Assembly (NCBI RefSeq): GCF_041053055.1
Contig: NZ_CP163443.1
Location: forward strand, 9,655,001 to 9,719,000
Length of the DNA stretch: 64,000 nucleotides
Direction of reading: 5' to 3'
DNA from: Streptomyces sp. R41
GTDB lineage: Bacteria; Actinomycetota; Actinomycetes; Streptomycetales; Streptomycetaceae
Shown one piece after another: positions 1 through 64,000 of this stretch (position 1 is the stretch's first letter; each line of letters opens with the position of its first letter). Made by a program: the position numbers and the translations under genes. The notes below the pieces were generated by a model, which was given only the letters and a program-made list of their open reading frames with translations, searched no databases and was not told the origin of the DNA.

Positions 1-202
1 CGCTGCGGGCAACTGCTGCCACGTGCAGCCCGACGTGGCCACGAACACGATCGCCGCCAGCACCTCCCGGTCACCATGCCGACGTCGGCCACCGCCCTGA
101 GGTCGCGAAGGCGCCTCCGGCACCACCCGCTGGAACAGGTCCCACAACTCATCCGGCACCAGCCGCTCAACAATCCCCACCACCGCAGACTATCGAAGAC
201 AC
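1..202 (-). CDS. IS5-family transposase, N-terminal part, cut by window edge
   Basis: Read on the minus strand from a GTG at 202, about 67 codons run off the left edge. They hold VPDELWDLFQRVVPEAP, then RRHGDREVLAAIVF and CTWQQLP, which are hallmarks of the N-terminal domain of Streptomyces IS5-type DDE transposases. The catalytic domain lies outside the window, so intactness cannot be judged. Near-palindromic gagatgacgtctc at 207-219, just upstream of the start, may belong to the element's terminal region. Family assignment is by recognition of the motif; the start is the first plausible one. Confidence 0.7.
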
Positions 203-1366
203 TAAATGAGATGACGTCTCAAGAGGACCGAGGCTGCCGCGTGCGAGGGGCAGCCCAAGGGTGCGTCATATCACCGAGGGCATCCCACGTGTGCCGTCAC
301 CACGGAGCGATGCGCCGCGCCACCGAGCATGACAGCGTGATTTCACCTCCGTTGTCATCCGCACGCGGGCGATGCATTGCCGTTCGGGATACAAAGCATC
401 AGTGACCGCGAAGCACACCGATAGGCCCCGGGCGCTGACCCGGGAGAAGCTGCTCGCGCGGTCGGCGGCCAAGAGGCATTCGTCGTTGGGTCGGTGGCAC
501 GAAACCCCAGGCCAGACGCCAATCCGCGAAAGATTTCCCAGGGACTTGTCAGGGACTTCCACCTCTGTCCGAGGGACTTTTCAGGGATTTTCCGCCGCGT
601 AAGCGGGGAAGGCCCTGACAGCTCCGAACGATGCAAAGGAGCAGGTCAGGGCCCATTTCCTCAGAACTCGATGATGTTCACCGCAGCCCGTCCCGCGCCG
701 TCTCCTTGTACTTGACGCTCGTGTCGGCCCTATTTGGTCATGGTCGTGAGCTTCGAATTTGGCGTTGCACGCTCGACTTGCGTCACGGTGGGAGTTCTTC
801 AGGGACTCTATGGCGACAGGATCTACGCGGCATCCGACGGCACGTGACATGTCTGTGGGGTGGCGGGGGCGCTGGTTCGGGGTGAGGAAGCTGACTGGGG
901 GCGTTATGGCTCCGAGTCAGATGTTGGCAAGATGGCCTATCGCTCCGGATTCCGAACGGTCGGTGGGCGCGATGCCAGGTATCGTCCTGCACGCCCGGCG
1001 GGGTGGCCTGAGGCACCTTTCCAAGCGGAATCGTCGACGACGATGCTCTACGCTGCTCGGCGGTCGCTGCCATCACCTCATCGCTCGTGACGGCTTTCCC
1101 CTTCCCTCTGGAGTCACCTGATTACCTCACGTCAACCGGGTTCGTTGGTGAACAGAGTTTTGACATCCGTGGGTGCATTCGACCGCTTCGTTGGACTCTG
1201 TACGCGTGAACGCCCAGGTATCGAGTTCGCCTAGTTCGGCTGCAACGTTGGCTGCCCTGTTATCAGTTGAAGTCGGCCCGTGCAAAACGGGTGCCGTCAC
1301 CACACTGATCACTGCCCGAGTGTCCGTGCTCGGTCGCGTAATTGTGCGACTGTTGGAGGATGGCGT
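203..1366. other. Region without a recognisable gene
   Basis: None of the open frames in this 1.16-kb stretch has a convincing ribosome-binding site, actinobacterial codon pattern or recognisable domain. It contains a strong hairpin at 611-653, and the upstream region of the excisionase-like gene near its right end. It is probably degenerate DNA between mobile-element remnants. Confidence 0.5.
611..653. terminator. Strong hairpin, terminator-like
   Basis: Arms ggccctgacagctcc (611-625) and ggagcaggtcagggcc (638-653) pair almost perfectly around a 12-base loop. No T tract follows and no adjacent intact gene is served, so it may be the remains of a terminator or an element end. Confidence 0.4.
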
Positions 1367-1552
1367 ATGCCCACGCAATTCATGGACGTCAAGGAGACCG
1401 CGGAGTACCTGAACATGTCGGTGGCCTGGGTGTACAGGGAGGCTCCCAGCCTGGGGCTGGTCCCGTACAAGTTTGGGCGCGGCCGCAACGCGAAGATTCA
1501 GTTCAAGATCTCCGACGTTCAAGCGTGGCTGAAGCAACAGAAGTTGGGCTAG
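1367..1552 (+). CDS. Excisionase-like small HTH DNA-binding protein
   Basis: This 61-residue protein has the MerR/excisionase winged-helix pattern of the HTH_17 type: a short lead, then KETAEYLNMSVAWVYREA as the helix-turn-helix, and a wing ending in FKISDVQAWLKQQK. Such proteins assist excision by tyrosine integrases or act as small regulators of integrative elements. The ATG at 1367 is chosen because ttggagga lies 7 bases upstream; the open frame extends further but without a site. A tyrosine integrase sits 1.9 kb away on the other strand, so a functional pairing is possible but not shown. Downstream lies an IS5 relic. Confidence 0.7.
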   Translation: MPTQFMDVKETAEYLNMSVAWVYREAPSLGLVPYKFGRGRNAKIQFKISDVQAWLKQQKLG

Positions 1553-1642
1553 TGCAAGCTCGAGTAAGAGCTCGTAACACGATCTTGTTGAACGGCTCTG
1601 TTCGGCCGTGTCCGGTGTGACCAATCGACCGTTCGGGATGGT

Positions 1643-1876
1643 GTGACTACCCGGCCGTGGACGGTGGACGATGCCCTGTGGGCGCTGATCGCGCCGCTGC
1701 TGCCGCCCTGGTCCGAGAAGGCTCCTGGCCCGCGGCCGGTGCCGGGCCGGCTGTGTCTGCAGGGCATCTTGTACGTGCTGCGCAACGACATCGCCTGGCA
1801 ACTCCTCCCGCTGGAGCTGGAGCTGGAGCTGGAGCTGGGGTTCGGGCAGACCTGCTGGCGGCGGCTGGAGCGGTGG
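1643..1876 (+). pseudogene. IS5-family transposase relic (N-terminal domain only)
   Basis: Codons from 1643 encode WTVDDALWALIAPLLPPW, then GRLCLQGILYVLRNDIAWQL and CWRRLERW, the conserved N-terminal domain of a Streptomyces IS5-type transposase. Homology stops at about 1876, where the sequence runs into the terminator of the convergent infA gene; the DDE catalytic domain is absent. A run of CTGGAG hexamers inside the gene adds a Leu-Glu repeat not expected in the family. The fragment is different from the one at the left edge of the window. Confidence 0.75.
1811..1840 (+). repeat. CTGGAG hexanucleotide run inside IS5 relic
   Basis: Four consecutive ctggag units followed by ctgggg encode alternating Leu-Glu. 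Related transposases carry a single LELG at this point, so the run is probably replication slippage in a decaying gene. Confidence 0.8.
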
Positions 1877-1902
1877 CTGCCGCGGCCGTGCGAGCCATCA
1901 TC

Positions 1903-1939
1903 GGGCCCCCGGTCACGGAAACGCCGTGACCGGGGCCCC
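1903..1939 (-). terminator. Terminator of the GNAT-infA operon
   Basis: A 16-base arm at 1903-1918 pairs with 1924-1939 around a 5-base loop, with a single offset in the C/G run. It lies 34 bases past the infA stop codon on the minus strand, where an intrinsic terminator is expected. No clear U tract follows, as is common in Streptomyces. Confidence 0.65.
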
Positions 1940-1972
1940 AGGATCAGCTACCGGGGAAGGTGCCGACCGCCG

Positions 1973-2197
1973 CTAGTTCCGGTACCGGAACACGATCCGG
2001 CCGCGCGTCAGGTCGTACGGCGGGAGCTCCACCAGTACCCGGTCTTCCAGCATGATCTTGATGTAGTTCTTGCGGATCTTCCCGCTGATGTGCGCGAGCA
2101 CCTGGTGGCCGTTCTCGAGCTCCACGGTGAACATGGCGCTCCGCAGGCACTCGACGACCTTGCCCTCGACTTCGATGACGTTCTTGTTCTTCGTCAT
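1973..2197 (-). CDS. infA: Translation initiation factor IF-1, second-type paralogue
   Basis: This 74-residue protein is a complete S1/OB-fold IF-1: [36 protein letters not shown] and [14 protein letters not shown] are all present. IF-1 binds the 30S A site and helps IF-2 and IF-3 during initiation. It is not in the usual ribosomal-protein context (secY/adk/map/rpmJ); it is translationally coupled to a GNAT gene by an ATGA overlap at 2194-2197. Its sequence also differs from the housekeeping actinobacterial IF-1 as I know it (for example [17 protein letters not shown]). That makes it a likely accessory paralogue, perhaps used under antibiotic or stress conditions. The latter is inference. Confidence 0.93.
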
Positions 2198-2985
2198 CGC
2201 ACCAGCTCCAGGTTGCTGCTCATCGGCCGGGCGCCGATGCCCTCGAACAGCGCCGAGGCTGCTTGGTTGGACTCGTGGACTTCGGTCCAGGCGCCGGCCA
2301 ACCCGGAGCGGTGCAGCGTCCCCAGCGCGTGGGCCAGCAGCGCCCGCGCGATGCCGCGGCGCTGCTCGCCGGCCCGGACCGCGACCAGCCCGACGCGCGG
2401 CCGGTTCACCGTCACCACCCGGATCAGACCCAGGTAGCGGTCCGGCGCCGCGGCCACCGCGTACTTCGACGGGTCGACGATGGTGTCGCCTTCGGGGCGG
2501 CGAATTACCTCCGCGGGCATCGACTGCCACCCGACGGTCGCCTCGACTTCGTCACGGATCGCGCGGTCCACCGCCCGCAGCAGACTCTCGTCCGCCTGAC
2601 CGGCGGGCACGATCGTCACGCCCGAAGGCGGCAGGACTGCTTCGAGCCCTGTGACCCGCGGGTCGGTCGGCACGACGTACTCCCACTCGCGGCGCCGGAT
2701 CGTGAAACCGGCCCGTCGCCAGCCGGCCGTCAGCTCGACGTCGGCTTCGTCGACCACCGTGTACAGCGGCGCTGGCAGTTCCGCCAGCATCGCCTCGGCG
2801 AGCCGGTCGAAGGTGGCGTCGTGCCAAGCGTCGATGCTGACGAACAAGCGTCCGTCGGGCCGGTGCGACGCATGCCCGCGGCCGACCACCAGGTCGTCAT
2901 CCAGTGCATGCCATTGCCTGTCCGCGACGCGCGTGATCATCACCGCGTTCTCGCTCAGGCCAGATGTGAAAGGCTTCGTGTTCAT
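2194..2985 (-). CDS. GNAT-family N-acetyltransferase
   Basis: This 263-residue protein has the GNAT fold in its C-terminal half. [20 protein letters not shown] carries the acetyl-CoA pyrophosphate-binding loop (Q-R-R-G-I-A), followed by [18 protein letters not shown], the usual terminal beta-alpha motif. The N-terminal ~120 residues form an extra domain of unknown role. The ATG at 2985 is chosen for AAGGAGA 6-12 bases upstream. Its stop overlaps the infA start (ATGA), so the two are co-translated. A leader ORF and alternative hairpins precede it, which suggests translational control. The substrate is unknown; aminoglycoside-type, ribosomal-protein or small-molecule acetylation are all possible. 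Confidence 0.85.
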
Positions 2986-2990
2986 CGGAG

Positions 2991-3026
2991 TCTCCTTCCA
3001 GGAGTGCCTCGATCTCAGGCGCTCCT
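2991..3026 (-). promoter_or_regulatory. Two mutually exclusive hairpins over the GNAT ribosome-binding site
   Basis: On the transcript, AGGAGCGCC (3026-3018) can pair with GGCACTCCT (3008-3000). Alternatively CTCCT (3004-3000) can pair with AGGAG (2996-2992), which is the Shine-Dalgarno sequence of the GNAT gene. Both structures use bases 3000-3004, so they exclude each other. Together with the upstream leader ORF this resembles a translational attenuator. The sequence pairing is visible; the regulation is inferred. Confidence 0.4.
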
Positions 3027-3040
3027 GGCGACACCGAACG

Positions 3041-3094
3041 TCAGCCGCCGGACCGTGACGGGTTGAGGAAGCACCCATGGGTAACTGTGTTCAC
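3041..3094 (-). CDS. Possible 17-residue leader peptide upstream of GNAT-infA
   Basis: A GTG at 3094 is preceded by ggaggtgag with good spacing and opens a 17-codon frame (MNTVTHGCFLNPSRSGG) that ends 55 bases before the GNAT start. The strong ribosome-binding site on such a short frame is typical of leader peptides controlling resistance or biosynthetic genes. No run of a single regulatory amino acid is present, so a stalling-type rather than amino-acid attenuation mechanism would be expected. It could be fortuitous. Confidence 0.4.
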   Translation of the reverse strand: MNTVTHGCFLNPSRSGG

Positions 3095-3168
3095 GGGGCT
3101 CACCTCCATACGACGACTTCACGGTCCACCACGAAAGTAGCAACGGGGCGCCGCCTCGCTCAAATCCT

Positions 3169-3180
3169 TTCCTATAGGAA
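3169..3180. promoter_or_regulatory. Palindrome upstream of the leader/GNAT/infA operon
   Basis: TTCCTATAGGAA is a perfect 12-bp palindrome 75 bases upstream of the leader start and 42 bases from the integrase terminator. It contains a TATAGG that could act as a -10 element on the minus strand. It is a candidate operator or promoter core. Confidence 0.35.
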
Positions 3181-3221
3181 CCTGTTGGGGATCTTCCGTT
3201 GAGATTGGGAGACCGTACCCA

Positions 3222-3253
3222 GGCCCCCGGTCCTTCTTGGACCGGGGGCCTTT
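3222..3253. terminator. Intrinsic terminator downstream of the integrase
   Basis: Perfect 12-bp arms ggcccccggtcc and ggaccgggggcc flank the loop ttctt, and TTT follows on the plus strand. The structure lies just past the integrase stop codon and shields it from the GNAT operon's promoter region. Confidence 0.8.
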
Positions 3254-3259
3254 GGCGCA

Positions 3260-4414
3260 TCAGGCAGCCAGCCCCACGTCCAGGATTTTGGCCGCCTTGC
3301 CGATCGAGCCTGGCATGAGGTGTCGGTAGATCTTGAACGTGATGTCGAGGCTCCTGTGTCCCATCCACTCAGCCACATCGGTGATCGGGATGCCGTTGGT
3401 GAGGCAGTTCGAGGCGAAGAAGTGCCGGAAGCTGTAGATGACCATCCTCTCGGGGATGTCCACATGTCCGGCCGTCTTGATCCTCCGCCACCGGATGTCG
3501 AGGCCGTAGTACGGGAAGGCCTTGCTGGGATCCTTCGGGTGGCGGAGAAGGTACCCGTCCACGGTGCCGTGTTTGTCCGCGTACCAGTCGATGGTGTCCT
3601 TGATTCGTGCCGGAAGGGGCACGTCACGGTACTCGCCGGCTTTGCGGTGCTTGAGCCGCGCATAGTCCCTGGTGGTCTGGTTCACCTGCTCGCTGATCCG
3701 GTAGACGTCGTCCGCCACGATGTTGTTGATGTTGACTGCCGCTGCCTCACCATTTCGCATCCCGCAGCCGCTCATGAGATCGGCGATCAGAAGGAACGTG
3801 TCGTCATCGGCCGCGCGTATCTCTCGAAGCTGTGTGACCGAGGGGATGACCGCACGTGTCGGGTCGTACTGAGGAGGCTTGACACCCTCCAGGGGGTTCT
3901 GATCGAAGATCCCCAGCCGGTGAGCATCGAGGAGGATCGCTTTGAGCTTGTCGTAGGTGTTGGACTGCGTGGCCAGGCCCACGCCGTTGCGCTCCATCGT
4001 CTGAATGAAGTCGTCCACAACCTTGTGGTCGAACGTATTCATCCGGCGGCTCTGGAAAGCCGGGAAGAGGTGGTGTTCGAGGAGCGAGTTGAGGTGCCTG
4101 ACGGACGCCGCGCCGAGATCCCGCTGGCCGGCCTTCCATTCAGCGGCGTACTCCCTGAACTGCATCCCCCCGTACTTGTGGATGCGATCGGCCCTGCTCT
4201 GATTCCTCGGAGCGGCCTTCTTCGCGTTGTAGACATCAGTCAGTCGCGTGATGGCCTTGTCCTGGGTGGCGAACCCGGACTCCTCGGTCTGCTTCCCGGC
4301 CGCGCTCCGGTACCGGATCTTGTACTCGTGGGGGCACTTGGACCACCGGGCCTGGGGATGCTCGCAGTCCTTGAAGAAGGTGCCCATGCCGCGGGCCAAG
4401 CTCTTGCTCGCCAT
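3260..4414 (-). CDS. Tyrosine-type site-specific integrase
   Basis: This 384-residue protein has the phage/ICE integrase layout: an N-terminal arm-binding zinc-like segment (CEHPQARWSKCPHEYKIRYR), a SAM-like core-binding domain at about 75-180, and a catalytic domain. The catalytic Arg is in GCGMRNGEAAAVNI, the basic LKHRKAGEYRDVPL follows, then box II SFRHFFASN, WMGHRSLDITFKIYRHL with the His and the nucleophilic Tyr. The usual first His of box II (HxxR) is a Tyr here, a variation found in some actinobacterial integrases. The ATG at 4414 is chosen for gaggag 10 bases upstream. A truncated pirin gene abuts it, possibly the integration scar; no att repeats were found. Confidence 0.9.
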   Translation of the reverse strand: MASKSLARGMGTFFKDCEHPQARWSKCPHEYKIRYRSAAGKQTEESGFATQDKAITRLTDVYNAKKAAPRNQSRADRIHKYGGMQFREYAAEWKAGQRDLGAASVRHLNSLLEHHLFPAFQSRRMNTFDHKVVDDFIQTMERNGVGLATQSNTYDKLKAILLDAHRLGIFDQNPLEGVKPPQYDPTRAVIPSVTQLREIRAADDDTFLLIADLMSGCGMRNGEAAAVNINNIVADDVYRISEQVNQTTRDYARLKHRKAGEYRDVPLPARIKDTIDWYADKHGTVDGYLLRHPKDPSKAFPYYGLDIRWRRIKTAGHVDIPERMVIYSFRHFFASNCLTNGIPITDVAEWMGHRSLDITFKIYRHLMPGSIGKAAKILDVGLAA

Positions 4415-4509
4415 GCTGTCTCGACTCCTCTGGAACCCATGCTGACGGTTTGCTGACCGCCGATGGTCCGAGACGTCTCTGACCTGCACGAAGCCGTGAA
4501 ACGTGTGAT

Positions 4510-4674
4510 ATGTGGTGGAACTTCATCGGCCGCACCCAGCAGGACATCGAGCAGGCCCGCCAGGACTGGATGACGGGCTCGCGCTTCGGAGAAGTGAAGG
4601 GGTACGACGGTGACCCACTGTCTGCTCCTGAACTCCCGCCTGTGCCGCTGAAGGCGCGGGGAAGGGTGCGTTGA
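4510..4674 (+). pseudogene. Pirin family relic, C-terminal end
   Basis: A 54-codon frame encodes MWWNFIGRTQQDIEQARQDW, then RFGEVKGYDG and APELPPVPLKARGR before a stop. This is the C-terminal end of pirin-family cupin proteins (Pirin_C), whose usual length is about 300 residues. The upstream part is missing and is replaced by the divergent integrase gene 95 bases away. Either integration or a later rearrangement truncated it. An unrelated intact pirin gene lies at 41480. Confidence 0.7.
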
Positions 4675-4884
4675 CCTGGGAAGAGCCGGGCTCCGGTCCG
4701 AGGAGTCCGGGAACTCTCCGCCTGTCCTGCAGCGACGATCTCCGGTGGCGCGGGCCCTCGGATGCGGCCGCACAGACACGTCCGAGGCCGTCCGCGTTTC
4801 CAGGGTGTGGGTAGCTTTGGCCGGACGGATGCTGACACCCGATGGTGAGTTCAGTTCTCCGACGGGTCGTCAAAACCATTGAGT

Positions 4885-5062
4885 TTGCGATGTGTTCGCC
4901 TGGCGATTCGGGTCCAAGCATCAGCAGGGTGCCCATGGCGGCCATGACTCCGGGCAGGATGTCGCGACGGCCGATCCAGCATCGCAGAGACCGCCACTGC
5001 TTCGGCTCGGCGATGCCGTGTTCCATCATGATCCGCCGCCGGGAAAGGCGGCGGGCGCTGTC
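4885..5062 (-). pseudogene. IS5-family transposase relic, C-terminal end
   Basis: The minus strand encodes ARRLSRRRIMMEHGIAEPKQ, then WRSLRCWIGRRDILP. This matches the C-terminal helix of IS5 (DDE_Tnp_4) transposases, where a conserved R-x-x-V-E-H carries the last catalytic Glu. No N-terminal part and no proper ends are visible. The flanking sequence from 4675 to 5395 shows no other gene that I can support. Confidence 0.5.
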
Positions 5063-5395
5063 CTAGTAGTTCCTCTCGCCAGGCCCCGCGTCCTTGGCGG
5101 GTTTCCTCGGTGGGGCGCTGACTTGGTGGGGGAGTCGCGGGCCAGCCCGGTACAGCTGGAGTGCTCTTCGATGCCCTCGGCCCGGACCTGGGTGACGTCG
5201 GGATCCGTCCAGGGCGCACCGCACCGAGCCACAGCCTCGGCCCTGCCCGTCGCTGATCACCGCTGGAAGCGCAGCACGACGACTGTCACCGTTACCCGGT
5301 CACCGATTACCAGATCATGGTTCGGTCCGGCACCAGCCGTACGTTCCCGGTCACGACCCCGATGCTCGCGCAGTGCGTCTTCCTGCGGCGGGGCG

Positions 5396-6004
5396 TCAGC
5401 GCAGTGCAGCCTCGCCCGCGTGGACGGCACGCATGGCGCGCTCGACAGTCTCCTGGTTTTCGCCGACCGGAGCCACGTAGTCGATGACGTCGCGCGCGGC
5501 GTCCTCCCCCAGCATTCGGGTGATCACCCACGCGGCGAGATACTGGGACGCCAGGCAACCGCCCGCCGTGGCGATGTTCCCCTCGGCGTGGATCGGCGCG
5601 TCCAGCACGGTGACGTCGCAGGCTTCGACGAAGGGCCGGCTCTTCATGTCCGTGCACGCCGGCATGCCATCCAGCAACCCGAGCCGGGCGAGCACCAGCG
5701 CGCCGGAGCACTGCGCCCCGATCAGCTGTCGCGAGGGGTCGAGCCGCAGCCTGGAGATCAGCCGGTCGTCGGCGACCACGTCTCGCGCCTTCACCCCGCT
5801 ACCGATCAGCACGACGTCGGCTTCGGTCACGAACTCCATCGGGCGCTGCCCGGTCACCTCGACGCCGTTCATCGACGTGACCACCGGCGTCGGCGTCGTA
5901 ATGAAGGCTTCCAAGCCGTCCTTACGGCACCGGTTGATCAGCCCGGAAGCGATGAAGCTGTCGAGCTCGTTGAACCCGTCGAAGGTGACCACGGCTACCT
6001 GCAT
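5396..6004 (-). CDS. DJ-1/PfpI family protein (GATase1-like)
   Basis: This 202-residue protein begins with MQVAVVTFDGFNELDSF and has the nucleophile elbow GAQCSGALVLARLG, where the Cys is the conserved DJ-1/PfpI cysteine. Later AEGNIATAGGCLASQY holds the family's second conserved region. Such proteins act as amidases, glyoxalase-like enzymes or ligand-binding transcription factors; no DNA-binding domain is attached here, so a stand-alone enzyme or stress protein is likely. The ATG at 6004 is chosen over the GTG three bases upstream because gaaggag lies at the proper distance. It stands alone between relics. Confidence 0.85.
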   Translation of the reverse strand: MQVAVVTFDGFNELDSFIASGLINRCRKDGLEAFITTPTPVVTSMNGVEVTGQRPMEFVTEADVVLIGSGVKARDVVADDRLISRLRLDPSRQLIGAQCSGALVLARLGLLDGMPACTDMKSRPFVEACDVTVLDAPIHAEGNIATAGGCLASQYLAAWVITRMLGEDAARDVIDYVAPVGENQETVERAMRAVHAGEAALR

Positions 6005-6137
6005 CACAACTCCTTCAAGTACGACATCAGATCCCGAGCCTCCCTGGTGCGCGGTTCCGGGTCGAGAGCCAATCAGCGGCTGGTGGCATGCCTACCGCCG
6101 CTCTGCGTTTCACAGTTTTGCGCCTGACTACCGTACG

Positions 6138-6202
6138 CCGACCTGCCGACCTGCCGACCTGCCGACCTGCCGACCTGCCGACCTGCCGACCTGCCGACCT
6201 GC
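6138..6202. repeat. Eight-copy 8-bp tandem repeat
   Basis: The unit ccgacctg is repeated about eight times without error, just upstream of the DJ-1/PfpI gene's promoter region (134 bases from its ATG). The unit length is not a multiple of three and no gene covers it, so copy-number change would not be constrained by coding. It could be a hypervariable locus. Confidence 0.95.
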
Positions 6203-6606
6203 GAGCATGCCGACCAGGAGGGTCGAGCCGCCCTCCCTCACCGCAGCCGCGCCGGAGTCCGAGGCGCCGTCCCGGCTGCACCCCGGCGCACTCGCCGCGC
6301 CTCTGGAACCTTGGGAGAGCCGACGTACTGGAACAAGTCAATTCAGTGGTGCGAGCTCCTGCGCCGGCCCGGCACCTCCAGGGCTCTGGTCACCGGCGTG
6401 GGCGAGGGCAGACTCGCGTTCGCGCTGGCACGGCAGCCGATCAGTGATCCCGCGTTGGACGTGCTGCCCGTCATGTCGGAACGGCTGGGCGCGGTGGTGC
6501 CGGCCGATCGGTTGGCCGAGCGGGACTCCGTGGCACCTGGACGACCTGGCCGACCTCTGTTTCGTCGTCGCACCCCAGGAAATCAGATCCGCTTATTTCG
6601 ACCAGC

Positions 6607-7016
6607 TTGACCGGTAAATGTTCCGCCGCGCTGAGCGAGCTGCTCGACGCCGAGTTCCGCTTGCGGCCCTTCGTCCACTGGAAGGACGCACTGGCCCAGC
6701 AACGCATCACCTACAGCCTCATTCAGACACCGGAGGAGGCCGCGCAGGACCCCCAGCTACGCGTGAACGACAGCGTCGTACCGCTGGAAGGAGTCAGCGG
6801 GCTTGAGTGCATCATCAGCGGCCCGGTCAACCCCCGAAGGGTGCCGAAGGTGCCGGAGAAGCGAGCGCCTGACCTGGGCGAACACAACGACGAGATCCTC
6901 GCCGAGCTCGGATTCGGCCCGCCGAGGTTGCCAAGCTCCGCGCCCAGGGAGCGATCCCCGGCACGACGGAAGCGAAGACGGCGCACCCTGACATCCCGTG
7001 CTTTCACGGCACTTGA
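6607..7016 (+). pseudogene. CaiB/BaiF CoA-transferase relic, C-terminal part with frameshift
   Basis: From about 6615 the frame reads SELLDAEFRLRPFVHWKDAL, then YSLIQTPEEAAQDPQLR, VPLEG and VPEKRAPDLGEHNDEILAEL, the C-terminal domain of family III (formyl-CoA-type) CoA-transferases. At about 6917 one base is missing from a C run; in the next frame the family's end continues as PAEVAKLRAQGAIPGTTEAK and stops at 7016. The N-terminal two thirds of the gene are absent: 6320-6606 is open in several frames but not recognisable as this family. The intact CoA-transferase at 36393 is a different subfamily. Confidence 0.75.
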
Positions 7017-7282
7017 CGCCTGCCGAGACCAGGGTGTCGGTGATCCGGTGGATGTGAGCGGCGGCGGCGACCTCGCGGGCGGCCCCGTCCAAAGCGGGCA
7101 CGGCGGGCGAGGGTCAGATCAGGCGGCCGGAAGGGGCCAGCGATCGCCCGCACCTATGTGCCGTGTCTCTTGCGTCTGCCGCAGCAGCACGGATGGTCGG
7201 GGGCGATCCCAGGGCTGTGGAGCCCGACAAGGCTGCGGAGACTCCGCTGCAGCACAACCCGGATCGCCTACGTCCTGACGGC

Positions 7283-8110
7283 TCACAGCTCCCCGACCGC
7301 TGCACCGAAGTCGAGCTCGGTGCGGGAGCGCTCCTGCATTCCGCGCTGCATGAGAGCGCCCATCCGGGCGGTGCTCGATGCGTCGCGCGCCAGGATCTGG
7401 AAGAAGCCCGCGTCGACCTGGACGTCCTCCTTCGCCGGGAGGCCGGCCGCGTTGATCCGGCGCTTGGCGAGCCGTACGGCCGCCTCAGGGAATCCGGCGA
7501 TGCGCTCGGCGAGACGCTCGACGTAGGGAACCAACTCCTGGTCCGGCAGAGCCTTGTTGACCATGCCGATGCGTTCGGCCTCGCGTGCGTCGAGGTCCTC
7601 GGCACCGAGGATCACCTGCATGGCCTGGCCGCGTCCGGCCAGCCGTACGAGCTGCTGGACCGCCCCCGCGCCTGGGAAAGTGCCCAAACCCACTTCGGGC
7701 TGGCCGATCACCGCACGCTCGACGGAGGCGAACCGCATGTCGCAGGCATAGAGGAACTCTCCGCCCGCGGCGCGCGCCCGGCCCTCGAGGACCGCGATCG
7801 TGACGGGTCGTGCCTCGCTGAGCCGGCGGTACAGCGCACCGAGGCTCACGTCGTCCGGCCCGCCGGACGTTGCCGCCGTCGCCGTGTACTCGGCGATCCG
7901 CTCGACGTCCACGTGCGGGATGAAGAAGTCGGGGTCCGCACTGCGGAAGACGACAACCCGCGTGCTGTCGTCGGAGTCAGTCGTGTCGAGCAGTGCGATC
8001 AGGTCTGCGACGAACCGCTCGTCGATCAGGTTGATCGGGGGGTTGTCGATCGTGGCCCACAGGACCCCGTTGCGCAGTTCCGTTCGGATCGTCTCGTGCT
8101 TCTCGGACAT
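7283..8110 (-). CDS. Enoyl-CoA hydratase/isomerase family protein
   Basis: This 275-residue crotonase-fold protein starts with a beta strand and the NPPINLIDERFV motif. AVLEGRARAAGGEFLYACDM forms the oxyanion-hole region, and IGQPEVGLGTFPGAGAVQQLVRLAGRG carries the second active-site strand. The usual catalytic Glu after the second oxyanion segment appears to be the E of QPEVGLG, so a hydratase or a related crotonase reaction is plausible. The ATG at 8110 is used because ggaggag lies 9 bases upstream; the longer frame adds 9 residues without a site. It is monocistronic, and its 3' neighbour is intergenic DNA. Confidence 0.88.
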   Translation of the reverse strand: MSEKHETIRTELRNGVLWATIDNPPINLIDERFVADLIALLDTTDSDDSTRVVVFRSADPDFFIPHVDVERIAEYTATAATSGGPDDVSLGALYRRLSEARPVTIAVLEGRARAAGGEFLYACDMRFASVERAVIGQPEVGLGTFPGAGAVQQLVRLAGRGQAMQVILGAEDLDAREAERIGMVNKALPDQELVPYVERLAERIAGFPEAAVRLAKRRINAAGLPAKEDVQVDAGFFQILARDASSTARMGALMQRGMQERSRTELDFGAAVGEL

Positions 8111-8166
8111 CGGCTTCAGCTCCTCCGCCAATTCCACTTGCTTTTTGCAAGCGCTACGATCACCTT

Positions 8167-8442
8167 GGCCGCTTCACCTGCAAAAAGCTGCGCCAGTGGG
8201 GCCAAAGGCACCTGTTCGACGACGAGCCCATCAATCGCGTCATCGACGCTCGCACGGGAAAGCAACCCCAACTGATCACGCTCACCGCCGAGGACGGCAG
8301 GGAACTGTTCCCCGAGGACATCCGGGTGGTCCAGTCGCGTGCGGCAGACCCCATCGAGACCGCCTTGCCCATCGAGACACCTCGCCGTCGCGCGGCGGCA
8401 CGACCTGACCGCCCTCGCCGACGCCCGAAAGCAGAGAACTGA
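8167..8442 (+). other. Start-less open frame of unknown origin
   Basis: This frame reads FTCKKLRQWGQRHLFDDEP, later QPQLITLTAEDGRELFPEDI and RVVQSRAAD, with normal-looking amino-acid composition and no start codon or ribosome-binding site. It sits in the promoter region of the divergent enoyl-CoA hydratase. It resembles the tail of a real protein whose 5' end is lost, but I do not recognise the family. The rest of 8111-8589 shows nothing else. Confidence 0.3.
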
Positions 8443-8589
8443 CAGAGACCGCCCGGCGGCAATGCGACCTGGCGGACTCGCGTTCATCCAGTCGACAAGT
8501 CCGACACTCGGCGGCGTCGCCCGCGCAACGGACGTGCGGCGGCTGGACACGTGTCCCCGGCGGTGAACGGCGACGAAACGCGTGCCGTG

Positions 8590-8958
8590 TCAGGCATCAA
8601 CGCCATGGGTGTCAGGTGTCGGCAATTCGAACCACACCGTTTTCCCTCGTCCGCTGGGCGAGTTGCCCCATGCGGAAGCCGGCGCGGAAACGATGACCAG
8701 CCCCCGCCCTCCCTCGGCCTGGTCCTCCTCGCGCGGAACCGTCACGGCTTTCGCGAGATGCGGATCACTGTGACGGACCTCAACGCGTATGCGTTCGGGA
8801 AACTCGCGGACGTAGACGTACACGTCGCTGTCGCCGTGGACCAAGCCGTTGGTGACGACCTCCGACACCAGGAGTACCTCGATCCGCGATCGCCGAAACG
8901 GCAGACGATCTTGAGGTCCGACAACCGCCCATGACCAGCACGAGCACACGACCACCAA
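8590..8958 (-). CDS. Anti-sigma/serine kinase-type ATPase domain protein, probably N-truncated
   Basis: About 120 residues make an HATPase_c_2 domain of the RsbW/SpoIIAB type that is abundant in Streptomyces. The N box is VLLVSEVVTNGLVHG, the G1 box is EGGRGLVIVSAPASAWG, and the end is KTVWFELP. These ATPases bind and phosphorylate anti-sigma antagonists or sequester sigma factors. The usual N-terminal helices (about 40 residues before LLVSE) are absent, and the only starts are TTG 8958 or nearby GTGs without a ribosome-binding site. It may be a truncated gene. No partner sigma or antagonist gene is adjacent. Confidence 0.6.
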   Translation of the reverse strand: MVVVCSCWSWAVVGPQDRLPFRRSRIEVLLVSEVVTNGLVHGDSDVYVYVREFPERIRVEVRHSDPHLAKAVTVPREEDQAEGGRGLVIVSAPASAWGNSPSGRGKTVWFELPTPDTHGVDA

Positions 8959-9081
8959 GGCACACCAGCCCCGTGACCAGCGACTTCACTATGGTGGATC
9001 TTCACTGGTCACGACAGGGCCAAGAAGGCCCGGCCGGCCCGCGACAGCAGTCGCCCCGGGGCCGGCCTTGGCCGGGGCGGC

Positions 9082-9987
9082 TCAGCCCAGGTAGAAGTCC
9101 CTGCGGGCGGCCACGTACGCCTCGATCGACTGGGCGGGGATGCCCGTCACGCGCTCGACGCCGTCGGCCGTGCGGTCGTAACGGTTGTCCCGGTGCAGCC
9201 GGGCCATGGTGGCGGCGTGCTGTTCGATGTGCGGCGGCAGGCCCATCCTGGAGAGCCCCTGGGACTGCCACCGGTCCAGCGGCACGTCCACGCAGGACAC
9301 CGGACGGCCCAGCGCCCGCGAGAACTCCTCGGCCAGCTCAGTCATGTCGACCGAGCGGGGCCCGGTCAGCTCGTAGGTCTGCCCGATGTGCGGAGCCGGG
9401 TCGCGGAGCACGGTGGCGACCACCCGGGCGACATCGTCCACGGCGACCGGCGAGGTGCGTCCGGTGCCGAACGGCAGCGCGATCGTGCCGCTCTCCTGAA
9501 TCGACCGCGCCGCCATCATGGTGAACAGCGGATTGTCCAGGAACGACGTCGGCCGGATGTGCACCACGGGCAGCCCCGACCAGTCGAAGACCTGCTCCGC
9601 CAGCCAGTGCAGCCGCTGCTGGTGCGACTCCTCGGTGCTGGTGGCGGTCATCTGCGACACCGTCATCTGCGACAGGTCGACCAGGGCCTCCAGCTTCCCG
9701 TACTCCCTCGCAACGGAGGCCACCACGGTCGCCGCCAGCAGATGGTCCGGCGACACGCGCATCGCGAAGTACATCCGCGCCACGCCCTGCAGCGCGGCCG
9801 CTACCGTCTCGGGCCGGGTCAGGTCACCGATGACGACCTCCGCGCCGAGCGCCCGCAGCTCATCCGCACGCTCGTCCTCGCGACGGACCATGAAACGCAC
9901 CGGCACTTCCTGAGCACGCAAGTGCTCGAAGACCGTACGGCCCACGCCGCCGGCACCGGGGATAAGAACAAGGTTGCTGGCAACCAT
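9082..9987 (-). CDS. NmrA-like NAD(P)-binding protein (atypical SDR)
   Basis: This 301-residue protein begins with NLVLIPGAGGVGRTVFEHL, a Rossmann GxxGxxG-type motif, followed by VVIGDLTRPETVAAALQGV and HIRPTSFLDNPLFTMMAAR, the pattern of NmrA/HSCARG-type or NAD(P)H:quinone-reductase-like atypical short-chain dehydrogenases. Such proteins act as redox sensors or reduce small molecules such as quinones. The classic YxxxK pair is absent, as usual for this group. The ATG at 9987 has aaggagatcg upstream. It lies downstream of the MFS gene on the same strand but about 350 bases away, so co-transcription is uncertain. Confidence 0.85.
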   Translation of the reverse strand: MVASNLVLIPGAGGVGRTVFEHLRAQEVPVRFMVRREDERADELRALGAEVVIGDLTRPETVAAALQGVARMYFAMRVSPDHLLAATVVASVAREYGKLEALVDLSQMTVSQMTATSTEESHQQRLHWLAEQVFDWSGLPVVHIRPTSFLDNPLFTMMAARSIQESGTIALPFGTGRTSPVAVDDVARVVATVLRDPAPHIGQTYELTGPRSVDMTELAEEFSRALGRPVSCVDVPLDRWQSQGLSRMGLPPHIEQHAATMARLHRDNRYDRTADGVERVTGIPAQSIEAYVAARRDFYLG

Positions 9988-10104
9988 CAGTCGATCTCCT
10001 TCGGAATAATGGAACAACTGAGTTGAGGTGTGATCACAGCGTCAGCGGAGCCGTCAGCAAGGCGTTGGCCCCGGCGATGTCAGCGCTGATCCGGGTGGCG
10101 ACTT

Positions 10105-10153
10105 CACAGGGGTCTCCAGTGCTGTCGGGGGTTCTGCGATCGCCGGGCGGAGG
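10105..10153. repeat. Direct repeat copy 1 (with 11987-12036)
   Basis: This 49-bp segment (cacaggggtctccagtgctg onward) matches 11987-12036 with a few substitutions and a one-base indel. It lies downstream of the MFS gene; the other copy covers its ribosome-binding site and start codon. A short open frame on the minus strand at 10104-10346 ends in this copy and may be the remnant of a gene; I do not recognise it. Confidence 0.8.
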
Positions 10154-10342
10154 AGGTCAGCGGCACCGAAGTCGGCACAGACCTCACCCGCGGGCGCACC
10201 CCTTCGAGCACCGTGTCGACCATCCGCTCGGACTGCCCCTCCTCGAGCTGCCGCAGCACGGTCTCGATGGTGGAGGTGTCGGCAGTGCGGCGACGTCCCC
10301 GGCAGGCGGTCGCCTCCGGTGTCTCGCGGGGATGGTTCGTGA

Positions 10343-11989
10343 TCACCGTTGGGCTCGGACGGCCTGGCGCTGGGACTTGTCACCGTCGGCGGCCAGCGCG
10401 GCGTCCTTGCGCGGCAGGAAGAGCAGCACGACGACCGCGCCGACCAGGGCGACGGCCGCCGCCCCTATCGCGGTGATGTGCATGGCATGGATGAAGGCGT
10501 CGTGCGCGGGCCGCACCAGCGTCCTGCCGGCCGGTCCCAGCTTCTCGGCGACGGCCAGGGTCGCCTGGACGGATTCACCTGCGGCGTGCCGGTCGGAGGC
10601 GGGCAGTACGCCCAGGTGGCCGTCGATGCCGTTGCGGTAGGTGGTGGACAGCAGCGACCCCAGCACGGCGACCCCCATGGCCCCGCCGACCTGCCGGAAG
10701 GTGTTGTTGACCGCGGATCCGGAGCCGGCCTTCTCCCGTGGCAGCGACGACATGATCATGACGGTGGCGGGCGGCATCACATGGGCCATCCCCGTGCCCA
10801 TCAGGAAGAACAGCACCTCCAGCACCCAGATGGGGGTGTCCTGGCCGAGCAGCAGGAAGCCGGCGAAGGCCACGGCGGTCAGGACCAGGCCGCCGGCGCA
10901 CACGGCTCGGGCACCGAAGCGGTTGACGACCAGCCGGGCCCGCGGGGCGAAGAACATCTGGGAGACGGCCAGCGGCAGCACGAGCAGACCGGACTGCAGG
11001 ACGCTGTAGCCCCGCACGCTCTGGTTGTAGAAGACGCTGAAGAACGTGACGCCCATGAGGGCGAAGAAGACCAGGCCGATGGCGGCGACGGACGCGGAGA
11101 ACCGCCGGTTGCGGAAGTAGGTGACGTCGAGGGCCGGATGGTCGCTGCGGGCCTCGTAGACCACGAAGCCGGCGAGGACCGCCAGGCCGCCGAGGATCGT
11201 CGCCCAGGACTCGGGCCGGGTGAAGTCGCCCAGCTGGCCGCCCTTGATGATGCCGTAGACCAGCAGCGCCAGACCGACGATCGACAGCAGCACGCCGACC
11301 GGGTCGAGCCTGCCTCGCCCGGGGTCCTTGGAGTCGGGGACCAGCACCACCATCGCGACCAGCGCGACGACCACGATCGGCACATTGACCAGGAAGACCG
11401 AGCCCCACCAGAAGTGCTGCAGCAGGATGCCGCCGGCGATGGGGCCGGCGGCGATGGCGAAACCGACCACACCGGTCCAGATGCCGATGGCCTTGGGCTG
11501 CTCGTCGCGCTCGAAGACGTTCATGATGACCGCGAGGGTGGCGGGCAGGATGAAGGCGCCGCCGAAGCCCATCACGGCGCGGAAGACGATGAGCTGCCCG
11601 GAGGAGTCCGACAGCGCGGACAGCGCGGATCCCACGCCGAACACCAGCATGCCGAAGAGCAGCACCTTCTTGCGGCCGAGCCGGTCACCGAGCAGGCCCG
11701 CGGTGAAGAGCAGTCCGGCGAAGACCAGCGTGTAGGAGTTGACCGCCCACTCCAGCTGGCTCTGGGTGGAGCCGAGTCCGGTGGGAGCGGGCTCGGCGAT
11801 GGTCTTCATCGCCACGTTGAGGATCGAGTTGTCCAGCATCACCACCAGGAGGCTGCACGCGAGCACGGTCAGGATGGCCCAGCGCCGGCGGTGGACCGCC
11901 TCGGAAACGCCTCGTCGCTGGGCAGGCGGCACGGGTGGTGTGGACTCCGCGGGCTTCGAGGACTCGGTGGGGGTGGGTGGTGATGCCAC
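10343..11989 (-). CDS. MFS drug efflux transporter, DHA2 (EmrB/QacA) type, 14 TM
   Basis: This 548-residue membrane protein has a hydrophilic N-terminal tail of about 35 residues, then ~14 hydrophobic segments. Motif A appears as [13 protein letters not shown] after TM2, and motif C-like [18 protein letters not shown] lies in TM5, defining proton-coupled drug antiporters. The start is the GTG at 11989 with ggag 7 bases upstream; the longer frame has no site. A TetR regulator is divergently encoded 190 bases away, the classical arrangement for repressor-controlled efflux of a drug or self-made metabolite. The start region overlaps a 50-bp direct repeat found again downstream of the gene. Confidence 0.9.
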
Positions 11990-12036
11990 AGGGGGTCTCC
12001 AGTGCTGTCGGTGGTACTGCGATTGCGGGGCGGAGG
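11987..12036. repeat. Direct repeat copy 2 (with 10105-10153)
   Basis: This copy contains the ribosome-binding site and GTG start of the MFS gene. Finding the same sequence beyond the other end of the gene suggests tandem duplication with loss of one gene copy, or recombination through the repeat. Confidence 0.8.
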
Positions 12037-12121
12037 CCGTCGGCCTCAGACGGTGGGAGGCAGCGCACGGCCTGCCTGACCTGCCGGGTGATCTCATCGA
12101 AGGCGAAATAGATGTCGCAAT

Positions 12122-12143
12122 CAAACTAAACGCAGGTTAGGAT
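12122..12143. promoter_or_regulatory. Candidate TetR operator and promoter between MFS and TetR genes
   Basis: The A/T-rich segment CTAAACGCAGGTTAG with flanking AAA and GAT is an imperfect inverted repeat in the divergent intergenic region. TAGGAT at 12138-12143 fits a -10 element for the TetR gene, so a repressor bound here would block both directions. Confidence 0.45.
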
Positions 12144-12180
12144 AGATGACAAGCGACAGCCATCTGAGGAGAGTGATTCC

Positions 12181-12777
12181 GTGGGCCGCGTGTCGAAGGC
12201 GCAAGCGCAGGAGAACCGGCAGCACGTTGTGGCCACCGCCTCCCGGATGTTCCGCGAGAAGGGCACCGCGGTCAGCATCGCCGACCTGATGAAGGCCGTC
12301 GGGCTCACCCATGGCGCGTTCTACAAGCAGTTCACTTCCAAGGAGGACCTGGTCGACAAGGCCATCGCCCACGCCTTCGAGGATCCGGCGGCACACTCGC
12401 CGGTGGGGCTGGAGGAGCACGCCGGGGAGCACGAGGCCGCCCGCCGGACGCTGATCGAGGACTACCTCTCGGTCTGGCACCGCGATCACGTCGGGGACGG
12501 CTGCCCCGTCTCAGGATTCGCCGCCGACCTGGGGCGCGACCCTGACCAGGCCGCCCGCTCCCAGGAGGTCTACATCAACGGGGTACGGAACCGCGCCGCT
12601 CGGCTGGCCACCGGCGACGACGACGGCATGGCCCAGCTCTGCACCATGGTCGGTGCCCTCGCCCTCGCCCGCGCCACCCGGGGCAACCCGCTCTCCGAAG
12701 AACTGCTGCAGGCCGCGCGCACGGCTCTCACCGAGGGCGGCACCGGGCGGTCGGAACCGCAGCAGCGCACGGACTGA
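12181..12777 (+). CDS. TetR/AcrR family repressor, likely controls the MFS pump
   Basis: This 198-residue protein has an N-terminal TetR HTH: NRQHVVATASRMFREKG, VSIADLMKAVGLTHGAFYKQF and SKEDLVDKAI. The C-terminal ligand domain resembles the TetR_C group with VGDGCPVSGFAADLGR, typical of regulators next to EmrB-type transporters. The GTG at 12181 has gaggagag 8 bases upstream. Divergent orientation to the efflux gene and the shared 190-bp promoter region argue for local autorepression and drug-induced derepression. Confidence 0.9.
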   Translation: MGRVSKAQAQENRQHVVATASRMFREKGTAVSIADLMKAVGLTHGAFYKQFTSKEDLVDKAIAHAFEDPAAHSPVGLEEHAGEHEAARRTLIEDYLSVWHRDHVGDGCPVSGFAADLGRDPDQAARSQEVYINGVRNRAARLATGDDDGMAQLCTMVGALALARATRGNPLSEELLQAARTALTEGGTGRSEPQQRTD

Positions 12778-12788
12778 CCGGGGGCCGG

Positions 12789-12811
12789 CGGACGGCGTCG
12801 GCCGCCGTCCG
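12789..12811. terminator. Hairpin downstream of TetR gene
   Basis: Arms cggacggc and gccgtccg flank a 7-base loop 11 bases after the TetR stop codon. It is a plausible terminator without a T tract. Confidence 0.45.
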
Positions 12812-12884
12812 GGCCCGACTGTGCGGCCGACCGGGCCCGCGGGTCGGCTCCGGGCCGGGCCCGGCCGTCAGTTCCCGGCCCGCG

Positions 12885-13078
12885 GCCGGACCACACCGCT
12901 GCTCATGGTGGTCGCTCTCAACGACACGGTCACCGACCTGGCACTCGCCGCCTACGAACGGGCGCTCGAACCGAAGCGGCTGCGGTTGCTCCCGGGCGGC
13001 CACTTCGACCCGTACACCACGCAGTTCGACCAGTCGAGCGCCGCTGCCCTCGCCTGGTTCCGTGAGCTCCTCACATGA
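12885..13078 (+). pseudogene. Alpha/beta hydrolase relic, C-terminal end
   Basis: The frame PLLMVVALNDTVTDLALAAY, then ALEPKRLRLLPGGHFDPY and AALAWFRELL matches the end of a DLH/acetyl-esterase-type alpha/beta hydrolase: Asp in the ND turn and the catalytic His in GGHFDPY. The nucleophile half is missing, and upstream sequence is the GC-rich region behind the TetR gene. The fragment cannot be active. Confidence 0.6.
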
Positions 13079-13132
13079 CAGGCGAACACGCCCGCAGGGG
13101 GCGCACCGCCAGTGCGAGACGGAGGAGGGACC

Positions 13133-13414
13133 ATGCCCCACCTGACCTGCGCCGTCGACGACGGCCTCGCGACTCTGGTCCTGAACAACCCGCAGCAGAA
13201 CCGCACCGATTCACTGACGGCCACCGAGCTCGCCGAAACCCTCGAGGCCATCGGCCGCAGCAGCGCCCGTGTCGTCCTCGTGCACGCCGAAGGCCCCGAG
13301 TTTCCGCTTGGCGGCCGGGTGATGCGTGGCCCGGCACTGACCCGTCCGGCCGAATCGCCGGCTCTGCTCCTGGACCGACGAACGGAAAGCACGGTAGGAA
13401 ACCAACGTGAATGA
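13133..13414 (+). pseudogene. Enoyl-CoA hydratase N-terminal fragment
   Basis: An ATG at 13133 with gaggaggga upstream opens MPHLTCAVDDGLATLVLNNP, then ATELAETLEAIGRSSARVVL and HAEGPEF, the first 60-65 residues of a crotonase-family enzyme. After PLGGRV the similarity stops and an unrelated tail leads to a stop overlapping the next gene. The start and ribosome-binding site are intact, so a short peptide may be translated and could couple translation to the following gene. Confidence 0.6.
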
Positions 13415-14126
13415 TCTGCTCACCACGGTCATCGAGGCCCATGGCGGGATCGAACGCTGGCAGGAACTGACCCAGGCGCAGGCCACCATTGTCAGTGGTG
13501 GCGACCTGTTCGCCATCAAGGGCCTGCCGCAGGATGCCACGCCACGGATGATGACGATCAGGCTGCACGAGGAGCACGCCTCGGTACAGCCCTTCGGTGC
13601 TCCTGACCAGAAGACCGACTTCACGCCCGGACGAGTGAGCATCGAAAAACTCGACGGGCACGTGGTGGCCGAACGCAAGGACCCTCGGACGTCTTTCTCC
13701 GGACACACACTGGAGACACCCTGGGACCCGCTGGACCGCGCCTACTTCAACGGCTATGCGTTGTGGACCTACCTGACCACGCCCTTCCTGCTTGCCATGC
13801 CCGGCTTCACGGTCACCGACATCGAGCCGTGGCGGGAAAGAGATGAGGTCTGGCCAGGTCTGCGCGCCGCCTTCCCGCTCCAGATCGCAAGCCACAGCGC
13901 CCACCAGGACTTCTACTTCGGTCCCGACCGGCTCCTGCGGCGCCACGACTACCACGTCGACGTGGCCGGCGGATTCGCCGCCGCACAGTACGTCTACGAC
14001 TACGCAGAAGCGGACGGCATCGTGCTGCCCACCAAACGCCGGGCTTACCGCCGCGACACCGACGGTCGTCCGCTCATGGAGCAGGTCATGGTCTCCATCG
14101 ACCTCAGCAACGTCCACTTCAGCTGA
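13407..14126 (+). CDS. Conserved hypothetical protein, 239 aa, probably soluble
   Basis: A GTG at 13407 opens a 239-residue frame with good actinobacterial codon use, overlapping the end of the truncated enoyl-CoA hydratase by 8 bases. The protein starts MNDLLTTVIEAHGGIERWQ; this opening (EAHGG..RW) and the later segments RLLRRHDYHVDVAGGFAAA and IVLPTKRRAYRRDTDGRP resemble proteins with a LolA/LppX-like beta half-barrel, as known in lipoprotein-sorting relatives. There is no signal peptide or lipobox, so export is not expected. Function is unknown. The terminator at 14120-14160 follows directly. Confidence 0.75.
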   Translation: MNDLLTTVIEAHGGIERWQELTQAQATIVSGGDLFAIKGLPQDATPRMMTIRLHEEHASVQPFGAPDQKTDFTPGRVSIEKLDGHVVAERKDPRTSFSGHTLETPWDPLDRAYFNGYALWTYLTTPFLLAMPGFTVTDIEPWRERDEVWPGLRAAFPLQIASHSAHQDFYFGPDRLLRRHDYHVDVAGGFAAAQYVYDYAEADGIVLPTKRRAYRRDTDGRPLMEQVMVSIDLSNVHFS

Positions 14127-14160
14127 CAGAGCCTTCTGTCGATGCCCCCTCTGTCAGCTG
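14120..14160. terminator. Bidirectional terminator between convergent genes
   Basis: Perfect 12-bp arms cagctgacagag (14120-14131) and ctctgtcagctg (14149-14160) enclose a 17-base loop. The left arm includes the stop codon of the 239-aa gene, and the convergent phosphatase gene ends 78 bases further on. Confidence 0.7.
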
Positions 14161-14237
14161 CTGTCATGGCACACCGGGTCGAGAGACATCAGCGCTGTGG
14201 GTGACTCTGTCCCGACCCACCTCGGTGAGCCATACCT

Positions 14238-16673
14238 TCAGGAGGAACCCTGGATGGCTTGCTCGGACCAGATCGTCTTCCCGTTCTGGCCATGGCGGCA
14301 GCCCCATCGTCCGCCGAGTTGAGCGACGAGGAACAGGCCGCGTCCTCCCTCGTCGGTCATGTGGGCACGCCGAAGGCGGGGTTGGGTGCAGTTGGAGTCG
14401 GTGACCTCGCACACCAGGACGTTGTGGCGAAGCAGACGGAGGTCCATCGGCGGACGACCGTAGCGGATGGCGTTGGTCACCAGTTCGCTGACGATGAGTT
14501 CGGTGGTGAAGAGGAGGTCGTCCAGGCCCCACGTGGTGAGTTGGCGGGTTATCCACTTTCGAGCCTTGGAGACGGCGGCCGGATCGGCCGGGATCTCCCA
14601 GTGAGCGGTGTCCGCCACTGGGACGGCGCGGGTGCGGGCCAGCAGCAGGGCCGCGTCGTCGCGCGGCGCCTGGTCCGCCAGGTCGGAGAGGAGAGCCCGG
14701 CCGGTTTCGTCCAGGGCACGATCCGGACGGCAGTACGCGGCGAGGGCTTCGGTCAGGCGCCGCAGGCCTTGGCCGGTGTCGCGATCGCCTCGTTCGACCA
14801 GGCCGTCGGTGTAGAGAGCGAGGACGCTGCCCGGCTCGACGTCGATCACGGTGGTCTCGTACGGCATGCCGCTGAGGGCGAGTGGTGGCCCTGGGGAGAT
14901 CCCGACTGCTTCGGCGGTTCCGTCGGGCCGGACCAGGACGGGTGGTGGGTGGCCGGCACTGGCGATGGTGCAGCGCCTGGTGACCGGGTCGTAGACCGCG
15001 TACAGGCAGGTGCCGCCAACAATGTCGCGGTCGTCGAGTGGGGCTTCGGCCGCGAGGCGCTGGACCAGGTCGGCGATCCGGGTGAGCAGCTCGTCCGGTT
15101 CGAGTTCCAGGTCCGCGAGCGTCTGGATGGCGGCGCGGAGGCGGCCCATGGTGGCGCTTGCGGGCATGCCGTGGCCGACCACGTCTCCGGCGACAAGGGC
15201 CACCCGGAGAGAGGGCAGAGCAATGGCGTCGTACCAGTCGCCGCTGCTGCCTGCTCCCCCGCCTGCGGGCAGGTAGACGCCGGCGGTCTCGGCTGCCGGA
15301 GTGTCGGTGGTGGCCGGGGGAAGGAGGCGCCGCTGCAGCGCTACGGCCGCCCTGTGCTCGCGCGTGTAACGGCGGGCGTTGTCGATGGCGAGCGCACCCC
15401 GTGAGGCGATCTGCTTCATGAGATCCGCCTCGTCCTCGGTGAAGAGGTCGGATCGGCCGCAGCGCCAGGCCGTTATGGCGCCGAGCGTGAGCCCGCGGGC
15501 ATGCAACGGTGCCACCATCACCGAATGGGCGCCCTTCGGGACGAGATACTCGACCAGGTGCGGGTCTCTGACCATGGCGATGAAGTCGTCAAGGCCGAAG
15601 ACGACTGGCTCGCCGTGTCGGAAACTGTGCAGCAGGGGGTGGTCGGGAAGGGGCGGGATGGACTCGCCGCGCTTGATGCCGGCCGGCCACACCGCGGTGG
15701 CCGGTGCAAGGGCCGCGTTGCCCATGTTTCCACCGTGCAGCTGCTTCGAGGGTTCTTCCCCGTCGGAAACGGAGTGCGCAAGGTCGACTGCGGCGAGATC
15801 CCCGAACGCAGGTGCGAGAACGTCCGCAAGGTCCTGTGCGGTGCGCACGACATCCAGGGATCCTCCTACTCGTTCGGCCACCTCGCGGGCGAGATCCAGA
15901 TGACGGTGGGCGCGCATCTGGTCGGCGTTGTCGAAGTACAGGGCTGCGACCCCCGTGGGGCGTCCTCGCGCGTCCTCCAGACGGAAGGCGGACAGCGACA
16001 GCGCGTGCTGCCGCGCCGGATCGTGCCGCCAGCTCACTTGCTGGTTTCTGCGGATTACTGGGGCACCCGTCTCGATTACCTGGCGCAGTAGTGCCTCGAG
16101 GTTCTCGGCGTCCTTGGCGCACAGCACGTCGCTCAGCCGAGCGCCGGGCTGTACCGGACGGCCGTCGAGAGTTCCCGGCGTGGCGTTCGTCTGCACAGTG
16201 GTGAGATCCGTGTCGTACACAGCGATGGTGATCCGGTTCTGTGCGGACAGTGCACGCAGGAGCGCCGCGCCCTGTTCGTGGCCGGCGACGTGGTGGGTAG
16301 GGGCCGCCAGGACGAGGACCTCCGCCGAGCCGGAGCCCCCCACCTTGGTGGTCCGGAAGGTGACATCGATGGTGTCGCCGCACTGGTGCCACAGCCGTAC
16401 CCGGCCGGATGCCGGTATCTCCGCGTCGCGCAGGTCGTCCGGGAGGCCGGCCACCAGTTCCCGCACGGGGCGGCCACAGACCTCCTCGGCGCGGAACCCC
16501 GTCAGCTCCTCTGCTGCCCCGGTCCACCGCACCACCGCGCCTCGATTGTCGAGCACGGCGGCTGCCGGACCGTCGCAGGCATGCGAGCTGTCGCTGGGAC
16601 CGGAACCGGAGACGCCCGTCGATCCTTGGGAGGCGCCTGCCGAGTAGGCGTTCTTGACATTCTCTATGTCCAT
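14238..16673 (-). CDS. PAS-GAF-PP2C (SpoIIE) phosphatase with C-terminal anti-sigma ATPase domain
   Basis: This 811-residue multidomain regulator has two PAS regions (about 35-130 and 140-250), a GAF domain (about 265-420), a SpoIIE/PP2C domain (about 440-650) and an RsbW-type ATPase domain (about 680-800). The PP2C metal residues are visible in SSGDWYDAIAL, GDVVGHGMPASATMGRL, YTDGLVERGD and DDAALLLAR; the ATPase has ELIVSELVTNAIRYG and DEGGRGLFLVAQLG. Such proteins sense a signal and dephosphorylate anti-anti-sigma factors while also carrying a kinase-like domain. The ATG at 16673 has aaggaag upstream. It lies 93 bases downstream of a paralogue on the same strand, probably in one operon. Confidence 0.9.
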   Translation of the reverse strand: MDIENVKNAYSAGASQGSTGVSGSGPSDSSHACDGPAAAVLDNRGAVVRWTGAAEELTGFRAEEVCGRPVRELVAGLPDDLRDAEIPASGRVRLWHQCGDTIDVTFRTTKVGGSGSAEVLVLAAPTHHVAGHEQGAALLRALSAQNRITIAVYDTDLTTVQTNATPGTLDGRPVQPGARLSDVLCAKDAENLEALLRQVIETGAPVIRRNQQVSWRHDPARQHALSLSAFRLEDARGRPTGVAALYFDNADQMRAHRHLDLAREVAERVGGSLDVVRTAQDLADVLAPAFGDLAAVDLAHSVSDGEEPSKQLHGGNMGNAALAPATAVWPAGIKRGESIPPLPDHPLLHSFRHGEPVVFGLDDFIAMVRDPHLVEYLVPKGAHSVMVAPLHARGLTLGAITAWRCGRSDLFTEDEADLMKQIASRGALAIDNARRYTREHRAAVALQRRLLPPATTDTPAAETAGVYLPAGGGAGSSGDWYDAIALPSLRVALVAGDVVGHGMPASATMGRLRAAIQTLADLELEPDELLTRIADLVQRLAAEAPLDDRDIVGGTCLYAVYDPVTRRCTIASAGHPPPVLVRPDGTAEAVGISPGPPLALSGMPYETTVIDVEPGSVLALYTDGLVERGDRDTGQGLRRLTEALAAYCRPDRALDETGRALLSDLADQAPRDDAALLLARTRAVPVADTAHWEIPADPAAVSKARKWITRQLTTWGLDDLLFTTELIVSELVTNAIRYGRPPMDLRLLRHNVLVCEVTDSNCTQPRLRRAHMTDEGGRGLFLVAQLGGRWGCRHGQNGKTIWSEQAIQGSS

Positions 16674-16766
16674 CCGTGGCTTCCTTCTGTGGCTTGCTTG
16701 GCGAGAGCCTGCGGCTCGAGAGATCGGCATGCTGTGGCAGCCGTCGGCCGCCCGGTCGGTCGCGCG

Positions 16767-19229
16767 TCACGCCGCAAGGGCTTTGGAGGGCAGGTCTTGT
16801 TCGGCCCAGACGACCTTGCCGTCCGTTGCGGAGCGGGAGCCCCACCTGTGGGACAACTGAGCGACGAGGGAAAGACCGCGGCCGTTCTCGTCGATGTTGT
16901 GGGGATGACGGGGGCGTGGGTGGCTGGGGTTGCTGTCGGAGACTTCGCAAGTCAAGAACTGGTGATGGATGAGCCGTAGGCGGATCGGCCCGCCGCCGTA
17001 GCGGATGGCGTTGGTGACCAGTTCACTGACGATCAGCTCCTCGGTGGTCACCAGATGCTCAAGCCCCCATTCGCTGAGCTGACGGGCGGCTGCCTGCCGG
17101 GCGATGCGGACAGCGGCCGGCTCGTTCGGCAGTTCCCAGGAGGCAACCTGGGCCGGTTCGAGTCCGCGAGTCCGCGCAAGGAGCAAGGTGACATCGTCCG
17201 CCGGGGCCTGAGTCGGCAAGGTCTCGATCACGTGGGAGCACAGGTCTTCCAGGGACGAACCGGACTCTGTCAGGGCGGCGCCCAGGCGATCCAGGCCCAC
17301 GTCGATGTCGTCGTCGCGGGACTCGACCAGACCGTCGGTGTAGAGCGCGAGCAGAGTTCCCTCGGGCAGTTCCAGTTCCACGGACTCGAAGGGGACCAGA
17401 CCGAGGCCGAGGCCGAGCGGGGCCCCGGAGGGCATGTCGGGGAAAGTGATCTGGCCCTGCGGGTCGATGATCGCGGGCGGGGGATGCCCGGCCCGCGCCA
17501 TCGTGCACCGTCGGGTGACCGGGTCGTAGACGGCATACAGACAGGTGGCGCCCACCGACGCGGGGAGCTGGTCCGGAGCGTCGGCATCCTCCTCGCTCAG
17601 CCGCCTGACCGTGTCATCGAGGTGCGCCAGCAGTTCGTGGGGAGGCAATTCCATGTTCGCGAGCGTGCGGACGGCGGTGCGCATTCGGCCCATCGTCGCC
17701 GCGGCGTTGATGCCGTGTCCGACCACATCTCCGACGACGAGGGCCACCCGGGCGCCAGACAGTTTGATCACGTCGAACCAGTCGCCCCCCACGCCGTGGT
17801 CCATGTCAGCCGGCACATAGCGCGAGGCCACATCGAGGGCGGCGCCGCCTCCCACATGGTGGGGGAGCAGGTCGCGTTGGAGCGTGAGGGCCGCGGTGCG
17901 TTGGCGGGCGTACTGGAGAGCGTTGTCCAGGCTGAGCGCGGCCCGGGTGACGAGCTCCTCGGCGAGGAGGAGGTCGTCCTCCTGGAACGGCGTCGGCTCC
18001 TCGGAGCGGCCGAACACCGCCAGTCCCAGCACACAGCGCCGCGCACGGATGGGCACGACCATCAAAGAGTGGACGCCGCTGTCACGGAGCTTCTGCGTCC
18101 GCACAGGGTCGTGACGGACCCAGGGGCCTGAATAGGTGTCCAGCACCGGTTCCAGGTAAGACCTGCCCGTGTGCAGGGCGGTGGCGAACAGCGAGGTCGG
18201 GAAGGGGCGGATCACGTCTTGGCGCACCCACGGCAACTTGAGGACACCCGGGTCGATGGAGGCCACACCGGCACGGCGCAGCACAGGTGGGCGGCCGTTC
18301 GCCTTGCCGGTCCCCGCCGAGGGATCCACGCCGAACGGAACCGACTCCATCAGGTCGACGACTGCGTGGTCGGCCAGCAGGGGCACGGCAAGGTCGGCCA
18401 GTTCCTGCCCGGTCCGCATGACCTCGAGGGTGCTGCCGATGCGCGTGCTGGCTTCGCTGAGGATGGCAAGGCGCTCGCGCGCACGCCGGTTGCCGGTGAC
18501 GTCCACGCTCATGGAGCACACTGCCAGTGCCGTGCCGTCCGCGTCCAGGAGGCAGAAGAACGAGGCCGAGAACGCGTGCTCCCGGCGCCGGTCCGTCGAC
18601 GACCACGCCCGGTACTCGTGGACCGTGGTGATGCCACTGTCCAGCACCTGCCGCATCACTACCTCGAGCGCTTCGGCCTCGACGGCGGGCAGTGAGTCCC
18701 GCAGCCGGCGTCCGAACCATCGCTCACGAGGAGTGCCGTGGTGGCGCTCCATGACGTCGTTGACCCAGGTACAGCACAGCTGCGGGTCATAGACGGCGAT
18801 GCCGATCGGTGCGTGGGCCAGGAGCGACTCCCGCACAGCTCCGTTGGACGGCCCCGAGGACAGGGTGCCTATGTCGGTCACGGACACCAGCCACCGGGTG
18901 CCGGCGTCCTGCCCCCACAGCAGCGAGATCCGCAGCGTCATTTTGATGGGGTGGCCGTCGCGGTGGCGGACCGTCACGGTGCCGGACCAGCCCTCCTGGG
19001 CGCGGCACTGCTCGGCGAACGCCGAAGCACTCGGGGCGTCCTCGGCGGGCGGCAGCACGTGTGCGGCGGACCGGCCCACCACTTCCCCCGCCGAGTACCC
19101 GACAAGCTGCTCGGCGGCGTGCGTCCACCCCACGACGGTCCCCTCCGCATCGAGCATGGCTATTGCCGCATCGGGTATCTCTCGGGGGCTCACCGGTTCG
19201 GTGAGTGGCGTGTGGTCGGTGTTCGTCAT
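16767..19229 (-). CDS. PAS-GAF-PP2C (SpoIIE) phosphatase with C-terminal anti-sigma ATPase domain (paralogue)
   Basis: This 820-residue protein has the same order as its downstream neighbour: PAS (about 20-120), PAS (about 130-260, with HAPIGIAVYDPQLCCTWVND), GAF (about 280-430), PP2C (about 450-670, GVGGDWFDVIKL, GDVVGHGINAAATMGRM, YTDGLVESRD) and ATPase (about 690-810, ELIVSELVTNAIRYG, DENGRGLSLVAQLS). The ATG at 19229 is favoured because gggaag lies before it; a frame extending to 19385 has no better site. No sigma factor or STAS antagonist gene is close, so the partners must be elsewhere. The tandem pair arose by duplication. Confidence 0.9.
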   Translation of the reverse strand: MTNTDHTPLTEPVSPREIPDAAIAMLDAEGTVVGWTHAAEQLVGYSAGEVVGRSAAHVLPPAEDAPSASAFAEQCRAQEGWSGTVTVRHRDGHPIKMTLRISLLWGQDAGTRWLVSVTDIGTLSSGPSNGAVRESLLAHAPIGIAVYDPQLCCTWVNDVMERHHGTPRERWFGRRLRDSLPAVEAEALEVVMRQVLDSGITTVHEYRAWSSTDRRREHAFSASFFCLLDADGTALAVCSMSVDVTGNRRARERLAILSEASTRIGSTLEVMRTGQELADLAVPLLADHAVVDLMESVPFGVDPSAGTGKANGRPPVLRRAGVASIDPGVLKLPWVRQDVIRPFPTSLFATALHTGRSYLEPVLDTYSGPWVRHDPVRTQKLRDSGVHSLMVVPIRARRCVLGLAVFGRSEEPTPFQEDDLLLAEELVTRAALSLDNALQYARQRTAALTLQRDLLPHHVGGGAALDVASRYVPADMDHGVGGDWFDVIKLSGARVALVVGDVVGHGINAAATMGRMRTAVRTLANMELPPHELLAHLDDTVRRLSEEDADAPDQLPASVGATCLYAVYDPVTRRCTMARAGHPPPAIIDPQGQITFPDMPSGAPLGLGLGLVPFESVELELPEGTLLALYTDGLVESRDDDIDVGLDRLGAALTESGSSLEDLCSHVIETLPTQAPADDVTLLLARTRGLEPAQVASWELPNEPAAVRIARQAAARQLSEWGLEHLVTTEELIVSELVTNAIRYGGGPIRLRLIHHQFLTCEVSDSNPSHPRPRHPHNIDENGRGLSLVAQLSHRWGSRSATDGKVVWAEQDLPSKALAA

Positions 19230-19494
19230 CCGGTTCTTCCCATCGGTGCGGGTGTGAGACAGCGTCGGCATGTGCGGCGTCGGCCCGATCTGTGGCCGTG
19301 GTGGAAGCCGGCACGACGTCTGCCAACCTTGGACGACTTTGTCCACTTCTGATGAAATAGTCAGATACGACCGCTTTATCGTCAAGTCCCCCGAAGCTGA
19401 TCAAATGCCCAGATATGACCGTGCGCTGTCAGGTCACGCCATCGCGGAGTCGGGACTGGTGGGCCAGGGTGGACAGTTGAGACTGGCAGTGCAA

Positions 19495-19508
19495 TGATGA
19501 ATTCATCA
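19495..19508. promoter_or_regulatory. Palindromic operator upstream of TetR gene
   Basis: TGATGAATTCATCA is a perfect 14-bp palindrome 31 bases before the TetR start codon. Related sequences (TGATGAGATTATCA and TGATGATTTCCTCA) stand before the paralogous TetR at 61973, so this is probably the operator type bound by this TetR subgroup. Confidence 0.6.
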
Positions 19509-19539
19509 GAATTGCTGCTCTTGTTTATGGAGCACGCCG

Positions 19540-20169
19540 ATGCCAGTCACACGCAGGAACCGATTCGAACGCCGTCGCGCCGAGACCCGCCAGGCACTCG
19601 TCCGCGCCGCGCGGCAGATCCTGGCCGAGTCCGGCGGCACCAGCGCCAGCATCCATGCCATCGCGGAGCGCGCGGACGTGGGCCTCGGCTCCTTCTACAA
19701 CCACTTCACGGGCAAGCCGGACCTGTTCGACGCGGCCGTGGCCGATGCACTCGAGGAGTACGCCCAAGCCGTCGACGAACGCCTGCACGGCGTCGATGAT
19801 CCCGCCGAGCGCCTCGCTGGGGGCGTGCGGCTCAGCGCGCGCATGGCCGAGTCATACCCGGAGATCATGCAGATCCTGTGCCACAGCCAGCTCGGTCGTA
19901 TATGCGCCGGCGACAGACTGGCTCCGCTGGCGAAGCGCGACGTGGAGCAGGGCATGGCCGCAGGCCGGTTCACCGTGGTCGACCCGGTGATCGCCCTGAC
20001 CGTGCTGAACGGCAGCCTGCTGGCGCTCCTGGAGTTGTGGTGCAACCAGCCCGGGGCCGACAGCGACCAGGCCGCAGGCACGATGGCCGAGATGATCCTG
20101 CACATGCTCGGCCTCTCCCCGGATGAGGCCCGTGACCTCGCCCGGCGGCCCCTTCCCGCGGCAGCGTGA
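19540..20169 (+). CDS. TetR family regulator, next to P450 operon
   Basis: This 209-residue protein has the HTH RQALVRAARQILAESGG, SIHAIAERADVGLGSFYNHF and GKPDLFDAAV. It is a close paralogue of the TetR at 61973 (shared RNRFERRRAETRQALVRAAR) and of a fragment at 26155. Start ATG 19540 has ggag 8 bases upstream. It converges with the P450 gene (112 bases between stops), so it is not divergent to its presumed target; the palindrome at 19495 suggests autoregulation. Its conserved association with the P450 3' end in the degraded second copy supports a functional link. Confidence 0.88.
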   Translation: MPVTRRNRFERRRAETRQALVRAARQILAESGGTSASIHAIAERADVGLGSFYNHFTGKPDLFDAAVADALEEYAQAVDERLHGVDDPAERLAGGVRLSARMAESYPEIMQILCHSQLGRICAGDRLAPLAKRDVEQGMAAGRFTVVDPVIALTVLNGSLLALLELWCNQPGADSDQAAGTMAEMILHMLGLSPDEARDLARRPLPAAA

Positions 20170-20280
20170 AGAGCATCCTGTCGCGCACCGGCCGACTGGC
20201 GCCGACTGCGCACCGGTTCCTGCGGCCTGCGTAATGCAGCGGGGTGGCTGGTTTCCCTCGCTTGCTGTCGCCCCGCAGCC

Positions 20281-21480
20281 TCAGAGTTGGATGGGCAGGT
20301 GGCGGGGTCCGCGGAGCATGGCGTTCTGGCGGTAGGGAGGCGGGTCCTGGACCAGGCGGGCCGTGCCGAGGTGGGGGAGCAGCGCGCCGAGCGCGGCCTC
20401 GGCTTCGATACGGGCGAGTGGCGCGCCGAAGCACAGGTGGATACCGCTGCCGAAGCCGACGTGCTGGTTGTCCGGGCGGGTGGGGTCGAACCGGTCGGGT
20501 TCGCTGAACCGCATGGGGTCGCGGCTGCCCGAGGCCAGCGCCAGGATGACTGACGTGCCGGCGGGGATCGTGGTGCCGGCGACGTCGATGTCGACGAGGG
20601 GAACCCGCTCGCGCATGTGGACCGGGGGCTCGTAGCGCAGCAGTTCCTCCACCGCTTGCGGCAGCAGGCCGGGATCTTCGCGCAGACGGTCCAGCTGGTC
20701 GGGCCGGCGCAACAGGGTGAGGACGCCGTTGGCGATCAGATTGACCGTGGTCTCGTGTCCGGCGATGAACAGCAGGATGGTGTTCACCGCCAGGTTCTCC
20801 TCGCTGAGCCGTACGGCCGGGTCCGTTTCGTTGACGAGGTCGGAGAGCATGTCGCCGGTGGGCCGACCGCGGCGCTGTTCGGCGAGTTGGACCAGGTACT
20901 GGCCCATCTCCTGCTCCGCCTGGCCGGCCGCCTGGTCCCGTTCGGCGGTGTCACCTTCGGGCCCGATGTCGGCGGACGCGACGAGGGTGTCGGTCCAGTC
21001 CTGGAAGAGCTGCTCGTCCTTGTCCGGGATGCCGAGCAGGCGGCAGATCACGGTAACGGGAAGTGGGTAGGCGAAGTCGTCGACGACGTCGATCTGCCTG
21101 CCCTCCTGGAACACTTCCGCCAGTTCCTTGGTCAGCTGGACGATCTCGCCGCGCATGGAGTCGACCCGGCCCGGACTGTGCGGCGGGCCGAACGGCCGCA
21201 TGGCCGAGTTGCGCAGCCGGTGGTGCTCGGGGTCGTCGAGCCGCAGGAACGACGGTTGTCGTGTCACCTCGTACGGAGCGGGAGCGGTGCGCGAGCGCGC
21301 ATCAGCACTCATCCGGGGGTCGTGCAGCAGCGCGACGATCTCGTGGTAAGTGCCGATCAGGTAGCTGCCGTCCGCCTGCCGCACCGCGGGCCCCGCCTCG
21401 CGGAGTTCCGCATACAGCGGGTAGGGGTCGGGGCGGTTGGCGTAGTCGGAGATCCGGGCCAGCAGGGTGTCGGAGGCCAT
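20281..21480 (-). CDS. Cytochrome P450, class I bacterial type
   Basis: This 399-residue soluble P450 has the I-helix AGHETTVNLIANG, the ExxR motif in VEELLRYEPP, and the heme loop [18 protein letters not shown] with Cys350 as thiolate ligand. The acid-alcohol pair (E-T in GHETT) is intact, so an oxygen-activating monooxygenase is expected. It is the last gene of an operon ferredoxin, ferredoxin reductase, P450, which supplies both redox partners; the gap to the reductase is 31 bases. Start ATG has gaggagccacc upstream. The substrate is unknown. A decayed duplicate of its 3' end lies at 26262-26485. Confidence 0.95.
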   Translation of the reverse strand: MASDTLLARISDYANRPDPYPLYAELREAGPAVRQADGSYLIGTYHEIVALLHDPRMSADARSRTAPAPYEVTRQPSFLRLDDPEHHRLRNSAMRPFGPPHSPGRVDSMRGEIVQLTKELAEVFQEGRQIDVVDDFAYPLPVTVICRLLGIPDKDEQLFQDWTDTLVASADIGPEGDTAERDQAAGQAEQEMGQYLVQLAEQRRGRPTGDMLSDLVNETDPAVRLSEENLAVNTILLFIAGHETTVNLIANGVLTLLRRPDQLDRLREDPGLLPQAVEELLRYEPPVHMRERVPLVDIDVAGTTIPAGTSVILALASGSRDPMRFSEPDRFDPTRPDNQHVGFGSGIHLCFGAPLARIEAEAALGALLPHLGTARLVQDPPPYRQNAMLRGPRHLPIQL

Positions 21481-21511
21481 GGTGGCTCCTCGTGGTGGGG
21501 CGGGACGTGGG

Positions 21512-22876
21512 TCAGCCGGGCTGCACCAGCGTCAGCCGGCGATCCGGCAGGTAACCGGTGAGCGCCACGGTGGGGCCGTGGGACAGCCCGCTCGGATCCG
21601 GCACGTCGGACGGAATCGCGACGTCGGCCGCGATCGCACGGTCCTGGGCGCCGGGCGGGGGCGGGAACGGAGCAGCCGTCTCGATCAGGTGCTTGTAGTA
21701 GTCGAGCGACTTGGCCATGTCGACGGTGACCGCGGCGGTGACCCGCCCCTTGTAGCCGTAGACCACTGCCAGGCGGCGCGCCTCCAGAGAGCCTTGGGCG
21801 ATGACCACATGGTCGGAGTAGGTGGGCACGCCCACCGACTTGATGTTGAGCCCGAACTGGGTCGACCAGAACGACGGGACGGCCAGGTGCGGGCGCTGCA
21901 GGGGCCCCGGATTGACCATGTTGTGGGCCGCAACCTCGGCCTGCTCGACCGCGTTGCCCCAATGCTCCAGGGAGAGCATCTGATAATCGAACAGTGGGTG
22001 GGGGAAGCGGGAGACGTCACCGGCCACGAAGACGTCGTCGGTGACGATTCCGTACATGTTGAAGGCCCGGCATCCGGCGTCGCAGGCGATCCCGCGCGGG
22101 CCCGCCGCCAGCCCGGACTCCGCCAGCCATTCGACGTTGCGTACCGCGCCCAGCGCCACGACGCAGACGTCGGCGTCGACACGGGTGCCGTCGGACAGCT
22201 CCGCACCGGTGAAGCTGCCGTTCCCGCGCAGGGCGGTGACCGTCACCCCGGTGCGCAGGTCCACGCCGTGGTTGCGGTGCATGACGGCCGCGAGCTTCGA
22301 CAGGGTGCCGCCGAGCGCGCCCACCAGGGGTGCGGGGCCACGTTCTGCGACCGTGACCTCCAGTCCCCGCTCCCGGCAGGCCGAGGCGATCTCCGAGCCC
22401 GTGAAACCGGCGCCGATCACCAGCACCCGCTCAGGCCCGGCGGCCAGCCGCTCGGCCAGCCCCCCGGCGTCCTCGCGGGTGCGCAGGGTGAACACCCCGT
22501 CCAGGGAGGCTTCCTCCGGGTTGGGCCAGGGCCGCGCGCGGGTCCCGGTGGCGATCAGCAGCCGGTCGTACGGCAGTGACTCGCCGTCCTCCAGCAGCAC
22601 CTGTTTCGCGAGCAGATCCACGCCGGTGGCGCGCACGCCCAGCCGCCAATCGGCGTTCGGGTCCCGGCGCATCGGCAGCCCGGTGGTGTCCGCCGTAGCC
22701 TGGCCGAGCAGCACCTGCTTGGACAGCGGCGGTCGGTCGTAGGGCGGGTGGGGCTCGTCCCCGACCACGGTCAGTGAGCCGGTGAAGCCCTCCTCGCGCA
22801 GCGCCTCCGCGGCCCTGAGCCCGGCCAGCGACGCGCCGACGATGACGATACGGCCCTCCTTGAGGTCACCGGGCAC
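21512..22876 (-). CDS. FAD-dependent ferredoxin reductase for the P450 system
   Basis: This 454-residue protein has two dinucleotide-binding motifs: RIVIVGASLAGLRAAEALRE for FAD and RVLVIGAGFTGSEIASACRE for NAD(P)H. VFVAGDVSRFPHPLF, the second FAD-binding motif, follows. This is the putidaredoxin-reductase/rubredoxin-reductase type, which passes electrons from NAD(P)H to a small iron-sulfur ferredoxin. Start GTG 22876 overlaps the ferredoxin gene by 11 bases with ggaggtgagc just upstream, so the two are translationally coupled. It precedes the P450 gene. The C-terminal reductase domain seems complete. Confidence 0.93.
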   Translation of the reverse strand: MPGDLKEGRIVIVGASLAGLRAAEALREEGFTGSLTVVGDEPHPPYDRPPLSKQVLLGQATADTTGLPMRRDPNADWRLGVRATGVDLLAKQVLLEDGESLPYDRLLIATGTRARPWPNPEEASLDGVFTLRTREDAGGLAERLAAGPERVLVIGAGFTGSEIASACRERGLEVTVAERGPAPLVGALGGTLSKLAAVMHRNHGVDLRTGVTVTALRGNGSFTGAELSDGTRVDADVCVVALGAVRNVEWLAESGLAAGPRGIACDAGCRAFNMYGIVTDDVFVAGDVSRFPHPLFDYQMLSLEHWGNAVEQAEVAAHNMVNPGPLQRPHLAVPSFWSTQFGLNIKSVGVPTYSDHVVIAQGSLEARRLAVVYGYKGRVTAAVTVDMAKSLDYYKHLIETAAPFPPPPGAQDRAIAADVAIPSDVPDPSGLSHGPTVALTGYLPDRRLTLVQPG

Positions 22877-23075
22877 CGGCGCTCACCTCCTCACCGAGGA
22901 GGATCGCCTGCACCGGGCACGCCGCCGCGGCCTGGCGCACGCGCTCGACCTGGTCGTCGGGGACGGCCGTGGCGTACAGCAACCCCTCTTCGCCGTGCAG
23001 CTCGAACACCTCCGGCGCGAGGAAGACGCACTGCGCGTAGCCCTGGCAGCGCGTGAGATCCACAACGGTCTGCAT
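22866..23075 (-). CDS. Small [3Fe-4S]-type ferredoxin, P450 redox partner
   Basis: This 69-residue protein, MQTVVDLTRCQGYAQCVFLA onward, has CQGYAQC and a distal ACPVQAI, the three-cysteine pattern of actinobacterial single-cluster ferredoxins (Cx5C...CP) that usually hold a [3Fe-4S] cluster. It shuttles electrons from the reductase encoded next to the P450 two genes downstream. Start ATG 23075 has gagggag before it. The decayed copy of this gene at 26403-26615 is fused in frame to a P450 fragment. Confidence 0.92.
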   Translation of the reverse strand: MQTVVDLTRCQGYAQCVFLAPEVFELHGEEGLLYATAVPDDQVERVRQAAAACPVQAILLGEEVSAGAR

Positions 23076-23202
23076 CCCCACCACTCCCTCCGTTGTCGCA
23101 CCCCCTCCTTTCCAGCATGGGGCCGGACCCGGGCGCCCGCATGCCACGGCTCCGGAGACGGAAATCCCGGGCAGCTCGCCTGCCCAGGGCGACGGCTCAG
23201 CT

Positions 23203-23430
23203 CAGGGCGTGGTCGAGTCCGAGGGCCGCGCCGATGAGGGAAAGGGTGGGTGAACGCCCGGGAATTGCTGGGAAGTTGCTTGCCGGTGTGGCTGATCTCC
23301 TCGGTGTAGAGCCCGAGGTGGTCGATGCAGGTGAGCATCTTCCCGAAGGCCGGTCGGACTTCGTCCAGGCGGCCGACGCGGTCTCGGCGAGGACGCCGTG
23401 CTGTTCATGCCGCTGCCGGCAGTGCGGGCC
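23203..23430 (-). pseudogene. GH15 glycosidase relic, C-terminal end
   Basis: Minus-strand frames encode, with shifts, HLGLYTEEISHTGKQLP, AFTHPF and IGAALGLDHALS. These match the end of the intact GH15 protein at 26717 ([18 protein letters not shown] and [19 protein letters not shown]). The reading frame is broken at least twice and only about 75 codons are recognisable. It follows the ferredoxin gene exactly as the intact GH15 gene follows the decayed ferredoxin at 26.6 kb. Confidence 0.75.
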
Positions 23431-23453
23431 ATTTTCGCCGCGCCTCGACAGTT

Positions 23454-23501
23454 CCATACGTCGTATGGTAATCCTGGGGGGTACTTCCGTACGCCGTATG
23501 G
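23454..23501. promoter_or_regulatory. Two copies of 15-bp operator before the secreted-protein cluster
   Basis: CCATACGTCGTATGG at 23454-23468 is a perfect palindrome, identical to the one at 30118. CCGTACGCCGTATGG at 23487-23501 is a variant whose centre is 33 bases away, about three helical turns. They lie 86-133 bases before the secreted-protein start. The other sites are at 25152, 29317, 30118 and 30144. Confidence 0.75.
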
Positions 23502-23586
23502 AAGAGTTTGCTCGGATCACACCAGGCGCCGCATATCGCCTGCATGTAGCCGATGGTGCAGATCGCACAATCGGGAAGGAAAGACC

Positions 23587-23841
23587 ATGAAGAAGCTCAC
23601 GAGGCGCGTTGCCGTCACCGCTTTCTCTGTGGCGGTCGCGGGTGTCGCCGTTCTCGGCGCCGGGGGCACCGCTTCGGCCGCGACTTCTGCATCCGCGCAC
23701 GTTCAGCGCCCGGCCCTCAGCGTCAACGCCGTCGACTACCGCTGGGACCACGGTGTCGGCTACCTGCTCGAACTGGGCTACTCCTGGGACGAGATCTATG
23801 GCTGGCACCACGACGGCCGGGATGAGATCAGCGGTCGCTGA
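23587..23841 (+). CDS. Small secreted protein, unknown function
   Basis: This 84-residue protein has a classical signal peptide: MKKLTRRVAVTAFSVAVAG, a hydrophobic stretch and the Ala-rich end GTASA, with cleavage likely after ASA (about residue 31). The mature part of roughly 50 residues is rich in Tyr, Trp and His (DYRWDHGVGYLLELGYSWDE then YGWHHDGRDE) and has no Cys. ATG 23587 has ggaaggaaag upstream. It is preceded by two copies of the 15-bp operator and followed after 27 bases by an SsgA-like gene, probably in one operon. No family recognised. Confidence 0.75.
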   Translation: MKKLTRRVAVTAFSVAVAGVAVLGAGGTASAATSASAHVQRPALSVNAVDYRWDHGVGYLLELGYSWDEIYGWHHDGRDEISGR

Positions 23842-23868
23842 ACGCCGCTCAGGCAGGAGTGAAAGTCG

Positions 23869-24288
23869 ATGGAGTCTTTGAAGACCGTCATGCAGGGGGT
23901 GGCCGTAGAGCTTGTTGTCTCGCGCACCTACTCGCTGTCGATGTGCATGAGCCTGCGCTACGAGCCCACTGATCCCTATGTCGTCCGTGCCACCTTTTTC
24001 ACCGACACCGACGAGCCGGCCGAATGGGTCCTGGGGCGTGATCTTCTGGCCGATGGCCTGAGGGGTTCCGCAGGCTGTGGGGACATCCGGGTGTGGTCGG
24101 CCGTAGGCCGTGGTGACCATGCGATGTACATCGTCCTCGGGGCTCCCGCGGGCACCGCCTTGCTCGAGGTTCCCGTGCGGGACGTCAGGGCCTTCCTGGA
24201 GGACACGGAGGCGCTGGTGCCACGGGGTACCGAGTCCGGACACATCGACTGGGAGCTCGAACTGGCGAATCTGTTCGCGAAAGGCTGA
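23869..24288 (+). CDS. SsgA-like sporulation/cell-division regulator (SALP)
   Basis: This 139-residue protein shows the SsgA/SsgB fold pattern: LRYEPTDPYVVRATFF, WVLGRDLLADGLRGSAG, GDIRVWSAVGRGDHAMYIVL and the C-terminal EVPVRDVRAFLEDTEALVP. These proteins, restricted to sporulating actinobacteria, guide septum site selection and peptidoglycan processing during sporulation. The family marks the host as Streptomyces-like. It lies between a secreted-protein gene and a NIPSNAP gene on the same strand, an accessory context rather than one of the conserved ssg loci. Start ATG 23869 has aggag 8 bases upstream. Confidence 0.88.
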   Translation: MESLKTVMQGVAVELVVSRTYSLSMCMSLRYEPTDPYVVRATFFTDTDEPAEWVLGRDLLADGLRGSAGCGDIRVWSAVGRGDHAMYIVLGAPAGTALLEVPVRDVRAFLEDTEALVPRGTESGHIDWELELANLFAKG

Positions 24289-24358
24289 GAGAAGCCTCCC
24301 AACCGCCGTGCCGCTGGGGACCTTTGACCCGGCGACAGAAGAGAAGGAAAGAGTGTTC

Positions 24359-24688
24359 ATGTCCCAGTACCAGCTTCGTGTCTACACACTGCGCAGCCCT
24401 GAGGCGCTCGTCGCCTACGAGAACATCTGGGCGAAGCACATTCCCGGTATGGCCAAGCACAGGATCGCCACGCACGGCGTCTGGACGGTGCCCGCAACTC
24501 CTGGGAGTGAGGCGCCCCAGCTGTACGCCCTCGTTTCCTACCGGGACGCCGACGACGTTCAGGAGCGGCTGGAGGCGTACCTGTCCAGCCCCGAATTCCG
24601 CGCGGACATGGAGGGCTTCGACATCAGCCAGATCGTCGGCGTCGCCGAGTCCGTGCTGACGCCCACCGCCGACTCTCCCTTGCGGTGA
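24359..24688 (+). CDS. NIPSNAP family protein
   Basis: This 109-residue dimeric alpha/beta-barrel protein begins MSQYQLRVYTLRSPEALVAY and continues with IWAKHIPGMAKHRIATHGVW and LVSYRDADDVQERLEAYLSS, the NIPSNAP/ABM-type ferredoxin-like fold. Many small actinobacterial relatives are uncharacterised or accompany degradative enzymes. ATG 24359 has a purine-rich gaaggaaagag upstream. It is 70 bases behind the SsgA-like gene and ahead of a TetR gene on the same strand. A truncated copy sits on the other strand at 25983-26084. Confidence 0.82.
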   Translation: MSQYQLRVYTLRSPEALVAYENIWAKHIPGMAKHRIATHGVWTVPATPGSEAPQLYALVSYRDADDVQERLEAYLSSPEFRADMEGFDISQIVGVAESVLTPTADSPLR

Positions 24689-25151
24689 CGGGTACCGAGC
24701 CGCTCGAAGTCTGCGGCGACCTTCTCGGTCGTGTCACGCCGCGCAACTCCGCCAAGGCGCCCGCTGGACGGCAGCGGGCATGGACGAGACCGGCGAGGTC
24801 GGGGGGAGTTGCGGAGGACCCGGTTGAGTGCGTGCTTAGGGCGGGCTGTCGCCCGCAGAGCGCGCACGTGGATCCGCTGACGGTGTACACCACCAGGTCG
24901 GCCACGGATCGGTCGCCCGGCCCAGCCGCAGCGCACCGCGCATCTGCAGCGGCCGCATGGAGAGGGCCTTCCCGGATGTGATGGGTGCCTCCTCATACGC
25001 CGCAGCCTGAGCCCGCCCGACCACGGGCCGCAGGCGACTTCCAGGAACAGGAACCACGGCCCGTTCCGCCCGTTCGGGTGCCGTACGTAGGTCCGCAGGA
25101 GTGACCGTCACCACGGGCGGCGAGTCCCCCTCGCTGGCATACGGCTTGATA
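24689..25151. other. Intergenic region before TetR gene, no gene seen
   Basis: The 460-bp stretch has open frames on both strands but none with a start, ribosome-binding site or recognisable motif. Near its right end gcatacgg (25137-25144) is a half-site of the 15-bp operator. Confidence 0.5.
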
Positions 25152-25166
25152 ACGTACATCGTATGG
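25152..25166 (+). promoter_or_regulatory. 15-bp operator overlapping the TetR start codon
   Basis: ACGTACATCGTATGG matches the palindrome CCATACGTCGTATGG at 12 of 15 positions, and its ATG is the start codon of the TetR gene at 25163. A repressor bound here would cover the translation start and probably the transcription start. Confidence 0.6.
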
Positions 25167-25960
25167 AAAGAGCGAAGCGTACCCCTAGAGGTACTCGGAA
25201 GAGGGATGTGCCTCTGACCGAGGCAGGGATCTGCACCTCCGCCCTGCGACTCATCGACGCGGACGGGGTCGAGGCGCTCACGATGCGCAAACTCGCCGCC
25301 GCGCTGGACGCGAACCCAATGTCGCTGTACCACCACGTGCCGAACAAGGAAGCATTGCTGCGTGGCGTGGCGAGAATGGTCGGCGCCCGGTTCCGCACCG
25401 TGACACTGGAGGACGCTCCCTGGCAGGAGCGTATGCGCCTGCTTGCCGCGGATTTCCGGACGCTGGCACACCGCCATCCCAACCTCATGGCCTACTCGTT
25501 CAGCCAGCCGGACTTCATCCAGCCCGAAGATCCCTTCTGGGTCGCGCTCACCGCCGTGCTGGACGCCGCAGGGGTTCCGCAGTCGGATATCCCGCAGCTC
25601 GCCGCGCTCGTGTGCGCCGTCGTCACCGGCGTGATGATCGCCGAGCTCAACGGCGCGCTCCACCGGTGGTCGAACCTCCAGCCCACCACACCCGCCTCCG
25701 GCGAGGACGGGCCGACGAACGAGGGCTTTGGCGAGGACCGGATGTTCCGCCTGGTGCTGGACACGATCATCAGCGGCATGGAAAGTCGGCTCGCGGCCGA
25801 TCACGCCGGTGGGCGCGACGGCCGGCCCCCGCAGAACTCCTTGCGTGCCTCCGGACGCATCCCCCGTCAACTCCGCCCACCGGCCGCACGCTGCGAAGGA
25901 GGGCCCCCGGGGAATCCCGTCTCGGACATGGCGGCCGGTTTCGACCCGAAAGAGCAGTGA
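25163..25960 (+). CDS. TetR family regulator with start codon inside its operator
   Basis: This 265-residue protein has a TetR HTH (LRLIDADGVEALTMRKLAAA, LDANPMSLYHHVPNKEALLR) and a C-terminal ligand domain with PDFIQPEDPFW. It is a paralogue of the TetR at 28664-29320, sharing PRGTRKRDVPLT and most of the first 140 residues. The C-terminal ~60 residues are an unrelated Pro/Arg-rich tail, perhaps from loss of the original stop codon. No ribosome-binding site precedes the ATG, which lies within the 15-bp palindrome, so a leaderless autorepressed transcript is likely. Confidence 0.85.
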   Translation: MERAKRTPRGTRKRDVPLTEAGICTSALRLIDADGVEALTMRKLAAALDANPMSLYHHVPNKEALLRGVARMVGARFRTVTLEDAPWQERMRLLAADFRTLAHRHPNLMAYSFSQPDFIQPEDPFWVALTAVLDAAGVPQSDIPQLAALVCAVVTGVMIAELNGALHRWSNLQPTTPASGEDGPTNEGFGEDRMFRLVLDTIISGMESRLAADHAGGRDGRPPQNSLRASGRIPRQLRPPAARCEGGPPGNPVSDMAAGFDPKEQ

Positions 25961-25988
25961 GGGTCAAAAGCCTAGACATGCTGTTTTT
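25961..25988. repeat. Short repeat shared with 44453-44481
   Basis: gggtcaaaagcct, then acatg and gttttt recur at 44453-44481 upstream of an alpha/beta hydrolase. Here the palindrome CCTCAT-ATGAGG has decayed. It lies at the end of a truncated NIPSNAP copy. Confidence 0.6.
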
Positions 25989-26084
25989 GTTCAGCCCGGG
26001 GATGTGCTTGGCCCAGATGGTCTCGTAGGCGGCGAGCGCCTCGGGGGTGCGCAGTGTGTAGACAAGAAGCTGGTACTGGGACAT
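25983..26084 (-). pseudogene. NIPSNAP relic, N-terminal third
   Basis: An ATG at 26084 opens MSQYQLLVYTLRTPEALAAY, then ETIWAKHIPGLNKN, nearly the same as residues 1-33 of the intact NIPSNAP protein at 24359. Similarity ends abruptly at about 25983 and the frame runs into unrelated sequence. It is inverted relative to the intact copy and belongs to the decayed duplicate segment. Confidence 0.75.
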
Positions 26085-26154
26085 GAAAACTCGGTCCCCT
26101 TGCGGTTCTCTGAGTGGGTGTCATGGGTGACACGGGACAGCGCGGGGGCAGGGC

Positions 26155-26262
26155 ATGGCTATGGGCCACTTCACCGTGTCCGACCAGGTCATCGCCCTGA
26201 CGGTGGTCAACTGCTGCCTGCCGGCGCTCCTGGAACTGTGGTTCAACCGGCCGGAGGCCGAC
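26155..26262 (+). pseudogene. TetR relic, C-terminal part
   Basis: The frame reads MGHFTVSDQVIALTVVNCCL, then PALLELWFNRPEAD. This matches AAGRFTVVDPVIALTVLNGS and LLALLELWCNQPGAD of the TetR at 19540. N-terminal HTH and the last ~30 residues are missing. Its end meets the decayed P450 3' end, the same convergent order as in the intact copy at 20.1-20.3 kb. Confidence 0.75.
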
Positions 26263-26615
26263 GTTGGACGGGCAGGTGGCGCGGCCCGCGCAGCATGGCG
26301 TTCTGCCGGTTGGGGGGCGAGTCCTGGACCGGGCGTGCCGTGCCGAGGTAGGGGATCAGCGTGCTGGGTGCGGCATGGGCCTCGATGCGGGCGAGCGGTC
26401 CGCTATAAGCACAGGTGGATGCCGCTGCCGAAGCCAAGGTGCTGGTTGTCCGGGCGGGTCGGGTCGAACCGGTCGGGCTCGGGGAACCGCTTATCGTCCG
26501 GCACGGCCGTGACGTACAACAGGCCCTCCCCACCGTGCAGCTCGAACACCGCGGGCGCGAGAAACGGGCACCATGCATACCCTCGGCAGTGCATGAGGCC
26601 GACAATGGTCCGCAT
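26262..26615 (-). pseudogene. Deletion remnant joining ferredoxin 5' end to P450 3' end
   Basis: From ATG 26615 the frame encodes [20 protein letters not shown], a ferredoxin start with two cysteines, up to AVPDD. It then continues without a break into [18 protein letters not shown] and GFGSGIHLC of a P450 heme loop, stopping at 26403. In the next frame GPLARIEAHA, LIPYLGTARPVQDSP and NAMLRGPRHLP complete the P450 end. About 2.7 kb present in the intact operon (rest of ferredoxin, all of the reductase, most of the P450) is missing. Confidence 0.85.
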
Positions 26616-26716
26616 CTTCATCGCTTCGTCCGTTGTCTCACCCCCCTCTTCCCGCATGAGGGCGGAACGGGAGGCTCGCACGGCGACTCGTCGAGGGACG
26701 CCGCCGGGCCCGCCCG

Positions 26717-28540
26717 TCAGCCCAGGGCGCGGTCGAGGTTGAAGGCGGCGCTGATGAGGGCGAGGTGGGTGAATGCCTGGGGGAAGTTGCCCAGTTGCTG
26801 CCCGGTGTGGCTGATCTCCTCGGCGTACAGGCCTACATGGTTGGCGTAGGTGAGCATCTTCTCGAAGGCCAGGCGGGCTTCGTCCAGTCGTCCGGCGCGG
26901 GTGAGGGCCTCGACGTACCAGAAGGAGCAGATGGAGAACGTGCCTTCGTCGCCTTCGAGGCCGTCGGGGCTGGCCTCCGGGTCATAGCGCCAGACGAGGG
27001 AGTCGGAAACGAGTTCGTTGCCGAGGGCATCGAGGGTGGACAGCCAGACGGGATCGGTGGGGGAGACGAACTTGGTCAGCGGCATCATCAGCACCGCGGC
27101 GTCCAGTACGTCGCCCTCCTCGTGCTGGACGAAGGCCTGCCGGGTGGGCGACCAGCCCTTGTCCATGATCTGCCAGTAGATCCGGTCGCGGACCGGACCC
27201 CAGCGGCCGAGTTCGGCGGGCAGGCTACGGCGCAGGGCCATGCGGATGGCGCGTTCGATGGCGACCCAGCACATCAGCCGGGAGTAGAGGAACTTCTTCC
27301 GCCCGCCGCGGGTCTCCCACACGCCCTCGTCCGGCTGGTCCCAGTGCTCGCAGACCCAGTCCACCAGGGCGCACACCGCGCGCCAGTGGCCACTGGACAG
27401 GGGCCGGCACCACTTGTCGTACAGGTACACGGAGTCGATCAGAGCGCCGTAGATATCGAGTTGCAGCTGGGTGGCCGCGCCGTTGCCGACCCGCACGGGC
27501 GCCGAACCCCGGTAGCCCTCCAGGTGGGGCAGCTCGCGCTCGGGCAGCTCGGCCCGTCCGTCGATGCCGTACATGACCTGCAGCGGCCCGGACGGTCCGT
27601 CGTCGCGCCGGTCGATGTGCTGGGTGAGGAAGCCGATGAACGCCTCGGCCTCCTCGGCGAAGCCGAGTCTGAGCAGCGCGTAGACGGCGAACGCGGAGTC
27701 GCGTATCCACGTGTAGCGGTAGTCCCAGTTGCGGCCGCCGCCGAGCTGCTCGGGCAGGCTCGTGGTCGGGGCCGCCACGATCGCACCGGTGGGGGCGTAG
27801 GTGAGCAGCTTCAGGGTGAGGGCGGAGCGGTGCACCATCTCCCGCCAGCGGCCGCGGTAGCGGGACTGCTGCAGCCAGCGCCGCCAGAAGGCGACCGTGG
27901 CGGTGAACTCCCGCTCGGCCTCGGCGTGCGGGCAGCCGCGCGGCGGACTCTCGTCGGTGACCCGCTCGAGCGCGAAGACCGCCGTGTCGCCCTGGGACAG
28001 CGTGAACTCTGTCCGTACGTCCTTCCCGTCGGACTCGAGCGGCACCGTCGCGGTCAGCGTCAGCGACAGCGCCTCGGAAGCGAACAGAGCGGCGCCGTCC
28101 AGTATCCGCAGGGTGTGCGGTTGGGCGCCATAGCCGAAGCGGGGAGCCACCCGGGCTCGGAACGGGATCGTCCCGCGGACGCACACCACCCGCCGGATCA
28201 GCCGGTGGCGGTCGGACTCGCCGGCGTGTGTCACGGGCATGAAGTCCTGGATCTCCCCGAGCCCGTCCTCGGTGAAGAACCGGGTGATCAGTACGTTGGT
28301 GTCGGGGAAGTAGAACTGTTTCGTCTCGGCAGGCACGGCCGCGGACAGTTCGAACGCCCCGCCCAGGTCCGCGTCCAGGATGGCGGCGAACACGCTCGGG
28401 GAGTCGAAGGACGGGCAGCAGTACCAGTCGATGGTCCCGTCGGTACCCACCAGGGCCGCTGTGCGCAGATCCCCGATCAGGCCGTGCTCGGCGATCGGCA
28501 GGTACCGGGCTGACGTGTGCTGTGTCGGCGCTCCGGACAT
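26717..28540 (-). CDS. Glycoside hydrolase family 15 protein (trehalase/glucoamylase type)
   Basis: This 607-residue protein starts with [20 protein letters not shown], typical of actinobacterial GH15 enzymes. The (alpha/alpha)6 catalytic part has [40 protein letters not shown] (general-acid region, Glu in VWE) and [20 protein letters not shown] (general-base Glu). Related enzymes hydrolyse trehalose or alpha-glucosides in the cytoplasm; no signal peptide is present. ATG 28540 has gagagg upstream. Two C-terminal fragments of the same gene occur at 23203 and 40524, so this is the only intact copy. Confidence 0.92.
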
Positions 28541-28663
28541 CGCAGCGGCCTCTCTACGCTCCTGCCTCCACTATGGCCCTTCGCTGTCGCGGCGGCACCA
28601 GGTCGGCCCGGCGGGGACGCCGCCGGACCGCGCACCGCCCCCCCCGGAGCCGTTCCGCTTCCG

Positions 28664-29320
28664 TCACGCCCTCTCGCGGGCTCGTGCGACATGGTTCTCC
28701 ACTCCGGCGACCGCGGCGTTCAGCGTGGAGTTGAACATGGTGTCGATCACGTCCTTGGAGGGCGGGGGCGCGTCTTCCCCGTCGGGGCCCGACGGTGCCG
28801 GTGGCAGAGTGGCCCACCGCTGCAGTGCCCCGTTCAGTTCGCTGAGCAGCAGACCTGTGAACACACCGACCAGGGTCGCGGCGACGCGCGGAATCTCCTC
28901 CTCGGGCAGTTTCGCGGTGGCCAGGATGTTGATCAGTGCCTGCCAGAAGGGGTCCTCCGGCTGCACGTAGTCGGGGCGCGTGAAGGAATACCCCATCAGT
29001 TTCGGGTGACGGTGCGACAGTTCGCGGAAGTCCCGGGCCAGTTCACGCAGTCGGTCCTGCCAGGGGATGTCTCCCCGCTCCTCCGCGCTGAACTGCGAAC
29101 CGACCCGGTGGGCCACGCCGCGCAGCACGGCGTCCTTGTTCGGCACGTGGTGGTACAGCGACATCGGGTTCGCGTCGAGCGCGGTCGCGAGTTTGCGCAT
29201 GGTGAGCGCCTCGACCCCGTCGGCATCGATGAGCTGCAACGCCATGGCGTAGATGCCGTCCTTGGTGAGCGGTACGTCCCTCTTTCTCGTGCCCCGAGGG
29301 GGCTTCCGTTCAGTAGCCAT
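28664..29320 (-). CDS. TetR family regulator, paralogue of 25163, start inside operator
   Basis: This 218-residue protein has LQLIDADGVEALTMRKLATA and LDANPMSLYHHVPNKDAVLR as its HTH, and PDYVQPEDPFWQALINI in the ligand domain, matching the TetR at 25163 closely over its first 150 residues. The normal length here supports the view that the other copy has an aberrant tail. The start ATG at 29320-29318 lies inside the palindrome at 29317-29331, with no ribosome-binding site. It is divergent to the CYP102-type gene across 0.9 kb, whose promoter carries the same operator. Confidence 0.9.
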   Translation of the reverse strand: MATERKPPRGTRKRDVPLTKDGIYAMALQLIDADGVEALTMRKLATALDANPMSLYHHVPNKDAVLRGVAHRVGSQFSAEERGDIPWQDRLRELARDFRELSHRHPKLMGYSFTRPDYVQPEDPFWQALINILATAKLPEEEIPRVAATLVGVFTGLLLSELNGALQRWATLPPAPSGPDGEDAPPPSKDVIDTMFNSTLNAAVAGVENHVARARERA

Positions 29321-29331
29321 ACGGTGTATGG
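29317..29331 (-). promoter_or_regulatory. 15-bp operator overlapping the second TetR start
   Basis: CCATACGGTGTATGG has one arm mismatch relative to the perfect palindrome; the CAT at 29318-29320 is the start codon on the minus strand. The position mirrors the site at 25152. Confidence 0.75.
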
Positions 29332-30117
29332 TACCAGCGTCGGCAGCAATAGTGGCACCTTGTCAGTCCCCCGTTCATCCGGCTTCGCGGCGGTGGGGCT
29401 GGTTGCGGTGCTGTGCGCGCTAGTGAACGGTGCCGACTGGCGGCGGGCGGTGGACAAGTCCCGGACTGGTGGCCTTGGTGGGCGACGAGGTCGTCAAGGC
29501 GCGCGCCTTGAACGGGAAAAGGCACGACTGGAAGCCGTGCTCGAGGAGTGCGGCAAGGCGCTCGAGCAGCGGCTTCAGTGCACTGCCGCCTGAACGCGTG
29601 CAGGCATAGAACCAGGCAAGGCGTGTCGGCCGCCCCCCTTCCGTGGTGTGCTCGCCTGCGGCAGCAGATCGCAGGTATGCCCTGCCGAGGGGACCTTGGC
29701 GAACCCGGCTTGCCCGCTCTCACGGACTGATGCCGGACCGATCGAGCGCGACGTGGAGATCAGAGGCGCAGCCGCGAGGCGGCACGCGCGCCTGCTCCTC
29801 CGGCGCTGCCGTCAGCCGCCAACGCGCATGGATGCAGACCTGGCCTCCGTGATGCGTACTGGCAGGCAGGGGGATTGGCTGCTCACCGGAATGTCGCCGG
29901 AGCCGCCGCCGCGGATCGTAGGTGTCCTCCACGGGTTGCACCCACCGGGGGAAGCCCTGTCAAGCCGCCGGCTGACGACGACCGGTCTCGCCCCTCGCCT
30001 CCTCCAGCCGGGAGAGCGTTCGGAAGCGCCTGATCTTGATGCGACCCCGCTGCGCGAGCGACGCCGTCCCTGATGAGCCGAACCTGTTTCTCGACCCCAG
30101 GCCTGCCGATTGAGGTT
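29332..30117. other. Long intergenic region before CYP102 gene, no gene recognised
   Basis: About 790 bp separate the TetR start from the operators of the CYP102-type gene. A plus-strand frame ending at 29593 has a coiled-coil-like tail (EREKARLEAVLEECGKALEQ) but no start or homologue that I recognise. Other frames are low quality. Confidence 0.45.
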
Positions 30118-30158
30118 CCATACGTCGTATGGTATCACTGAAGGCATACAGCGTATGG
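30118..30158 (+). promoter_or_regulatory. Two 15-bp operators before CYP102-type gene
   Basis: CCATACGTCGTATGG (30118-30132) is a perfect palindrome identical to 23454-23468. GCATACAGCGTATGG (30144-30158) differs from it at three positions, with its centre 26 bases away. They lie 77-117 bases before the start codon, where the promoter must be. Confidence 0.8.
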
Positions 30159-30234
30159 AAATCGGGTGCCGCCGTACCGGCGCCCTGCCACACCGAATGG
30201 CGCCCTGCCCGCCTTTCCCCTCGAAGGAGCCACC

Positions 30235-33200
30235 ATGACCACACAGCCCGAGACCGACCTGCGGCCCATCCGGTCTCCGCGGGGGGTCCCGCTCTTCGGC
30301 CACACGCCGCAGATCCCCAGCACCAACCCGGTGGAGTACTTCGGCAAGCTGTCCAAGCAGTTCCCCGAGGGCCTCTACGGCATGGAGATCGCCGGCATCG
30401 AGCAGGTCTTCGTCTGGGACCCGGACCTGGTGGCCGAGGTCTGTGACGAGACGCGGTTCTTCAAGCAGATCGACAAGACGCCGCTGGCCCATGTCCGGGA
30501 CTACGCGGGAGCCGCCCTGTTCACGGCCCACCAGCACGAGGAGGAATGGGGCATGGCGCACCGAGTCCTCCTCCCGGCCTTCAGCCAGCGGGCGATGAAG
30601 GGCTACTACGGGCAGATGCTGGAGATCGCCCAGAACCTGGTGGGCAAGTGGGAGCGCAAGGAGGGCCAGCCGGTCAACATCACCGACGACTACACCCGGC
30701 TGACCCTGGACACCATCGCCCTGACGGGGTTCGGTTACCGGTTCGACTCCTTCGCCAAGGAGGAGTTGCACCCCTTCCTCAACGCGCTGCTGGAGGCCCT
30801 GATCGAGTCGATGCGGCGCTCGCAGGAGCTGCCGATGATGACCAAGATGCGCAAGGCCGATGACAAGAAGTACCGCGGGAACATCCAGCTGATGCGGGAC
30901 CTGGTCGAGAGTGTGATCAAGGAGCGCCGCGAGGGGAAGGGCACCGGTGAGGACGACCTGCTGGGCCTGATGCTGGAGGCCACCGACCCGGAGACCGGCA
31001 AGCCGCTGGACGACGACAACGTCCGTGACCAGGTGCTGACGTTCCTGATCGCCGGTCACGAGACCACCAGTGGTCTGCTGTCGTTCGCCACGTACTCGCT
31101 GATGCGCAACCCGCACATCCTGGCCCAGGCCTACGCCGAGGTGGACCGGCTGCTGCCGGGTGACACGGTCCCGGACTACGACACGATCATGCAGATGGAC
31201 GTGATCCCGCGGATCCTGGAGGAGACCCTGCGCCTGTGGGCTCCCATCCCGATGATCGGCAAGTCCCCGCTGGAGGACACCGTCATCGGCGGCTGCTACG
31301 GGCTGAAGAAGGGAGCGCGGGTCAACATCCTTGAGGGTCCGCTGCACACCCACCCCAAGGCCTGGGACCGGCCGGAGGAGTTCGACATCAACCGGTGGCT
31401 GCCGGAGAACCGGGTCAACCACCACCCGCACGCCTACAAGCCGTTCGGCAACGGCGTACGTGCCTGCATCGGCCGGCAGTTCGCGCTCACCGAGGCTCGT
31501 CTGGCCCTTGCGCTGGTGCTGCAGAAGTTCAAGTTCGCCGACATGAGCGACTACAAGATGGACGTCAAGGAGGCGCTGACCCGCAAGCCCGGCGGCTTCG
31601 AACTGAACGTGCGGGCCCGTCAGGAGCACGAGCGGACCGTTTTCGGCGCAGTGGACCTGCAGAGCGACGACACGCGGGCGCAGGCCGCGGTCAGCGGTGT
31701 GGGGGTGAACCTGACCGTCGCCTACGGCTCCAGCCTTGGCTCCTGCGAGGATCTGGCGCGCACGATCGCCGACCGCAGTGAGCGCTCCGGCTTCGGCACC
31801 ACGCTGACGAGCCTGGACGAGCTGGGCGACAACCTGCCCACCGAGGGCCTGCTCGTCGTCGTGGCTTCCAGCTACAACGGCAAGGCCCCGGACAACGCGC
31901 AGCGTTTCGACGAGCTGATCGCCGCCGGACTCCCGGAGGGCTCGCTGTCCAACGTTCGGTTCGCGCTGCTGGGTGCCGGCAACACCCAGTGGGTGGCCAC
32001 CTACCAGGGCTTCCCCAAGCGGATCGAGGCAGGCCTGCTGGCCGCCGGCGCCACCCGCGTCATCGAGCGCGGCATCGCGGACGCCGCCGGTGACTTCGAC
32101 GGCATGGCCTCCCGCTGGATGGACACCCTGTGGGCCACGCTGGCCGAGGAGTACGCCGCCGACACCTCCGAAACCACCGGGCCGCGCTTCGAGGTGCAGC
32201 TGCTGACCGAGGCGGAGGTGCGTCCCGCGATCGTCTCCGAGCAGGCCTACCCCCTCACCGTGGTCGCCAACGAGGAGCTGGTCAGCGACGCGACCGGGCT
32301 GTGGGACTTCAGCATCGAGCCGCCGCGCCCGGCCGCGAAGTCCATCACCATCGAACTCCCCGACGGTGTCACCTATGACACCGGCAACCACTTGGCCGTC
32401 TTTGCCAAGAACGAACCGGCCCTGGTCAACCGTGCGCTGACGCGGCTCGGCGTCGAGTCCAACCAGGTGCTGCGCCTGGACCAGCCCGCCGGCGGCCGCA
32501 CGCACCTCCCGGTGGGCACTCCCGTCACCGCGGGTCTGCTGTTCACCGAGTTCGTGGAGCTGCAGGACGTGGCCACCCGCTTGCAGATCCAGACGCTGGC
32601 CGGGTATACCGAGTGCCCGTGGACCCGGCCGCAGCTGGAGGCCTACACGGCCGACACCGCCGAGGCCGAGGAGGCTTACCAGAGCGAGGTCCTGGGCAAG
32701 CGGGTCTCCGTGCTCAACCTGCTGGAGCGCTTCCCGGCGGTCGAGCTGCCGCTGGCGGTGTTCCTGGAGATGATGGGCCCGATCCGCCCGCGGTTCTACT
32801 CCATCTCCTCCGCCCCGCTGGCCAATCCGCGGCACGTGCGGCTGACCGTGGGTCTGCTGGAAGGTCCGGCCCTGTCCGGCGACGGCCGGTACCGCGGCAC
32901 CTGCTCCGCCTACATCGCAGGCCTCAATCCCGGTGACGTGTTCTACGGCTACGTGCGTGTGCCCTCCCCGACCTTCGCGCCGCCGGCCGACCCCGCCACG
33001 CCGCTGGTCCTCATCGGTCCCGGCACCGGCATCGCGCCGCTGCGCGGCTTCCTGGAGGAGCGTGCCCACCAGCACGCGAACGGCACCCAGGTGGGCCTGT
33101 CCCAGGTCTTCGTCGGCTGCCGCCACCCGGAGCACGACTACTTCTACGGCCAGGAGATGCAGGACTGGGAGCAGTCCGGGATCGCCCAGGTGCACACCGC

Positions 33201-33456
33201 CTTCTCCGCGGTGACCGGCCACCCGGCCCGGTTCGTCCAGGACGCCATCGTAGGTGCGGCCGACACCGTGTGGCAGGCCATCCAGGACGGCGCGTACATC
33301 TACGTCTGCGGCGACGGCCGCCGCATGGCACCCGCCGTGCGCGAGGCGCTCGCCGCCATCTACCGCAAGTACACCGGCAGCGACGACGAGGCCGCCCAGC
33401 AGTGGCTCGCCCAGCTGGAAGCGGACGAGCGCTACCAGCAGGACGTCTTCGCCTGA
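30235..33456 (+). CDS. Self-sufficient cytochrome P450-CPR fusion (CYP102/P450-BM3 type), copy 1
   Basis: This 1073-residue protein carries a P450 domain (1 to about 470), an FMN flavodoxin domain (about 495-640) and an FAD/NADPH reductase domain (about 670-1073). The heme loop is PFGNGVRACIGRQFA with Cys411; the I helix has LIAGHETTSGLL, and ILEETLR gives ExxR. The Phe of ALFTAH corresponds to BM3 Phe87. The FMN site is AYGSSLGSCEDLA, the FAD site RFYSISSAP, the NADPH end YVCGDGRRM and DVFA. It hydroxylates or epoxidises fatty-acid-like substrates. ATG 30235 has gaaggag upstream. A zinc dehydrogenase follows; the pair recurs at 46557. Confidence 0.96.
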   Translation: MTTQPETDLRPIRSPRGVPLFGHTPQIPSTNPVEYFGKLSKQFPEGLYGMEIAGIEQVFVWDPDLVAEVCDETRFFKQIDKTPLAHVRDYAGAALFTAHQHEEEWGMAHRVLLPAFSQRAMKGYYGQMLEIAQNLVGKWERKEGQPVNITDDYTRLTLDTIALTGFGYRFDSFAKEELHPFLNALLEALIESMRRSQELPMMTKMRKADDKKYRGNIQLMRDLVESVIKERREGKGTGEDDLLGLMLEATDPETGKPLDDDNVRDQVLTFLIAGHETTSGLLSFATYSLMRNPHILAQAYAEVDRLLPGDTVPDYDTIMQMDVIPRILEETLRLWAPIPMIGKSPLEDTVIGGCYGLKKGARVNILEGPLHTHPKAWDRPEEFDINRWLPENRVNHHPHAYKPFGNGVRACIGRQFALTEARLALALVLQKFKFADMSDYKMDVKEALTRKPGGFELNVRARQEHERTVFGAVDLQSDDTRAQAAVSGVGVNLTVAYGSSLGSCEDLARTIADRSERSGFGTTLTSLDELGDNLPTEGLLVVVASSYNGKAPDNAQRFDELIAAGLPEGSLSNVRFALLGAGNTQWVATYQGFPKRIEAGLLAAGATRVIERGIADAAGDFDGMASRWMDTLWATLAEEYAADTSETTGPRFEVQLLTEAEVRPAIVSEQAYPLTVVANEELVSDATGLWDFSIEPPRPAAKSITIELPDGVTYDTGNHLAVFAKNEPALVNRALTRLGVESNQVLRLDQPAGGRTHLPVGTPVTAGLLFTEFVELQDVATRLQIQTLAGYTECPWTRPQLEAYTADTAEAEEAYQSEVLGKRVSVLNLLERFPAVELPLAVFLEMMGPIRPRFYSISSAPLANPRHVRLTVGLLEGPALSGDGRYRGTCSAYIAGLNPGDVFYGYVRVPSPTFAPPADPATPLVLIGPGTGIAPLRGFLEERAHQHANGTQVGLSQVFVGCRHPEHDYFYGQEMQDWEQSGIAQVHTAFSAVTGHPARFVQDAIVGAADTVWQAIQDGAYIYVCGDGRRMAPAVREALAAIYRKYTGSDDEAAQQWLAQLEADERYQQDVFA

Positions 33457-33586
33457 CCCTCAGACGCCGGGAGGGTGCGGCGGTCCTGACACCCCGCACC
33501 CCTCCCGGCCACCACTCATCCACGAGGCACCACACGGCACCCATCGGCCCGAACGCCGGAGTGCCGCTCACAGAAAGCAGAGCACC

Positions 33587-34633
33587 ATGGACACCATGCT
33601 CGCCGGACGCTTCCACCTGGACAGCAAGAAGTTCGCTGTGGAGGAGGTCCCCGTCCCCGTGCCCGGCCCGGGCGAGGTCCTCATCGAGGTCAAGGCCGCC
33701 GGCGTCTGCCTCTCGGACGTCCACCTGCTCGACGGCTCCCTTCCTCCGCTCTTCCTGGACTCCGACACGGTCACCGTCGGGCATGAGGTTTCCGGTGTGA
33801 TCCACACCCTCGGTCCCGGCCTCAAGCGCGGCCTGACCGTCGGCACCCGCGTCACCCTGGAGGCCGGCAAGAGCTGCGGCCAGTGCGCCGGCTGCGTGCG
33901 CCGCCGCCCCTGCAGCCAGATGCGCACCGCCGGCATCGACTACGACGGCGGCTGGGCCCAGTACATGGTCACCCCCGAGGAGACCCTCATCCCCATCCCC
34001 GACAACCTCCCCTTCGACCAGGCCGCGATCATCCCCGACGCGGTCTCCACCCCCTACGCCGCCGTCGTCGCCACCGCCGGAGTCCGTCCCGCCCAGTCCG
34101 TCGGCATCTGGGGCGTGGGCGGAGTCGGCGCGCACAACGTACGCATCGCCCGCCTGGCCGGCGCCGCGCCGATCATCGCCGTCGACCCGCTGCCCAGCGC
34201 CCGCGAGCGTGCCCTGGCCTTCGGCGCGGACTTCGCCCTCGACCCGGCCGCCCCCGACTTCGCCGACCAGGTCCGCGCGGCCACCGGCGGACGGGGCCTG
34301 GACTTCGCCTTCGACTGCGCCGGCGTGCCCGCCGTCCGCGAACAGGCCGCCGCCGCACTCGGCCTGGGCGGAGTCCTCATCCTGGTCGGCATCAGCCCCA
34401 GGCCCCTCACCATCACCGAGGGTCTGACCTTCAACTACCTCGGCAAGCAGGTGCGCGGCCACTACGGCGGCACCCCCGAGTCCGTCACCGAGCTGGTCCG
34501 GCTGGCCGAAGTCGGCCGTCTCGACCTGGCCCCCTCCATCACTGACCACATCCCGTTCGCCGAGGCCGCCGACGCGGTCAACCGGCTGGAGAACAAGATC
34601 GGCGACCCGATCCGCCTCATCCTCGTCCCCTGA
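33587..34633 (+). CDS. Zinc-dependent alcohol dehydrogenase, copy 1
   Basis: This 348-residue MDR enzyme has the catalytic zinc residues in GVCLSDVHLL and VGHEVSG, a structural-zinc-like cluster CGQCAGCVRRRPC, and the cofactor motif GIWGVGGVGAHNVRIA, which favours NAD(P). It would oxidise the alcohols formed by the P450 fusion encoded 130 bases upstream, giving ketones or aldehydes. ATG 33587 has the weak site agaaag. Residues 1-278 are identical to the copy at 49906, and the differences cluster in the last 70 residues (FNYLGKQ against FNYTMKQ). The terminator at 34697 closes the cassette. Confidence 0.93.
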   Translation: MDTMLAGRFHLDSKKFAVEEVPVPVPGPGEVLIEVKAAGVCLSDVHLLDGSLPPLFLDSDTVTVGHEVSGVIHTLGPGLKRGLTVGTRVTLEAGKSCGQCAGCVRRRPCSQMRTAGIDYDGGWAQYMVTPEETLIPIPDNLPFDQAAIIPDAVSTPYAAVVATAGVRPAQSVGIWGVGGVGAHNVRIARLAGAAPIIAVDPLPSARERALAFGADFALDPAAPDFADQVRAATGGRGLDFAFDCAGVPAVREQAAAALGLGGVLILVGISPRPLTITEGLTFNYLGKQVRGHYGGTPESVTELVRLAEVGRLDLAPSITDHIPFAEAADAVNRLENKIGDPIRLILVP

Positions 34634-34696
34634 CACCCGAACAGAACCCGTAGCTGAGCCAAAAGTTCATCAAGACCACCTCGGGCAGGGGTGAGT

Positions 34697-34728
34697 GGGC
34701 GCCGGTGCTTGAGGGAGCACCGGCGCCC
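34697..34728. terminator. Terminator of CYP102-ADH cassette copy 1
   Basis: Perfect 13-bp arms gggcgccggtgct and agcaccggcgccc flank a 6-base loop, 63 bases after the dehydrogenase stop. The identical structure follows the second cassette at 51016-51047, and sequence identity between the cassettes ends at this hairpin. Confidence 0.75.
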
Positions 34729-34883
34729 ACGGTCTTGTGCGGACGGTCAGTTCACAAGGTTTCTTGGTGAGCGCGGAACCGACAGGGGAGTTGGCCGCGC
34801 GGATGAGGGTGCGGCGGGCGGCGGCTGCCGCGACGGCTGGACATCACCGGAGGGCGACAGCCGGGTGCTCGCCGACGGGGGGA

Positions 34884-35624
34884 TCAGGCGTGGTTGAGCC
34901 CGTACCGGGGGCCGAGAACGGCGACTGCCTTCTTGAGCTCCTCGCCGACGTCGTCGAGACGATCCGCCTCCGCGGGGTCGACGGCCGCGGTGATCGCCGC
35001 TATCGGACTGCCGTCGGCTGCCAACAGGGGCGTGGCCACGGCGAAGGCGTCCTTGAACGTGACTCCGCGGTTGAAGGCGAGTCGGCGGGAGCGGATCTCG
35101 GGGAGCTCGGCGAGGAACTGCCGGACCTCTCCTGCCTGTTCCGCACCGGCCAGCTCCAGGAGCCGGTACATCTCCTCGTCGGGGACGCTGGCGAGCAGAG
35201 TCTTGCCGGCAGCGGTCGTGAAGAGGGGGCGACGTGCGTGGGTGCGCGCGACGAAAGTCAGGCTGGGCGACTCCTGCCCCGCATGGTCGGCGTAGACGAG
35301 GGCGTCGCCGACGCGCACCCCGACCAGGACGGTGCAGCGGAGGACTTCGCTGAGCTCGACCAGGAACTGGTGATCGAGAGACAGCGCGGCCAGCTTGTTC
35401 GCGCGAGCGGCGACGATGAAGGGCCCTGGTCCGAGGTGGAACCGGCGGTCGTCCTCGATGAGGTAGCCGCGGGCGAGAAGTCCGTTGGTCAGCTCCTGAA
35501 CGGAGCTCTTCGCCGCGTCCAGGGCGGCTGCCAGCTCAGCCAGCGTCACTCCCCGCGGGTTCATGGCCACGGCTTCGAGGATCCCGATCACTCGATCGAC
35601 CGTGCGATGCGGGCGGACAGGCAT
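34884..35624 (-). CDS. IclR family transcriptional regulator
   Basis: This 246-residue protein has the winged HTH RVIGILEAVAMNPRGVTLAE, LAAALDAAKSSVQELTNGL, GYLIEDDRRFHLG, and the IclR effector domain with ARTHARRPLFTTAAGKTLLA. IclR members respond to aromatic or carboxylic effectors and activate or repress catabolic operons. It is divergent to the cupin/CoA-transferase/MaoC/AtuA operon, with an inverted-repeat region between them, so control of that operon is likely. ATG 35624 is the start that fits the family N-terminus; no clear ribosome-binding site precedes it. Confidence 0.9.
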   Translation of the reverse strand: MPVRPHRTVDRVIGILEAVAMNPRGVTLAELAAALDAAKSSVQELTNGLLARGYLIEDDRRFHLGPGPFIVAARANKLAALSLDHQFLVELSEVLRCTVLVGVRVGDALVYADHAGQESPSLTFVARTHARRPLFTTAAGKTLLASVPDEEMYRLLELAGAEQAGEVRQFLAELPEIRSRRLAFNRGVTFKDAFAVATPLLAADGSPIAAITAAVDPAEADRLDDVGEELKKAVAVLGPRYGLNHA

Positions 35625-35710
35625 GCGGCTGATGCTAGCACCGCCCTGTCCGCCAAAAGTCCGTGCACAAGCCTTGTCAGGGAGGCGTGGGTCGCCGTAG
35701 CGTCCCAGCC

Positions 35711-35747
35711 ATCCGGAAATCCGGTTCACCGTACGGAAATACGTACG
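35711..35747. promoter_or_regulatory. Candidate IclR operator region
   Basis: The divergent promoter region holds ATCCGGAAATCCGG followed by CGTACGGAAATACGTACG (35730-35747), repeated CGGAAAT cores within overlapping inverted repeats. This is the kind of A/T-centred site bound by IclR proteins. It lies 74-110 bases before the cupin gene. Confidence 0.5.
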
Positions 35748-35820
35748 CCCCTCCATGCACCCCTACGCACCACCTCGCATGTCCCGGAAGGTCCACACTC
35801 GCAACGAAAGGCCCGAAAAC

Positions 35821-36375
35821 ATGACCGCATCTGTCTCTCCCGTCGTGGCCACCACCCGCAGCGGTGCCCCGCTGCCGCTCGTCTCCCTGCCGCAGGGTGA
35901 GTTGCTGACCGTCAACATCGACCAGATCCCGCTGTTCAAGGATCTTGTCGCCCCCGGCATTCACATCCAGACGCTGCGCCTGGACCCCGAGCGCGGAGAG
36001 TGGGTTTTCCTGTCCACCTTGGCACCCGGTGTCGAGCTGCCGATCCACTACCACACCGGTACGGCTCAGGTGTGGACGATCCAGGGCCGCTGGCTGTACC
36101 ACGAGTACCCCGACCAGCCGCAGACGGCGGGCTCCTACCTGTACGAGCCCGGCGGCTCGGTGCACACCTTCTACACCCCCGAGGACAACACCGAGGACAC
36201 CGTTGCCCTGGCCTGGATCGAGGGTGCGCAGGTCAGCTTCAAGGAGGACGGCACCTTCCACTCGGTCATGGACGCGGTGACCCTCCAGCACCTGACCGAG
36301 ACCGCGGCGGCGGCGCAGGGCACCGGACCGGTCGGCTACATCCACGGCGGCGCCGCCGGCGTGATCAAGTCCTGA
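35821..36375 (+). CDS. Cupin dioxygenase, 2,4'-dihydroxyacetophenone dioxygenase-like
   Basis: This 184-residue cupin contains LPIHYHTGTAQVWTIQGRW (cupin motif 1 with two His and the metal region) and GGSVHTFYTPEDN (motif 2 His). This is the arrangement of the 2,4'-dihydroxyacetophenone dioxygenase family, iron enzymes that cleave the side-chain C-C bond of hydroxy aryl ketones. ATG 35821 has gaaagg upstream. It is the first gene of an operon with a CoA-transferase 17 bases downstream. The true substrate may be another alpha-hydroxyketone or 1,3-diketone. Confidence 0.8.
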   Translation: MTASVSPVVATTRSGAPLPLVSLPQGELLTVNIDQIPLFKDLVAPGIHIQTLRLDPERGEWVFLSTLAPGVELPIHYHTGTAQVWTIQGRWLYHEYPDQPQTAGSYLYEPGGSVHTFYTPEDNTEDTVALAWIEGAQVSFKEDGTFHSVMDAVTLQHLTETAAAAQGTGPVGYIHGGAAGVIKS

Positions 36376-36392
36376 TCGGCAGGGGAGCAGCC

Positions 36393-37607
36393 ATGCGACC
36401 GGCGTTCGACGGCATCCGGGTCCTGGAACTGGGCCAGATCTACAACGGCCCCTACTGCGGGCTCCTGTTCGCACAACTGGGCGCCGACGTCATCAAGGTC
36501 GAGCCACCCGGCGGTGAGCCACTGCGCTTCCGCTCGCACGAGCCGATCGAGTCCCACGAGTTCGTGATGCTCAACTCCCACAAGCGGAGTGTGATGCTCG
36601 ACCTGAAGACCGACGCCGGTCGCCAGGCGCTGCTCGACCTGGTCGAGACCGCCGACGTACTCATCGAGAACTACGCGCCGGGCACGATGGAGCGCCTCCA
36701 GCTCAGCCCGGCGCGGCTCCTCGAACACAACCCGCGTCTGGTGGTGGCCTCCGGCAAGGGCTACGGGTCCACCGGCCCCTACGCCCACATGTCGGCCATG
36801 GACATCACCGTGCAGGCGATGTCCGGAAGCGCCTCGGCCACCGGGGAGGCCGACGGGCCGCCGACCAAGGCCGGAGCCGCGTTCGTCGACTTCTCCGGCG
36901 GCATCCACCTGTTCGGGGCGATCAGCGCGGCCCTGTTCCAGCGCGAGCGCACGGGACGGGGGCAGATCGTCGAGGTCTCGATGCACGACACCGTCTACCC
37001 GATGCTCGCATCCAGCCTGGGCGGCCTGCACAACAACCCCGGCCGAGAGCTCCCCGAGCGCACCGGGAACCGGCATACGGGCATGGCGATCGCGCCGTAC
37101 AACATCTACGAGGCGAGCGACGGATGGCTGGCGATCATCTGCATCGCCGAGCGGCACTGGCGCGGCGTGGCAACCGCACTGGGCCGGCCCGAGCTGATCG
37201 ACGACCCCAGGTTCCGCACGCAGAAGGACCGGGTCGCCCACATCGACGCGGTCGACGAGGAGGTCTCTTCCCGCACCAGGACGCGGACGCGTGCGGAGCT
37301 GGTGCGGGACCTGCAGGCAGCCGGTGTGCCCTGCGCGCCGGTCAAGTCGATCCGCGAGGTCGACTCCGACGAGCACCTGATCCAGCGCGGCATGATCCAG
37401 TACGTCGAGCACCCGGCCAGGGGCCGGGTGCCGGTTGCGGGATGCCCTCTGAGGCTCAGCGACTCGCCGGTGGGCCCGCTGCGGGCCGCCCCGCCGCTGG
37501 GCGAGTCGACGCGGGAGGTTCTCGCGGAGCTTGCCCGCCACGCGGAGGCCGCAGGCGAAGCCGGCACCCAGATCAATGATGAGGATCCCAGGCATGTTCA
37601 CACCTGA
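36393..37607 (+). CDS. CaiB/BaiF family III CoA-transferase
   Basis: This 404-residue protein begins FDGIRVLELGQIYNGPYCGL and continues with LGADVIKVEPPGGEPLR, MLNSHKRSVMLDLK and DVLIENYAPGTMERLQL, the family III signature; the catalytic Asp should be in AMDITVQAMSG. These enzymes move CoA between carboxylic acids, for example from succinyl-CoA. Its place in the operon suggests activation of the acid released upstream, before the MaoC dehydratases act. ATG 36393 has aggggag 5 bases upstream. It overlaps the next gene's start by 14 bases, so translation is coupled. Confidence 0.92.
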   Translation: MRPAFDGIRVLELGQIYNGPYCGLLFAQLGADVIKVEPPGGEPLRFRSHEPIESHEFVMLNSHKRSVMLDLKTDAGRQALLDLVETADVLIENYAPGTMERLQLSPARLLEHNPRLVVASGKGYGSTGPYAHMSAMDITVQAMSGSASATGEADGPPTKAGAAFVDFSGGIHLFGAISAALFQRERTGRGQIVEVSMHDTVYPMLASSLGGLHNNPGRELPERTGNRHTGMAIAPYNIYEASDGWLAIICIAERHWRGVATALGRPELIDDPRFRTQKDRVAHIDAVDEEVSSRTRTRTRAELVRDLQAAGVPCAPVKSIREVDSDEHLIQRGMIQYVEHPARGRVPVAGCPLRLSDSPVGPLRAAPPLGESTREVLAELARHAEAAGEAGTQINDEDPRHVHT

Positions 37608-38139
37608 ACCCGGTACTCCGCTGGCGGAGTACTACGACCAGACCCACCCGCGGACCGGAGCTGTCCTCTCGCGCCGGAGCCTCGGCACGCTGGACGCGGT
37701 GAGCATCGGCCGCTACGCACTGACCATCGGCGCCGCGGACCCGGTCCACTACGACGCCGCAGCCGCACGTTCGGCCGGGTACGCGGACGTCGTGGCGCCA
37801 CCGAACATGCTCGCCGCGATCGTGGAGTGGGGCATCGGCACTCCCGAGGCCCAGCTCCAGCCCGACGGGACACCCCTCGGCGGTGACACACCCCTCGGTG
37901 ACGGCGACCTCGGGCTGCGCGCCATGGGCGCCGGCGAAGAGATGGAGTTGGTCAGTCCCGTGACCGCGGGCACGGAGGTCATGCTCGAAACCACCCTCGA
38001 GGCGGTCACTCCCAAACAGACCCGCGCCGGCACCTGCGTGTTCGTCACCACCCTCCACACGTTCACGTCCGCCCAGGGTGCCGTCCTCAACCGCAACCGG
38101 CGCACCGTCGTACTGCGCAACCCCTTGCAGGAGTCGTAG
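37594..38139 (+). CDS. MaoC-like dehydratase, N-terminal-half type (FAS1-like dehydratase domain)
   Basis: This 181-residue hot-dog protein has AADPVHYDAAAARSAGYADV and APPNMLAAIVEWG, the pattern of the non-catalytic or N-terminal half of two-chain enoyl-CoA hydratases such as ChsH1 and mesaconyl-CoA hydratase relatives. It is directly followed by a second small MaoC protein whose start overlaps its stop codon, so the two probably form a heterodimeric hydratase. ATG 37594 is chosen for similarity to the family N-terminus; ATG 37579 is possible. Confidence 0.82.
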   Translation: MFTPEPGTPLAEYYDQTHPRTGAVLSRRSLGTLDAVSIGRYALTIGAADPVHYDAAAARSAGYADVVAPPNMLAAIVEWGIGTPEAQLQPDGTPLGGDTPLGDGDLGLRAMGAGEEMELVSPVTAGTEVMLETTLEAVTPKQTRAGTCVFVTTLHTFTSAQGAVLNRNRRTVVLRNPLQES

Positions 38140-38585
38140 TGTCCATCAACTACCAGGTCGGGGACACGCTCCCACGGCTCAAGCACACGGCCACGGCCTT
38201 TCAGCTGTTCCGCTACAGCGCGGTCACCTGGAACCCCCACCGCATCCACTTCGACGAGCCCTACGCACGCGAGGAGGGCCACGGCGGTCTCGTGGTGCAC
38301 TCCCACCTGCGAGCGGCGCTCGCCCTGCGCTGTGTCACCGAGGCTCTCGGCCCCAAGTGGCGCGTGACGAAGGTCGCCTACCGCCTGCGCAAGCCCGTCT
38401 GCGTGCCCGCCAACCTGGCCTACACCGCGCGGGTGACCCACATCGAGGGCGACAGCATGACCCTCGAGCTCGCCGAGGAACACCCCTCCGGCGAGGTGGG
38501 GTTCGAAGGGACGGTACGGGTCAGCAGGGCCGAGGGAGAGAACGCCGGCGGTCTTCGCTCCTCTACACCGGAAGATTTGGCATGA
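38139..38585 (+). CDS. MaoC-like dehydratase, catalytic-half type
   Basis: This 148-residue hot-dog protein includes RYSAVTWNPHRIHFDEPYAR, where N-P-H-x-I-H is related to the hydratase 2 motif that provides the catalytic Asp/His pair, and GGLVVHSHLRAALALR. It is expected to be the active half paired with the preceding protein in hydrating an enoyl-CoA. The GTG start shares its first base with the previous TAG stop. Its own stop overlaps the next start by ATGA, so the operon is tightly coupled. Confidence 0.85.
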   Translation: MSINYQVGDTLPRLKHTATAFQLFRYSAVTWNPHRIHFDEPYAREEGHGGLVVHSHLRAALALRCVTEALGPKWRVTKVAYRLRKPVCVPANLAYTARVTHIEGDSMTLELAEEHPSGEVGFEGTVRVSRAEGENAGGLRSSTPEDLA

Positions 38586-40378
38586 CGTCAGCATCAGAAC
38601 GGGGCCTGCGCCCCCTCCGCGTCGGGAACTGCTCCGGCTTCTACGGCGACCGCGCCTCGGCCATGGCAGACATGGCCCGAGCGGGCGGCATCGATGTCCT
38701 CACCGGTGACTACCTCGCCGAGGTCACGATGCTGATCCTCGGGAAGGCGCTCACCAAGGACAGCACGAAGGGCTTTGCGACCACCTTCCTGCAGCACCTG
38801 GACGCGGCGCTCGAGCACCTCGTCGCCAACAGGATCAGGCTCGTCGTCAACGCCGGAGGACTCAACCCCGCCGGGCTGGCCGCCGCGACCCGCGAACTGA
38901 TCGCACGCCACGGTCACGACCTGCGGGTCTCCCACATCGAAGGCGACGACGTCTTCGGCAGCCTCGACGGTCTGCGGCAAGCGGGCCAATACCTGCCGCA
39001 CCTGACGAGTGGTCAGCCGCTGTCGGACTGGCCGCACCAGCCGCTGACGGCCAACGCCTACCTCGGCGGCTTCGGCATCGCGCGCGCCCTCCACAACGGC
39101 GCCGACATCGTCGTCACCGGCCGCGTCACCGACGCCTCTCTGGTCGTCGGTCCCGCCGCCTGGTGGTGGGGGTGGACGCCTGACGACCACGACGCCCTCG
39201 CCGGCGCGGTCGCCGCCGGACACGTCATCGAGTGCGGGCCTCAGGCGACCGGCGGCAACTTCTCCGGGTTCCGTTCCGTCCCCGACCTCGTGGAGCCAGG
39301 GTTCCCGATCGCCGAGATCGCCGCCGACGGCTCCTCGGTGATCACCAAGAACCCGGGCACCGGCGGCGTGGTCACCCAGGACACGGTCACCGCCCAACTG
39401 CTCTACGAGATCGGTGAACCCGCCTATCTCAACCCCGACGTGACCGCCCACCTGGACACCGCCACGCTGACAGACCTCGGCGAGGACCGCGTCCGGATCA
39501 GCGGCGTGCGAGGCTCGTCGCCACCCAGGACGACCAAGGTCGCGATCACGGGGGTGGGAGGCTGGACGAACAGCGTGATCCTGGCGCTCACCGGCACGGA
39601 CCTCGACGCGAAGGCCGCCCTCGTGGAGCGATTCGTCCACCGCTACGGCGAGGCCGCCGGCGGGCTCGCCGCGGTCGCCGTCGAGCGCATCGGGCGGGCT
39701 CAACCCGATCCCGACACCCAGAACGCGGGAACCGAGCTGCTCAGGATCACCGTGCAGGGGACGCAGCAGGCCGCCGGGCGCGCCTTCTCGTCGCGCGTGA
39801 TCGAGCTGGCCCTGTCCAGCTACCCCGGGCTGTACTCCCTCGGCCCTCCGCAACCGGGGTCCGCGTTCGGTGTCTACTGGCCCGCACTGCTCGACCAGCG
39901 GACGCTCCAGCACACGGTCCACCACTACGACGGCACGAGCGAGATCATCGCCCCCGGCAACCCGGACGGCGCCGGTGGCGAGGTAGTGCCGCAGGCCGAG
40001 CCGGCGCTCGCGCCATCGGTGCCTGCGCCGCGGGCGGACGAACTCGTCGTCGCCCCACTCGGTGAGATCGTGCACGCCCGCTCCGGCGACAAGGGCGGCG
40101 ACGCGAATCTCGGCGTCTGGGTACGCGACCGTGCGGCATGGGACTGGCTCAGGTCCACCCTCACCATCGACGAACTGCGACGCCTTCTTCCCGAAACACG
40201 CGCCCTGGAGATCTCGCGCCACGAACTCCCCAACCTGGGCGCGGTCAACTTCCTCGTCCGAGGGTTGCTCGGGACCGGCGCCACCTCGACACTGCGCCTG
40301 GACTCGCAGGCCAAAGCACTCGGCGAATGGCTGCGCTCACGCACTATCAAGGTGCCGCGATCTCTGGTGCAATCCTGA
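38582..40378 (+). CDS. AtuA-like acyclic terpene utilisation family protein (DUF1446)
   Basis: This 598-residue protein has an N-terminal AtuA domain: RVGNCSGFYGDRASAMADMA, DVLTGDYLAEVTMLIL, VVNAGGLNPAGLA, ADIVVTGRVTDASLVVGPAA and SVITKNPGTGGVV. A C-terminal AtuA-associated ferredoxin-fold domain starts near residue 490, with HARSGDKGGDANLGVWVRD. AtuA is needed for geranyl/citronellyl-CoA degradation in Pseudomonas, but its chemistry is not established. Here it closes a CoA-linked operon without the biotin carboxylase partners of the terpene pathway, so a different substrate is likely. ATGA overlap couples it to the MaoC gene. Confidence 0.88.
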   Translation: MTSASERGLRPLRVGNCSGFYGDRASAMADMARAGGIDVLTGDYLAEVTMLILGKALTKDSTKGFATTFLQHLDAALEHLVANRIRLVVNAGGLNPAGLAAATRELIARHGHDLRVSHIEGDDVFGSLDGLRQAGQYLPHLTSGQPLSDWPHQPLTANAYLGGFGIARALHNGADIVVTGRVTDASLVVGPAAWWWGWTPDDHDALAGAVAAGHVIECGPQATGGNFSGFRSVPDLVEPGFPIAEIAADGSSVITKNPGTGGVVTQDTVTAQLLYEIGEPAYLNPDVTAHLDTATLTDLGEDRVRISGVRGSSPPRTTKVAITGVGGWTNSVILALTGTDLDAKAALVERFVHRYGEAAGGLAAVAVERIGRAQPDPDTQNAGTELLRITVQGTQQAAGRAFSSRVIELALSSYPGLYSLGPPQPGSAFGVYWPALLDQRTLQHTVHHYDGTSEIIAPGNPDGAGGEVVPQAEPALAPSVPAPRADELVVAPLGEIVHARSGDKGGDANLGVWVRDRAAWDWLRSTLTIDELRRLLPETRALEISRHELPNLGAVNFLVRGLLGTGATSTLRLDSQAKALGEWLRSRTIKVPRSLVQS

Positions 40379-40523
40379 GGACGCCATGACCCACGACAGG
40401 CCTCACGGGTGGACGGCAGCTGGCGCGGCCCGCGGAGCACGGCATTCTAGGCTTCCGGCATCAGCCGGAGATCGGAGGCTCGCACGGCGACTGCTCCAGG
40501 GACGTCGCCGGCCGGGCCGCCCG

Positions 40524-40894
40524 TCAGCCCAGGGCACGGTCGAGGTTGAAGGCCGCGCTGATGAGGGCGAGGTGGGTGAACGCCTGGGGGAAGTTGCCCA
40601 GTTGCTCACCGGCGTGGCTGATCTCCTCGGCGTACAGGCCGACATGGTTGGCGTAGGTGAGCATCTTCTCGAAGGCCAGGCGGGCTTCGTCCAGTCGTCC
40701 GGCGCGGGTGAGGGCCTCGACGTACCAGAAGGAGCAGATGGAGAACGTGCCTTCATCGCCTTCGAGGCTTGCCTCGGGGTCGTAGCGCCAGACCAGGGAG
40801 TCGGAGACGAGTTCGTTGCCGAGGGCATCGAGGGTGGACAGCCAGACGGGATCGGTGGGGGAGACGAACTTGGTCAGCGGCATCATCAGCACCG
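40524..40894 (-). pseudogene. GH15 relic, C-terminal fifth (third copy), with adjoining P450 tail
   Basis: About 123 codons from [20 protein letters not shown] to the end [10 protein letters not shown] are almost the same as the end of the intact GH15 protein at 26717, except that DGL has been lost in PEASLEGDE. There is no start codon of its own; the junction is at 40894, just after the MarR gene. At 40412-40447 lies the last dozen codons of the P450 gene (LRGP core), inverted in the same sense as at 26262, so a whole duplicated segment has been reduced here to two fragments. Confidence 0.85.
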
Positions 40895-40917
40895 TCAGCG
40901 CGTAACCCGTTGCAGAG

Positions 40918-41385
40918 TCAGCCGCCGACAGCCGGGTGATCCGTGTGCAGATGGTCAAGGATGGCGCTGGAGATCTCGGCGAGATGGTCGATCTGCTCTG
41001 CTGTGAGACGGTCGATGACCAGGCGCCGCACCTCCTGGGCATGGCTGGGGGCTGCTTCTTCCAAGGCTGTGCGTCCTTCTGGCGTGAGCGCCGCATACAT
41101 GGCGCGTGACGCGCCGCTCTGGCGCTCCACCAGGCCGCGCTTGCACATGCGGGTGAGCTGGTGGTGGAGGCGGCTCTTCTCCCAGCCCAGCTCATCGCTG
41201 AGCTCATAGGCACGCAAGCGCCCGCCCGGTGCTTCCGACAGGGCGACAAGTACCGAGTAATCAGCGTTTGACAGGCCGCTGCCCGCCTGGAGCTGCTGTT
41301 CGATACGTGACCGCAGAACCTCCTGCATCTGAATGAACGCCCGCCAGGCGCGCAATTCGCGCTCGCTCAATCCGTGCCGCTCCAT
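40918..41385 (-). CDS. MarR family transcriptional regulator
   Basis: This 155-residue protein has the MarR winged helix: [58 protein letters not shown] and [13 protein letters not shown]. MarR proteins respond to phenolic ligands or oxidants and usually repress neighbouring genes. It is divergent to a pirin gene with 94 bases between the starts; the intervening DNA contains TTGACA/TACTGT and repeated GTTGA-type half-sites. ATG 41385 is preferred, while ATG 41412 would place the start inside the promoter. Confidence 0.88.
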
Positions 41386-41405
41386 GGCCCCAGCATACCT
41401 TTGAG

Positions 41406-41433
41406 TTGACATGTCTACTCGACTGAGTACTGT
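41406..41433 (+). promoter_or_regulatory. Promoter of the pirin gene within MarR control region
   Basis: TTGACA (41406-41411) and TACTGT (41428-41433) are separated by 16 bases. The flanking sequence repeats AGTTGACATGT and ACACATCAACT, an inverted pair suitable as a MarR operator overlapping the promoter. Confidence 0.6.
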
Positions 41434-41479
41434 TGAGGTGACACATCAACTCGATGGTGGTTCCGGAGGGACGTAGGTC

Positions 41480-42364
41480 ATGGAAGCCCGGCAAGGCGCA
41501 GCGGAGCGCAGCGTCGTCCGCGTCGAGAGGAAGATGCATTTCGGAGGGGACACGCAGGTCGACGACAGGAACGTGGTCATCACACCCATGAGGCCGGAAC
41601 TCACGGATCCGTTCCTGCTGCTGAGCGAGGACTGGTTCTCCTCGCCGGGCTTCGAATGGCATCCCCACCGCGGTCTCGAGACGGTCACACTGGTCCTCGA
41701 CGGCGTCCTGGAGCACGGTGACAACATCGGTCATGTTGGCGCGCTGACCACTGGAGACGTGCAGTGGATGACCGCAGGGCGCGGAATCATCCATCGCGAG
41801 CTCGCCTTCCGCAACGAACGGGCGCACATCCTGCAGCTGTGGGTGAACCTGCCCGGCGAGATGAAGATGGTCGACACCCGTTACCAGGACCTGCTGGCCG
41901 ACGGTCGACCCGTCATCGAGACGGACGGCGCCCGCATCGACCTCATTTCGGGCGAGGCCGGCGGCGTCCAAGGCCCCGCACTGAACAACTGGCCCATCTC
42001 CGGAGCGGTGATCACCCTTGAGCCCGGCCGACGCCTGGATCATCTGCTGCCCGGCCGGGATCGTGCCTTCGTCTACGTCCTGTCCGGCAGGGTGACGGTC
42101 GCCGGGCGTCCCGTGCGCGCAGGGGAGATCGCCTGGTCCGACCCCCTTCCCCAGGCTTCGCTCTCGAGCATCGCGCTTGAGGCCGCCGACGGCGACGAGC
42201 ACAGCGTGGTCATGGTCTACAGCGGTGAGCCGATCGGTCAGCCCGTCACGATGGGGGGCCCGTTCGTCATGAACAGCGCGAGCGAAATCGAGCAGGCCTT
42301 CCGCGACTTCCACAGCGGCGGGTTCGGCGACATCCCGAACCAGGCCCGCCTGCAGTTCCGCTGA
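41480..42364 (+). CDS. Pirin family protein
   Basis: This 294-residue bicupin has the pirin N-terminal motif WHPHRGLETVTLVLDG, then DVQWMTAGRGIIHRE, and a C-terminal pirin domain with GEPIGQPVTMGGPFVMNSAS. The HPHRG...H pattern supplies metal-binding His residues; some pirins have quercetinase activity or act as redox-dependent regulators. ATG 41480 has ggaggg 10 bases upstream. MarR next to pirin is a common pair induced by MarR ligands in many bacteria. The gene is complete, unlike the relic at 4510. Confidence 0.92.
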   Translation: MEARQGAAERSVVRVERKMHFGGDTQVDDRNVVITPMRPELTDPFLLLSEDWFSSPGFEWHPHRGLETVTLVLDGVLEHGDNIGHVGALTTGDVQWMTAGRGIIHRELAFRNERAHILQLWVNLPGEMKMVDTRYQDLLADGRPVIETDGARIDLISGEAGGVQGPALNNWPISGAVITLEPGRRLDHLLPGRDRAFVYVLSGRVTVAGRPVRAGEIAWSDPLPQASLSSIALEAADGDEHSVVMVYSGEPIGQPVTMGGPFVMNSASEIEQAFRDFHSGGFGDIPNQARLQFR

Positions 42365-42704
42365 CATCGGGGTACCCGGCACCCCCGTCTTCCCAGACCG
42401 TGTGCCCGCAGGCCCGGCGCGGCACGCATAATCCGGTGCCTTCACCTCCGGCTCCAGCCCAGGAAAGGAGAACCTCGGAACCCGCGCATCGCCGGCTCTG
42501 ATGCACCTTGCCGTGGCCGCCGTGCTCATTCCGGGACTGGTCGGCACCCGAAACCCGGGGCCAGGCCGTGAGCCGAAGCACGACAGCGGGCAGACGTGAC
42601 CCGGCGGCGCCTTGAGGGCGACCCAGCAGGATCGGCGGCTCCGGCGTCAGCGGGCGGGTGTCGACACGGTGCGCTTTGGCCGAGCTCAGCACCATCCTCA
42701 CGGC
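42365..42704. other. Intergenic region between convergent genes, no gene seen
   Basis: The 340-bp stretch separates pirin from the membrane-protein gene on the other strand. Nothing recognisable was found on either strand. Confidence 0.5.
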
Positions 42705-43412
42705 CTACAGGTCCATATCGGCGTTGCCCTCGTCGTTCCAAGAGTCTCGCCGCTTGGTCGCGCTCTTGGCGGAAGCGCCCTTCTCCTGCCCCTCCAACAG
42801 CTCCAGGAGCGCAGCGTCTGCCTTTTTGCAGTCTTCCTTGGTCAGTTCGAGAGGGGCGTTGTTGTAGACGGTGTACCGGTCGGGATGAATGATGTTGTTG
42901 GTCCTCAAGGTGAAGGTCAGAAGCGAGCACCACCCCTTGCGGTGGCCCACCCTCACTTGGATTTGGACCTTGTAGTCACGGTGCTCCGGAACCAACCAAG
43001 AAAACGGTGCCTCGAACTCGAGGAAGAGTTGTTGCGCTTCTCTGCCGGCCACGACGAATCCGGTCGGCAACTCCGGGTCCTCGTCCGGCTCGGGTTGGAG
43101 ACGAGATCGTGAACCCGTCCACAGGAGTGGCAGATGGGAGGCGGGGTCATCAGGGAAGCTCAGCCTGAGATCCTGCACGACGATCGGCTTGACACCAGTG
43201 TTGTGAAGGACGAGCGGAAGCCGCAGGCGAACCGTGGAGCCGTGGACAATCGCCGCAAAGGACTGAGGCTCCCACGACTGCAGGCGCCCCTGTCTGGCGT
43301 TGAGCCACCAGAACGAGGCGATGGTGAAGAGCAATGCGCAGATTGACAGCAAGCCCGCACCCGAAATCGATGAGGATGCATTCTGATCAGCAACGGTCAT
43401 CACGAAGATCAC
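42705..43412 (-). CDS. Hypothetical protein with one N-terminal membrane helix
   Basis: A GTG at 43412 with gaggtga 5 bases upstream opens a 235-residue protein. Residues 15-40 (SISGAGLLSICALLFTIASF) form one membrane helix. The remainder is a soluble beta-rich domain with VRLRLPLVLHNTGVKPIVVQ, which looks like an immunoglobulin-like or sandwich fold, and a charged C-terminus. Orientation is probably N-in with the domain outside or N-out with it in the cytoplasm; this cannot be decided. The family is not recognised. It is monocistronic. Confidence 0.7.
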   Translation of the reverse strand: MIFVMTVADQNASSSISGAGLLSICALLFTIASFWWLNARQGRLQSWEPQSFAAIVHGSTVRLRLPLVLHNTGVKPIVVQDLRLSFPDDPASHLPLLWTGSRSRLQPEPDEDPELPTGFVVAGREAQQLFLEFEAPFSWLVPEHRDYKVQIQVRVGHRKGWCSLLTFTLRTNNIIHPDRYTVYNNAPLELTKEDCKKADAALLELLEGQEKGASAKSATKRRDSWNDEGNADMDL

Positions 43413-43485
43413 AAATTCACCTCAGGGTGGGCGCGCTATCAGGACTCGGTGAGGCGAGGGCCTCGTGGGCGATCGCCCACTCCTT

Positions 43486-43605
43486 TCATCCCCGCTCGGC
43501 CGCGTCCAGCTCGGCTCGGATGCGGCCGGGTTCCCCACGCAGCCCCTCGACTCGACGGCGCGCGGCGAGTTCGTGCTGCTCCGGCAGTACGACGGCCCAC
43601 GACAT
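43486..43605 (-). CDS. Possible 39-residue charged small ORF
   Basis: The frame MSWAVVLPEQHELAARRRVE then GLRGEPGRIRAELDAAERG is helical and charged, resembling the start of coiled-coil small proteins common in Streptomyces genomes and often near transposons. No good ribosome-binding site precedes the ATG. It may be the truncated start of a longer gene. The surrounding 300 bases contain nothing else. Confidence 0.3.
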   Translation of the reverse strand: MSWAVVLPEQHELAARRRVEGLRGEPGRIRAELDAAERG

Positions 43606-43717
43606 CCGCGGCCTCCCCCGGGATCGACGACACGACAGCCCACCACTCCCACGGAATCACCGAGCCCATGCCTCATCGGAGAAAACGCACTCATCACGCC
43701 GGAAAGACAACAGCTCC

Positions 43718-44437
43718 TCAGGCATTCCAGTGCGCCTCAAGGGCTGCGGCGACCTCGGCCGGCTTCTGGATCAACGTCCAGTGGCTGCAGTCGAGTTTGA
43801 CGACCCGGGACGCTCGCACAGCTTGGCCGAGTTCATCGGCGAACGCGATCGGACAGGCCGGGTCGAGCGTCCCCCAGAGGACCAGGGACGGCGCGCACAC
43901 GTTCGCCAGTTCCGGTTCCCATTCCGCGCCCACCGTCACGGCGGAGCGGTACAGATTGAGGATGCTGTCCCTCATCGACCCGTCCACGCGACGGACCATT
44001 TCCTCGGCCACGTCAGCCGGGACATCGAGTTTGCTCAGGTCCTTGGCGAAGGACGCTGGGTCAAGCTCGTTCATGAACCGGTTGCCCTCGACCGGGTCCT
44101 GCCAGATCTTGGCCAGCGGATGCCAGCCGTACCGAGCACTGACCGGAGCGCTGCTGCCGGCCCACGTACGAACCAGGTCCGGCCGTATCGAAGCGACGCG
44201 CGCGGCGAGAATGCAGCCCCAGTCATGGCCGACCAGATCCACCGGCTCGCCGACTTGCTCCAGCCGATCGATGAGCCAATCGACGTACTCCTCTTTGGTG
44301 GAGCCGAAGTCTTGCGGCCGCGGCGCGCCGAAGCCGGGCAGGTCCCAGGCCTCGACGTCACTTCGGCTCAGGTGCCGGCGCACACCGTCCCACACACGGT
44401 GGGTGTCGGGGACGCCGTGGATCAGAACTGCAGGCAT
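43718..44437 (-). CDS. Alpha/beta hydrolase with Asp nucleophile (epoxide hydrolase/haloalkane dehalogenase-like)
   Basis: This 239-residue hydrolase has HGVPDTHRVWDGV (oxyanion region), the nucleophile elbow LVGHDWGCILAAR with Asp as nucleophile, and the catalytic His in DCSHWTLIQKPAEVA. Asp at the elbow points to epoxide hydrolase, dehalogenase or fluoroacetate dehalogenase-type chemistry rather than esterase. The cap domain is short. ATG 44437 has gaggag 8 bases upstream. A palindrome CCTCAT-AC-ATGAGG lies 26-39 bases upstream of the start. Confidence 0.9.
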   Translation of the reverse strand: MPAVLIHGVPDTHRVWDGVRRHLSRSDVEAWDLPGFGAPRPQDFGSTKEEYVDWLIDRLEQVGEPVDLVGHDWGCILAARVASIRPDLVRTWAGSSAPVSARYGWHPLAKIWQDPVEGNRFMNELDPASFAKDLSKLDVPADVAEEMVRRVDGSMRDSILNLYRSAVTVGAEWEPELANVCAPSLVLWGTLDPACPIAFADELGQAVRASRVVKLDCSHWTLIQKPAEVAAALEAHWNA

Positions 44438-44452
44438 GGACGAGCTCCTCGT

Positions 44453-44481
44453 GGGTCAAAAGCCTCATACATGAGGTTTTT
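44453..44481 (-). promoter_or_regulatory. Palindromic operator candidate upstream of hydrolase gene
   Basis: CCTCAT (44463-44468) and ATGAGG (44471-44476) form a perfect inverted repeat flanked by A and T runs. The 29-bp segment recurs in decayed form at 25961-25988. Its position next to the ribosome-binding site suggests a repressor site. Confidence 0.5.
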
Positions 44482-44978
44482 ATCATTATTACGTCCTTTG
44501 GTCCCGAAGTGCGAATCGGGGCCTTGGGGCCGGAATGTTCCGTCCCCATGCCGTGAACGCATGGTGAACGCATGGCCGAGGGGTGCCGCCGCTCCGGAGG
44601 CATCGTCAGACCGCTGAACAAGGGACGACCACCGGCGACCCGGCTGTCCATCACAGCCTGCGGCCGGTGGATGTGGTGGGGACGAGAAGGGCAGACGCAC
44701 CCTTCGGTGGTGTGCCATGAATCGGTGGCCCGGCGAGCCCCCCGTAGAACCGCTTGGGCAGCGAGAGCACCGGCAACAGGGCACCTGCCGGCGGCGCAGG
44801 CCCTTCCGCTGCCGGCCGGGTCACAGCCTGATCGTGGGAATGCGATGCCTGCCGGCGTGGCGGTGCGCGTCAAACTGAGCAACGGTCCCGCGACCACGGT
44901 GGGCGATCACTCGGCTGTCGGTGTGACCCGCGAGTAGCGTGAGTTACGGACGAACCCGCCTGGAAGGGGTGTGTGACC
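44482..44978. other. Divergent intergenic region between two hydrolases, no gene seen
   Basis: About 500 bp separate the two divergent alpha/beta hydrolase genes. Open frames here lack starts and recognisable motifs. Confidence 0.5.
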
Positions 44979-45944
44979 ATGGTCGAGCACCGCACCGTCA
45001 CGGTTGGAGGGCGTCGGCTGCACATCGCGGAGGAGGGTGAAGGACCCCTGGTTCTCCTGCTCCACGGCTTTCCCGAATGCTGGTACAACTGGCGCCACCA
45101 GTTCACGCCTCTGGCCGGGGCCGGATACCACGTCGTCGCCGTTGACCAGCGCGGTTACGCCCGCAGCGACCGGCCCGCCGCGGTTGAGGAATACACCATC
45201 CTGCACCTCGTCGGCGACGTCATCGGCCTGATCCGCGAACTCGGCGCACAGCAGGCCGTGGTCGTCGGCCACGACCTGGGCGGCATGGTCGCCTGGTCCA
45301 CCGCGCTGATGCGGCCCGACGTCGTCCGGGGGGTCGTGGGCCTCAGTGTCCCGCCGCCGCAGCGCGGTCCGGTTCCTCCGCTGCAGGCGATGCGCGAGCT
45401 GTTCGGCGGCCAGTTCTACTGGAACTACTTCCAGACCCCCGGCGTCGCGGACGCCGAGCTCGCGAAGGACCCGCACGCCACCATCCGTCGCGTGATGTAC
45501 GGCCTCTGCGGCGACAACCCGCACAGCGACCCGCCGGTCGAGCCGCTCGTCCCACCGGGCAAGGGATTCCTGGACCTCTTCGAGGACCCCGAGGAACTTC
45601 CCGCCTGGCTCACCGAGGCCGACATCGACACACTCGCGACGGAGTTCACCGAAGCCGGGTTCACCAGCGCCCTCAACTGGTACCGCAACTTCGACCGCAA
45701 TTGGCAGCTGACCGCCCCATGGGACGGCGCGCAGTACCAGATGCCCGGCCGCTACCTCACCGGCGATCGGGACCTGGTCTACGGGTTCCCGGGGATGGAC
45801 CAACTCCTTCCCGCCCTGCCCACGCTCCACCCGACCGTCGGACCGGCGCACATCCTGCCCGGCTGCGGCCACTGGATCGCCGAGGAACGCCCCGGCGAGG
45901 TGAATTCGGCGCTCCTGGAATTCTGCGGCGCCCTGAACAGTTGA
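44979..45944 (+). CDS. Alpha/beta hydrolase, epoxide hydrolase type
   Basis: This 321-residue protein has LLLHGFPECWYNWRHQF (HGFPE oxyanion motif), VVGHDLGGMVAWS with the Asp nucleophile, a cap domain at about 130-230 and GCGHWIAEERPGEVN with the catalytic His. The motifs match soluble epoxide hydrolases. It could open epoxides made by the neighbouring CYP102-type enzyme, whose gene starts 610 bases downstream on the same strand. ATG 44979 is chosen over GTG 44973 because ggaagggg sits at better spacing. Confidence 0.9.
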   Translation: MVEHRTVTVGGRRLHIAEEGEGPLVLLLHGFPECWYNWRHQFTPLAGAGYHVVAVDQRGYARSDRPAAVEEYTILHLVGDVIGLIRELGAQQAVVVGHDLGGMVAWSTALMRPDVVRGVVGLSVPPPQRGPVPPLQAMRELFGGQFYWNYFQTPGVADAELAKDPHATIRRVMYGLCGDNPHSDPPVEPLVPPGKGFLDLFEDPEELPAWLTEADIDTLATEFTEAGFTSALNWYRNFDRNWQLTAPWDGAQYQMPGRYLTGDRDLVYGFPGMDQLLPALPTLHPTVGPAHILPGCGHWIAEERPGEVNSALLEFCGALNS

Positions 45945-46036
45945 CGATCAGTCGGCTGCGGTCGAAGTCGGCACGTCTTTCGGCAGCTGTCCGCGGGAGC
46001 GCCGGGCGCCCACAGTGGTGCGGGTGCTGTCACTGC

Positions 46037-46270
46037 AGCCGCTACCGCTGCGCCTACTTCGGCGCCTACCCCGGTGTGTGGCGGCACGGCGACTGGATCA
46101 CCCTCACCTCGCACGGCTCGGTGATCGTCCACGGCCGCTCCGACGCCACCCTCAACCGCAACGGCGTGCGCCTGGGCAGTGCCGACATTCACGACGTCGT
46201 CGAACGCCTCCCCGAGATCACCGAGGCACTCGTCATCGGCGCGGAGGAACCCGGCGGTGCAGAGCTGCGA
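46037..46270 (+). pseudogene. Acetoacetyl-CoA synthetase relic, internal fragment
   Basis: About 75 codons read SRYRCAYFGAYPGVWRHGDW, then GSVIVHGRSDATLNRNGVRL and GSADIHDVVERLPEITEALV, the A8-A9 region of acetoacetate-CoA ligase (AMP-forming). No other part of the roughly 650-residue enzyme is present. The relic lies between the epoxide hydrolase and the operators of the second CYP102-type gene. Confidence 0.8.
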
Positions 46271-46418
46271 GGTCCTGTCACCCCTGGGTTCCCCGACCGC
46301 TTCGGCGGTAGTCGGCCGGACCTGTCGGCGCGAGCCGATCGGCTCGCGGTCCGGTGCGGGTGCCACCGATCCGATCACTGCACGCGTGTGAACTGAACCG
46401 GTGTGGCGCAGGTCACTC

Positions 46419-46463
46419 TGAGACAAGTTGACTCATAGGCGCTCTGTGAGTCAATCTGTCTCA
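46419..46463 (+). promoter_or_regulatory. Paired 17-bp operators before CYP102-type gene copy 2
   Basis: TGAGACAAGTTGACTCA (46419-46435) and TGAGTCAATCTGTCTCA (46447-46463) are each near-palindromic (TGAG-n-CAA-n-TTG-n-CTCA) and are also inverted to each other, with centres 28 bases apart. They lie 94-138 bases before the start codon. The sequence is unrelated to the operator of copy 1; the cognate repressor is not identified in this window. Confidence 0.75.
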
Positions 46464-46556
46464 CATGAGGGGGAATGCCGTTGCACCAGCGGCGTTCCCA
46501 CGTAACCCGACCGGTGCCCTTGCCCCTCCCCTCTCTCTGCACAAAGGAGCAAGTCC

Positions 46557-49500
46557 ATGACCACGCAACCCGTGAGCGACCGCCGTGCCACGTCCCCGGG
46601 CGGCATCCCGATCCTGAGCGACGCGCAGATCCCCGACACCAACCCGTCCGCGTACTTCGTGAAGCAGTCCGAGCAGTTCCCCGAGGGCGTCTTCAGCATC
46701 GAGGTCGGGGGCCAGGAGAACCTCTTCGTCTACGACCCGGACCTGGTGGCCGAGGTCTCCGACGAGACCCGTTTCGGGAAGCCGATCTTCGCGCCGCTGA
46801 CCCATGTCCGGGACTACACCGGCACCGGCCTGTTCACGGCCCATGAGGAGGACGACGGTGAGATCTGGGGCATGGCGCACCGGATCCTCATGCCGGCCTT
46901 CAGCCAGCGGGCCATGAAGGGCTACTACGGGCAGATGCTGGAGATCGCCCAGAACCTGGTGGGCAAGTGGGATCGTAAGGAGGGCGAGTCGGTCCACATC
47001 ACCGATGACTACACCCGGCTGACCCTGGACACGATCGCCCTGTCGGGGTTCGGCTACCGGTTCGACTCCTTCGAGAAGGAAGAGCTGCACCCCTTCCTCC
47101 GGGCGCTGCTGGAGGCGCTGGTGGAGTCGATGCGGCGCGCGCAGGAACTGCCGAGCATGACCGCGCTCCGCAAGGACGACGACAAGAAGTACCGCGAGAA
47201 CATCCAGCTGATGCGGGACCTGGTCGAGAGCGTGATCAAGGAGCGTCGTGAGGGGAAGGGCACCGGTGAGGGCGACCTGCTGGGTCTGATGCTGGAGGCC
47301 ACCGACCCGGAGACCGGCAAGCCGCTGGACGACGAGAACGTCCGTGACCAGGTGCTGACGTTCCTGATCGCCGGTCACGAGACGACCAGTGGTCTGCTGT
47401 CGTTCGCGACGTACTCGCTGATGCGCAACCCGCACGTGCTGGCCCAGGCCTACGCCGAGGTGGACCGGCTGCTGCCGGGCGACACGGTCCCGGACTACGA
47501 CACGATCATGCAGATGGACGTGATCCCGCGGATCCTGGAGGAGACCCTGCGCCTGTGGGCTCCCATCCCGATGATCATGAAGGCGCCGCTGGAGGACACC
47601 GTCATCGGCGGCCGCTATGAGCTGAAGGCAGGGACGAAGACCAACCTGCTGATGGGTCCGCTGCACAGGCACCCCAAGGCGTGGGACCGGCCGTACGAGT
47701 TCGACATCGACCGGTGGCTGCCGGAGAACCGCGCCCAGCACCACCAGCACGCCTACAAGCCGTTCGGTAACGGCCGACGTGCCTGCATCGGCCGGCAGTT
47801 CGCGCTCACCGAGGCTCGTCTGGCCCTTGCGCTGGTGCTGCAGAAGTTCAAGTTCGCCGACATGAGCGACTACAAGATGGACGTCAAGGAGGCGCTGACC
47901 CAAAAGCCCGGCGGCTTCGACCTGCTCGTCCGTCGCCGTCAGGAGCACCAGCGGACCGTGTTCGGCGTCGCGGACCTGCAGAGCGACGACGAGCAGCAGC
48001 AGGCCGCGGTCAGCGGCGTCGGGGTGAACCTGACCGTCGCCTACGGCTCCAGCCTGGGCAGCTGCGAGGACCTGGCGCGCACGATCGCCGACCGCAGTGA
48101 GCGCTCCGGCTTCGGCACCACGCTGACGAGCCTGGACGAGCTGGGCGACAACCTGCCCACCGAGGGCCTCCTCGTGGTCGTCGCCGCCAGCTACAACGGC
48201 AAGGCCCCGGACAACGCGCAGCGTTTCGACGAGCTGATCGCCGCCGGACTCCCGGAGGGCTCGCTGTCCAACGTTCGGTTCGCGCTGCTGGGCGCCGGCA
48301 ACACCCAGTGGGTGGCCACCTACCAGGCCTTCCCCACCCGGATCGAGGAGGCGCTGCTGGCCGCCGGCGCCACCCCGGTGGTCGAGCGGGGCATCGCGGA
48401 CGCGGCCGGTGACTTCGACGGCATGGCCTCCCGCTGGATGAACACCCTGTGGGCCACCCTGGCCGAGGAGTACGCCGCCGACACCTCCCAGGCCAGCGGC
48501 CCGCGCTACCAGGTGCAGCTGCTCACCGAGGCCGACGTGCGCCCGGCGATAGTCTCCGAGCAGGCCTACCCCCTCAGGGTCGTGGCCAACGAGGAACTCG
48601 TGGCCGACGCGACCGGCCTGTGGGACTTCAGCATCGAGCCCCCGCGCCCGGCCGCGAAGTCCATCACCATCGAGCTCCCGGACGGCGTCACCTATGACAC
48701 CGGCAACCACTTGGCCGTCTTTGCCAAGAACGAACGGGCCCTGGTCAACCGTGCGCTGACGCGGCTCGGCGTCGAGTCCAACCAGGTGCTGCGCCTGGAC
48801 CAGCCCGCCGGCGGCCGCACCCACCTGCCGGTCGGCGTCCCCGTCTCCGCAGGGATCCTGCTCACCGAGTTCCTGGAACTGCAGGACGTGGCCACCCGCG
48901 CCCAGATCCAGACGCTGGCCGAGCACACCGAGTGCCCGTGGACCCGACCGCAGCTGCAGGCCTACGTCGCTGATACCGCCGAGGCCGAAGAGGCTTACCA
49001 GAGCGAGGTCCTGGGCAAGCGGGTCTCCGTGCTCAACCTGCTGGAGCGCTTCCCGGCGGTCGAACTGCCGCTGGCGGTCTTCCTGGAGATGATGGGCCCG
49101 ATCCGCCCGCGGTTCTACTCCATCTCCTCCGCCCCGCTGGCCAATCCGCGGCACGTGCGGCTGACCGTGGGTCTGCTGGAAGGTCCGGCCCTGTCCGGCG
49201 ACGGCCGGTACCGCGGCACCTGCTCCGCCTACATCGCAGGCCTCAATCCCGGTGACGTGTTCTACGGCTACGTGCGTGTGCCCTCCCCGACCTTCGCGCC
49301 GCCGGCCGACCCCGCCACGCCGCTGGTCCTCATCGGTCCCGGCACCGGCATCGCGCCGCTGCGCGGCTTCCTGGAGGAGCGTGCCCACCAGCACGCGAAC
49401 GGCACCCAGGTGGGCCTGTCCCAGGTCTTCGTCGGCTGCCGCCACCCGGAGCACGACTACTTCTACGGCCAGGAGATGCAGGACTGGGAGCAGTCCGGGA

Positions 49501-49775
49501 TCGCCCAGGTGCACACCGCCTTCTCCGCGGTGACCGGCCACCCGGCCCGGTTCGTCCAGGACGCCATCGTAGGTGCGGCCGACACCGTGTGGCAGGCCAT
49601 CCAGGACGGCGCGTACATCTACGTCTGCGGCGACGGCCGCCGCATGGCACCCGCCGTGCGCGAGGCGCTCGCCGCCATCTACCGCAAGTACACCGGCAGC
49701 GACGACGAGGCCGCCCAGCAGTGGCTCGCCCAGCTGGAAGCGGACGAGCGCTACCAGCAGGACGTCTTCGCCTGA
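46557..49775 (+). CDS. Self-sufficient cytochrome P450-CPR fusion (CYP102/P450-BM3 type), copy 2
   Basis: This 1072-residue paralogue of the protein at 30235 has the same domain order: P450 with LIAGHETTSGLL, EETLR and PFGNGRRACIGRQFA (Cys410); FMN domain AYGSSLGSCEDLA; FAD RFYSISSAP; NADPH end. The heme domain has diverged in the substrate channel region (GTGLFTAHEEDDGE against GAALFTAHQHEE; PIPMIMKAPL against PIPMIGKSPL), while the last 230 residues are identical. The two enzymes may therefore accept different substrates with one reductase design. ATG 46557 has aaaggag upstream. The dehydrogenase gene follows after 130 bases. Confidence 0.96.
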   Translation: MTTQPVSDRRATSPGGIPILSDAQIPDTNPSAYFVKQSEQFPEGVFSIEVGGQENLFVYDPDLVAEVSDETRFGKPIFAPLTHVRDYTGTGLFTAHEEDDGEIWGMAHRILMPAFSQRAMKGYYGQMLEIAQNLVGKWDRKEGESVHITDDYTRLTLDTIALSGFGYRFDSFEKEELHPFLRALLEALVESMRRAQELPSMTALRKDDDKKYRENIQLMRDLVESVIKERREGKGTGEGDLLGLMLEATDPETGKPLDDENVRDQVLTFLIAGHETTSGLLSFATYSLMRNPHVLAQAYAEVDRLLPGDTVPDYDTIMQMDVIPRILEETLRLWAPIPMIMKAPLEDTVIGGRYELKAGTKTNLLMGPLHRHPKAWDRPYEFDIDRWLPENRAQHHQHAYKPFGNGRRACIGRQFALTEARLALALVLQKFKFADMSDYKMDVKEALTQKPGGFDLLVRRRQEHQRTVFGVADLQSDDEQQQAAVSGVGVNLTVAYGSSLGSCEDLARTIADRSERSGFGTTLTSLDELGDNLPTEGLLVVVAASYNGKAPDNAQRFDELIAAGLPEGSLSNVRFALLGAGNTQWVATYQAFPTRIEEALLAAGATPVVERGIADAAGDFDGMASRWMNTLWATLAEEYAADTSQASGPRYQVQLLTEADVRPAIVSEQAYPLRVVANEELVADATGLWDFSIEPPRPAAKSITIELPDGVTYDTGNHLAVFAKNERALVNRALTRLGVESNQVLRLDQPAGGRTHLPVGVPVSAGILLTEFLELQDVATRAQIQTLAEHTECPWTRPQLQAYVADTAEAEEAYQSEVLGKRVSVLNLLERFPAVELPLAVFLEMMGPIRPRFYSISSAPLANPRHVRLTVGLLEGPALSGDGRYRGTCSAYIAGLNPGDVFYGYVRVPSPTFAPPADPATPLVLIGPGTGIAPLRGFLEERAHQHANGTQVGLSQVFVGCRHPEHDYFYGQEMQDWEQSGIAQVHTAFSAVTGHPARFVQDAIVGAADTVWQAIQDGAYIYVCGDGRRMAPAVREALAAIYRKYTGSDDEAAQQWLAQLEADERYQQDVFA

Positions 49776-49905
49776 CCCTCAGACGCCGGGAGGGTGCGGC
49801 GGTCCTGACACCCCGCACCCCTCCCGGCCACCACTCATCCACGAGGCACCACACGGCACCCATCGGCCCGAACGCCGGAGTGCCGCTCACAGAAAGCAGA
49901 GCACC

Positions 49906-50952
49906 ATGGACACCATGCTCGCCGGACGCTTCCACCTGGACAGCAAGAAGTTCGCTGTGGAGGAGGTCCCCGTCCCCGTGCCCGGCCCGGGCGAGGTCCT
50001 CATCGAGGTCAAGGCCGCCGGCGTCTGCCTCTCGGACGTCCACCTGCTCGACGGCTCCCTTCCTCCGCTCTTCCTGGACTCCGACACGGTCACCGTCGGG
50101 CATGAGGTTTCCGGTGTGATCCACACCCTCGGTCCCGGCCTCAAGCGCGGCCTGACCGTCGGCACCCGCGTCACCCTGGAGGCCGGCAAGAGCTGCGGCC
50201 AGTGCGCCGGCTGCGTGCGCCGCCGCCCCTGCAGCCAGATGCGCACCGCCGGCATCGACTACGACGGCGGCTGGGCCCAGTACATGGTCACCCCCGAGGA
50301 GACCCTCATCCCCATCCCCGACAACCTCCCCTTCGACCAGGCCGCGATCATCCCCGACGCGGTCTCCACCCCCTACGCCGCCGTCGTCGCCACCGCCGGA
50401 GTCCGTCCCGCCCAGTCCGTCGGCATCTGGGGCGTGGGCGGAGTCGGCGCGCACAACGTACGCATCGCCCGCCTGGCCGGCGCCGCGCCGATCATCGCCG
50501 TCGACCCGCTGCCCAGCGCCCGCGAGCGTGCCCTGGCCTTCGGCGCGGACTTCGCCCTCGACCCGGCCGCCCCCGACTTCGCCGACCAGGTCCGCGCGGC
50601 CACCGGCGGACGGGGCCTGGACTTCGCCTTCGACTGCGCCGGCGTGCCCGCCGTCCGCGAACAGGCCGCCGCCGCACTCGGCCTGGGCGGAGTCCTCATC
50701 CTGGTCGGCATCAGCCCCAGGCCCCTCACCATCACCGAGGGCCTGACCTTCAACTACACGATGAAGCAGGTGCGCGGCCACTACGGCGCCACCCCCGAAG
50801 GCGTCACCGAACTGGTCCGGCTGGCCGAGGTCGGCCGCCTCGACCTGGCCCCCTCCATCACCGACCACATCCCGCTCGCCGACGCCGCCGACGCGGTCAA
50901 CCGGCTGGAGAACAAGATCGGCGACCCCATCCGCCTCATCCTCGTCCCCTGA
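49906..50952 (+). CDS. Zinc-dependent alcohol dehydrogenase, copy 2
   Basis: This 348-residue MDR dehydrogenase is identical to the copy at 33587 up to the last ~70 residues, including GVCLSDVHLL, VGHEVSG, CGQCAGCVRRRPC and GIWGVGGVGAH. Substitutions are FNYTMKQ, GATPEG and PLADA in the C-terminal part. Even the 130-bp spacer to the P450 gene is identical to the first cassette. It presumably oxidises the product of the fusion P450. The hairpin at 51016 follows. Confidence 0.93.
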   Translation: MDTMLAGRFHLDSKKFAVEEVPVPVPGPGEVLIEVKAAGVCLSDVHLLDGSLPPLFLDSDTVTVGHEVSGVIHTLGPGLKRGLTVGTRVTLEAGKSCGQCAGCVRRRPCSQMRTAGIDYDGGWAQYMVTPEETLIPIPDNLPFDQAAIIPDAVSTPYAAVVATAGVRPAQSVGIWGVGGVGAHNVRIARLAGAAPIIAVDPLPSARERALAFGADFALDPAAPDFADQVRAATGGRGLDFAFDCAGVPAVREQAAAALGLGGVLILVGISPRPLTITEGLTFNYTMKQVRGHYGATPEGVTELVRLAEVGRLDLAPSITDHIPLADAADAVNRLENKIGDPIRLILVP

Positions 50953-51015
50953 CACCAGAACAGAACCCGTAGCTGAACCAAAAGTTCATCAAGACCACCT
51001 CGGGCAGGGGTGAGT

Positions 51016-51047
51016 GGGCGCCGGTGCTTGAGGGAGCACCGGCGCCC
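51016..51047. terminator. Terminator of CYP102-ADH cassette copy 2
   Basis: Same 13-bp perfect stem and 6-base loop as at 34697-34728. Identity between the two cassettes ends one base after the hairpin. Confidence 0.75.
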
Positions 51048-51056
51048 GAGAAACCT

Positions 51057-51082
51057 CCTCCAGCGCTGCCGCGTCCGAGAAG
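51057..51082. repeat. 26-bp fragment of the phosphatase gene end (copy of 59638-59663)
   Basis: cctccagcgctgccgcgtcc followed by gagaag is identical to the segment near the 3' end of the SpoIIE-type gene at 59612. Both copies lie close to an IS1380 left end, which points to recombination between these loci. Confidence 0.7.
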
Positions 51083-51083
51083 G

Positions 51084-51349
51084 TGCCGGGTGACGTTGCC
51101 GAGGGCCAGGTCCAGGATCCCGGCGGGGGCGCGGCGTACGTCGTCCTGCTGCCGATCGGTCAGGGCGTCGACAGAGACGGGGACGCCGGTGGGGAAGGCC
51201 ATCAGCGTGTCCAGCAGCGCGCAGTGCGAGTCGCTGATGTACTTGAGGCCGGTCTGCTGGCGGCGCGCATGCTCGCCGGGGTCAATGGCCAGGTGCAGGG
51301 TCGCGGCACAATAGCCGCGTGGCGACGGCATCATTACGGGGCAGGTCAC
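51084..51349 (-). other. Unrecognised open frame with protein-like sequence
   Basis: Minus-strand codons read MPSPRGYCAATLHLAIDPGE, later GLKYISDSHCALLDTLMAF and LTDRQQDDVRRAPAGILDLA. The composition is that of a genuine protein, but the frame runs into the cassette terminator and its upstream side ends 6 bases from the IS1380 end. It is probably the remains of a gene cut on both sides. I do not recognise the family. Confidence 0.35.
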
Positions 51350-51354
51350 CTCAG

Positions 51355-53016
51355 CCTGGATCCACCGTGTGAATTCTGTTGACCGTATTCAGGCGGTTCA
51401 GGGTGATCTTTCGGTGTGCGGGCAGCGGTGAGAGCCGGGTGGCCGTCCGGTGCGGGGTCTCCGAGTTCTTTCGGGTCGTGGGCGGACAGGGACGGTCGCC
51501 CGGGTCAGGTGCGCATGCGGTGTCCTGTCGCTGTCCACAGGGCGGCGAAGTCGTCCGCCCAGGGCCAGCGTTGAGGCAGGTGCAGAGTGAAGCGGCGGGC
51601 TCCGGTGGCGATCCGGGCCGGGATGTGGATCAGGTGGCGGCGGATGGTGCCGCTGCGGGCCCGGGCGTGGAAGGTGGAGGCGAGGTGGCCGGCGACCCGG
51701 GCGAGGTTGTAGGCGGTGGCGGCCAGGGTGAGCCAGGCGGCGTTCGCGGTGAACTTCCCCGACGGAAGATGGGCGAGCGCGGAGGCCTCCAGGTCGGCGA
51801 AGACCTGCTCGACCTGGGCGTGTTCGCGACGCATGGGTTCGGCCTGGGACGAACGGGCTGTCGGTGAAGATGACGTGGTGGCGCCAGACGCCGAACAACT
51901 CGGCCTGCCCCTCCGGCACACTCTTCGAGGCCAGCCGCTTCACGCGGCGCACGATCAGTCGGGCGGTGGTGCGGAACGCCTTCTTCTTGCTGGTGAACGC
52001 GGTGAACGGAGCTTCGGCGATTTCCGCGTCGGAGATCCAGCGTTCCTCCGCGGCGTCCCACGCCGCGCTCGTGTACTTGATCGGTGTCCAGGCGGACTCG
52101 TCCATGCCCGCGATCGACTCGCGGATCGTCTTCTTCACCGCCACGGCCAGCGAGAAGTGCGCGCCCGCCGTTCGGCACACGTCCACCACCTTGTGGGAGA
52201 AGTACGCCGAGTCCGCACGCACGATGATCTTCGCGGTAATGCCCATTGCCCACCGCCCGCACCGTGGCCAGAGCCTCGCGCAGCAGGCTCGCCGCCCCCT
52301 TGCCGGAGCCTGCCGAGCCCTTGCGCAGCCGGGTGGCGACGATGACCCGAGCACAGGTTGCGGTCTTGACGGTGACGATCTGGAAGTGCAGACCGCGCTG
52401 CTTGGTGTAGCCGAAGGAGGCGCCCTGCTTGGCCGGCCCGTAGACCTGCTTGACCTTGGAGTCGATGTCCACGAACACCACCTCGTCCCGCTTCGGGACC
52501 AGACCGGTGTGCGCAGCCAGAGTGCAGGTGAACGCCCGCACTGCGGACTCGAGTTGGCGCACGTGCCCCCCAGGTGAAAGCGCGCAGGAACGTGCCGAGC
52601 GTGGACGGCGCACGCACCCCGCCGAACAGGCGGGACAGGCCACCGTGCCGGTGCACGTCCAGGTCCTCGATGCTGTCGGCCCCGGCGATCATGCCGCCCA
52701 CGATCGACAGGGCCTTCGCGTCGGCCGCCGTACCGGCACCGTTCTTCGCGCCGGTGAGTTTCACCTTCTCGGCCATCAACCGGGGCAGACCGCACCGCTC
52801 GGCCAGCCGGATCGTCGGGATCAGCCCGGCATGCGCGATCAGGTCCGGGTCGTCGAACGCGGCGAACAGCGTCGCCGGACTATGGGAGACCCTCACTTAC
52901 GAGGTGCCTTGCTTCGTGGGACTGATGAGGGCGTACGAACTCCCATCATCCCAGGTCAGCGGGCACCTCTTTTCATTTCGTCGTCCACAGACCGACTATC
53001 GTGCGGTGGATCCTGG
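51355..53016 (-). mobile_element. IS1380-family insertion sequence, 1662 bp, frameshifted
   Basis: Terminal inverted repeats CCTGGATCCACCG (51355-51367) and, read inward from the right, CCAGGATCCACCG (53004-53016) bound a 1662-bp element, the usual size for IS1380. Flanking tetranucleotides are tcag and tcac, so a clean 4-bp target duplication is not visible. The transposase gene inside is broken by three frameshifts. A truncated second copy starts at 59257. Confidence 0.9.
51505..52896 (-). pseudogene. IS1380 transposase, three frameshifts
   Basis: The translation runs through four frames. MRVSHSPATLFAAFDDPDLI to FLRAFTWG comes first; after a C run near 52570 follows HVRQLESAVRAFTCTL to VGNGHY. 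After a shift near 52240 follows MGITAKIIVRADSAYFSHKV to FTDSPF, and after a shift near 51860 EHAQVEQVFADLEASALAHL to the stop. The order and motifs (IIVRADSAY for a catalytic Asp, EHAQVEQVFADL for the Glu) are those of IS1380 DDE transposases. The element cannot transpose by itself unless programmed frameshifting were extreme. Confidence 0.85.
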
Positions 53017-53106
53017 TCACGACACACCTCGGTAGATCTGGACTGCAGGATGAGAGGCCAAGCGGTACGTCCGATACTGGCAGAACCGGGGGGGCATCCT
53101 CTGCTC

Positions 53107-53292
53107 ATGCTCATGCTCATGGGCCGCGTCAGGTCCACCTGGCTGGTCGAGCTCTTCGTCGAGCGGCTCCCCATCACCGTCATCGTGGCGGCCGCCGGCG
53201 TCGACACCCTCCACGGCCTGTCCCGCATCCTGCCGTTCCTGGACCCTGTATCCACCGACGAAGCGGCTCGCCTGTTGCGAGGCGGCAAATGA
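53107..53292 (+). pseudogene. Protein C-terminal relic at IS1380 right flank
   Basis: The frame reads MGRVRSTWLVELFVERLPIT, then VIVAAAGVDTLHGLSRILPF and STDEAARLLRGG before a stop that overlaps an ATG (ATGATG at 53289). This resembles the C-terminal end of recombinase-like proteins found in Streptomyces mobile DNA. The 5' part is missing. The following frame (MMTSQDLPSERHEHLMAMRG) fades after about 40 codons, suggesting a second truncated gene that was translationally coupled. Nothing else is seen up to 53600. Confidence 0.35.
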
Positions 53293-53601
53293 TGACCTCA
53301 CAAGACCTGCCCAGCGAGCGCCACGAGCACCTGATGGCGATGCGCGGCGCGGAGCGCATCGACGCTTCGGATGTCAAAGCGCAGGTTGCGGATCGGCGCT
53401 GGTCACATGGGCGCTGTCAGCCCAAAGTAAGCGGACTTTTGTGTTCCGGGGACCAAGAGCCGGTGCCGCGGTCGCGGGTTAACTGCTCTGTGTGGGTGGC
53501 AGGAGCCGGCCACTCGGCCCGGCCGCTGGGGCGTCACCGTGGTGCTGTGACGGTGCCTGCGCGGCCGGGCCGACGGTACTGGAGCAGTGTGCGAGGCAGC
53601 C

Positions 53602-53991
53602 ATGGACAGTTTGGTCGGAGCATGGGCCCTTGAGGACTTCTCGGAAACATGTCAGGGGACGGTCGTCCGTCCGCTCGGGGAGCGTCCCAGCGGGGTGCTG
53701 CTCTACGCCGCCGACGGGTGGATGAGCGCACTGCTGACAGCCGATCCCGATGTGGCCCCGGTCGCATCCCACGTCCAGGAGACAGTGGGCCGGACCGTGG
53801 CGTATGCCGGCCGCTGGGAGCGCGAGGCGGACGGGCCGGTCATGCACCTTATTCAGGCCAGTCACTACGCACCGTGGGTGGGGACGACCTTGGTGCGCGA
53901 TGTCCGGTTCAGTCCGGGACGGCTGGAGCTGACAGCCGCCGGGGCCGATGAGTCCCTGTTGCGCCTGCGCTGGCGACGGGCCGACGCCTGA
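53602..53991 (+). CDS. Lipocalin-like domain protein
   Basis: This 129-residue protein starts MDSLVGAWALEDFSETCQGT and includes SGVLLYAADGWMSALLTADP, ETVGRTVAYAGRWER and LRLRWRRA, the lipocalin-like beta-barrel pattern (Lipocalin_5) found beside aromatic and polyketide degradation genes. It may bind a hydrophobic pathway intermediate. ATG 53602 is chosen because gagg precedes it at good spacing; a GTG at 53587 is possible. It is 120 bases upstream of the FAH-family gene on the same strand. Confidence 0.78.
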   Translation: MDSLVGAWALEDFSETCQGTVVRPLGERPSGVLLYAADGWMSALLTADPDVAPVASHVQETVGRTVAYAGRWEREADGPVMHLIQASHYAPWVGTTLVRDVRFSPGRLELTAAGADESLLRLRWRRADA

Positions 53992-54111
53992 CGGCGTGGG
54001 ACCGGGCCGGCCGCCCGCCTCACAGCCGGAGCAGCGACAACGACCGCCTGGCTGATCACCCTCTCATCCCCCTTTCCCCTTTCCCCTTTATTGTCATGGA
54101 GGTGTTGTGCC

Positions 54112-54987
54112 ATGCGCACAGCCAATCTGAACGGCCGTCTGGTGCTCGTCCTCGACGACGGTGTGGTGGACGTGGAGACGGCCAGTGACGGGCTGTTCTC
54201 CTCGGACCCGCAGGCAGTCTTCGACCGCTGGGCCGAGTTCCGCGACTGGGCCCGGTCCGCGGCCGCGACCGGCCACGAGCGGACGCCCTTGGAGGAGCGG
54301 CAGCTGGGCGCGCCGGTTCCGCGCCCGCGGCAGGTCTTCGCGGTCGGGCTGAACTACGCCGACCACGTGGCGGAGTCGGGGGTCGCCGTACCGGAGCGTC
54401 CCGCTGTCTTCACCAAGTTCCCCACGTCCCTGACCGGGCCGTACGACACGGTCTCGCTGCCGAGTGCCTTGGTCGACTGGGAGGTCGAGCTGGTAGCGGT
54501 GATCGGTCGTGAGGCGTCCCAGGTCGCCGTCTCGGACGCTTGGCAGTACGTGGCCGGCCTCACGCTCGGCCAGGACCTGTCCGAGCGCGGCATCCAGTTG
54601 TCGGGACCGGCGCCCCAGTTCTCCCTTGGCAAGTCGTTCCCCGGCTTCAGCCCGACCGGGCCGGTGCTGGTCACCCCGGATGAGTTCGACAACCCCGACG
54701 ACCTCGCGCTCGGCTGCGCGATCGACGGCGAGACCATGCAGGACTCGCGCACGTCCCAGCTGATCTTCTCGGTGTCCCAGCAGATCGCCTGGATGTCGTC
54801 GATCTGCCCGCTGCTGCCCGGCGACCTGATCTTCACCGGCACACCGGCAGGCGTGGGCGGTACCCGGGACCCGCGCCGCTTCCTGGCCCCCGGCGAGGAA
54901 CTGCGCAGCTGGATCGACGGCATCGGTGAGCTGCGCAATCCGCTGGTCGCCGGCCCCAGCTACCCCGAAGGCCCGCAGGCCGTCTGA
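54112..54987 (+). CDS. Fumarylacetoacetate hydrolase family protein
   Basis: This 291-residue FAH-fold enzyme has VFAVGLNYADHVAESGVAVP, the family's substrate-lid region, PAVFTKFPTSLTGPYD, a metal site built from VDWEVELVAVIGRE and YVAGLTLGQDLSERG, and GDLIFTGTPAGVGGTRDP at the end. Family members cleave 1,3-diketo acids or hydrate/decarboxylate 2-oxo-dienoates in meta-cleavage pathways. ATG 54112 has ggaggtg upstream. It is followed after 64 bases by a VOC dioxygenase, so it probably acts on the ring-fission product. Confidence 0.9.
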   Translation: MRTANLNGRLVLVLDDGVVDVETASDGLFSSDPQAVFDRWAEFRDWARSAAATGHERTPLEERQLGAPVPRPRQVFAVGLNYADHVAESGVAVPERPAVFTKFPTSLTGPYDTVSLPSALVDWEVELVAVIGREASQVAVSDAWQYVAGLTLGQDLSERGIQLSGPAPQFSLGKSFPGFSPTGPVLVTPDEFDNPDDLALGCAIDGETMQDSRTSQLIFSVSQQIAWMSSICPLLPGDLIFTGTPAGVGGTRDPRRFLAPGEELRSWIDGIGELRNPLVAGPSYPEGPQAV

Positions 54988-55051
54988 CGCGCGGCTTCCG
55001 CACCTTCCTGCGTACACCACCCGCACACTGAAGCTCTTGGAGGAGACTGCC

Positions 55052-55975
55052 ATGGCCCTGCACCGCGTGGCGCACATCACGATCGGGGTGCCCAATGTGG
55101 CCGACACCTCGGCCTACTACGCCGATTTCGGGCTGACGGACCTCGGCGACGGCCGATTCGCCACTGCCGACGGCGGCGAACAGCTCAAGATCGTTCACGC
55201 GGCGCGGCGCCGCCTGGAAGAGCTCACCCTGAGCGCCGACGACCCCGACGACCTCGGCCGGATCGGCTCGGCCCTGGACCGGCTCGAGGTGCCGTTCGTC
55301 CGGGAATCCCACCGCCTGCGCGCGGTCGACCCGGGCACCGAGGTGACGGTGACCGTCGAGGTGCAGCCGCGCATCGTGCAGCCCGCAGCCGCGCGGATGC
55401 CGAACAACGCTCCCGGGCGGATCGAGCGGACCGGCGAGCGTGCCCCCGGCGTACTGCGTGAGGGGCCGGTGCGCGTCCGCCGCCTGGGACACGTCGTCCT
55501 GGGCTCCACCAACCAGGAGGCTTCCCAGCGCTTCTTCACCGAAGGGCTCGGCTTCAAGGTCAGCGACCAGGCACCGGGCGCGGCGTTCCTGCGCTGCTCC
55601 ACCGACCACCACAACGTCCTCGTCCAGCAGGCCCCCATCTCCTTCCTCCACCACACCTCCTGGCAGGTGGACGACGTGGACGAGGTCGGACGCGGCGCCA
55701 CCCGGATGCTGGAAGGCCACCCCGAGCGCCATGTGTGGGGTCTGGGCCGCCACCAGCTGGGGTCGAACTTCTTCTGGTACCTCAAGGACCCGGCCGGCAA
55801 CTTCTCCGAGTACTACTCCGACATGGACTGCATCGTCGACGACCAGCTGTGGACGCCCGGGATATGGGAGGACGCCCGCGTCGCCCTGTACAACTGGGGC
55901 CCGCCGGTACCGCCGTCCTTCCTCCGACCCGAGGACCTCGCCGCAATGATGACCGGCGCGCACGACGCCGGCTGA
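55052..55975 (+). CDS. VOC-family extradiol-type ring-cleavage dioxygenase
   Basis: This 307-residue protein has two vicinal-oxygen-chelate modules: an N-terminal one starting MALHRVAHITIGVPNVADTS and a C-terminal catalytic one. The likely Fe(II) ligands are His in RLGHVVLGS, His in FLHHTSWQVDD and Glu in NFSEYYSDMD, the 2-His-1-Glu set of type I extradiol dioxygenases. It would open a catechol-like ring made by the hydroxylase encoded 26 bases downstream and pass the product to the FAH enzyme. ATG 55052 has ggaggag upstream. The protein at 62746 is a related but distinct module. Confidence 0.9.
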   Translation: MALHRVAHITIGVPNVADTSAYYADFGLTDLGDGRFATADGGEQLKIVHAARRRLEELTLSADDPDDLGRIGSALDRLEVPFVRESHRLRAVDPGTEVTVTVEVQPRIVQPAAARMPNNAPGRIERTGERAPGVLREGPVRVRRLGHVVLGSTNQEASQRFFTEGLGFKVSDQAPGAAFLRCSTDHHNVLVQQAPISFLHHTSWQVDDVDEVGRGATRMLEGHPERHVWGLGRHQLGSNFFWYLKDPAGNFSEYYSDMDCIVDDQLWTPGIWEDARVALYNWGPPVPPSFLRPEDLAAMMTGAHDAG

Positions 55976-56001
55976 GCGAACGAAAGGAACGCAGGCGCGT
56001 T

Positions 56002-57642
56002 ATGAGCACCCCTACCAAGGGCCCCGCCGCGGGGGCCTACGACGTGCTGGTCGTCGGCGCCGGTCCGGTCGGGCTGGCCACGGCGATCCAGCTGGCCACC
56101 CGAGGCCGGCGGGTCGGCATCGTCGAACGCTGGCCGCAGCACTACCCGCTGCCGCGCGCGGTCGTCTTCGACCATGAGGCCGGCCGCATCCTGGCGTCCC
56201 TGGGGCTGGACATGGCCGCTGTCAGTGAACCCGCTGTGGACTACGAGTGGCGCAACGGCGAGGGTCAGCAACTCCTCCGTTACGACTTCTCGGACGGCAG
56301 CTACTCCGGCTGGCCCAACCTGAGCGCGTTCAACCAGCCCACCCTGGAAGCGGCCCTGAACGAGCGCGTCCGGTCGCTGCCGGAGATCGACATCCTGCGC
56401 GGCTGGGAAGCCGTCGGCGTCCAGGCGGGCTCCACGGCGGTGGAGGTCACAGTGGCGGAGAGCACCGGAGACGCGCCCTTGCTCCGTGACGGAGAACGCG
56501 CGCAGCGTACCCTCCAGGCCGCGTACGTCGTCGGCTGCGACGGCGCCAACAGCTTCATCCGCTCGTGCATGCGCACCTCGGTCACCGACCTCGGCTTCGA
56601 GTTCGACTGGCTGGTCCTCGACGTCATCCCCCATGACCGGGACCGCGAGTGGACGCCACGGAACCTGCAGCTCTGCGATCCGGCCCGGCCGACCACGGCG
56701 GTGGTCGGCGGCCCGGGCCGCCGCCGCTGGGAGTTCATGCGCCTGCCCGGCGAGTCCATCGCCGAGCTCCACCAGGCCGAGACCGCCTGGAAGTTGCTCG
56801 AGCCGTGGAACCTGCACCCGGACAACGCCACCCTGGAGCGGCAAACTGTCTACACCTTCCAGGCACGCTGGGCGGACTCCTGGCGCGACGGCCGGCTGCT
56901 GCTGGCCGGGGACGCGGCCCACCAAATGCCGCCGTTCGCCGGGCAGGGCCTGTGCTCGGGCCTGCGTGACGCCATCAACCTGAGCTGGAAGCTCGACCTG
57001 GTGCTGTCCGGGAAAGCCGAGGACAGTCTGCTGGACACCTACACCACCGAGCGATGCCAGCATCTGCAGCATGCGATCGAGAAGTCTGTGGGCCTGGGGA
57101 GGGTCATCTGCGAGCCGGACCCGGCCGCGGCCGCCGAGCGCGACGCCCGCATGATCGCCGACCAGCAGGCAGGCCGCGTACCACAAGGAGATCAGTTCCT
57201 GGTGACCTTCACCGGCGGACTGCTGGACCGCGACTGCACCGGCGCCACGGCGGAGCCGACCGGGCAGCTCAGCCGGCAGGGATGGGTGCGGTTCGGGGAC
57301 CGTACCGGCCTGTTCGACGAAACCGTCGGCATCGGGCTCACCCTGCTCACCACCGGTGATCCGCGTGACGGGCTCGACGAGGACACCCTGGCCTGGTGTG
57401 AAGAGGTCGGGCTCCGCCTGCTGAGGATCACCGACGACCCGGCGGCGAACGGCCCCGACGTCGTCGTCGATCTCGACCACACCTACCTGGCCGACCTGGC
57501 CCGTACCGGCCTTGAGGCCATGCTGGTGCGCCCCGACTTCTACATCTTCGGCGGCGCCAAGAGTGCGGCCGACATCCCGCGTCTGGTGGCTGCGCTGCGC
57601 GGCCGGCTCACGGCGGTCCCCGCCCCGGAGGTCACCGCTTGA
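56002..57642 (+). CDS. FAD-dependent aromatic hydroxylase (MhpA/PheA-like)
   Basis: This 546-residue flavoprotein monooxygenase has the FAD motif DVLVVGAGPVGLATAIQLAT, the middle motif VVGCDGANSFIRS and RLLLAGDAAHQMPPFAGQGL, the three group A hydroxylase fingerprints. The C-terminal thioredoxin-like part (about 430-546) is typical of MhpA and phenol hydroxylase relatives. It would hydroxylate a phenolic ring to a catechol for the adjacent extradiol dioxygenase, using NAD(P)H and O2. The ribosome-binding site (gaaagg) is 14 bases away, so the start is the least certain element. Confidence 0.92.
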   Translation: MSTPTKGPAAGAYDVLVVGAGPVGLATAIQLATRGRRVGIVERWPQHYPLPRAVVFDHEAGRILASLGLDMAAVSEPAVDYEWRNGEGQQLLRYDFSDGSYSGWPNLSAFNQPTLEAALNERVRSLPEIDILRGWEAVGVQAGSTAVEVTVAESTGDAPLLRDGERAQRTLQAAYVVGCDGANSFIRSCMRTSVTDLGFEFDWLVLDVIPHDRDREWTPRNLQLCDPARPTTAVVGGPGRRRWEFMRLPGESIAELHQAETAWKLLEPWNLHPDNATLERQTVYTFQARWADSWRDGRLLLAGDAAHQMPPFAGQGLCSGLRDAINLSWKLDLVLSGKAEDSLLDTYTTERCQHLQHAIEKSVGLGRVICEPDPAAAAERDARMIADQQAGRVPQGDQFLVTFTGGLLDRDCTGATAEPTGQLSRQGWVRFGDRTGLFDETVGIGLTLLTTGDPRDGLDEDTLAWCEEVGLRLLRITDDPAANGPDVVVDLDHTYLADLARTGLEAMLVRPDFYIFGGAKSAADIPRLVAALRGRLTAVPAPEVTA

Positions 57643-57933
57643 GCCACCGGCGCCACAGCCGGTGCCCATGGCCGGCCTCGCTGAGCACAGCGACGCGTGA
57701 CACGGCCGGCGCTCACCGCGCTGCGCCGTGCCGACGCGCGGAGTGAACCAGCCCGGCCGGTGAACGGTGCGACCGTCCCGGCCGGGCAGCACGCCGTCGG
57801 CCGCACGGCGGCGCTCGTCAGCGGCGGGGTCCGCGGCTGCTCGACTCTCCGGGGAAGATATGGTCCCCTGACCTGGGTGGCAGCAGCGAGCGGCCCGCTC
57901 GCGCGCCTCCCCGGCGACGGAGGGACGGGAAGC

Positions 57934-59238
57934 GTGACGGGACAGTGGCTCCAGTGGTTGCGGCCGGATCCCGGCCGCCTGACCGAGCCCGTCCTGTCGC
58001 CGGTGGAGCTGGCCGCGGCACGCACGGAGCTTGGCGCGGCCGCGGTCGAGTGGGCGCTCCAGAGCGCCGACGCCATCGCAGAGGAGGTTTTCAGGAAGGT
58101 GCCCGAGCACGGTGGCGGTCCCACTGCCGGGACCACCCTGCGACGTGTGACCCAGTCCGCGGTGCTGACCGGCCTGCACTTGATGGCGTCCGACTTCAGC
58201 CGGCCCATCCCCACCCTCGCCGAGGATGCGCTGGAAGGATGCCGGGAGTTTGCACGCCGCGGAATCCCGCTGGAGCTCGTCCTGCGGGGAGTGCGGCTCG
58301 GGCACGCGCAGCTGGCGCACCGCCTGGCAGCAGGAGTCGAGGAGCACGTCCCGGCCGACCAGCGCCTGGCCGAGCTGCGCCGGATCGACGACCTGATGTT
58401 CACCTACGTCGACGCCCATTCGAGCGCCATGGCCGAGGAATACATCGCCGAACGGGACCGCTGGCGCGGCAGTGACGAAGCCGCCCGCCGCGCCGTCATC
58501 GACGAACTGCTGGCCGCCCGCCCGGTCGACCGGGAAGCCGCCGCCCTGCGTCTGCGGTACGACCTGTCAAGCACGCACGTGGCCGCGGTGCTGTGGGGCG
58601 ACGACACTGCCATCTCCGCGCCCGCCGCAGAACGGCTGCACCACGTGGCCTCGACCATGGCCCGCGCCCTGGAAGCGGCCAGGACGCTCGTCATCCCGGC
58701 CCACGACAACAATGTGTGGGTATGGTTCGCCGTCAGCGGCGAGACCGCCGAAGACCACATCCGACACCTGCGCAGCTCCCTGCCCGAGCCGGCAGGGGTG
58801 CGTGCGGCTCTCGGCCCGCCCGCACCAGGGCCCCACGGCATGCGCCGCAGCCATCTGGGGGCGTTGCAGGCACAACGGATGGCCTTGCACGCTTCGGGCT
58901 CCTGGCTCTGCGACTACCGGGACATCCGCCTGGCAGCCCTCGTCACGGCTGACTCCGAACACGCACGCTGGTTCGTACAGGAGGTCCTCGGGCCGCTGGC
59001 CTCCGAGGGAGCCCGCCTGCATGAGCTGCGCGAAACCCTGCGCATCTACCTCGCCGAGGAACGCAGCCCCCGCACCGCGGCCGAACGCCTGCACATTGCC
59101 CGCAACACCGTCACTTACCGCGTCAAACGCGCGGAGGAACTGCTGCCCGTGACCACCACAGCAGTCAGCTCACTGGAAGTGCGCGTAGCGCTCGAAATGG
59201 CGGCTGCCTCGCCAACCGGCACGTCGGCCATCAGCTGA
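57934..59238 (+). CDS. PucR-family HTH regulator with RsbRD_N-type sensor domain
   Basis: This 434-residue protein has a helical N-terminal domain (about 20-160) including REFARRGIPLELVLRGVRLG, a central GGDEF-like region (about 190-320) and a C-terminal PucR HTH with YLAEERSPRTAAERLHIARN then TVTYRVKRAEELL. PucR regulators often activate catabolic genes when an effector binds. Its position at the end of the FAH/VOC/hydroxylase cluster suggests control of that cluster. GTG 57934 has ggaggga upstream; a longer frame from 57697 has no site. Its N-terminal domain also occurs in the phosphatase at 59612. Confidence 0.88.
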   Translation: MTGQWLQWLRPDPGRLTEPVLSPVELAAARTELGAAAVEWALQSADAIAEEVFRKVPEHGGGPTAGTTLRRVTQSAVLTGLHLMASDFSRPIPTLAEDALEGCREFARRGIPLELVLRGVRLGHAQLAHRLAAGVEEHVPADQRLAELRRIDDLMFTYVDAHSSAMAEEYIAERDRWRGSDEAARRAVIDELLAARPVDREAAALRLRYDLSSTHVAAVLWGDDTAISAPAAERLHHVASTMARALEAARTLVIPAHDNNVWVWFAVSGETAEDHIRHLRSSLPEPAGVRAALGPPAPGPHGMRRSHLGALQAQRMALHASGSWLCDYRDIRLAALVTADSEHARWFVQEVLGPLASEGARLHELRETLRIYLAEERSPRTAAERLHIARNTVTYRVKRAEELLPVTTTAVSSLEVRVALEMAAASPTGTSAIS

Positions 59239-59256
59239 AGGCTGTCCTACCTTCAG

Positions 59257-59601
59257 CCTGGATCCACCGTGTGAATTCTGTTGACCGTATTCAGGCGGTT
59301 CAGGGTGATCTTTCGGTGTGCGGGCAGCGGTGAGAGCCGGGTGGCCGTCCGGTGCGGGGTCTCCGAGTTCTTTCGGGTCGTGGGCGGACAGGGACGGTCG
59401 CCCGGGTCAGGTGCGCATGCGGTGTCCTGTCGCTGTCCACAGGGCGGCGAAGTCGTCCGCCCAGGGCCAGCGTTGAGGCAGGTGCAGAGTGAAGCGGCGG
59501 GCTCCGGTGGCGATCCGGGCCGGGATGTGGATCAGGCGGCGGATGGTGCCGCTGCGGGCCCGGGCGTGGAAGGCGGAGGCGAGGTGGCCGGCGACCCGGG
59601 T
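59257..59601 (-). pseudogene. Truncated IS1380 copy (left end and transposase C-terminus)
   Basis: The left terminal repeat CCTGGATCCACCG (59257-59269) and the next 330 bases repeat 51355-51702 almost exactly, with a 3-bp deletion near 59537. The copy stops at 59601, 11 bases before the stop codon of the phosphatase gene. About 1.3 kb including the right end is missing, so it is immobile. It carries the last ~65 codons of the transposase. Confidence 0.9.
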
Positions 59602-59611
59602 GAGATGGTGC

Positions 59612-61786
59612 TCATACGACCCCAGGAATACCCTCCACCTCCAGCGCTGCCGCGTCCGAGAAGAGCTCCGGCGCGCCCAGGGCGCACTCCGCCCAGACCG
59701 TCTTGCCACGTCGGGCATGCCGCGTCCCCCAGTGCTCGGTGAGTTGGGCGACGAGGAACAGACCTCGCCCGCCCTCGTCGAAGACACGGGCCCGGCGCAG
59801 GTGCGGAGTCGTGCTGCCGGCATCCGCGACTTCGCACATGAGGGTGCGATCGTGGATGAGACGCAGCTGGATGGGAGGCCGGCCGTAGCGGATGGCGTTG
59901 GTGACCAGTTCGCTGACGACCAGTTCGGTGGTGAAATCGAGTTCCTCCAGTCCCCAGGTGGTCAGCTGCTGGGAGACGCTCGCTCTGGCCCGGGCGACCT
60001 CGGCCGGGTCGGCACCCACGTCCCACGTGGCGACCTGACGGTCCCCGAGGGTGTGGGTGCGGGCCAGGAGGAGTGCCACGTCGTCGTGCGGTCGGTCTGC
60101 GGGCAGCAGCGCTTCGAGGACGGTGTCGCAGGCGGCCTCCAGGGAGGGAACAGGCTGGGCGAGGGCCTGGCGGAGCAGGGTGAGACCCGCCTCGATGTCG
60201 TGGTCGCAGGCCTCGATCAGGCCGTCGGTGTAGAGGGCGAGGAGGCTGCCCTCGGGCAGGTCGATCTCCGCCGCCTCGAACGGCAGGCCGCCCAGGCCGA
60301 GTGGCGGGCCGGCGGGCAGCTCGAGGATGTCGGCGATTCCGTCCCGGGTCATCACGACGGGCAGGACGTGGCCCGCGCGGGCGAGGGTGCAGCGGCCGGC
60401 GACGGGATCGTAGACGGTGTACAGGCAGGTGGCCCCTATGTCCCCCGCGGATTCGGTGTCCGTTTGGGCAGAGACTTCGGCGGACAGGCGGATGACGACG
60501 TCGTCCAGGTGGGTGAGGAGTTCGTCGGGCGGCAGGTCGATGTCGGCGAGGGTGCGTACGGCGGTCCGCAGTCGGCCCATGGTGGCGGCGGCGTGGATGC
60601 CGTGCCCGACCACGTCGCCCACCACGAGGGCGACCCGGGCACCGGACAGCGGGATGACGTCGTACCAGTCGCCGCCCACACCGAGCTGGGCGGCAGCAGG
60701 CAGGTAGCGGCAGGCGACCTCCACGGCGGACTGCACGGGTGTACCGCGCGGGAGGAGACTGCGCTGGAGGGCGAGGGCGGTGGCGCGCGCGTGCGTGTAT
60801 CGGCGGGCGTTGTCGATGGCCACCGCCGCCCTGGCCGCGATCTCCTGGGCGAGGAGCAGTTCCTCGTCCCCGTACGCACCGGGCTTGTGGTGACGGAAGA
60901 ACTGGGCGACACCCAGCGTGGTGCCACGGGCGCACAGCGGTACCAGCAGCATCGATGCGGACGGGCCGAGGTGGTGCCGTGAGGGTCGGCCGGTGACCAG
61001 GGCGCGAGCCGGTGGTGATCCGTCCGGATACCTGTGGACCTGCTGCGGCGCAACCGACGATTCCCCGTAGATCGCTTCCGGGTTCGTCGTCTCGGGGTAA
61101 CCGTCCGTCACCGACTGCTGGGCGACCCGGCGGACCACGAGTGTGCCCTTCGCGGGAGGCTCGTCTCCGGAAGGCGTTTCGAGGAGGTCGACGGTGACGG
61201 CGTCGGCGAAGTGCTCCGTGGCCAGGTCCGCCAACTCCTGGGCGGTGCGGGCGATGTCCAGGGTCGTTCCGACGCGTACGCTCGCCTCGTTCACCACCGA
61301 CAGCCGCCACTGCACCCGGCGATCCCGCTCGTCCTGGAAGGCCAGGACGCCCGTCTCGGATATGCGGTCCATGTACTCGGTCGCCAGTGCGATCAGCTTG
61401 CGTGTCGCCGCGTTGATCGGCTCGGCATCGCTGGTGAGCCGGGGCAGCTCTTCGAGCAGCCGGTCGAGGACGAGGCCCTGCGCGAGCCGGAAGGCGCGCA
61501 GCATCGCTGTGACCGGCTTCCCGCGCTGAGCCAGCCGACGCGCGCGCTCTGCGTCGGCGGCCGGCGGATCGATCCGCCTTGGCTCGATGTCGTGCTCGAT
61601 GCCGAAAAGCAGGGCGACGACGTGCTCGGCGACGTTCTCCCTCGTCATCTGTGCGATGTCGGGTTCGTCCCACAGTTCGGGGACCTCGTGCCGCAGGCAT
61701 TGCTCTACGTCGTGGATCAGCTCGTCCGCTCGCGGGCTGAGTTCATGTGCGGCACGGGACAGAAGACTGTCCGCGGTGAAGTCCAC
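59612..61786 (-). CDS. RsbRD_N-GAF-PP2C (SpoIIE) phosphatase with anti-sigma ATPase domain
   Basis: This 724-residue protein lacks PAS domains. Residues 15-150 form a helical domain like that of the PucR protein next door (RRLAQRGKPVTAMLRAFRLA, YMDRISETGVLAFQDERDRR). Then come GAF (about 160-330), PP2C (about 350-570, GVGGDWYDVIPL, GDVVGHGIHAAATMGRL, YTDGLIEACD, DDVALLLAR) and ATPase (about 590-705, ELVVSELVTNAIRYG, DEGGRGLFLVAQLT). It should dephosphorylate anti-anti-sigma factors in response to a signal. The GTG start at 61786 has no clear site. The truncated IS1380 lies just past its stop, and its last ~15 residues (EVEGIPGVV) may come from a junction. Confidence 0.88.
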   Translation of the reverse strand: MDFTADSLLSRAAHELSPRADELIHDVEQCLRHEVPELWDEPDIAQMTRENVAEHVVALLFGIEHDIEPRRIDPPAADAERARRLAQRGKPVTAMLRAFRLAQGLVLDRLLEELPRLTSDAEPINAATRKLIALATEYMDRISETGVLAFQDERDRRVQWRLSVVNEASVRVGTTLDIARTAQELADLATEHFADAVTVDLLETPSGDEPPAKGTLVVRRVAQQSVTDGYPETTNPEAIYGESSVAPQQVHRYPDGSPPARALVTGRPSRHHLGPSASMLLVPLCARGTTLGVAQFFRHHKPGAYGDEELLLAQEIAARAAVAIDNARRYTHARATALALQRSLLPRGTPVQSAVEVACRYLPAAAQLGVGGDWYDVIPLSGARVALVVGDVVGHGIHAAATMGRLRTAVRTLADIDLPPDELLTHLDDVVIRLSAEVSAQTDTESAGDIGATCLYTVYDPVAGRCTLARAGHVLPVVMTRDGIADILELPAGPPLGLGGLPFEAAEIDLPEGSLLALYTDGLIEACDHDIEAGLTLLRQALAQPVPSLEAACDTVLEALLPADRPHDDVALLLARTHTLGDRQVATWDVGADPAEVARARASVSQQLTTWGLEELDFTTELVVSELVTNAIRYGRPPIQLRLIHDRTLMCEVADAGSTTPHLRRARVFDEGGRGLFLVAQLTEHWGTRHARRGKTVWAECALGAPELFSDAAALEVEGIPGVV

Positions 61787-61972
61787 ACTGAGGACGTTAC
61801 GCCGTCCTGGTGGACCGCGAAGCCTCAGCCGGCCGCATCTGGCTGCGCGGTGTCCGGGAGGAATCCGGTCTCACGGGCTGGGCGTGGTCGAGGGCAAGGG
61901 TCCGCGCGGCCACCGGCGGAGGCGCCCACGGCTTTCCGGTGTCCACGGGGCCTGGCGCAGCCGGTGCTCGGG

Positions 61973-62608
61973 TCAGTCGAGGTCGGGCAGTGGCCGCCGG
62001 GTCACCTGATGGGCGTCGTCCGGTGGGACGCCGAGCATGCGCAGGACCATCTCGGCCAGGTCGGAGGCGGCCTCGTCCCCGTCGAGGTCGGGGCGGGCCA
62101 GCCGCAGGGCCACGAGGGACAGCAGGGTCCCGCCGAGGGCGGACAGGGCGGTGGTCGGGTTGGTGCAGGTGAAGCGGCCCGAGGCGATGCCGATCTCCAG
62201 GTCGCGCAGGGCTCGAGGGGCGAGGCCCCGGTCGGTGTGGATCTGGGCCAGCCCGCGGTCCCGCAGGATCCGCATGAGTTCAGGGTGGGAGTTGGCCATG
62301 CGGGCGGTGAGCCGGAAGCCCGCGGCGACGAGCTCGGCCGGGTCGTCGATTCCTTGTACGCGCTCGTCTATGACCTGCCCGAACTCGTCCAGGGCGTCTG
62401 TCACCGCGGCGTCGAACAGCTCCGTCTTGGACTCGAAGTGGTTGTAGAAGGAGCCGAAACCGACGTCCGCGCGCTCGGCGATGGCCTGGATGCTGGCGCT
62501 GGTGTCCCCGGTCTCCGCGAGGATCTGCCGGGCCGCACGGACGAGCGCCTGGCGGGTCTCGGCACGGCGCCTCTCGAAGCGGTTCTTGGGCGGGGCTGAC
62601 GTCGGCAT
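61973..62608 (-). CDS. TetR family regulator, divergent to VOC/FAH module
   Basis: This 211-residue protein has RQALVRAARQILAETGD, SIQAIAERADVGFGSFYNHF and SKTELFDAAV in its HTH and is a paralogue of the TetR at 19540 over the whole length. It is divergent to the VOC gene at 62746, with 137 bases between the starts containing two TGATGA-type sites. That makes it the likely repressor of the second ring-cleavage module. The ATG at 62608 has no strong ribosome-binding site, but the family start agrees. Confidence 0.9.
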   Translation of the reverse strand: MPTSAPPKNRFERRRAETRQALVRAARQILAETGDTSASIQAIAERADVGFGSFYNHFESKTELFDAAVTDALDEFGQVIDERVQGIDDPAELVAAGFRLTARMANSHPELMRILRDRGLAQIHTDRGLAPRALRDLEIGIASGRFTCTNPTTALSALGGTLLSLVALRLARPDLDGDEAASDLAEMVLRMLGVPPDDAHQVTRRPLPDLD

Positions 62609-62648
62609 ACGGCGAGTGTAACAACCGCTGCGATGAGTCCTCCATTAC

Positions 62649-62718
62649 TGATGAGATTATCAATTATTTGGGTCCACCCTATTGACGATGGGTAACGGCA
62701 AAGTTGATGATTTCCTCA
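62649..62718. promoter_or_regulatory. Two TGATGA-type operator sites between TetR and VOC genes
   Basis: TGATGAGATTATCA (62649-62662) and TGATGATTTCCTCA (62705-62718) resemble the perfect palindrome TGATGAATTCATCA at 19495 before the paralogous TetR. The second is close to the VOC ribosome-binding site, the first near the TetR start. Confidence 0.55.
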
Positions 62719-62745
62719 TTACAGCAGTGTTGCTTGGAGGACACC

Positions 62746-63891
62746 ATGTCCCACACCCCCGTTAACAGGGCCGCTCCCCAGACGCCCCACCAAGACCTCC
62801 ACAGTGAACAGGGGGCCCTGCGCGGCGAGCACCCCGGACGTTCCCGGAATCCCGTGATCAAGGCGGCGGACCTGGCCTGGCTCGAGTTCGAGAAGCCGGA
62901 CCTGGACCGGGCCGAGGTCTTCGCGCGTGACTTCGGGTTCGCGGTCGCCGCCCGCACCGAGGGGGAGCTGTGGCTGCGCGGCACCTTCGCGGGCTCACCT
63001 TGCATGGTCATCCGGCGGGGGCGTGCGTCCCGGTTCATCGGGCCGGCGTTCCGCGCGGCCGAGCGAGCCGACCTGGACCGGCTGGCCAGCGCCACCGGCA
63101 GTACCGTCCGGGACATCGGCGTACCGGGCGGCGGGCAGTCGGTCGCCCTGCTCGATCCCTCGGGCCTGCCGGTCCGGGTCGTGTACTGCGCCGAGCAGCT
63201 GCCCGCCCTGCCCGAGCAGGAGCCGCTGATCCTCAACTTCGGTACCGATCACCGTCGTACGAACGCCACCCAGCGTCCGTCCCGTGAGCCGTCCCGAATC
63301 CAGCGGCTGGGCCATGTGGTGCTGGAGACACGCGTGTTCGCCCGCACCCTGGACTGGTACCTGGACACCCTCGGGATGATCGTGTCCGACTTCCTGTTCC
63401 TGGACGGGCAGCGAGGGCGCGGGCCGACGATGGCGTTCATCCGGTGCGACCAGGGGAGCGTGGCCGTCGATCACCACACGCTGGCCCTGCACCTGGGGCC
63501 CGGTACCGGCTACGTCCACTCGGCCTACCAGGTCACCGACCTCGACACGATCGCCGCCGGTGGGGAGTACCTGGCCGAGCGCGGCTACAAGCGCAGCTGG
63601 GGCATCGGCCGGCACATCCAGGGCAGTCAGCTGTTCGACTACTGGCGCGACCCCGACCACTTCATGCTGGAGCACTTCGCCGACGGCGACCTGTTCTCCT
63701 GCGACCTGGAGCCCGGCTGGGCGCCGATGTCGGCGAGCGGCCTGGCCCAGTGGGGCCCGCCCGTCACCCGCGACTTCCTGGGCACCAGCCCGTCCCCCGC
63801 CAAGCTGCGAGAGGTCATGACGGCCCTGCGTGGCGACAACGAACTCGACCCCGCACGCCTGCTGGGCCTGATGAAAGCGATGAGCTCATGA
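62746..63891 (+). CDS. VOC-family extradiol-type dioxygenase, second module
   Basis: This 381-residue protein has an unstructured start of about 35 residues and then two VOC modules. Likely metal ligands are His in RLGHVVLETR, His in GYVHSAYQVTD and Glu in HFMLEHFADGD. The pattern matches 2,3-dihydroxybiphenyl-type and related extradiol enzymes, and resembles the dioxygenase at 55052 in the C-terminal half (shared RSWGIGRHIQGSQLFDYW-like segment). ATG 62746 has ggagg 5 bases upstream. Its stop overlaps the next start (ATGA), an FAH-like gene. Confidence 0.88.
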   Translation: MSHTPVNRAAPQTPHQDLHSEQGALRGEHPGRSRNPVIKAADLAWLEFEKPDLDRAEVFARDFGFAVAARTEGELWLRGTFAGSPCMVIRRGRASRFIGPAFRAAERADLDRLASATGSTVRDIGVPGGGQSVALLDPSGLPVRVVYCAEQLPALPEQEPLILNFGTDHRRTNATQRPSREPSRIQRLGHVVLETRVFARTLDWYLDTLGMIVSDFLFLDGQRGRGPTMAFIRCDQGSVAVDHHTLALHLGPGTGYVHSAYQVTDLDTIAAGGEYLAERGYKRSWGIGRHIQGSQLFDYWRDPDHFMLEHFADGDLFSCDLEPGWAPMSASGLAQWGPPVTRDFLGTSPSPAKLREVMTALRGDNELDPARLLGLMKAMSS

Positions 63892-64000
63892 GCACCAATG
63901 TTCTGCGCACCACCGAGGGCTGGTGGGTCATCCGGGACGAGCGCGCCGTCCGCGTCGAGACCAAGGCGGTCACCACCGCCGAGCTGCTCGCCGACCGGGG
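63888..64000 (+). CDS. Fumarylacetoacetate hydrolase family protein, N-terminus, cut by window edge
   Basis: From ATG 63888, overlapping the dioxygenase stop, 37 codons read STNVLRTTEGWWVIRDERAV then RVETKAVTTAELLAD. This is like the N-terminal arm of FAH-family hydrolases found next to VOC dioxygenases. The catalytic part is beyond the window, so the family call relies on a short stretch and on the parallel gene order at 54-56 kb. Confidence 0.5.
   Translation, partial: MSTNVLRTTEGWWVIRDERAVRVETKAVTTAELLADR

Follow-up and report, generated by a model that had tools for sequence, protein, structure and literature searches.

A repeated palindrome in Streptomyces sp. R41, very probably the binding site of a known TetR repressor pair and probably part of a wider local switch

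Genes and palindromic sites of the locus

The DNA analysed here (the window, 64,000 nucleotides, positions 9655001-9719000 of the 10.46-Mb chromosome of Streptomyces sp. R41) carries a repeated 15-bp palindrome near two genes for TetR-type regulators, a cytochrome P450 gene, and a cluster of genes for small proteins. The genes and predicted operators are listed below in window coordinates, together with the evidence used to assign them.

20281-21480, minus strand: divergent P450 (Pfam)
21512-22876, minus strand: ferredoxin reductase (Pfam)
22866-23081, minus strand: ferredoxin (Pfam)
23454..23468: predicted operator, perfect palindrome, first of a pair 33 bp apart (motif scan, exact 19-bp match)
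23487..23501: predicted operator, second of the pair, upstream of the secreted/SsgA-like/NIPSNAP operon (motif scan, exact 19-bp match)
23587..23841, plus strand: small secreted-type protein, 84 aa (N-terminus read by eye, homologues)
23869..24288, plus strand: SsgA-like protein, 139 aa (PF04686, 105.8 bits, cut-off 25)
24359..24688, plus strand: NIPSNAP-domain protein, 109 aa (PF07978)
25152..25166: predicted operator spanning the TetR1 start codon (motif scan, matrix, start geometry)
25163..25960, plus strand: TetR1, SAV577-type repressor, 265 aa (TetR_N plus TetR_C_1, identity)
28664..29320, minus strand: TetR2, SAV576-type repressor, 218 aa (TetR_N plus TetR_C_1, length, place, and geometry)
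29317..29331: predicted operator spanning the TetR2 start codon, counterpart of S. avermitilis site III (motif scan, paper comparison)
30118..30132: predicted operator, perfect palindrome, counterpart of site II, -117 to -103 from the P450 start (motif scan, paper comparison)
30144..30158: predicted operator, counterpart of site I, -91 to -77 from the P450 start (motif scan, paper comparison)
30235..33456, plus strand: CYP102-type self-sufficient P450, 1073 aa (Pfam)
33587..34633, plus strand: zinc-type alcohol dehydrogenase, 348 aa, counterpart of SAV574 (Pfam)

The genes next to the palindromes are those named in an earlier note on this DNA: Pfam identifies the SsgA and NIPSNAP proteins, the two TetR proteins, and the P450-reductase fusion, and the 84-aa protein looks secreted by its N-terminus (a Pfam search with this protein gave no match). 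The single chain encoded at 30235-33456 matches PF00067, PF00258, PF00667, and PF00175 (P450 plus flavodoxin, FAD, and NAD domains) and is thus of the CYP102 type. Both regulators belong to the TetR family, with PF00440 scores of 36.1 and 30.4 bits (cut-off 24) and PF02909 scores of 25.2 and 25.9 bits (cut-off 21), and they are 57% identical to each other. In 38 of 43 matched TetR sequences, the second helix of this motif has the sequence DANPMSLYHHVPNK, and the motif is the one that contacts DNA. Matches to TetR2 among PDB sequences include ActR (E 1e-11) and SimR (E 3e-10), and span about 100 N-terminal residues. SimR and ActR govern antibiotic exporters, and the half-site of SimR is of the GTAC type. 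In Bacillus megaterium, the self-sufficient CYP102A1 is controlled by the TetR-type repressor Bm3R1, which belongs to another lineage and has another operator than the system described here.

A scan of the window with CCATACGTCGTATGG, allowing up to three mismatches, returned exactly six places, at the positions and with the letters that had been claimed. Perfect copies lie at 23454 and 30118, copies with two mismatches at 23487 and 29317, and copies with three mismatches at 25152 and 30144. The claimed spacings of the paired sites, 33 and 26 bp, are likewise correct (23487-23454 and 30144-30118). The six places amount to 11 strand-matches, compared to a mean of 0.89 and a maximum of 4 in 100 shuffles.

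Distribution of the sites and width of the operator

CRTACRNYGTAYG occurs at 27 places in the genome, compared to one for a reversed-pattern control, and 11 of the 27 fall within 9678454-9745498, 67 kb of 10.46 Mb (binomial 9e-18, for an interval picked after the fact). The five local sites outside the window are 9726904 and the pairs 9741843/9741869 and 9745451/9745484, in which the window spacings of 26 and 33 bp recur. All six sites of the earlier note are therefore real, but at least eleven exist locally; its figure of four promoters is right for the window and too low overall, because another three promoter regions outside it hold five sites. The note had also proposed a genome-wide motif scan, in which scatter at similar density across unrelated regions would have spoken against a local regulon. 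Such scatter was not seen with the stricter patterns CRTACRNYGTAYG and TWCCRTACRNYGTAYGGWA. The loose 15-mer with three mismatches gave 74 and 90 matches by strand versus 59 and 61 for the reversed control, and is mostly noise at this scale.

The conserved block is wider than 15 bp, at about 19 bp (TWCCRTACRNYGTAYGGWA). A left-hand TWC or a right-hand GWA is present at all 11 local sites and at none of the 15 outside places viewed (of 16), and 14 of the 16 outside CRTACRNYGTAYG places have CGTAC on both halves. Exact matches to TWCCRTACRNYGTAYGGWA number seven genome-wide, all of them local. With three mismatches this pattern has at least 52 places versus 16 for the control, mostly background; among the matches listed, one place outside the region (9098120) has two mismatches to the 19-bp pattern. 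Two outside places with a CATAC half (8097513 and 3396170) were considered as members and left out, since the flanks are absent. We also built a position matrix from 81 sites of relatives, which shows this block of about 19 bp; because the sites had been collected with the core pattern, the core columns, but not the flanks, partly follow from how the matrix was made. Applied to the 140 kb surrounding the window, it found the same 11 sites with scores of 20 or more, one decayed site at window-equivalent 71055 (11.5), and one weak match (9.7), while weak matches in shuffled versions of the 140 kb numbered 0 to 4 per shuffle (five shuffles).

The sites beyond the window also precede genes. Site 9726904 stands before a minus-strand gene for a secreted protein (L037 11231-11731) that shares 66% identity with its window homologue over 59 residues. 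A third gene of this kind (L038 10698-10949; 46% over 76 residues) follows the pair 9745451/9745484, as does an SsgA gene (L038 11098-11520, PF04686), whose product is 55% identical to the SsgA-like protein of the window. An MFS gene (L038 7396-8907) begins 512 bp after the pair 9741843/9741869, whose second site has the start geometry of a TetR gene, TGATACCGT followed by 7 bases and ATG. A decayed TetR gene between this pair and the MFS gene is a guess; tblastn with both TetRs gave no significant match there (best E 0.13). At L189 and L195 a relative of the MFS protein (87% and 81%) is encoded downstream of a TetR gene on the same strand, and one might guess at a former TetR-MFS operon.

The product of L037 11231-11731 (minus strand) is a secreted protein of 166 aa whose long tail abounds in repeated D, R, N, and Y residues, and its gene has one operator upstream. 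For the gene at L037 12295-12912, an identity as DUF1269 was dropped; Pfam gives only a TauE match below the cut-off.

Correspondence with SAV574-SAV581 of Streptomyces avermitilis

The core of this system is already known from S. avermitilis (PMC3742746, PMC4051647). SAV576 (218 aa) and SAV577 (265 aa) are adjacent TetR repressors of the CYP102D1 gene SAV575 (PMC3742746, PMC4051647), and SAV577 is 59% identical to SAV576, with a C-terminal extension (PMC4051647). Each protects the three sites between SAV575 and SAV576 (PMC3742746, PMC4051647). The 15-bp consensus derived with SAV576 is CCRTACRVYGTATGS, and SAV576 binding is lost on site mutation (PMC3742746). SAV574 is co-transcribed with SAV575, and SAV579, SAV580 (ssgZ, an ssgA homologue), and SAV581 (secreted) form a single transcription unit nearby (PMC3742746, PMC4051647).

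The TetR pair of the window resembles SAV576/SAV577 in lengths (218 and 265 aa), place, gene order, and site geometry. The intergenic region between the P450 and TetR2 genes is 914 bp in the window and 900 bp in S. avermitilis, and the window sites lie within the counterparts of footprints I-III: two belong to the P450 promoter, and the third spans the start codon of TetR2. The CCRTACRVYGTATGS-type palindrome is thus found at the P450 promoter and over a TetR start codon, at equal distances, although the printed consensus is slightly narrower than the window sites (e.g., T at the centre). In both species a dehydrogenase gene follows the P450 gene, and an ssgA homologue and a secreted-protein gene lie nearby. 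A protein named S. avermitilis (P0107) is 91% identical to TetR1, extension included, and one with S. avermitilis in its name (P0131) is 89% identical to the window secreted protein. Judged by length, place, and geometry, TetR2 appears to be the counterpart of SAV576. The repeated palindrome is very probably the binding site of this repressor pair known from another Streptomyces, and we infer that it is bound by the TetR proteins in strain R41 as well.

The loci also differ. The start codon of TetR1 is covered by a well-matching site (matrix score 21.9), whereas the site published for SAV577, CCGTACGTAGTCCGC, fits less well; the targets given in the available text of the S. avermitilis papers include no sites in front of secreted/SsgA-like operons or an MFS gene; and the P450 cassette is duplicated in R41, with a second copy that lacks these sites. 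The earlier note had proposed a local regulon of one or both TetR paralogues. This is published for the P450 and TetR genes of the S. avermitilis locus (PMC3742746, PMC4051647), but SAV577 is reported not to regulate itself. What is new relative to the available text of the published accounts is how far the regulon extends, how widely it is spread, how wide the operator is, and the idea that a promoter lies inside the start-codon operator.

Conservation and spread of the TetR genes and sites

Sites were found at all 17 named close TetR loci (L059-L075; TetR of at least 56% identity over most of its length), including records titled Actinacidiphila soli, Rhodococcus opacus, and two Arthrobacter, and 15 of these loci (not L059 and L073) have a CYP102 gene in the fetched stretch with sites before it. 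Loci L048-L058, from R41 itself and other genomes, have sites in 11 of 11 cases, as do all 20 further loci L137-L156 at a score of 12 or more (L148 has weak sites only). A site match was present at one of 59 distant TetR loci (L078-L136), and no sites were found near L076 (44% TetR) or L077 (a 93%-identical 42-residue TetR fragment at a contig end). The genomes sampled for conservation included no S. avermitilis DNA.

Among 392 Streptomyces genomes, 26 carry the TetR (E 1e-45 or better, scoring the best 7 candidates per genome), and the strict 17-bp site is present in 51. At least one strict site occurs in 25 of the 26 carriers versus 26 of the 366 non-carriers, and at least two in 24 carriers versus 2 non-carriers (Fisher 8e-34; TetR and site tables were compared by eye). 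The exceptions are carriers G003 (no strict site) and G230 (one) and non-carriers G028 (three) and G418 (two); another 24 non-carriers have exactly one. G028 and G418 thus have strict operators and no TetR match at E 1e-45, perhaps reflecting a diverged or lost regulator. Reports from 2013-2014 presented the repressor pair as specific to S. avermitilis; it is now seen in 26 of the 392 sampled Streptomyces genomes and in Actinacidiphila, Rhodococcus, and Arthrobacter records. Four Streptomyces plasmid records contain a TetR relative (three at 79%, one at 60%), and a Rhodococcus record and a Nonomuraea record match TetR at about 40% or less. Because relatives are carried on plasmid records and several genera have the TetR or its sites, the distribution suggests transfer between strains.

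Chance repetition is ruled out by the shuffles, the whole-genome scan, and this conservation. There is next to no probability that the repeats are due to chance or are a dispersed element without regulatory role, since promoter placement, conservation, co-occurrence with TetR, and the match to a footprinted operator all speak against it, and nothing was found in its favour beyond the duplicated surroundings.

It would also be conceivable that only TetR2 matters, with TetR1 nearly inactive or devoted to other sites, as SAV577 binds much more weakly than SAV576 (PMC4051647). We regard this as unlikely, given that SAV577 protects the same three sites, that its deletion derepresses SAV575 (PMC4051647), and that several site-bearing loci (e.g., L068-L072) have only a SAV577-type TetR within the fetched stretch.

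The secreted/SsgA-like/NIPSNAP operon

The connection of a P450 with a morphological-type protein, claimed in the earlier note, gains support from the conservation of the site pair before the secreted/SsgA-like/NIPSNAP operon. We fetched 17 regions from 12 genomes around sites among the matches listed; these were selected for having sites and therefore test what follows the pair, not how often the operon lacks it. A pair 34 or 35 bp apart is present in 15 of the 17 regions and is followed by a secreted-protein homologue at 15 of 15 loci. Homologues of both the SsgA-like and NIPSNAP proteins follow at 13 loci (some in two pieces), with neither at L191 and only the SsgA-like gene at L193. Regions L194 and L199 have single sites before a second type of secreted protein. 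A divergent ferredoxin-like match is present at 12 of the 15 loci (a 28-residue piece in L192), 11 of which also have at least a piece of the reductase and P450. The divergent ferredoxin gene of the window begins 373 bp away from site 23454, the first of its pair, and the divergent P450, ferredoxin reductase, and ferredoxin genes (20281..23081) are a possible further target of the pair 23454/23487. A literature search for NIPSNAP and SsgA in Streptomyces found no paper on the combination; one for the consensus or SAV579-581 returned the two S. avermitilis papers cited here and two others.

In a narrower alternative, regulation would be confined to the P450-dehydrogenase and TetR genes, and the copies in front of the secreted/SsgA-like operons and the exporter gene would be inert leftovers of duplication. 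The region is indeed rich in duplicated pieces, and the S. avermitilis experiments, in the available text, cover the core only. Yet the pair has kept its 34-35 bp spacing before a secreted-protein gene at 15 of 15 loci in 12 genomes, though the flanking genes vary, which makes this alternative improbable. The conserved arrangement supports control of the secreted/SsgA-like/NIPSNAP operon by the TetR pair. Small secreted proteins, a cell-division-type protein, and an exporter probably all come under the local switch.

Operators over TetR start codons

In both TetR genes of the window, TGNTANNNT, which resembles an extended -10 element, stands 7 bases ahead of the ATG and is overlapped by the operator, and neither gene has a Shine-Dalgarno-like motif. 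Across 48 distinct TetR starts, the element lies 6 or 7 bases before the ATG in 39, a count that gives no probability because the sequences are related; by a simple test, 47 of the 48 have no Shine-Dalgarno-like motif. The background for the element is 12 of 486 ATG genes, or 5 of 478 with these TetRs left out. Nine TetR starts do not have it, of which five were judged to be wrongly chosen upstream ATGs (L072, L144, L148, L168, and L187) and four truly without it (L056, L059 minus, L062 at 6470, and L074 at 6955). The element is kept at L069, L070, L073, and L075, where the start-codon palindrome is ruined. These features suggest that a leaderless promoter perhaps lies inside the start-codon operator, which, if true, would be a simple account of a binding site over a start codon.

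In S. avermitilis, 5'-RACE placed the SAV576 transcription start 405 nt upstream and revealed no leaderless start, and how SAV576 represses from a start-codon site far past the mapped transcription start was left open (PMC3742746). Because of this distant start, we do not claim a leaderless start as the only TetR2 promoter. The SAV577 promoter is bound by SAV576 (PMC3742746, PMC4051647) and was neither bound nor repressed by SAV577 itself, in an experiment whose probe spanned -159 to -367 from the start codon (PMC4051647). Such a probe would miss a start-codon site, if SAV577 has one.

Proposed regulation

Taken together, we consider it highly likely that the palindrome is the operator of a SAV576/SAV577-type TetR pair within a wider local switch. 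TetR2 (of the SAV576 type, the stronger binder in S. avermitilis) and TetR1 (the weaker) would each bind TWCCRTACRNYGTAYGGWA as a homodimer. The two adjacent operators at the P450 promoter would cover the -10 region and transcription start, so that bound repressor blocks RNA polymerase. At the TetR genes, the repressors may shut off their own leaderless promoters, because the operator holds the start codon and overlaps TGNTANNNT, with no Shine-Dalgarno-like motif. The pair 33 bp apart would control the secreted/SsgA-like/NIPSNAP operon and perhaps the divergent ferredoxin-reductase-P450 genes, while operators beyond the window would serve the MFS exporter gene and two further genes for secreted proteins, one of them accompanied by an SsgA-like gene. 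The repressors would be released by a ligand, for which a hydrophobic P450 substrate is a plausible candidate. Relative to the available published text, the secreted/SsgA-like/NIPSNAP operon, the ferredoxin-reductase-P450 operon, and the exporter are concrete new candidate targets, and the coupling of a P450 switch to a morphology-type protein becomes a testable question.

A broader reading, to which we give somewhat less than an even chance, is that the TetR-P450 core belongs to a module that is widespread and moves horizontally. This module would jointly switch two P450 systems, an MFS exporter, an SsgA-like protein, and small secreted proteins, and so couple the oxidation of lipids or chemical defence to changes of the cell surface or septum. 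On the same reading, both repressor genes would be read from leaderless promoters inside their operators, with repressor and RNA polymerase competing at the start codon. If true, it would explain the puzzling start-codon site of S. avermitilis.

Second P450 cassette and traces of duplication

The CYP102-dehydrogenase cassette is present twice in the window, at 30224-34728 and 46544-51047 (DNA 93.8% identical, proteins 88.9% and 98.3%). The homology begins 11 bp before the P450 start codon, the promoters are unlike, and the matrix finds no site upstream of the second copy, which was therefore rejected as a member of the regulon. Instead, two exact TGAGWCANNNTGWCTCA palindromes lie upstream of it (46419 and 46447; span 46419-46463). 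With one mismatch, TGAGWCANNNTGWCTCA occurs at 7 places genome-wide, 6 of them within 9701419-9744987, compared to none for the control. One TGAGWCANNNTGWCTCA precedes another TetR gene (L038 9122-9709; TetR_N above cut-off), whose product is a candidate regulator of these sites. Since copy 2 has TGAGWCANNNTGWCTCA sites and one of these palindromes also precedes another TetR gene, the two P450 copies seem to be under different local repressors. The TGAGWCANNNTGWCTCA places comprise 46419-46463 in the window, L037 12201, and L038 9061, 9943, and 9971.

Duplicated remnants are also present closer to the TetR genes. The stretch 22954-23381 (ferredoxin end, GH15 gene end) recurs at 26494-26900, and an inverted piece of the NIPSNAP gene (24351-24447) lies at 25996-26092. 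Both point to earlier duplication and inversion events in the surroundings of the TetR genes.
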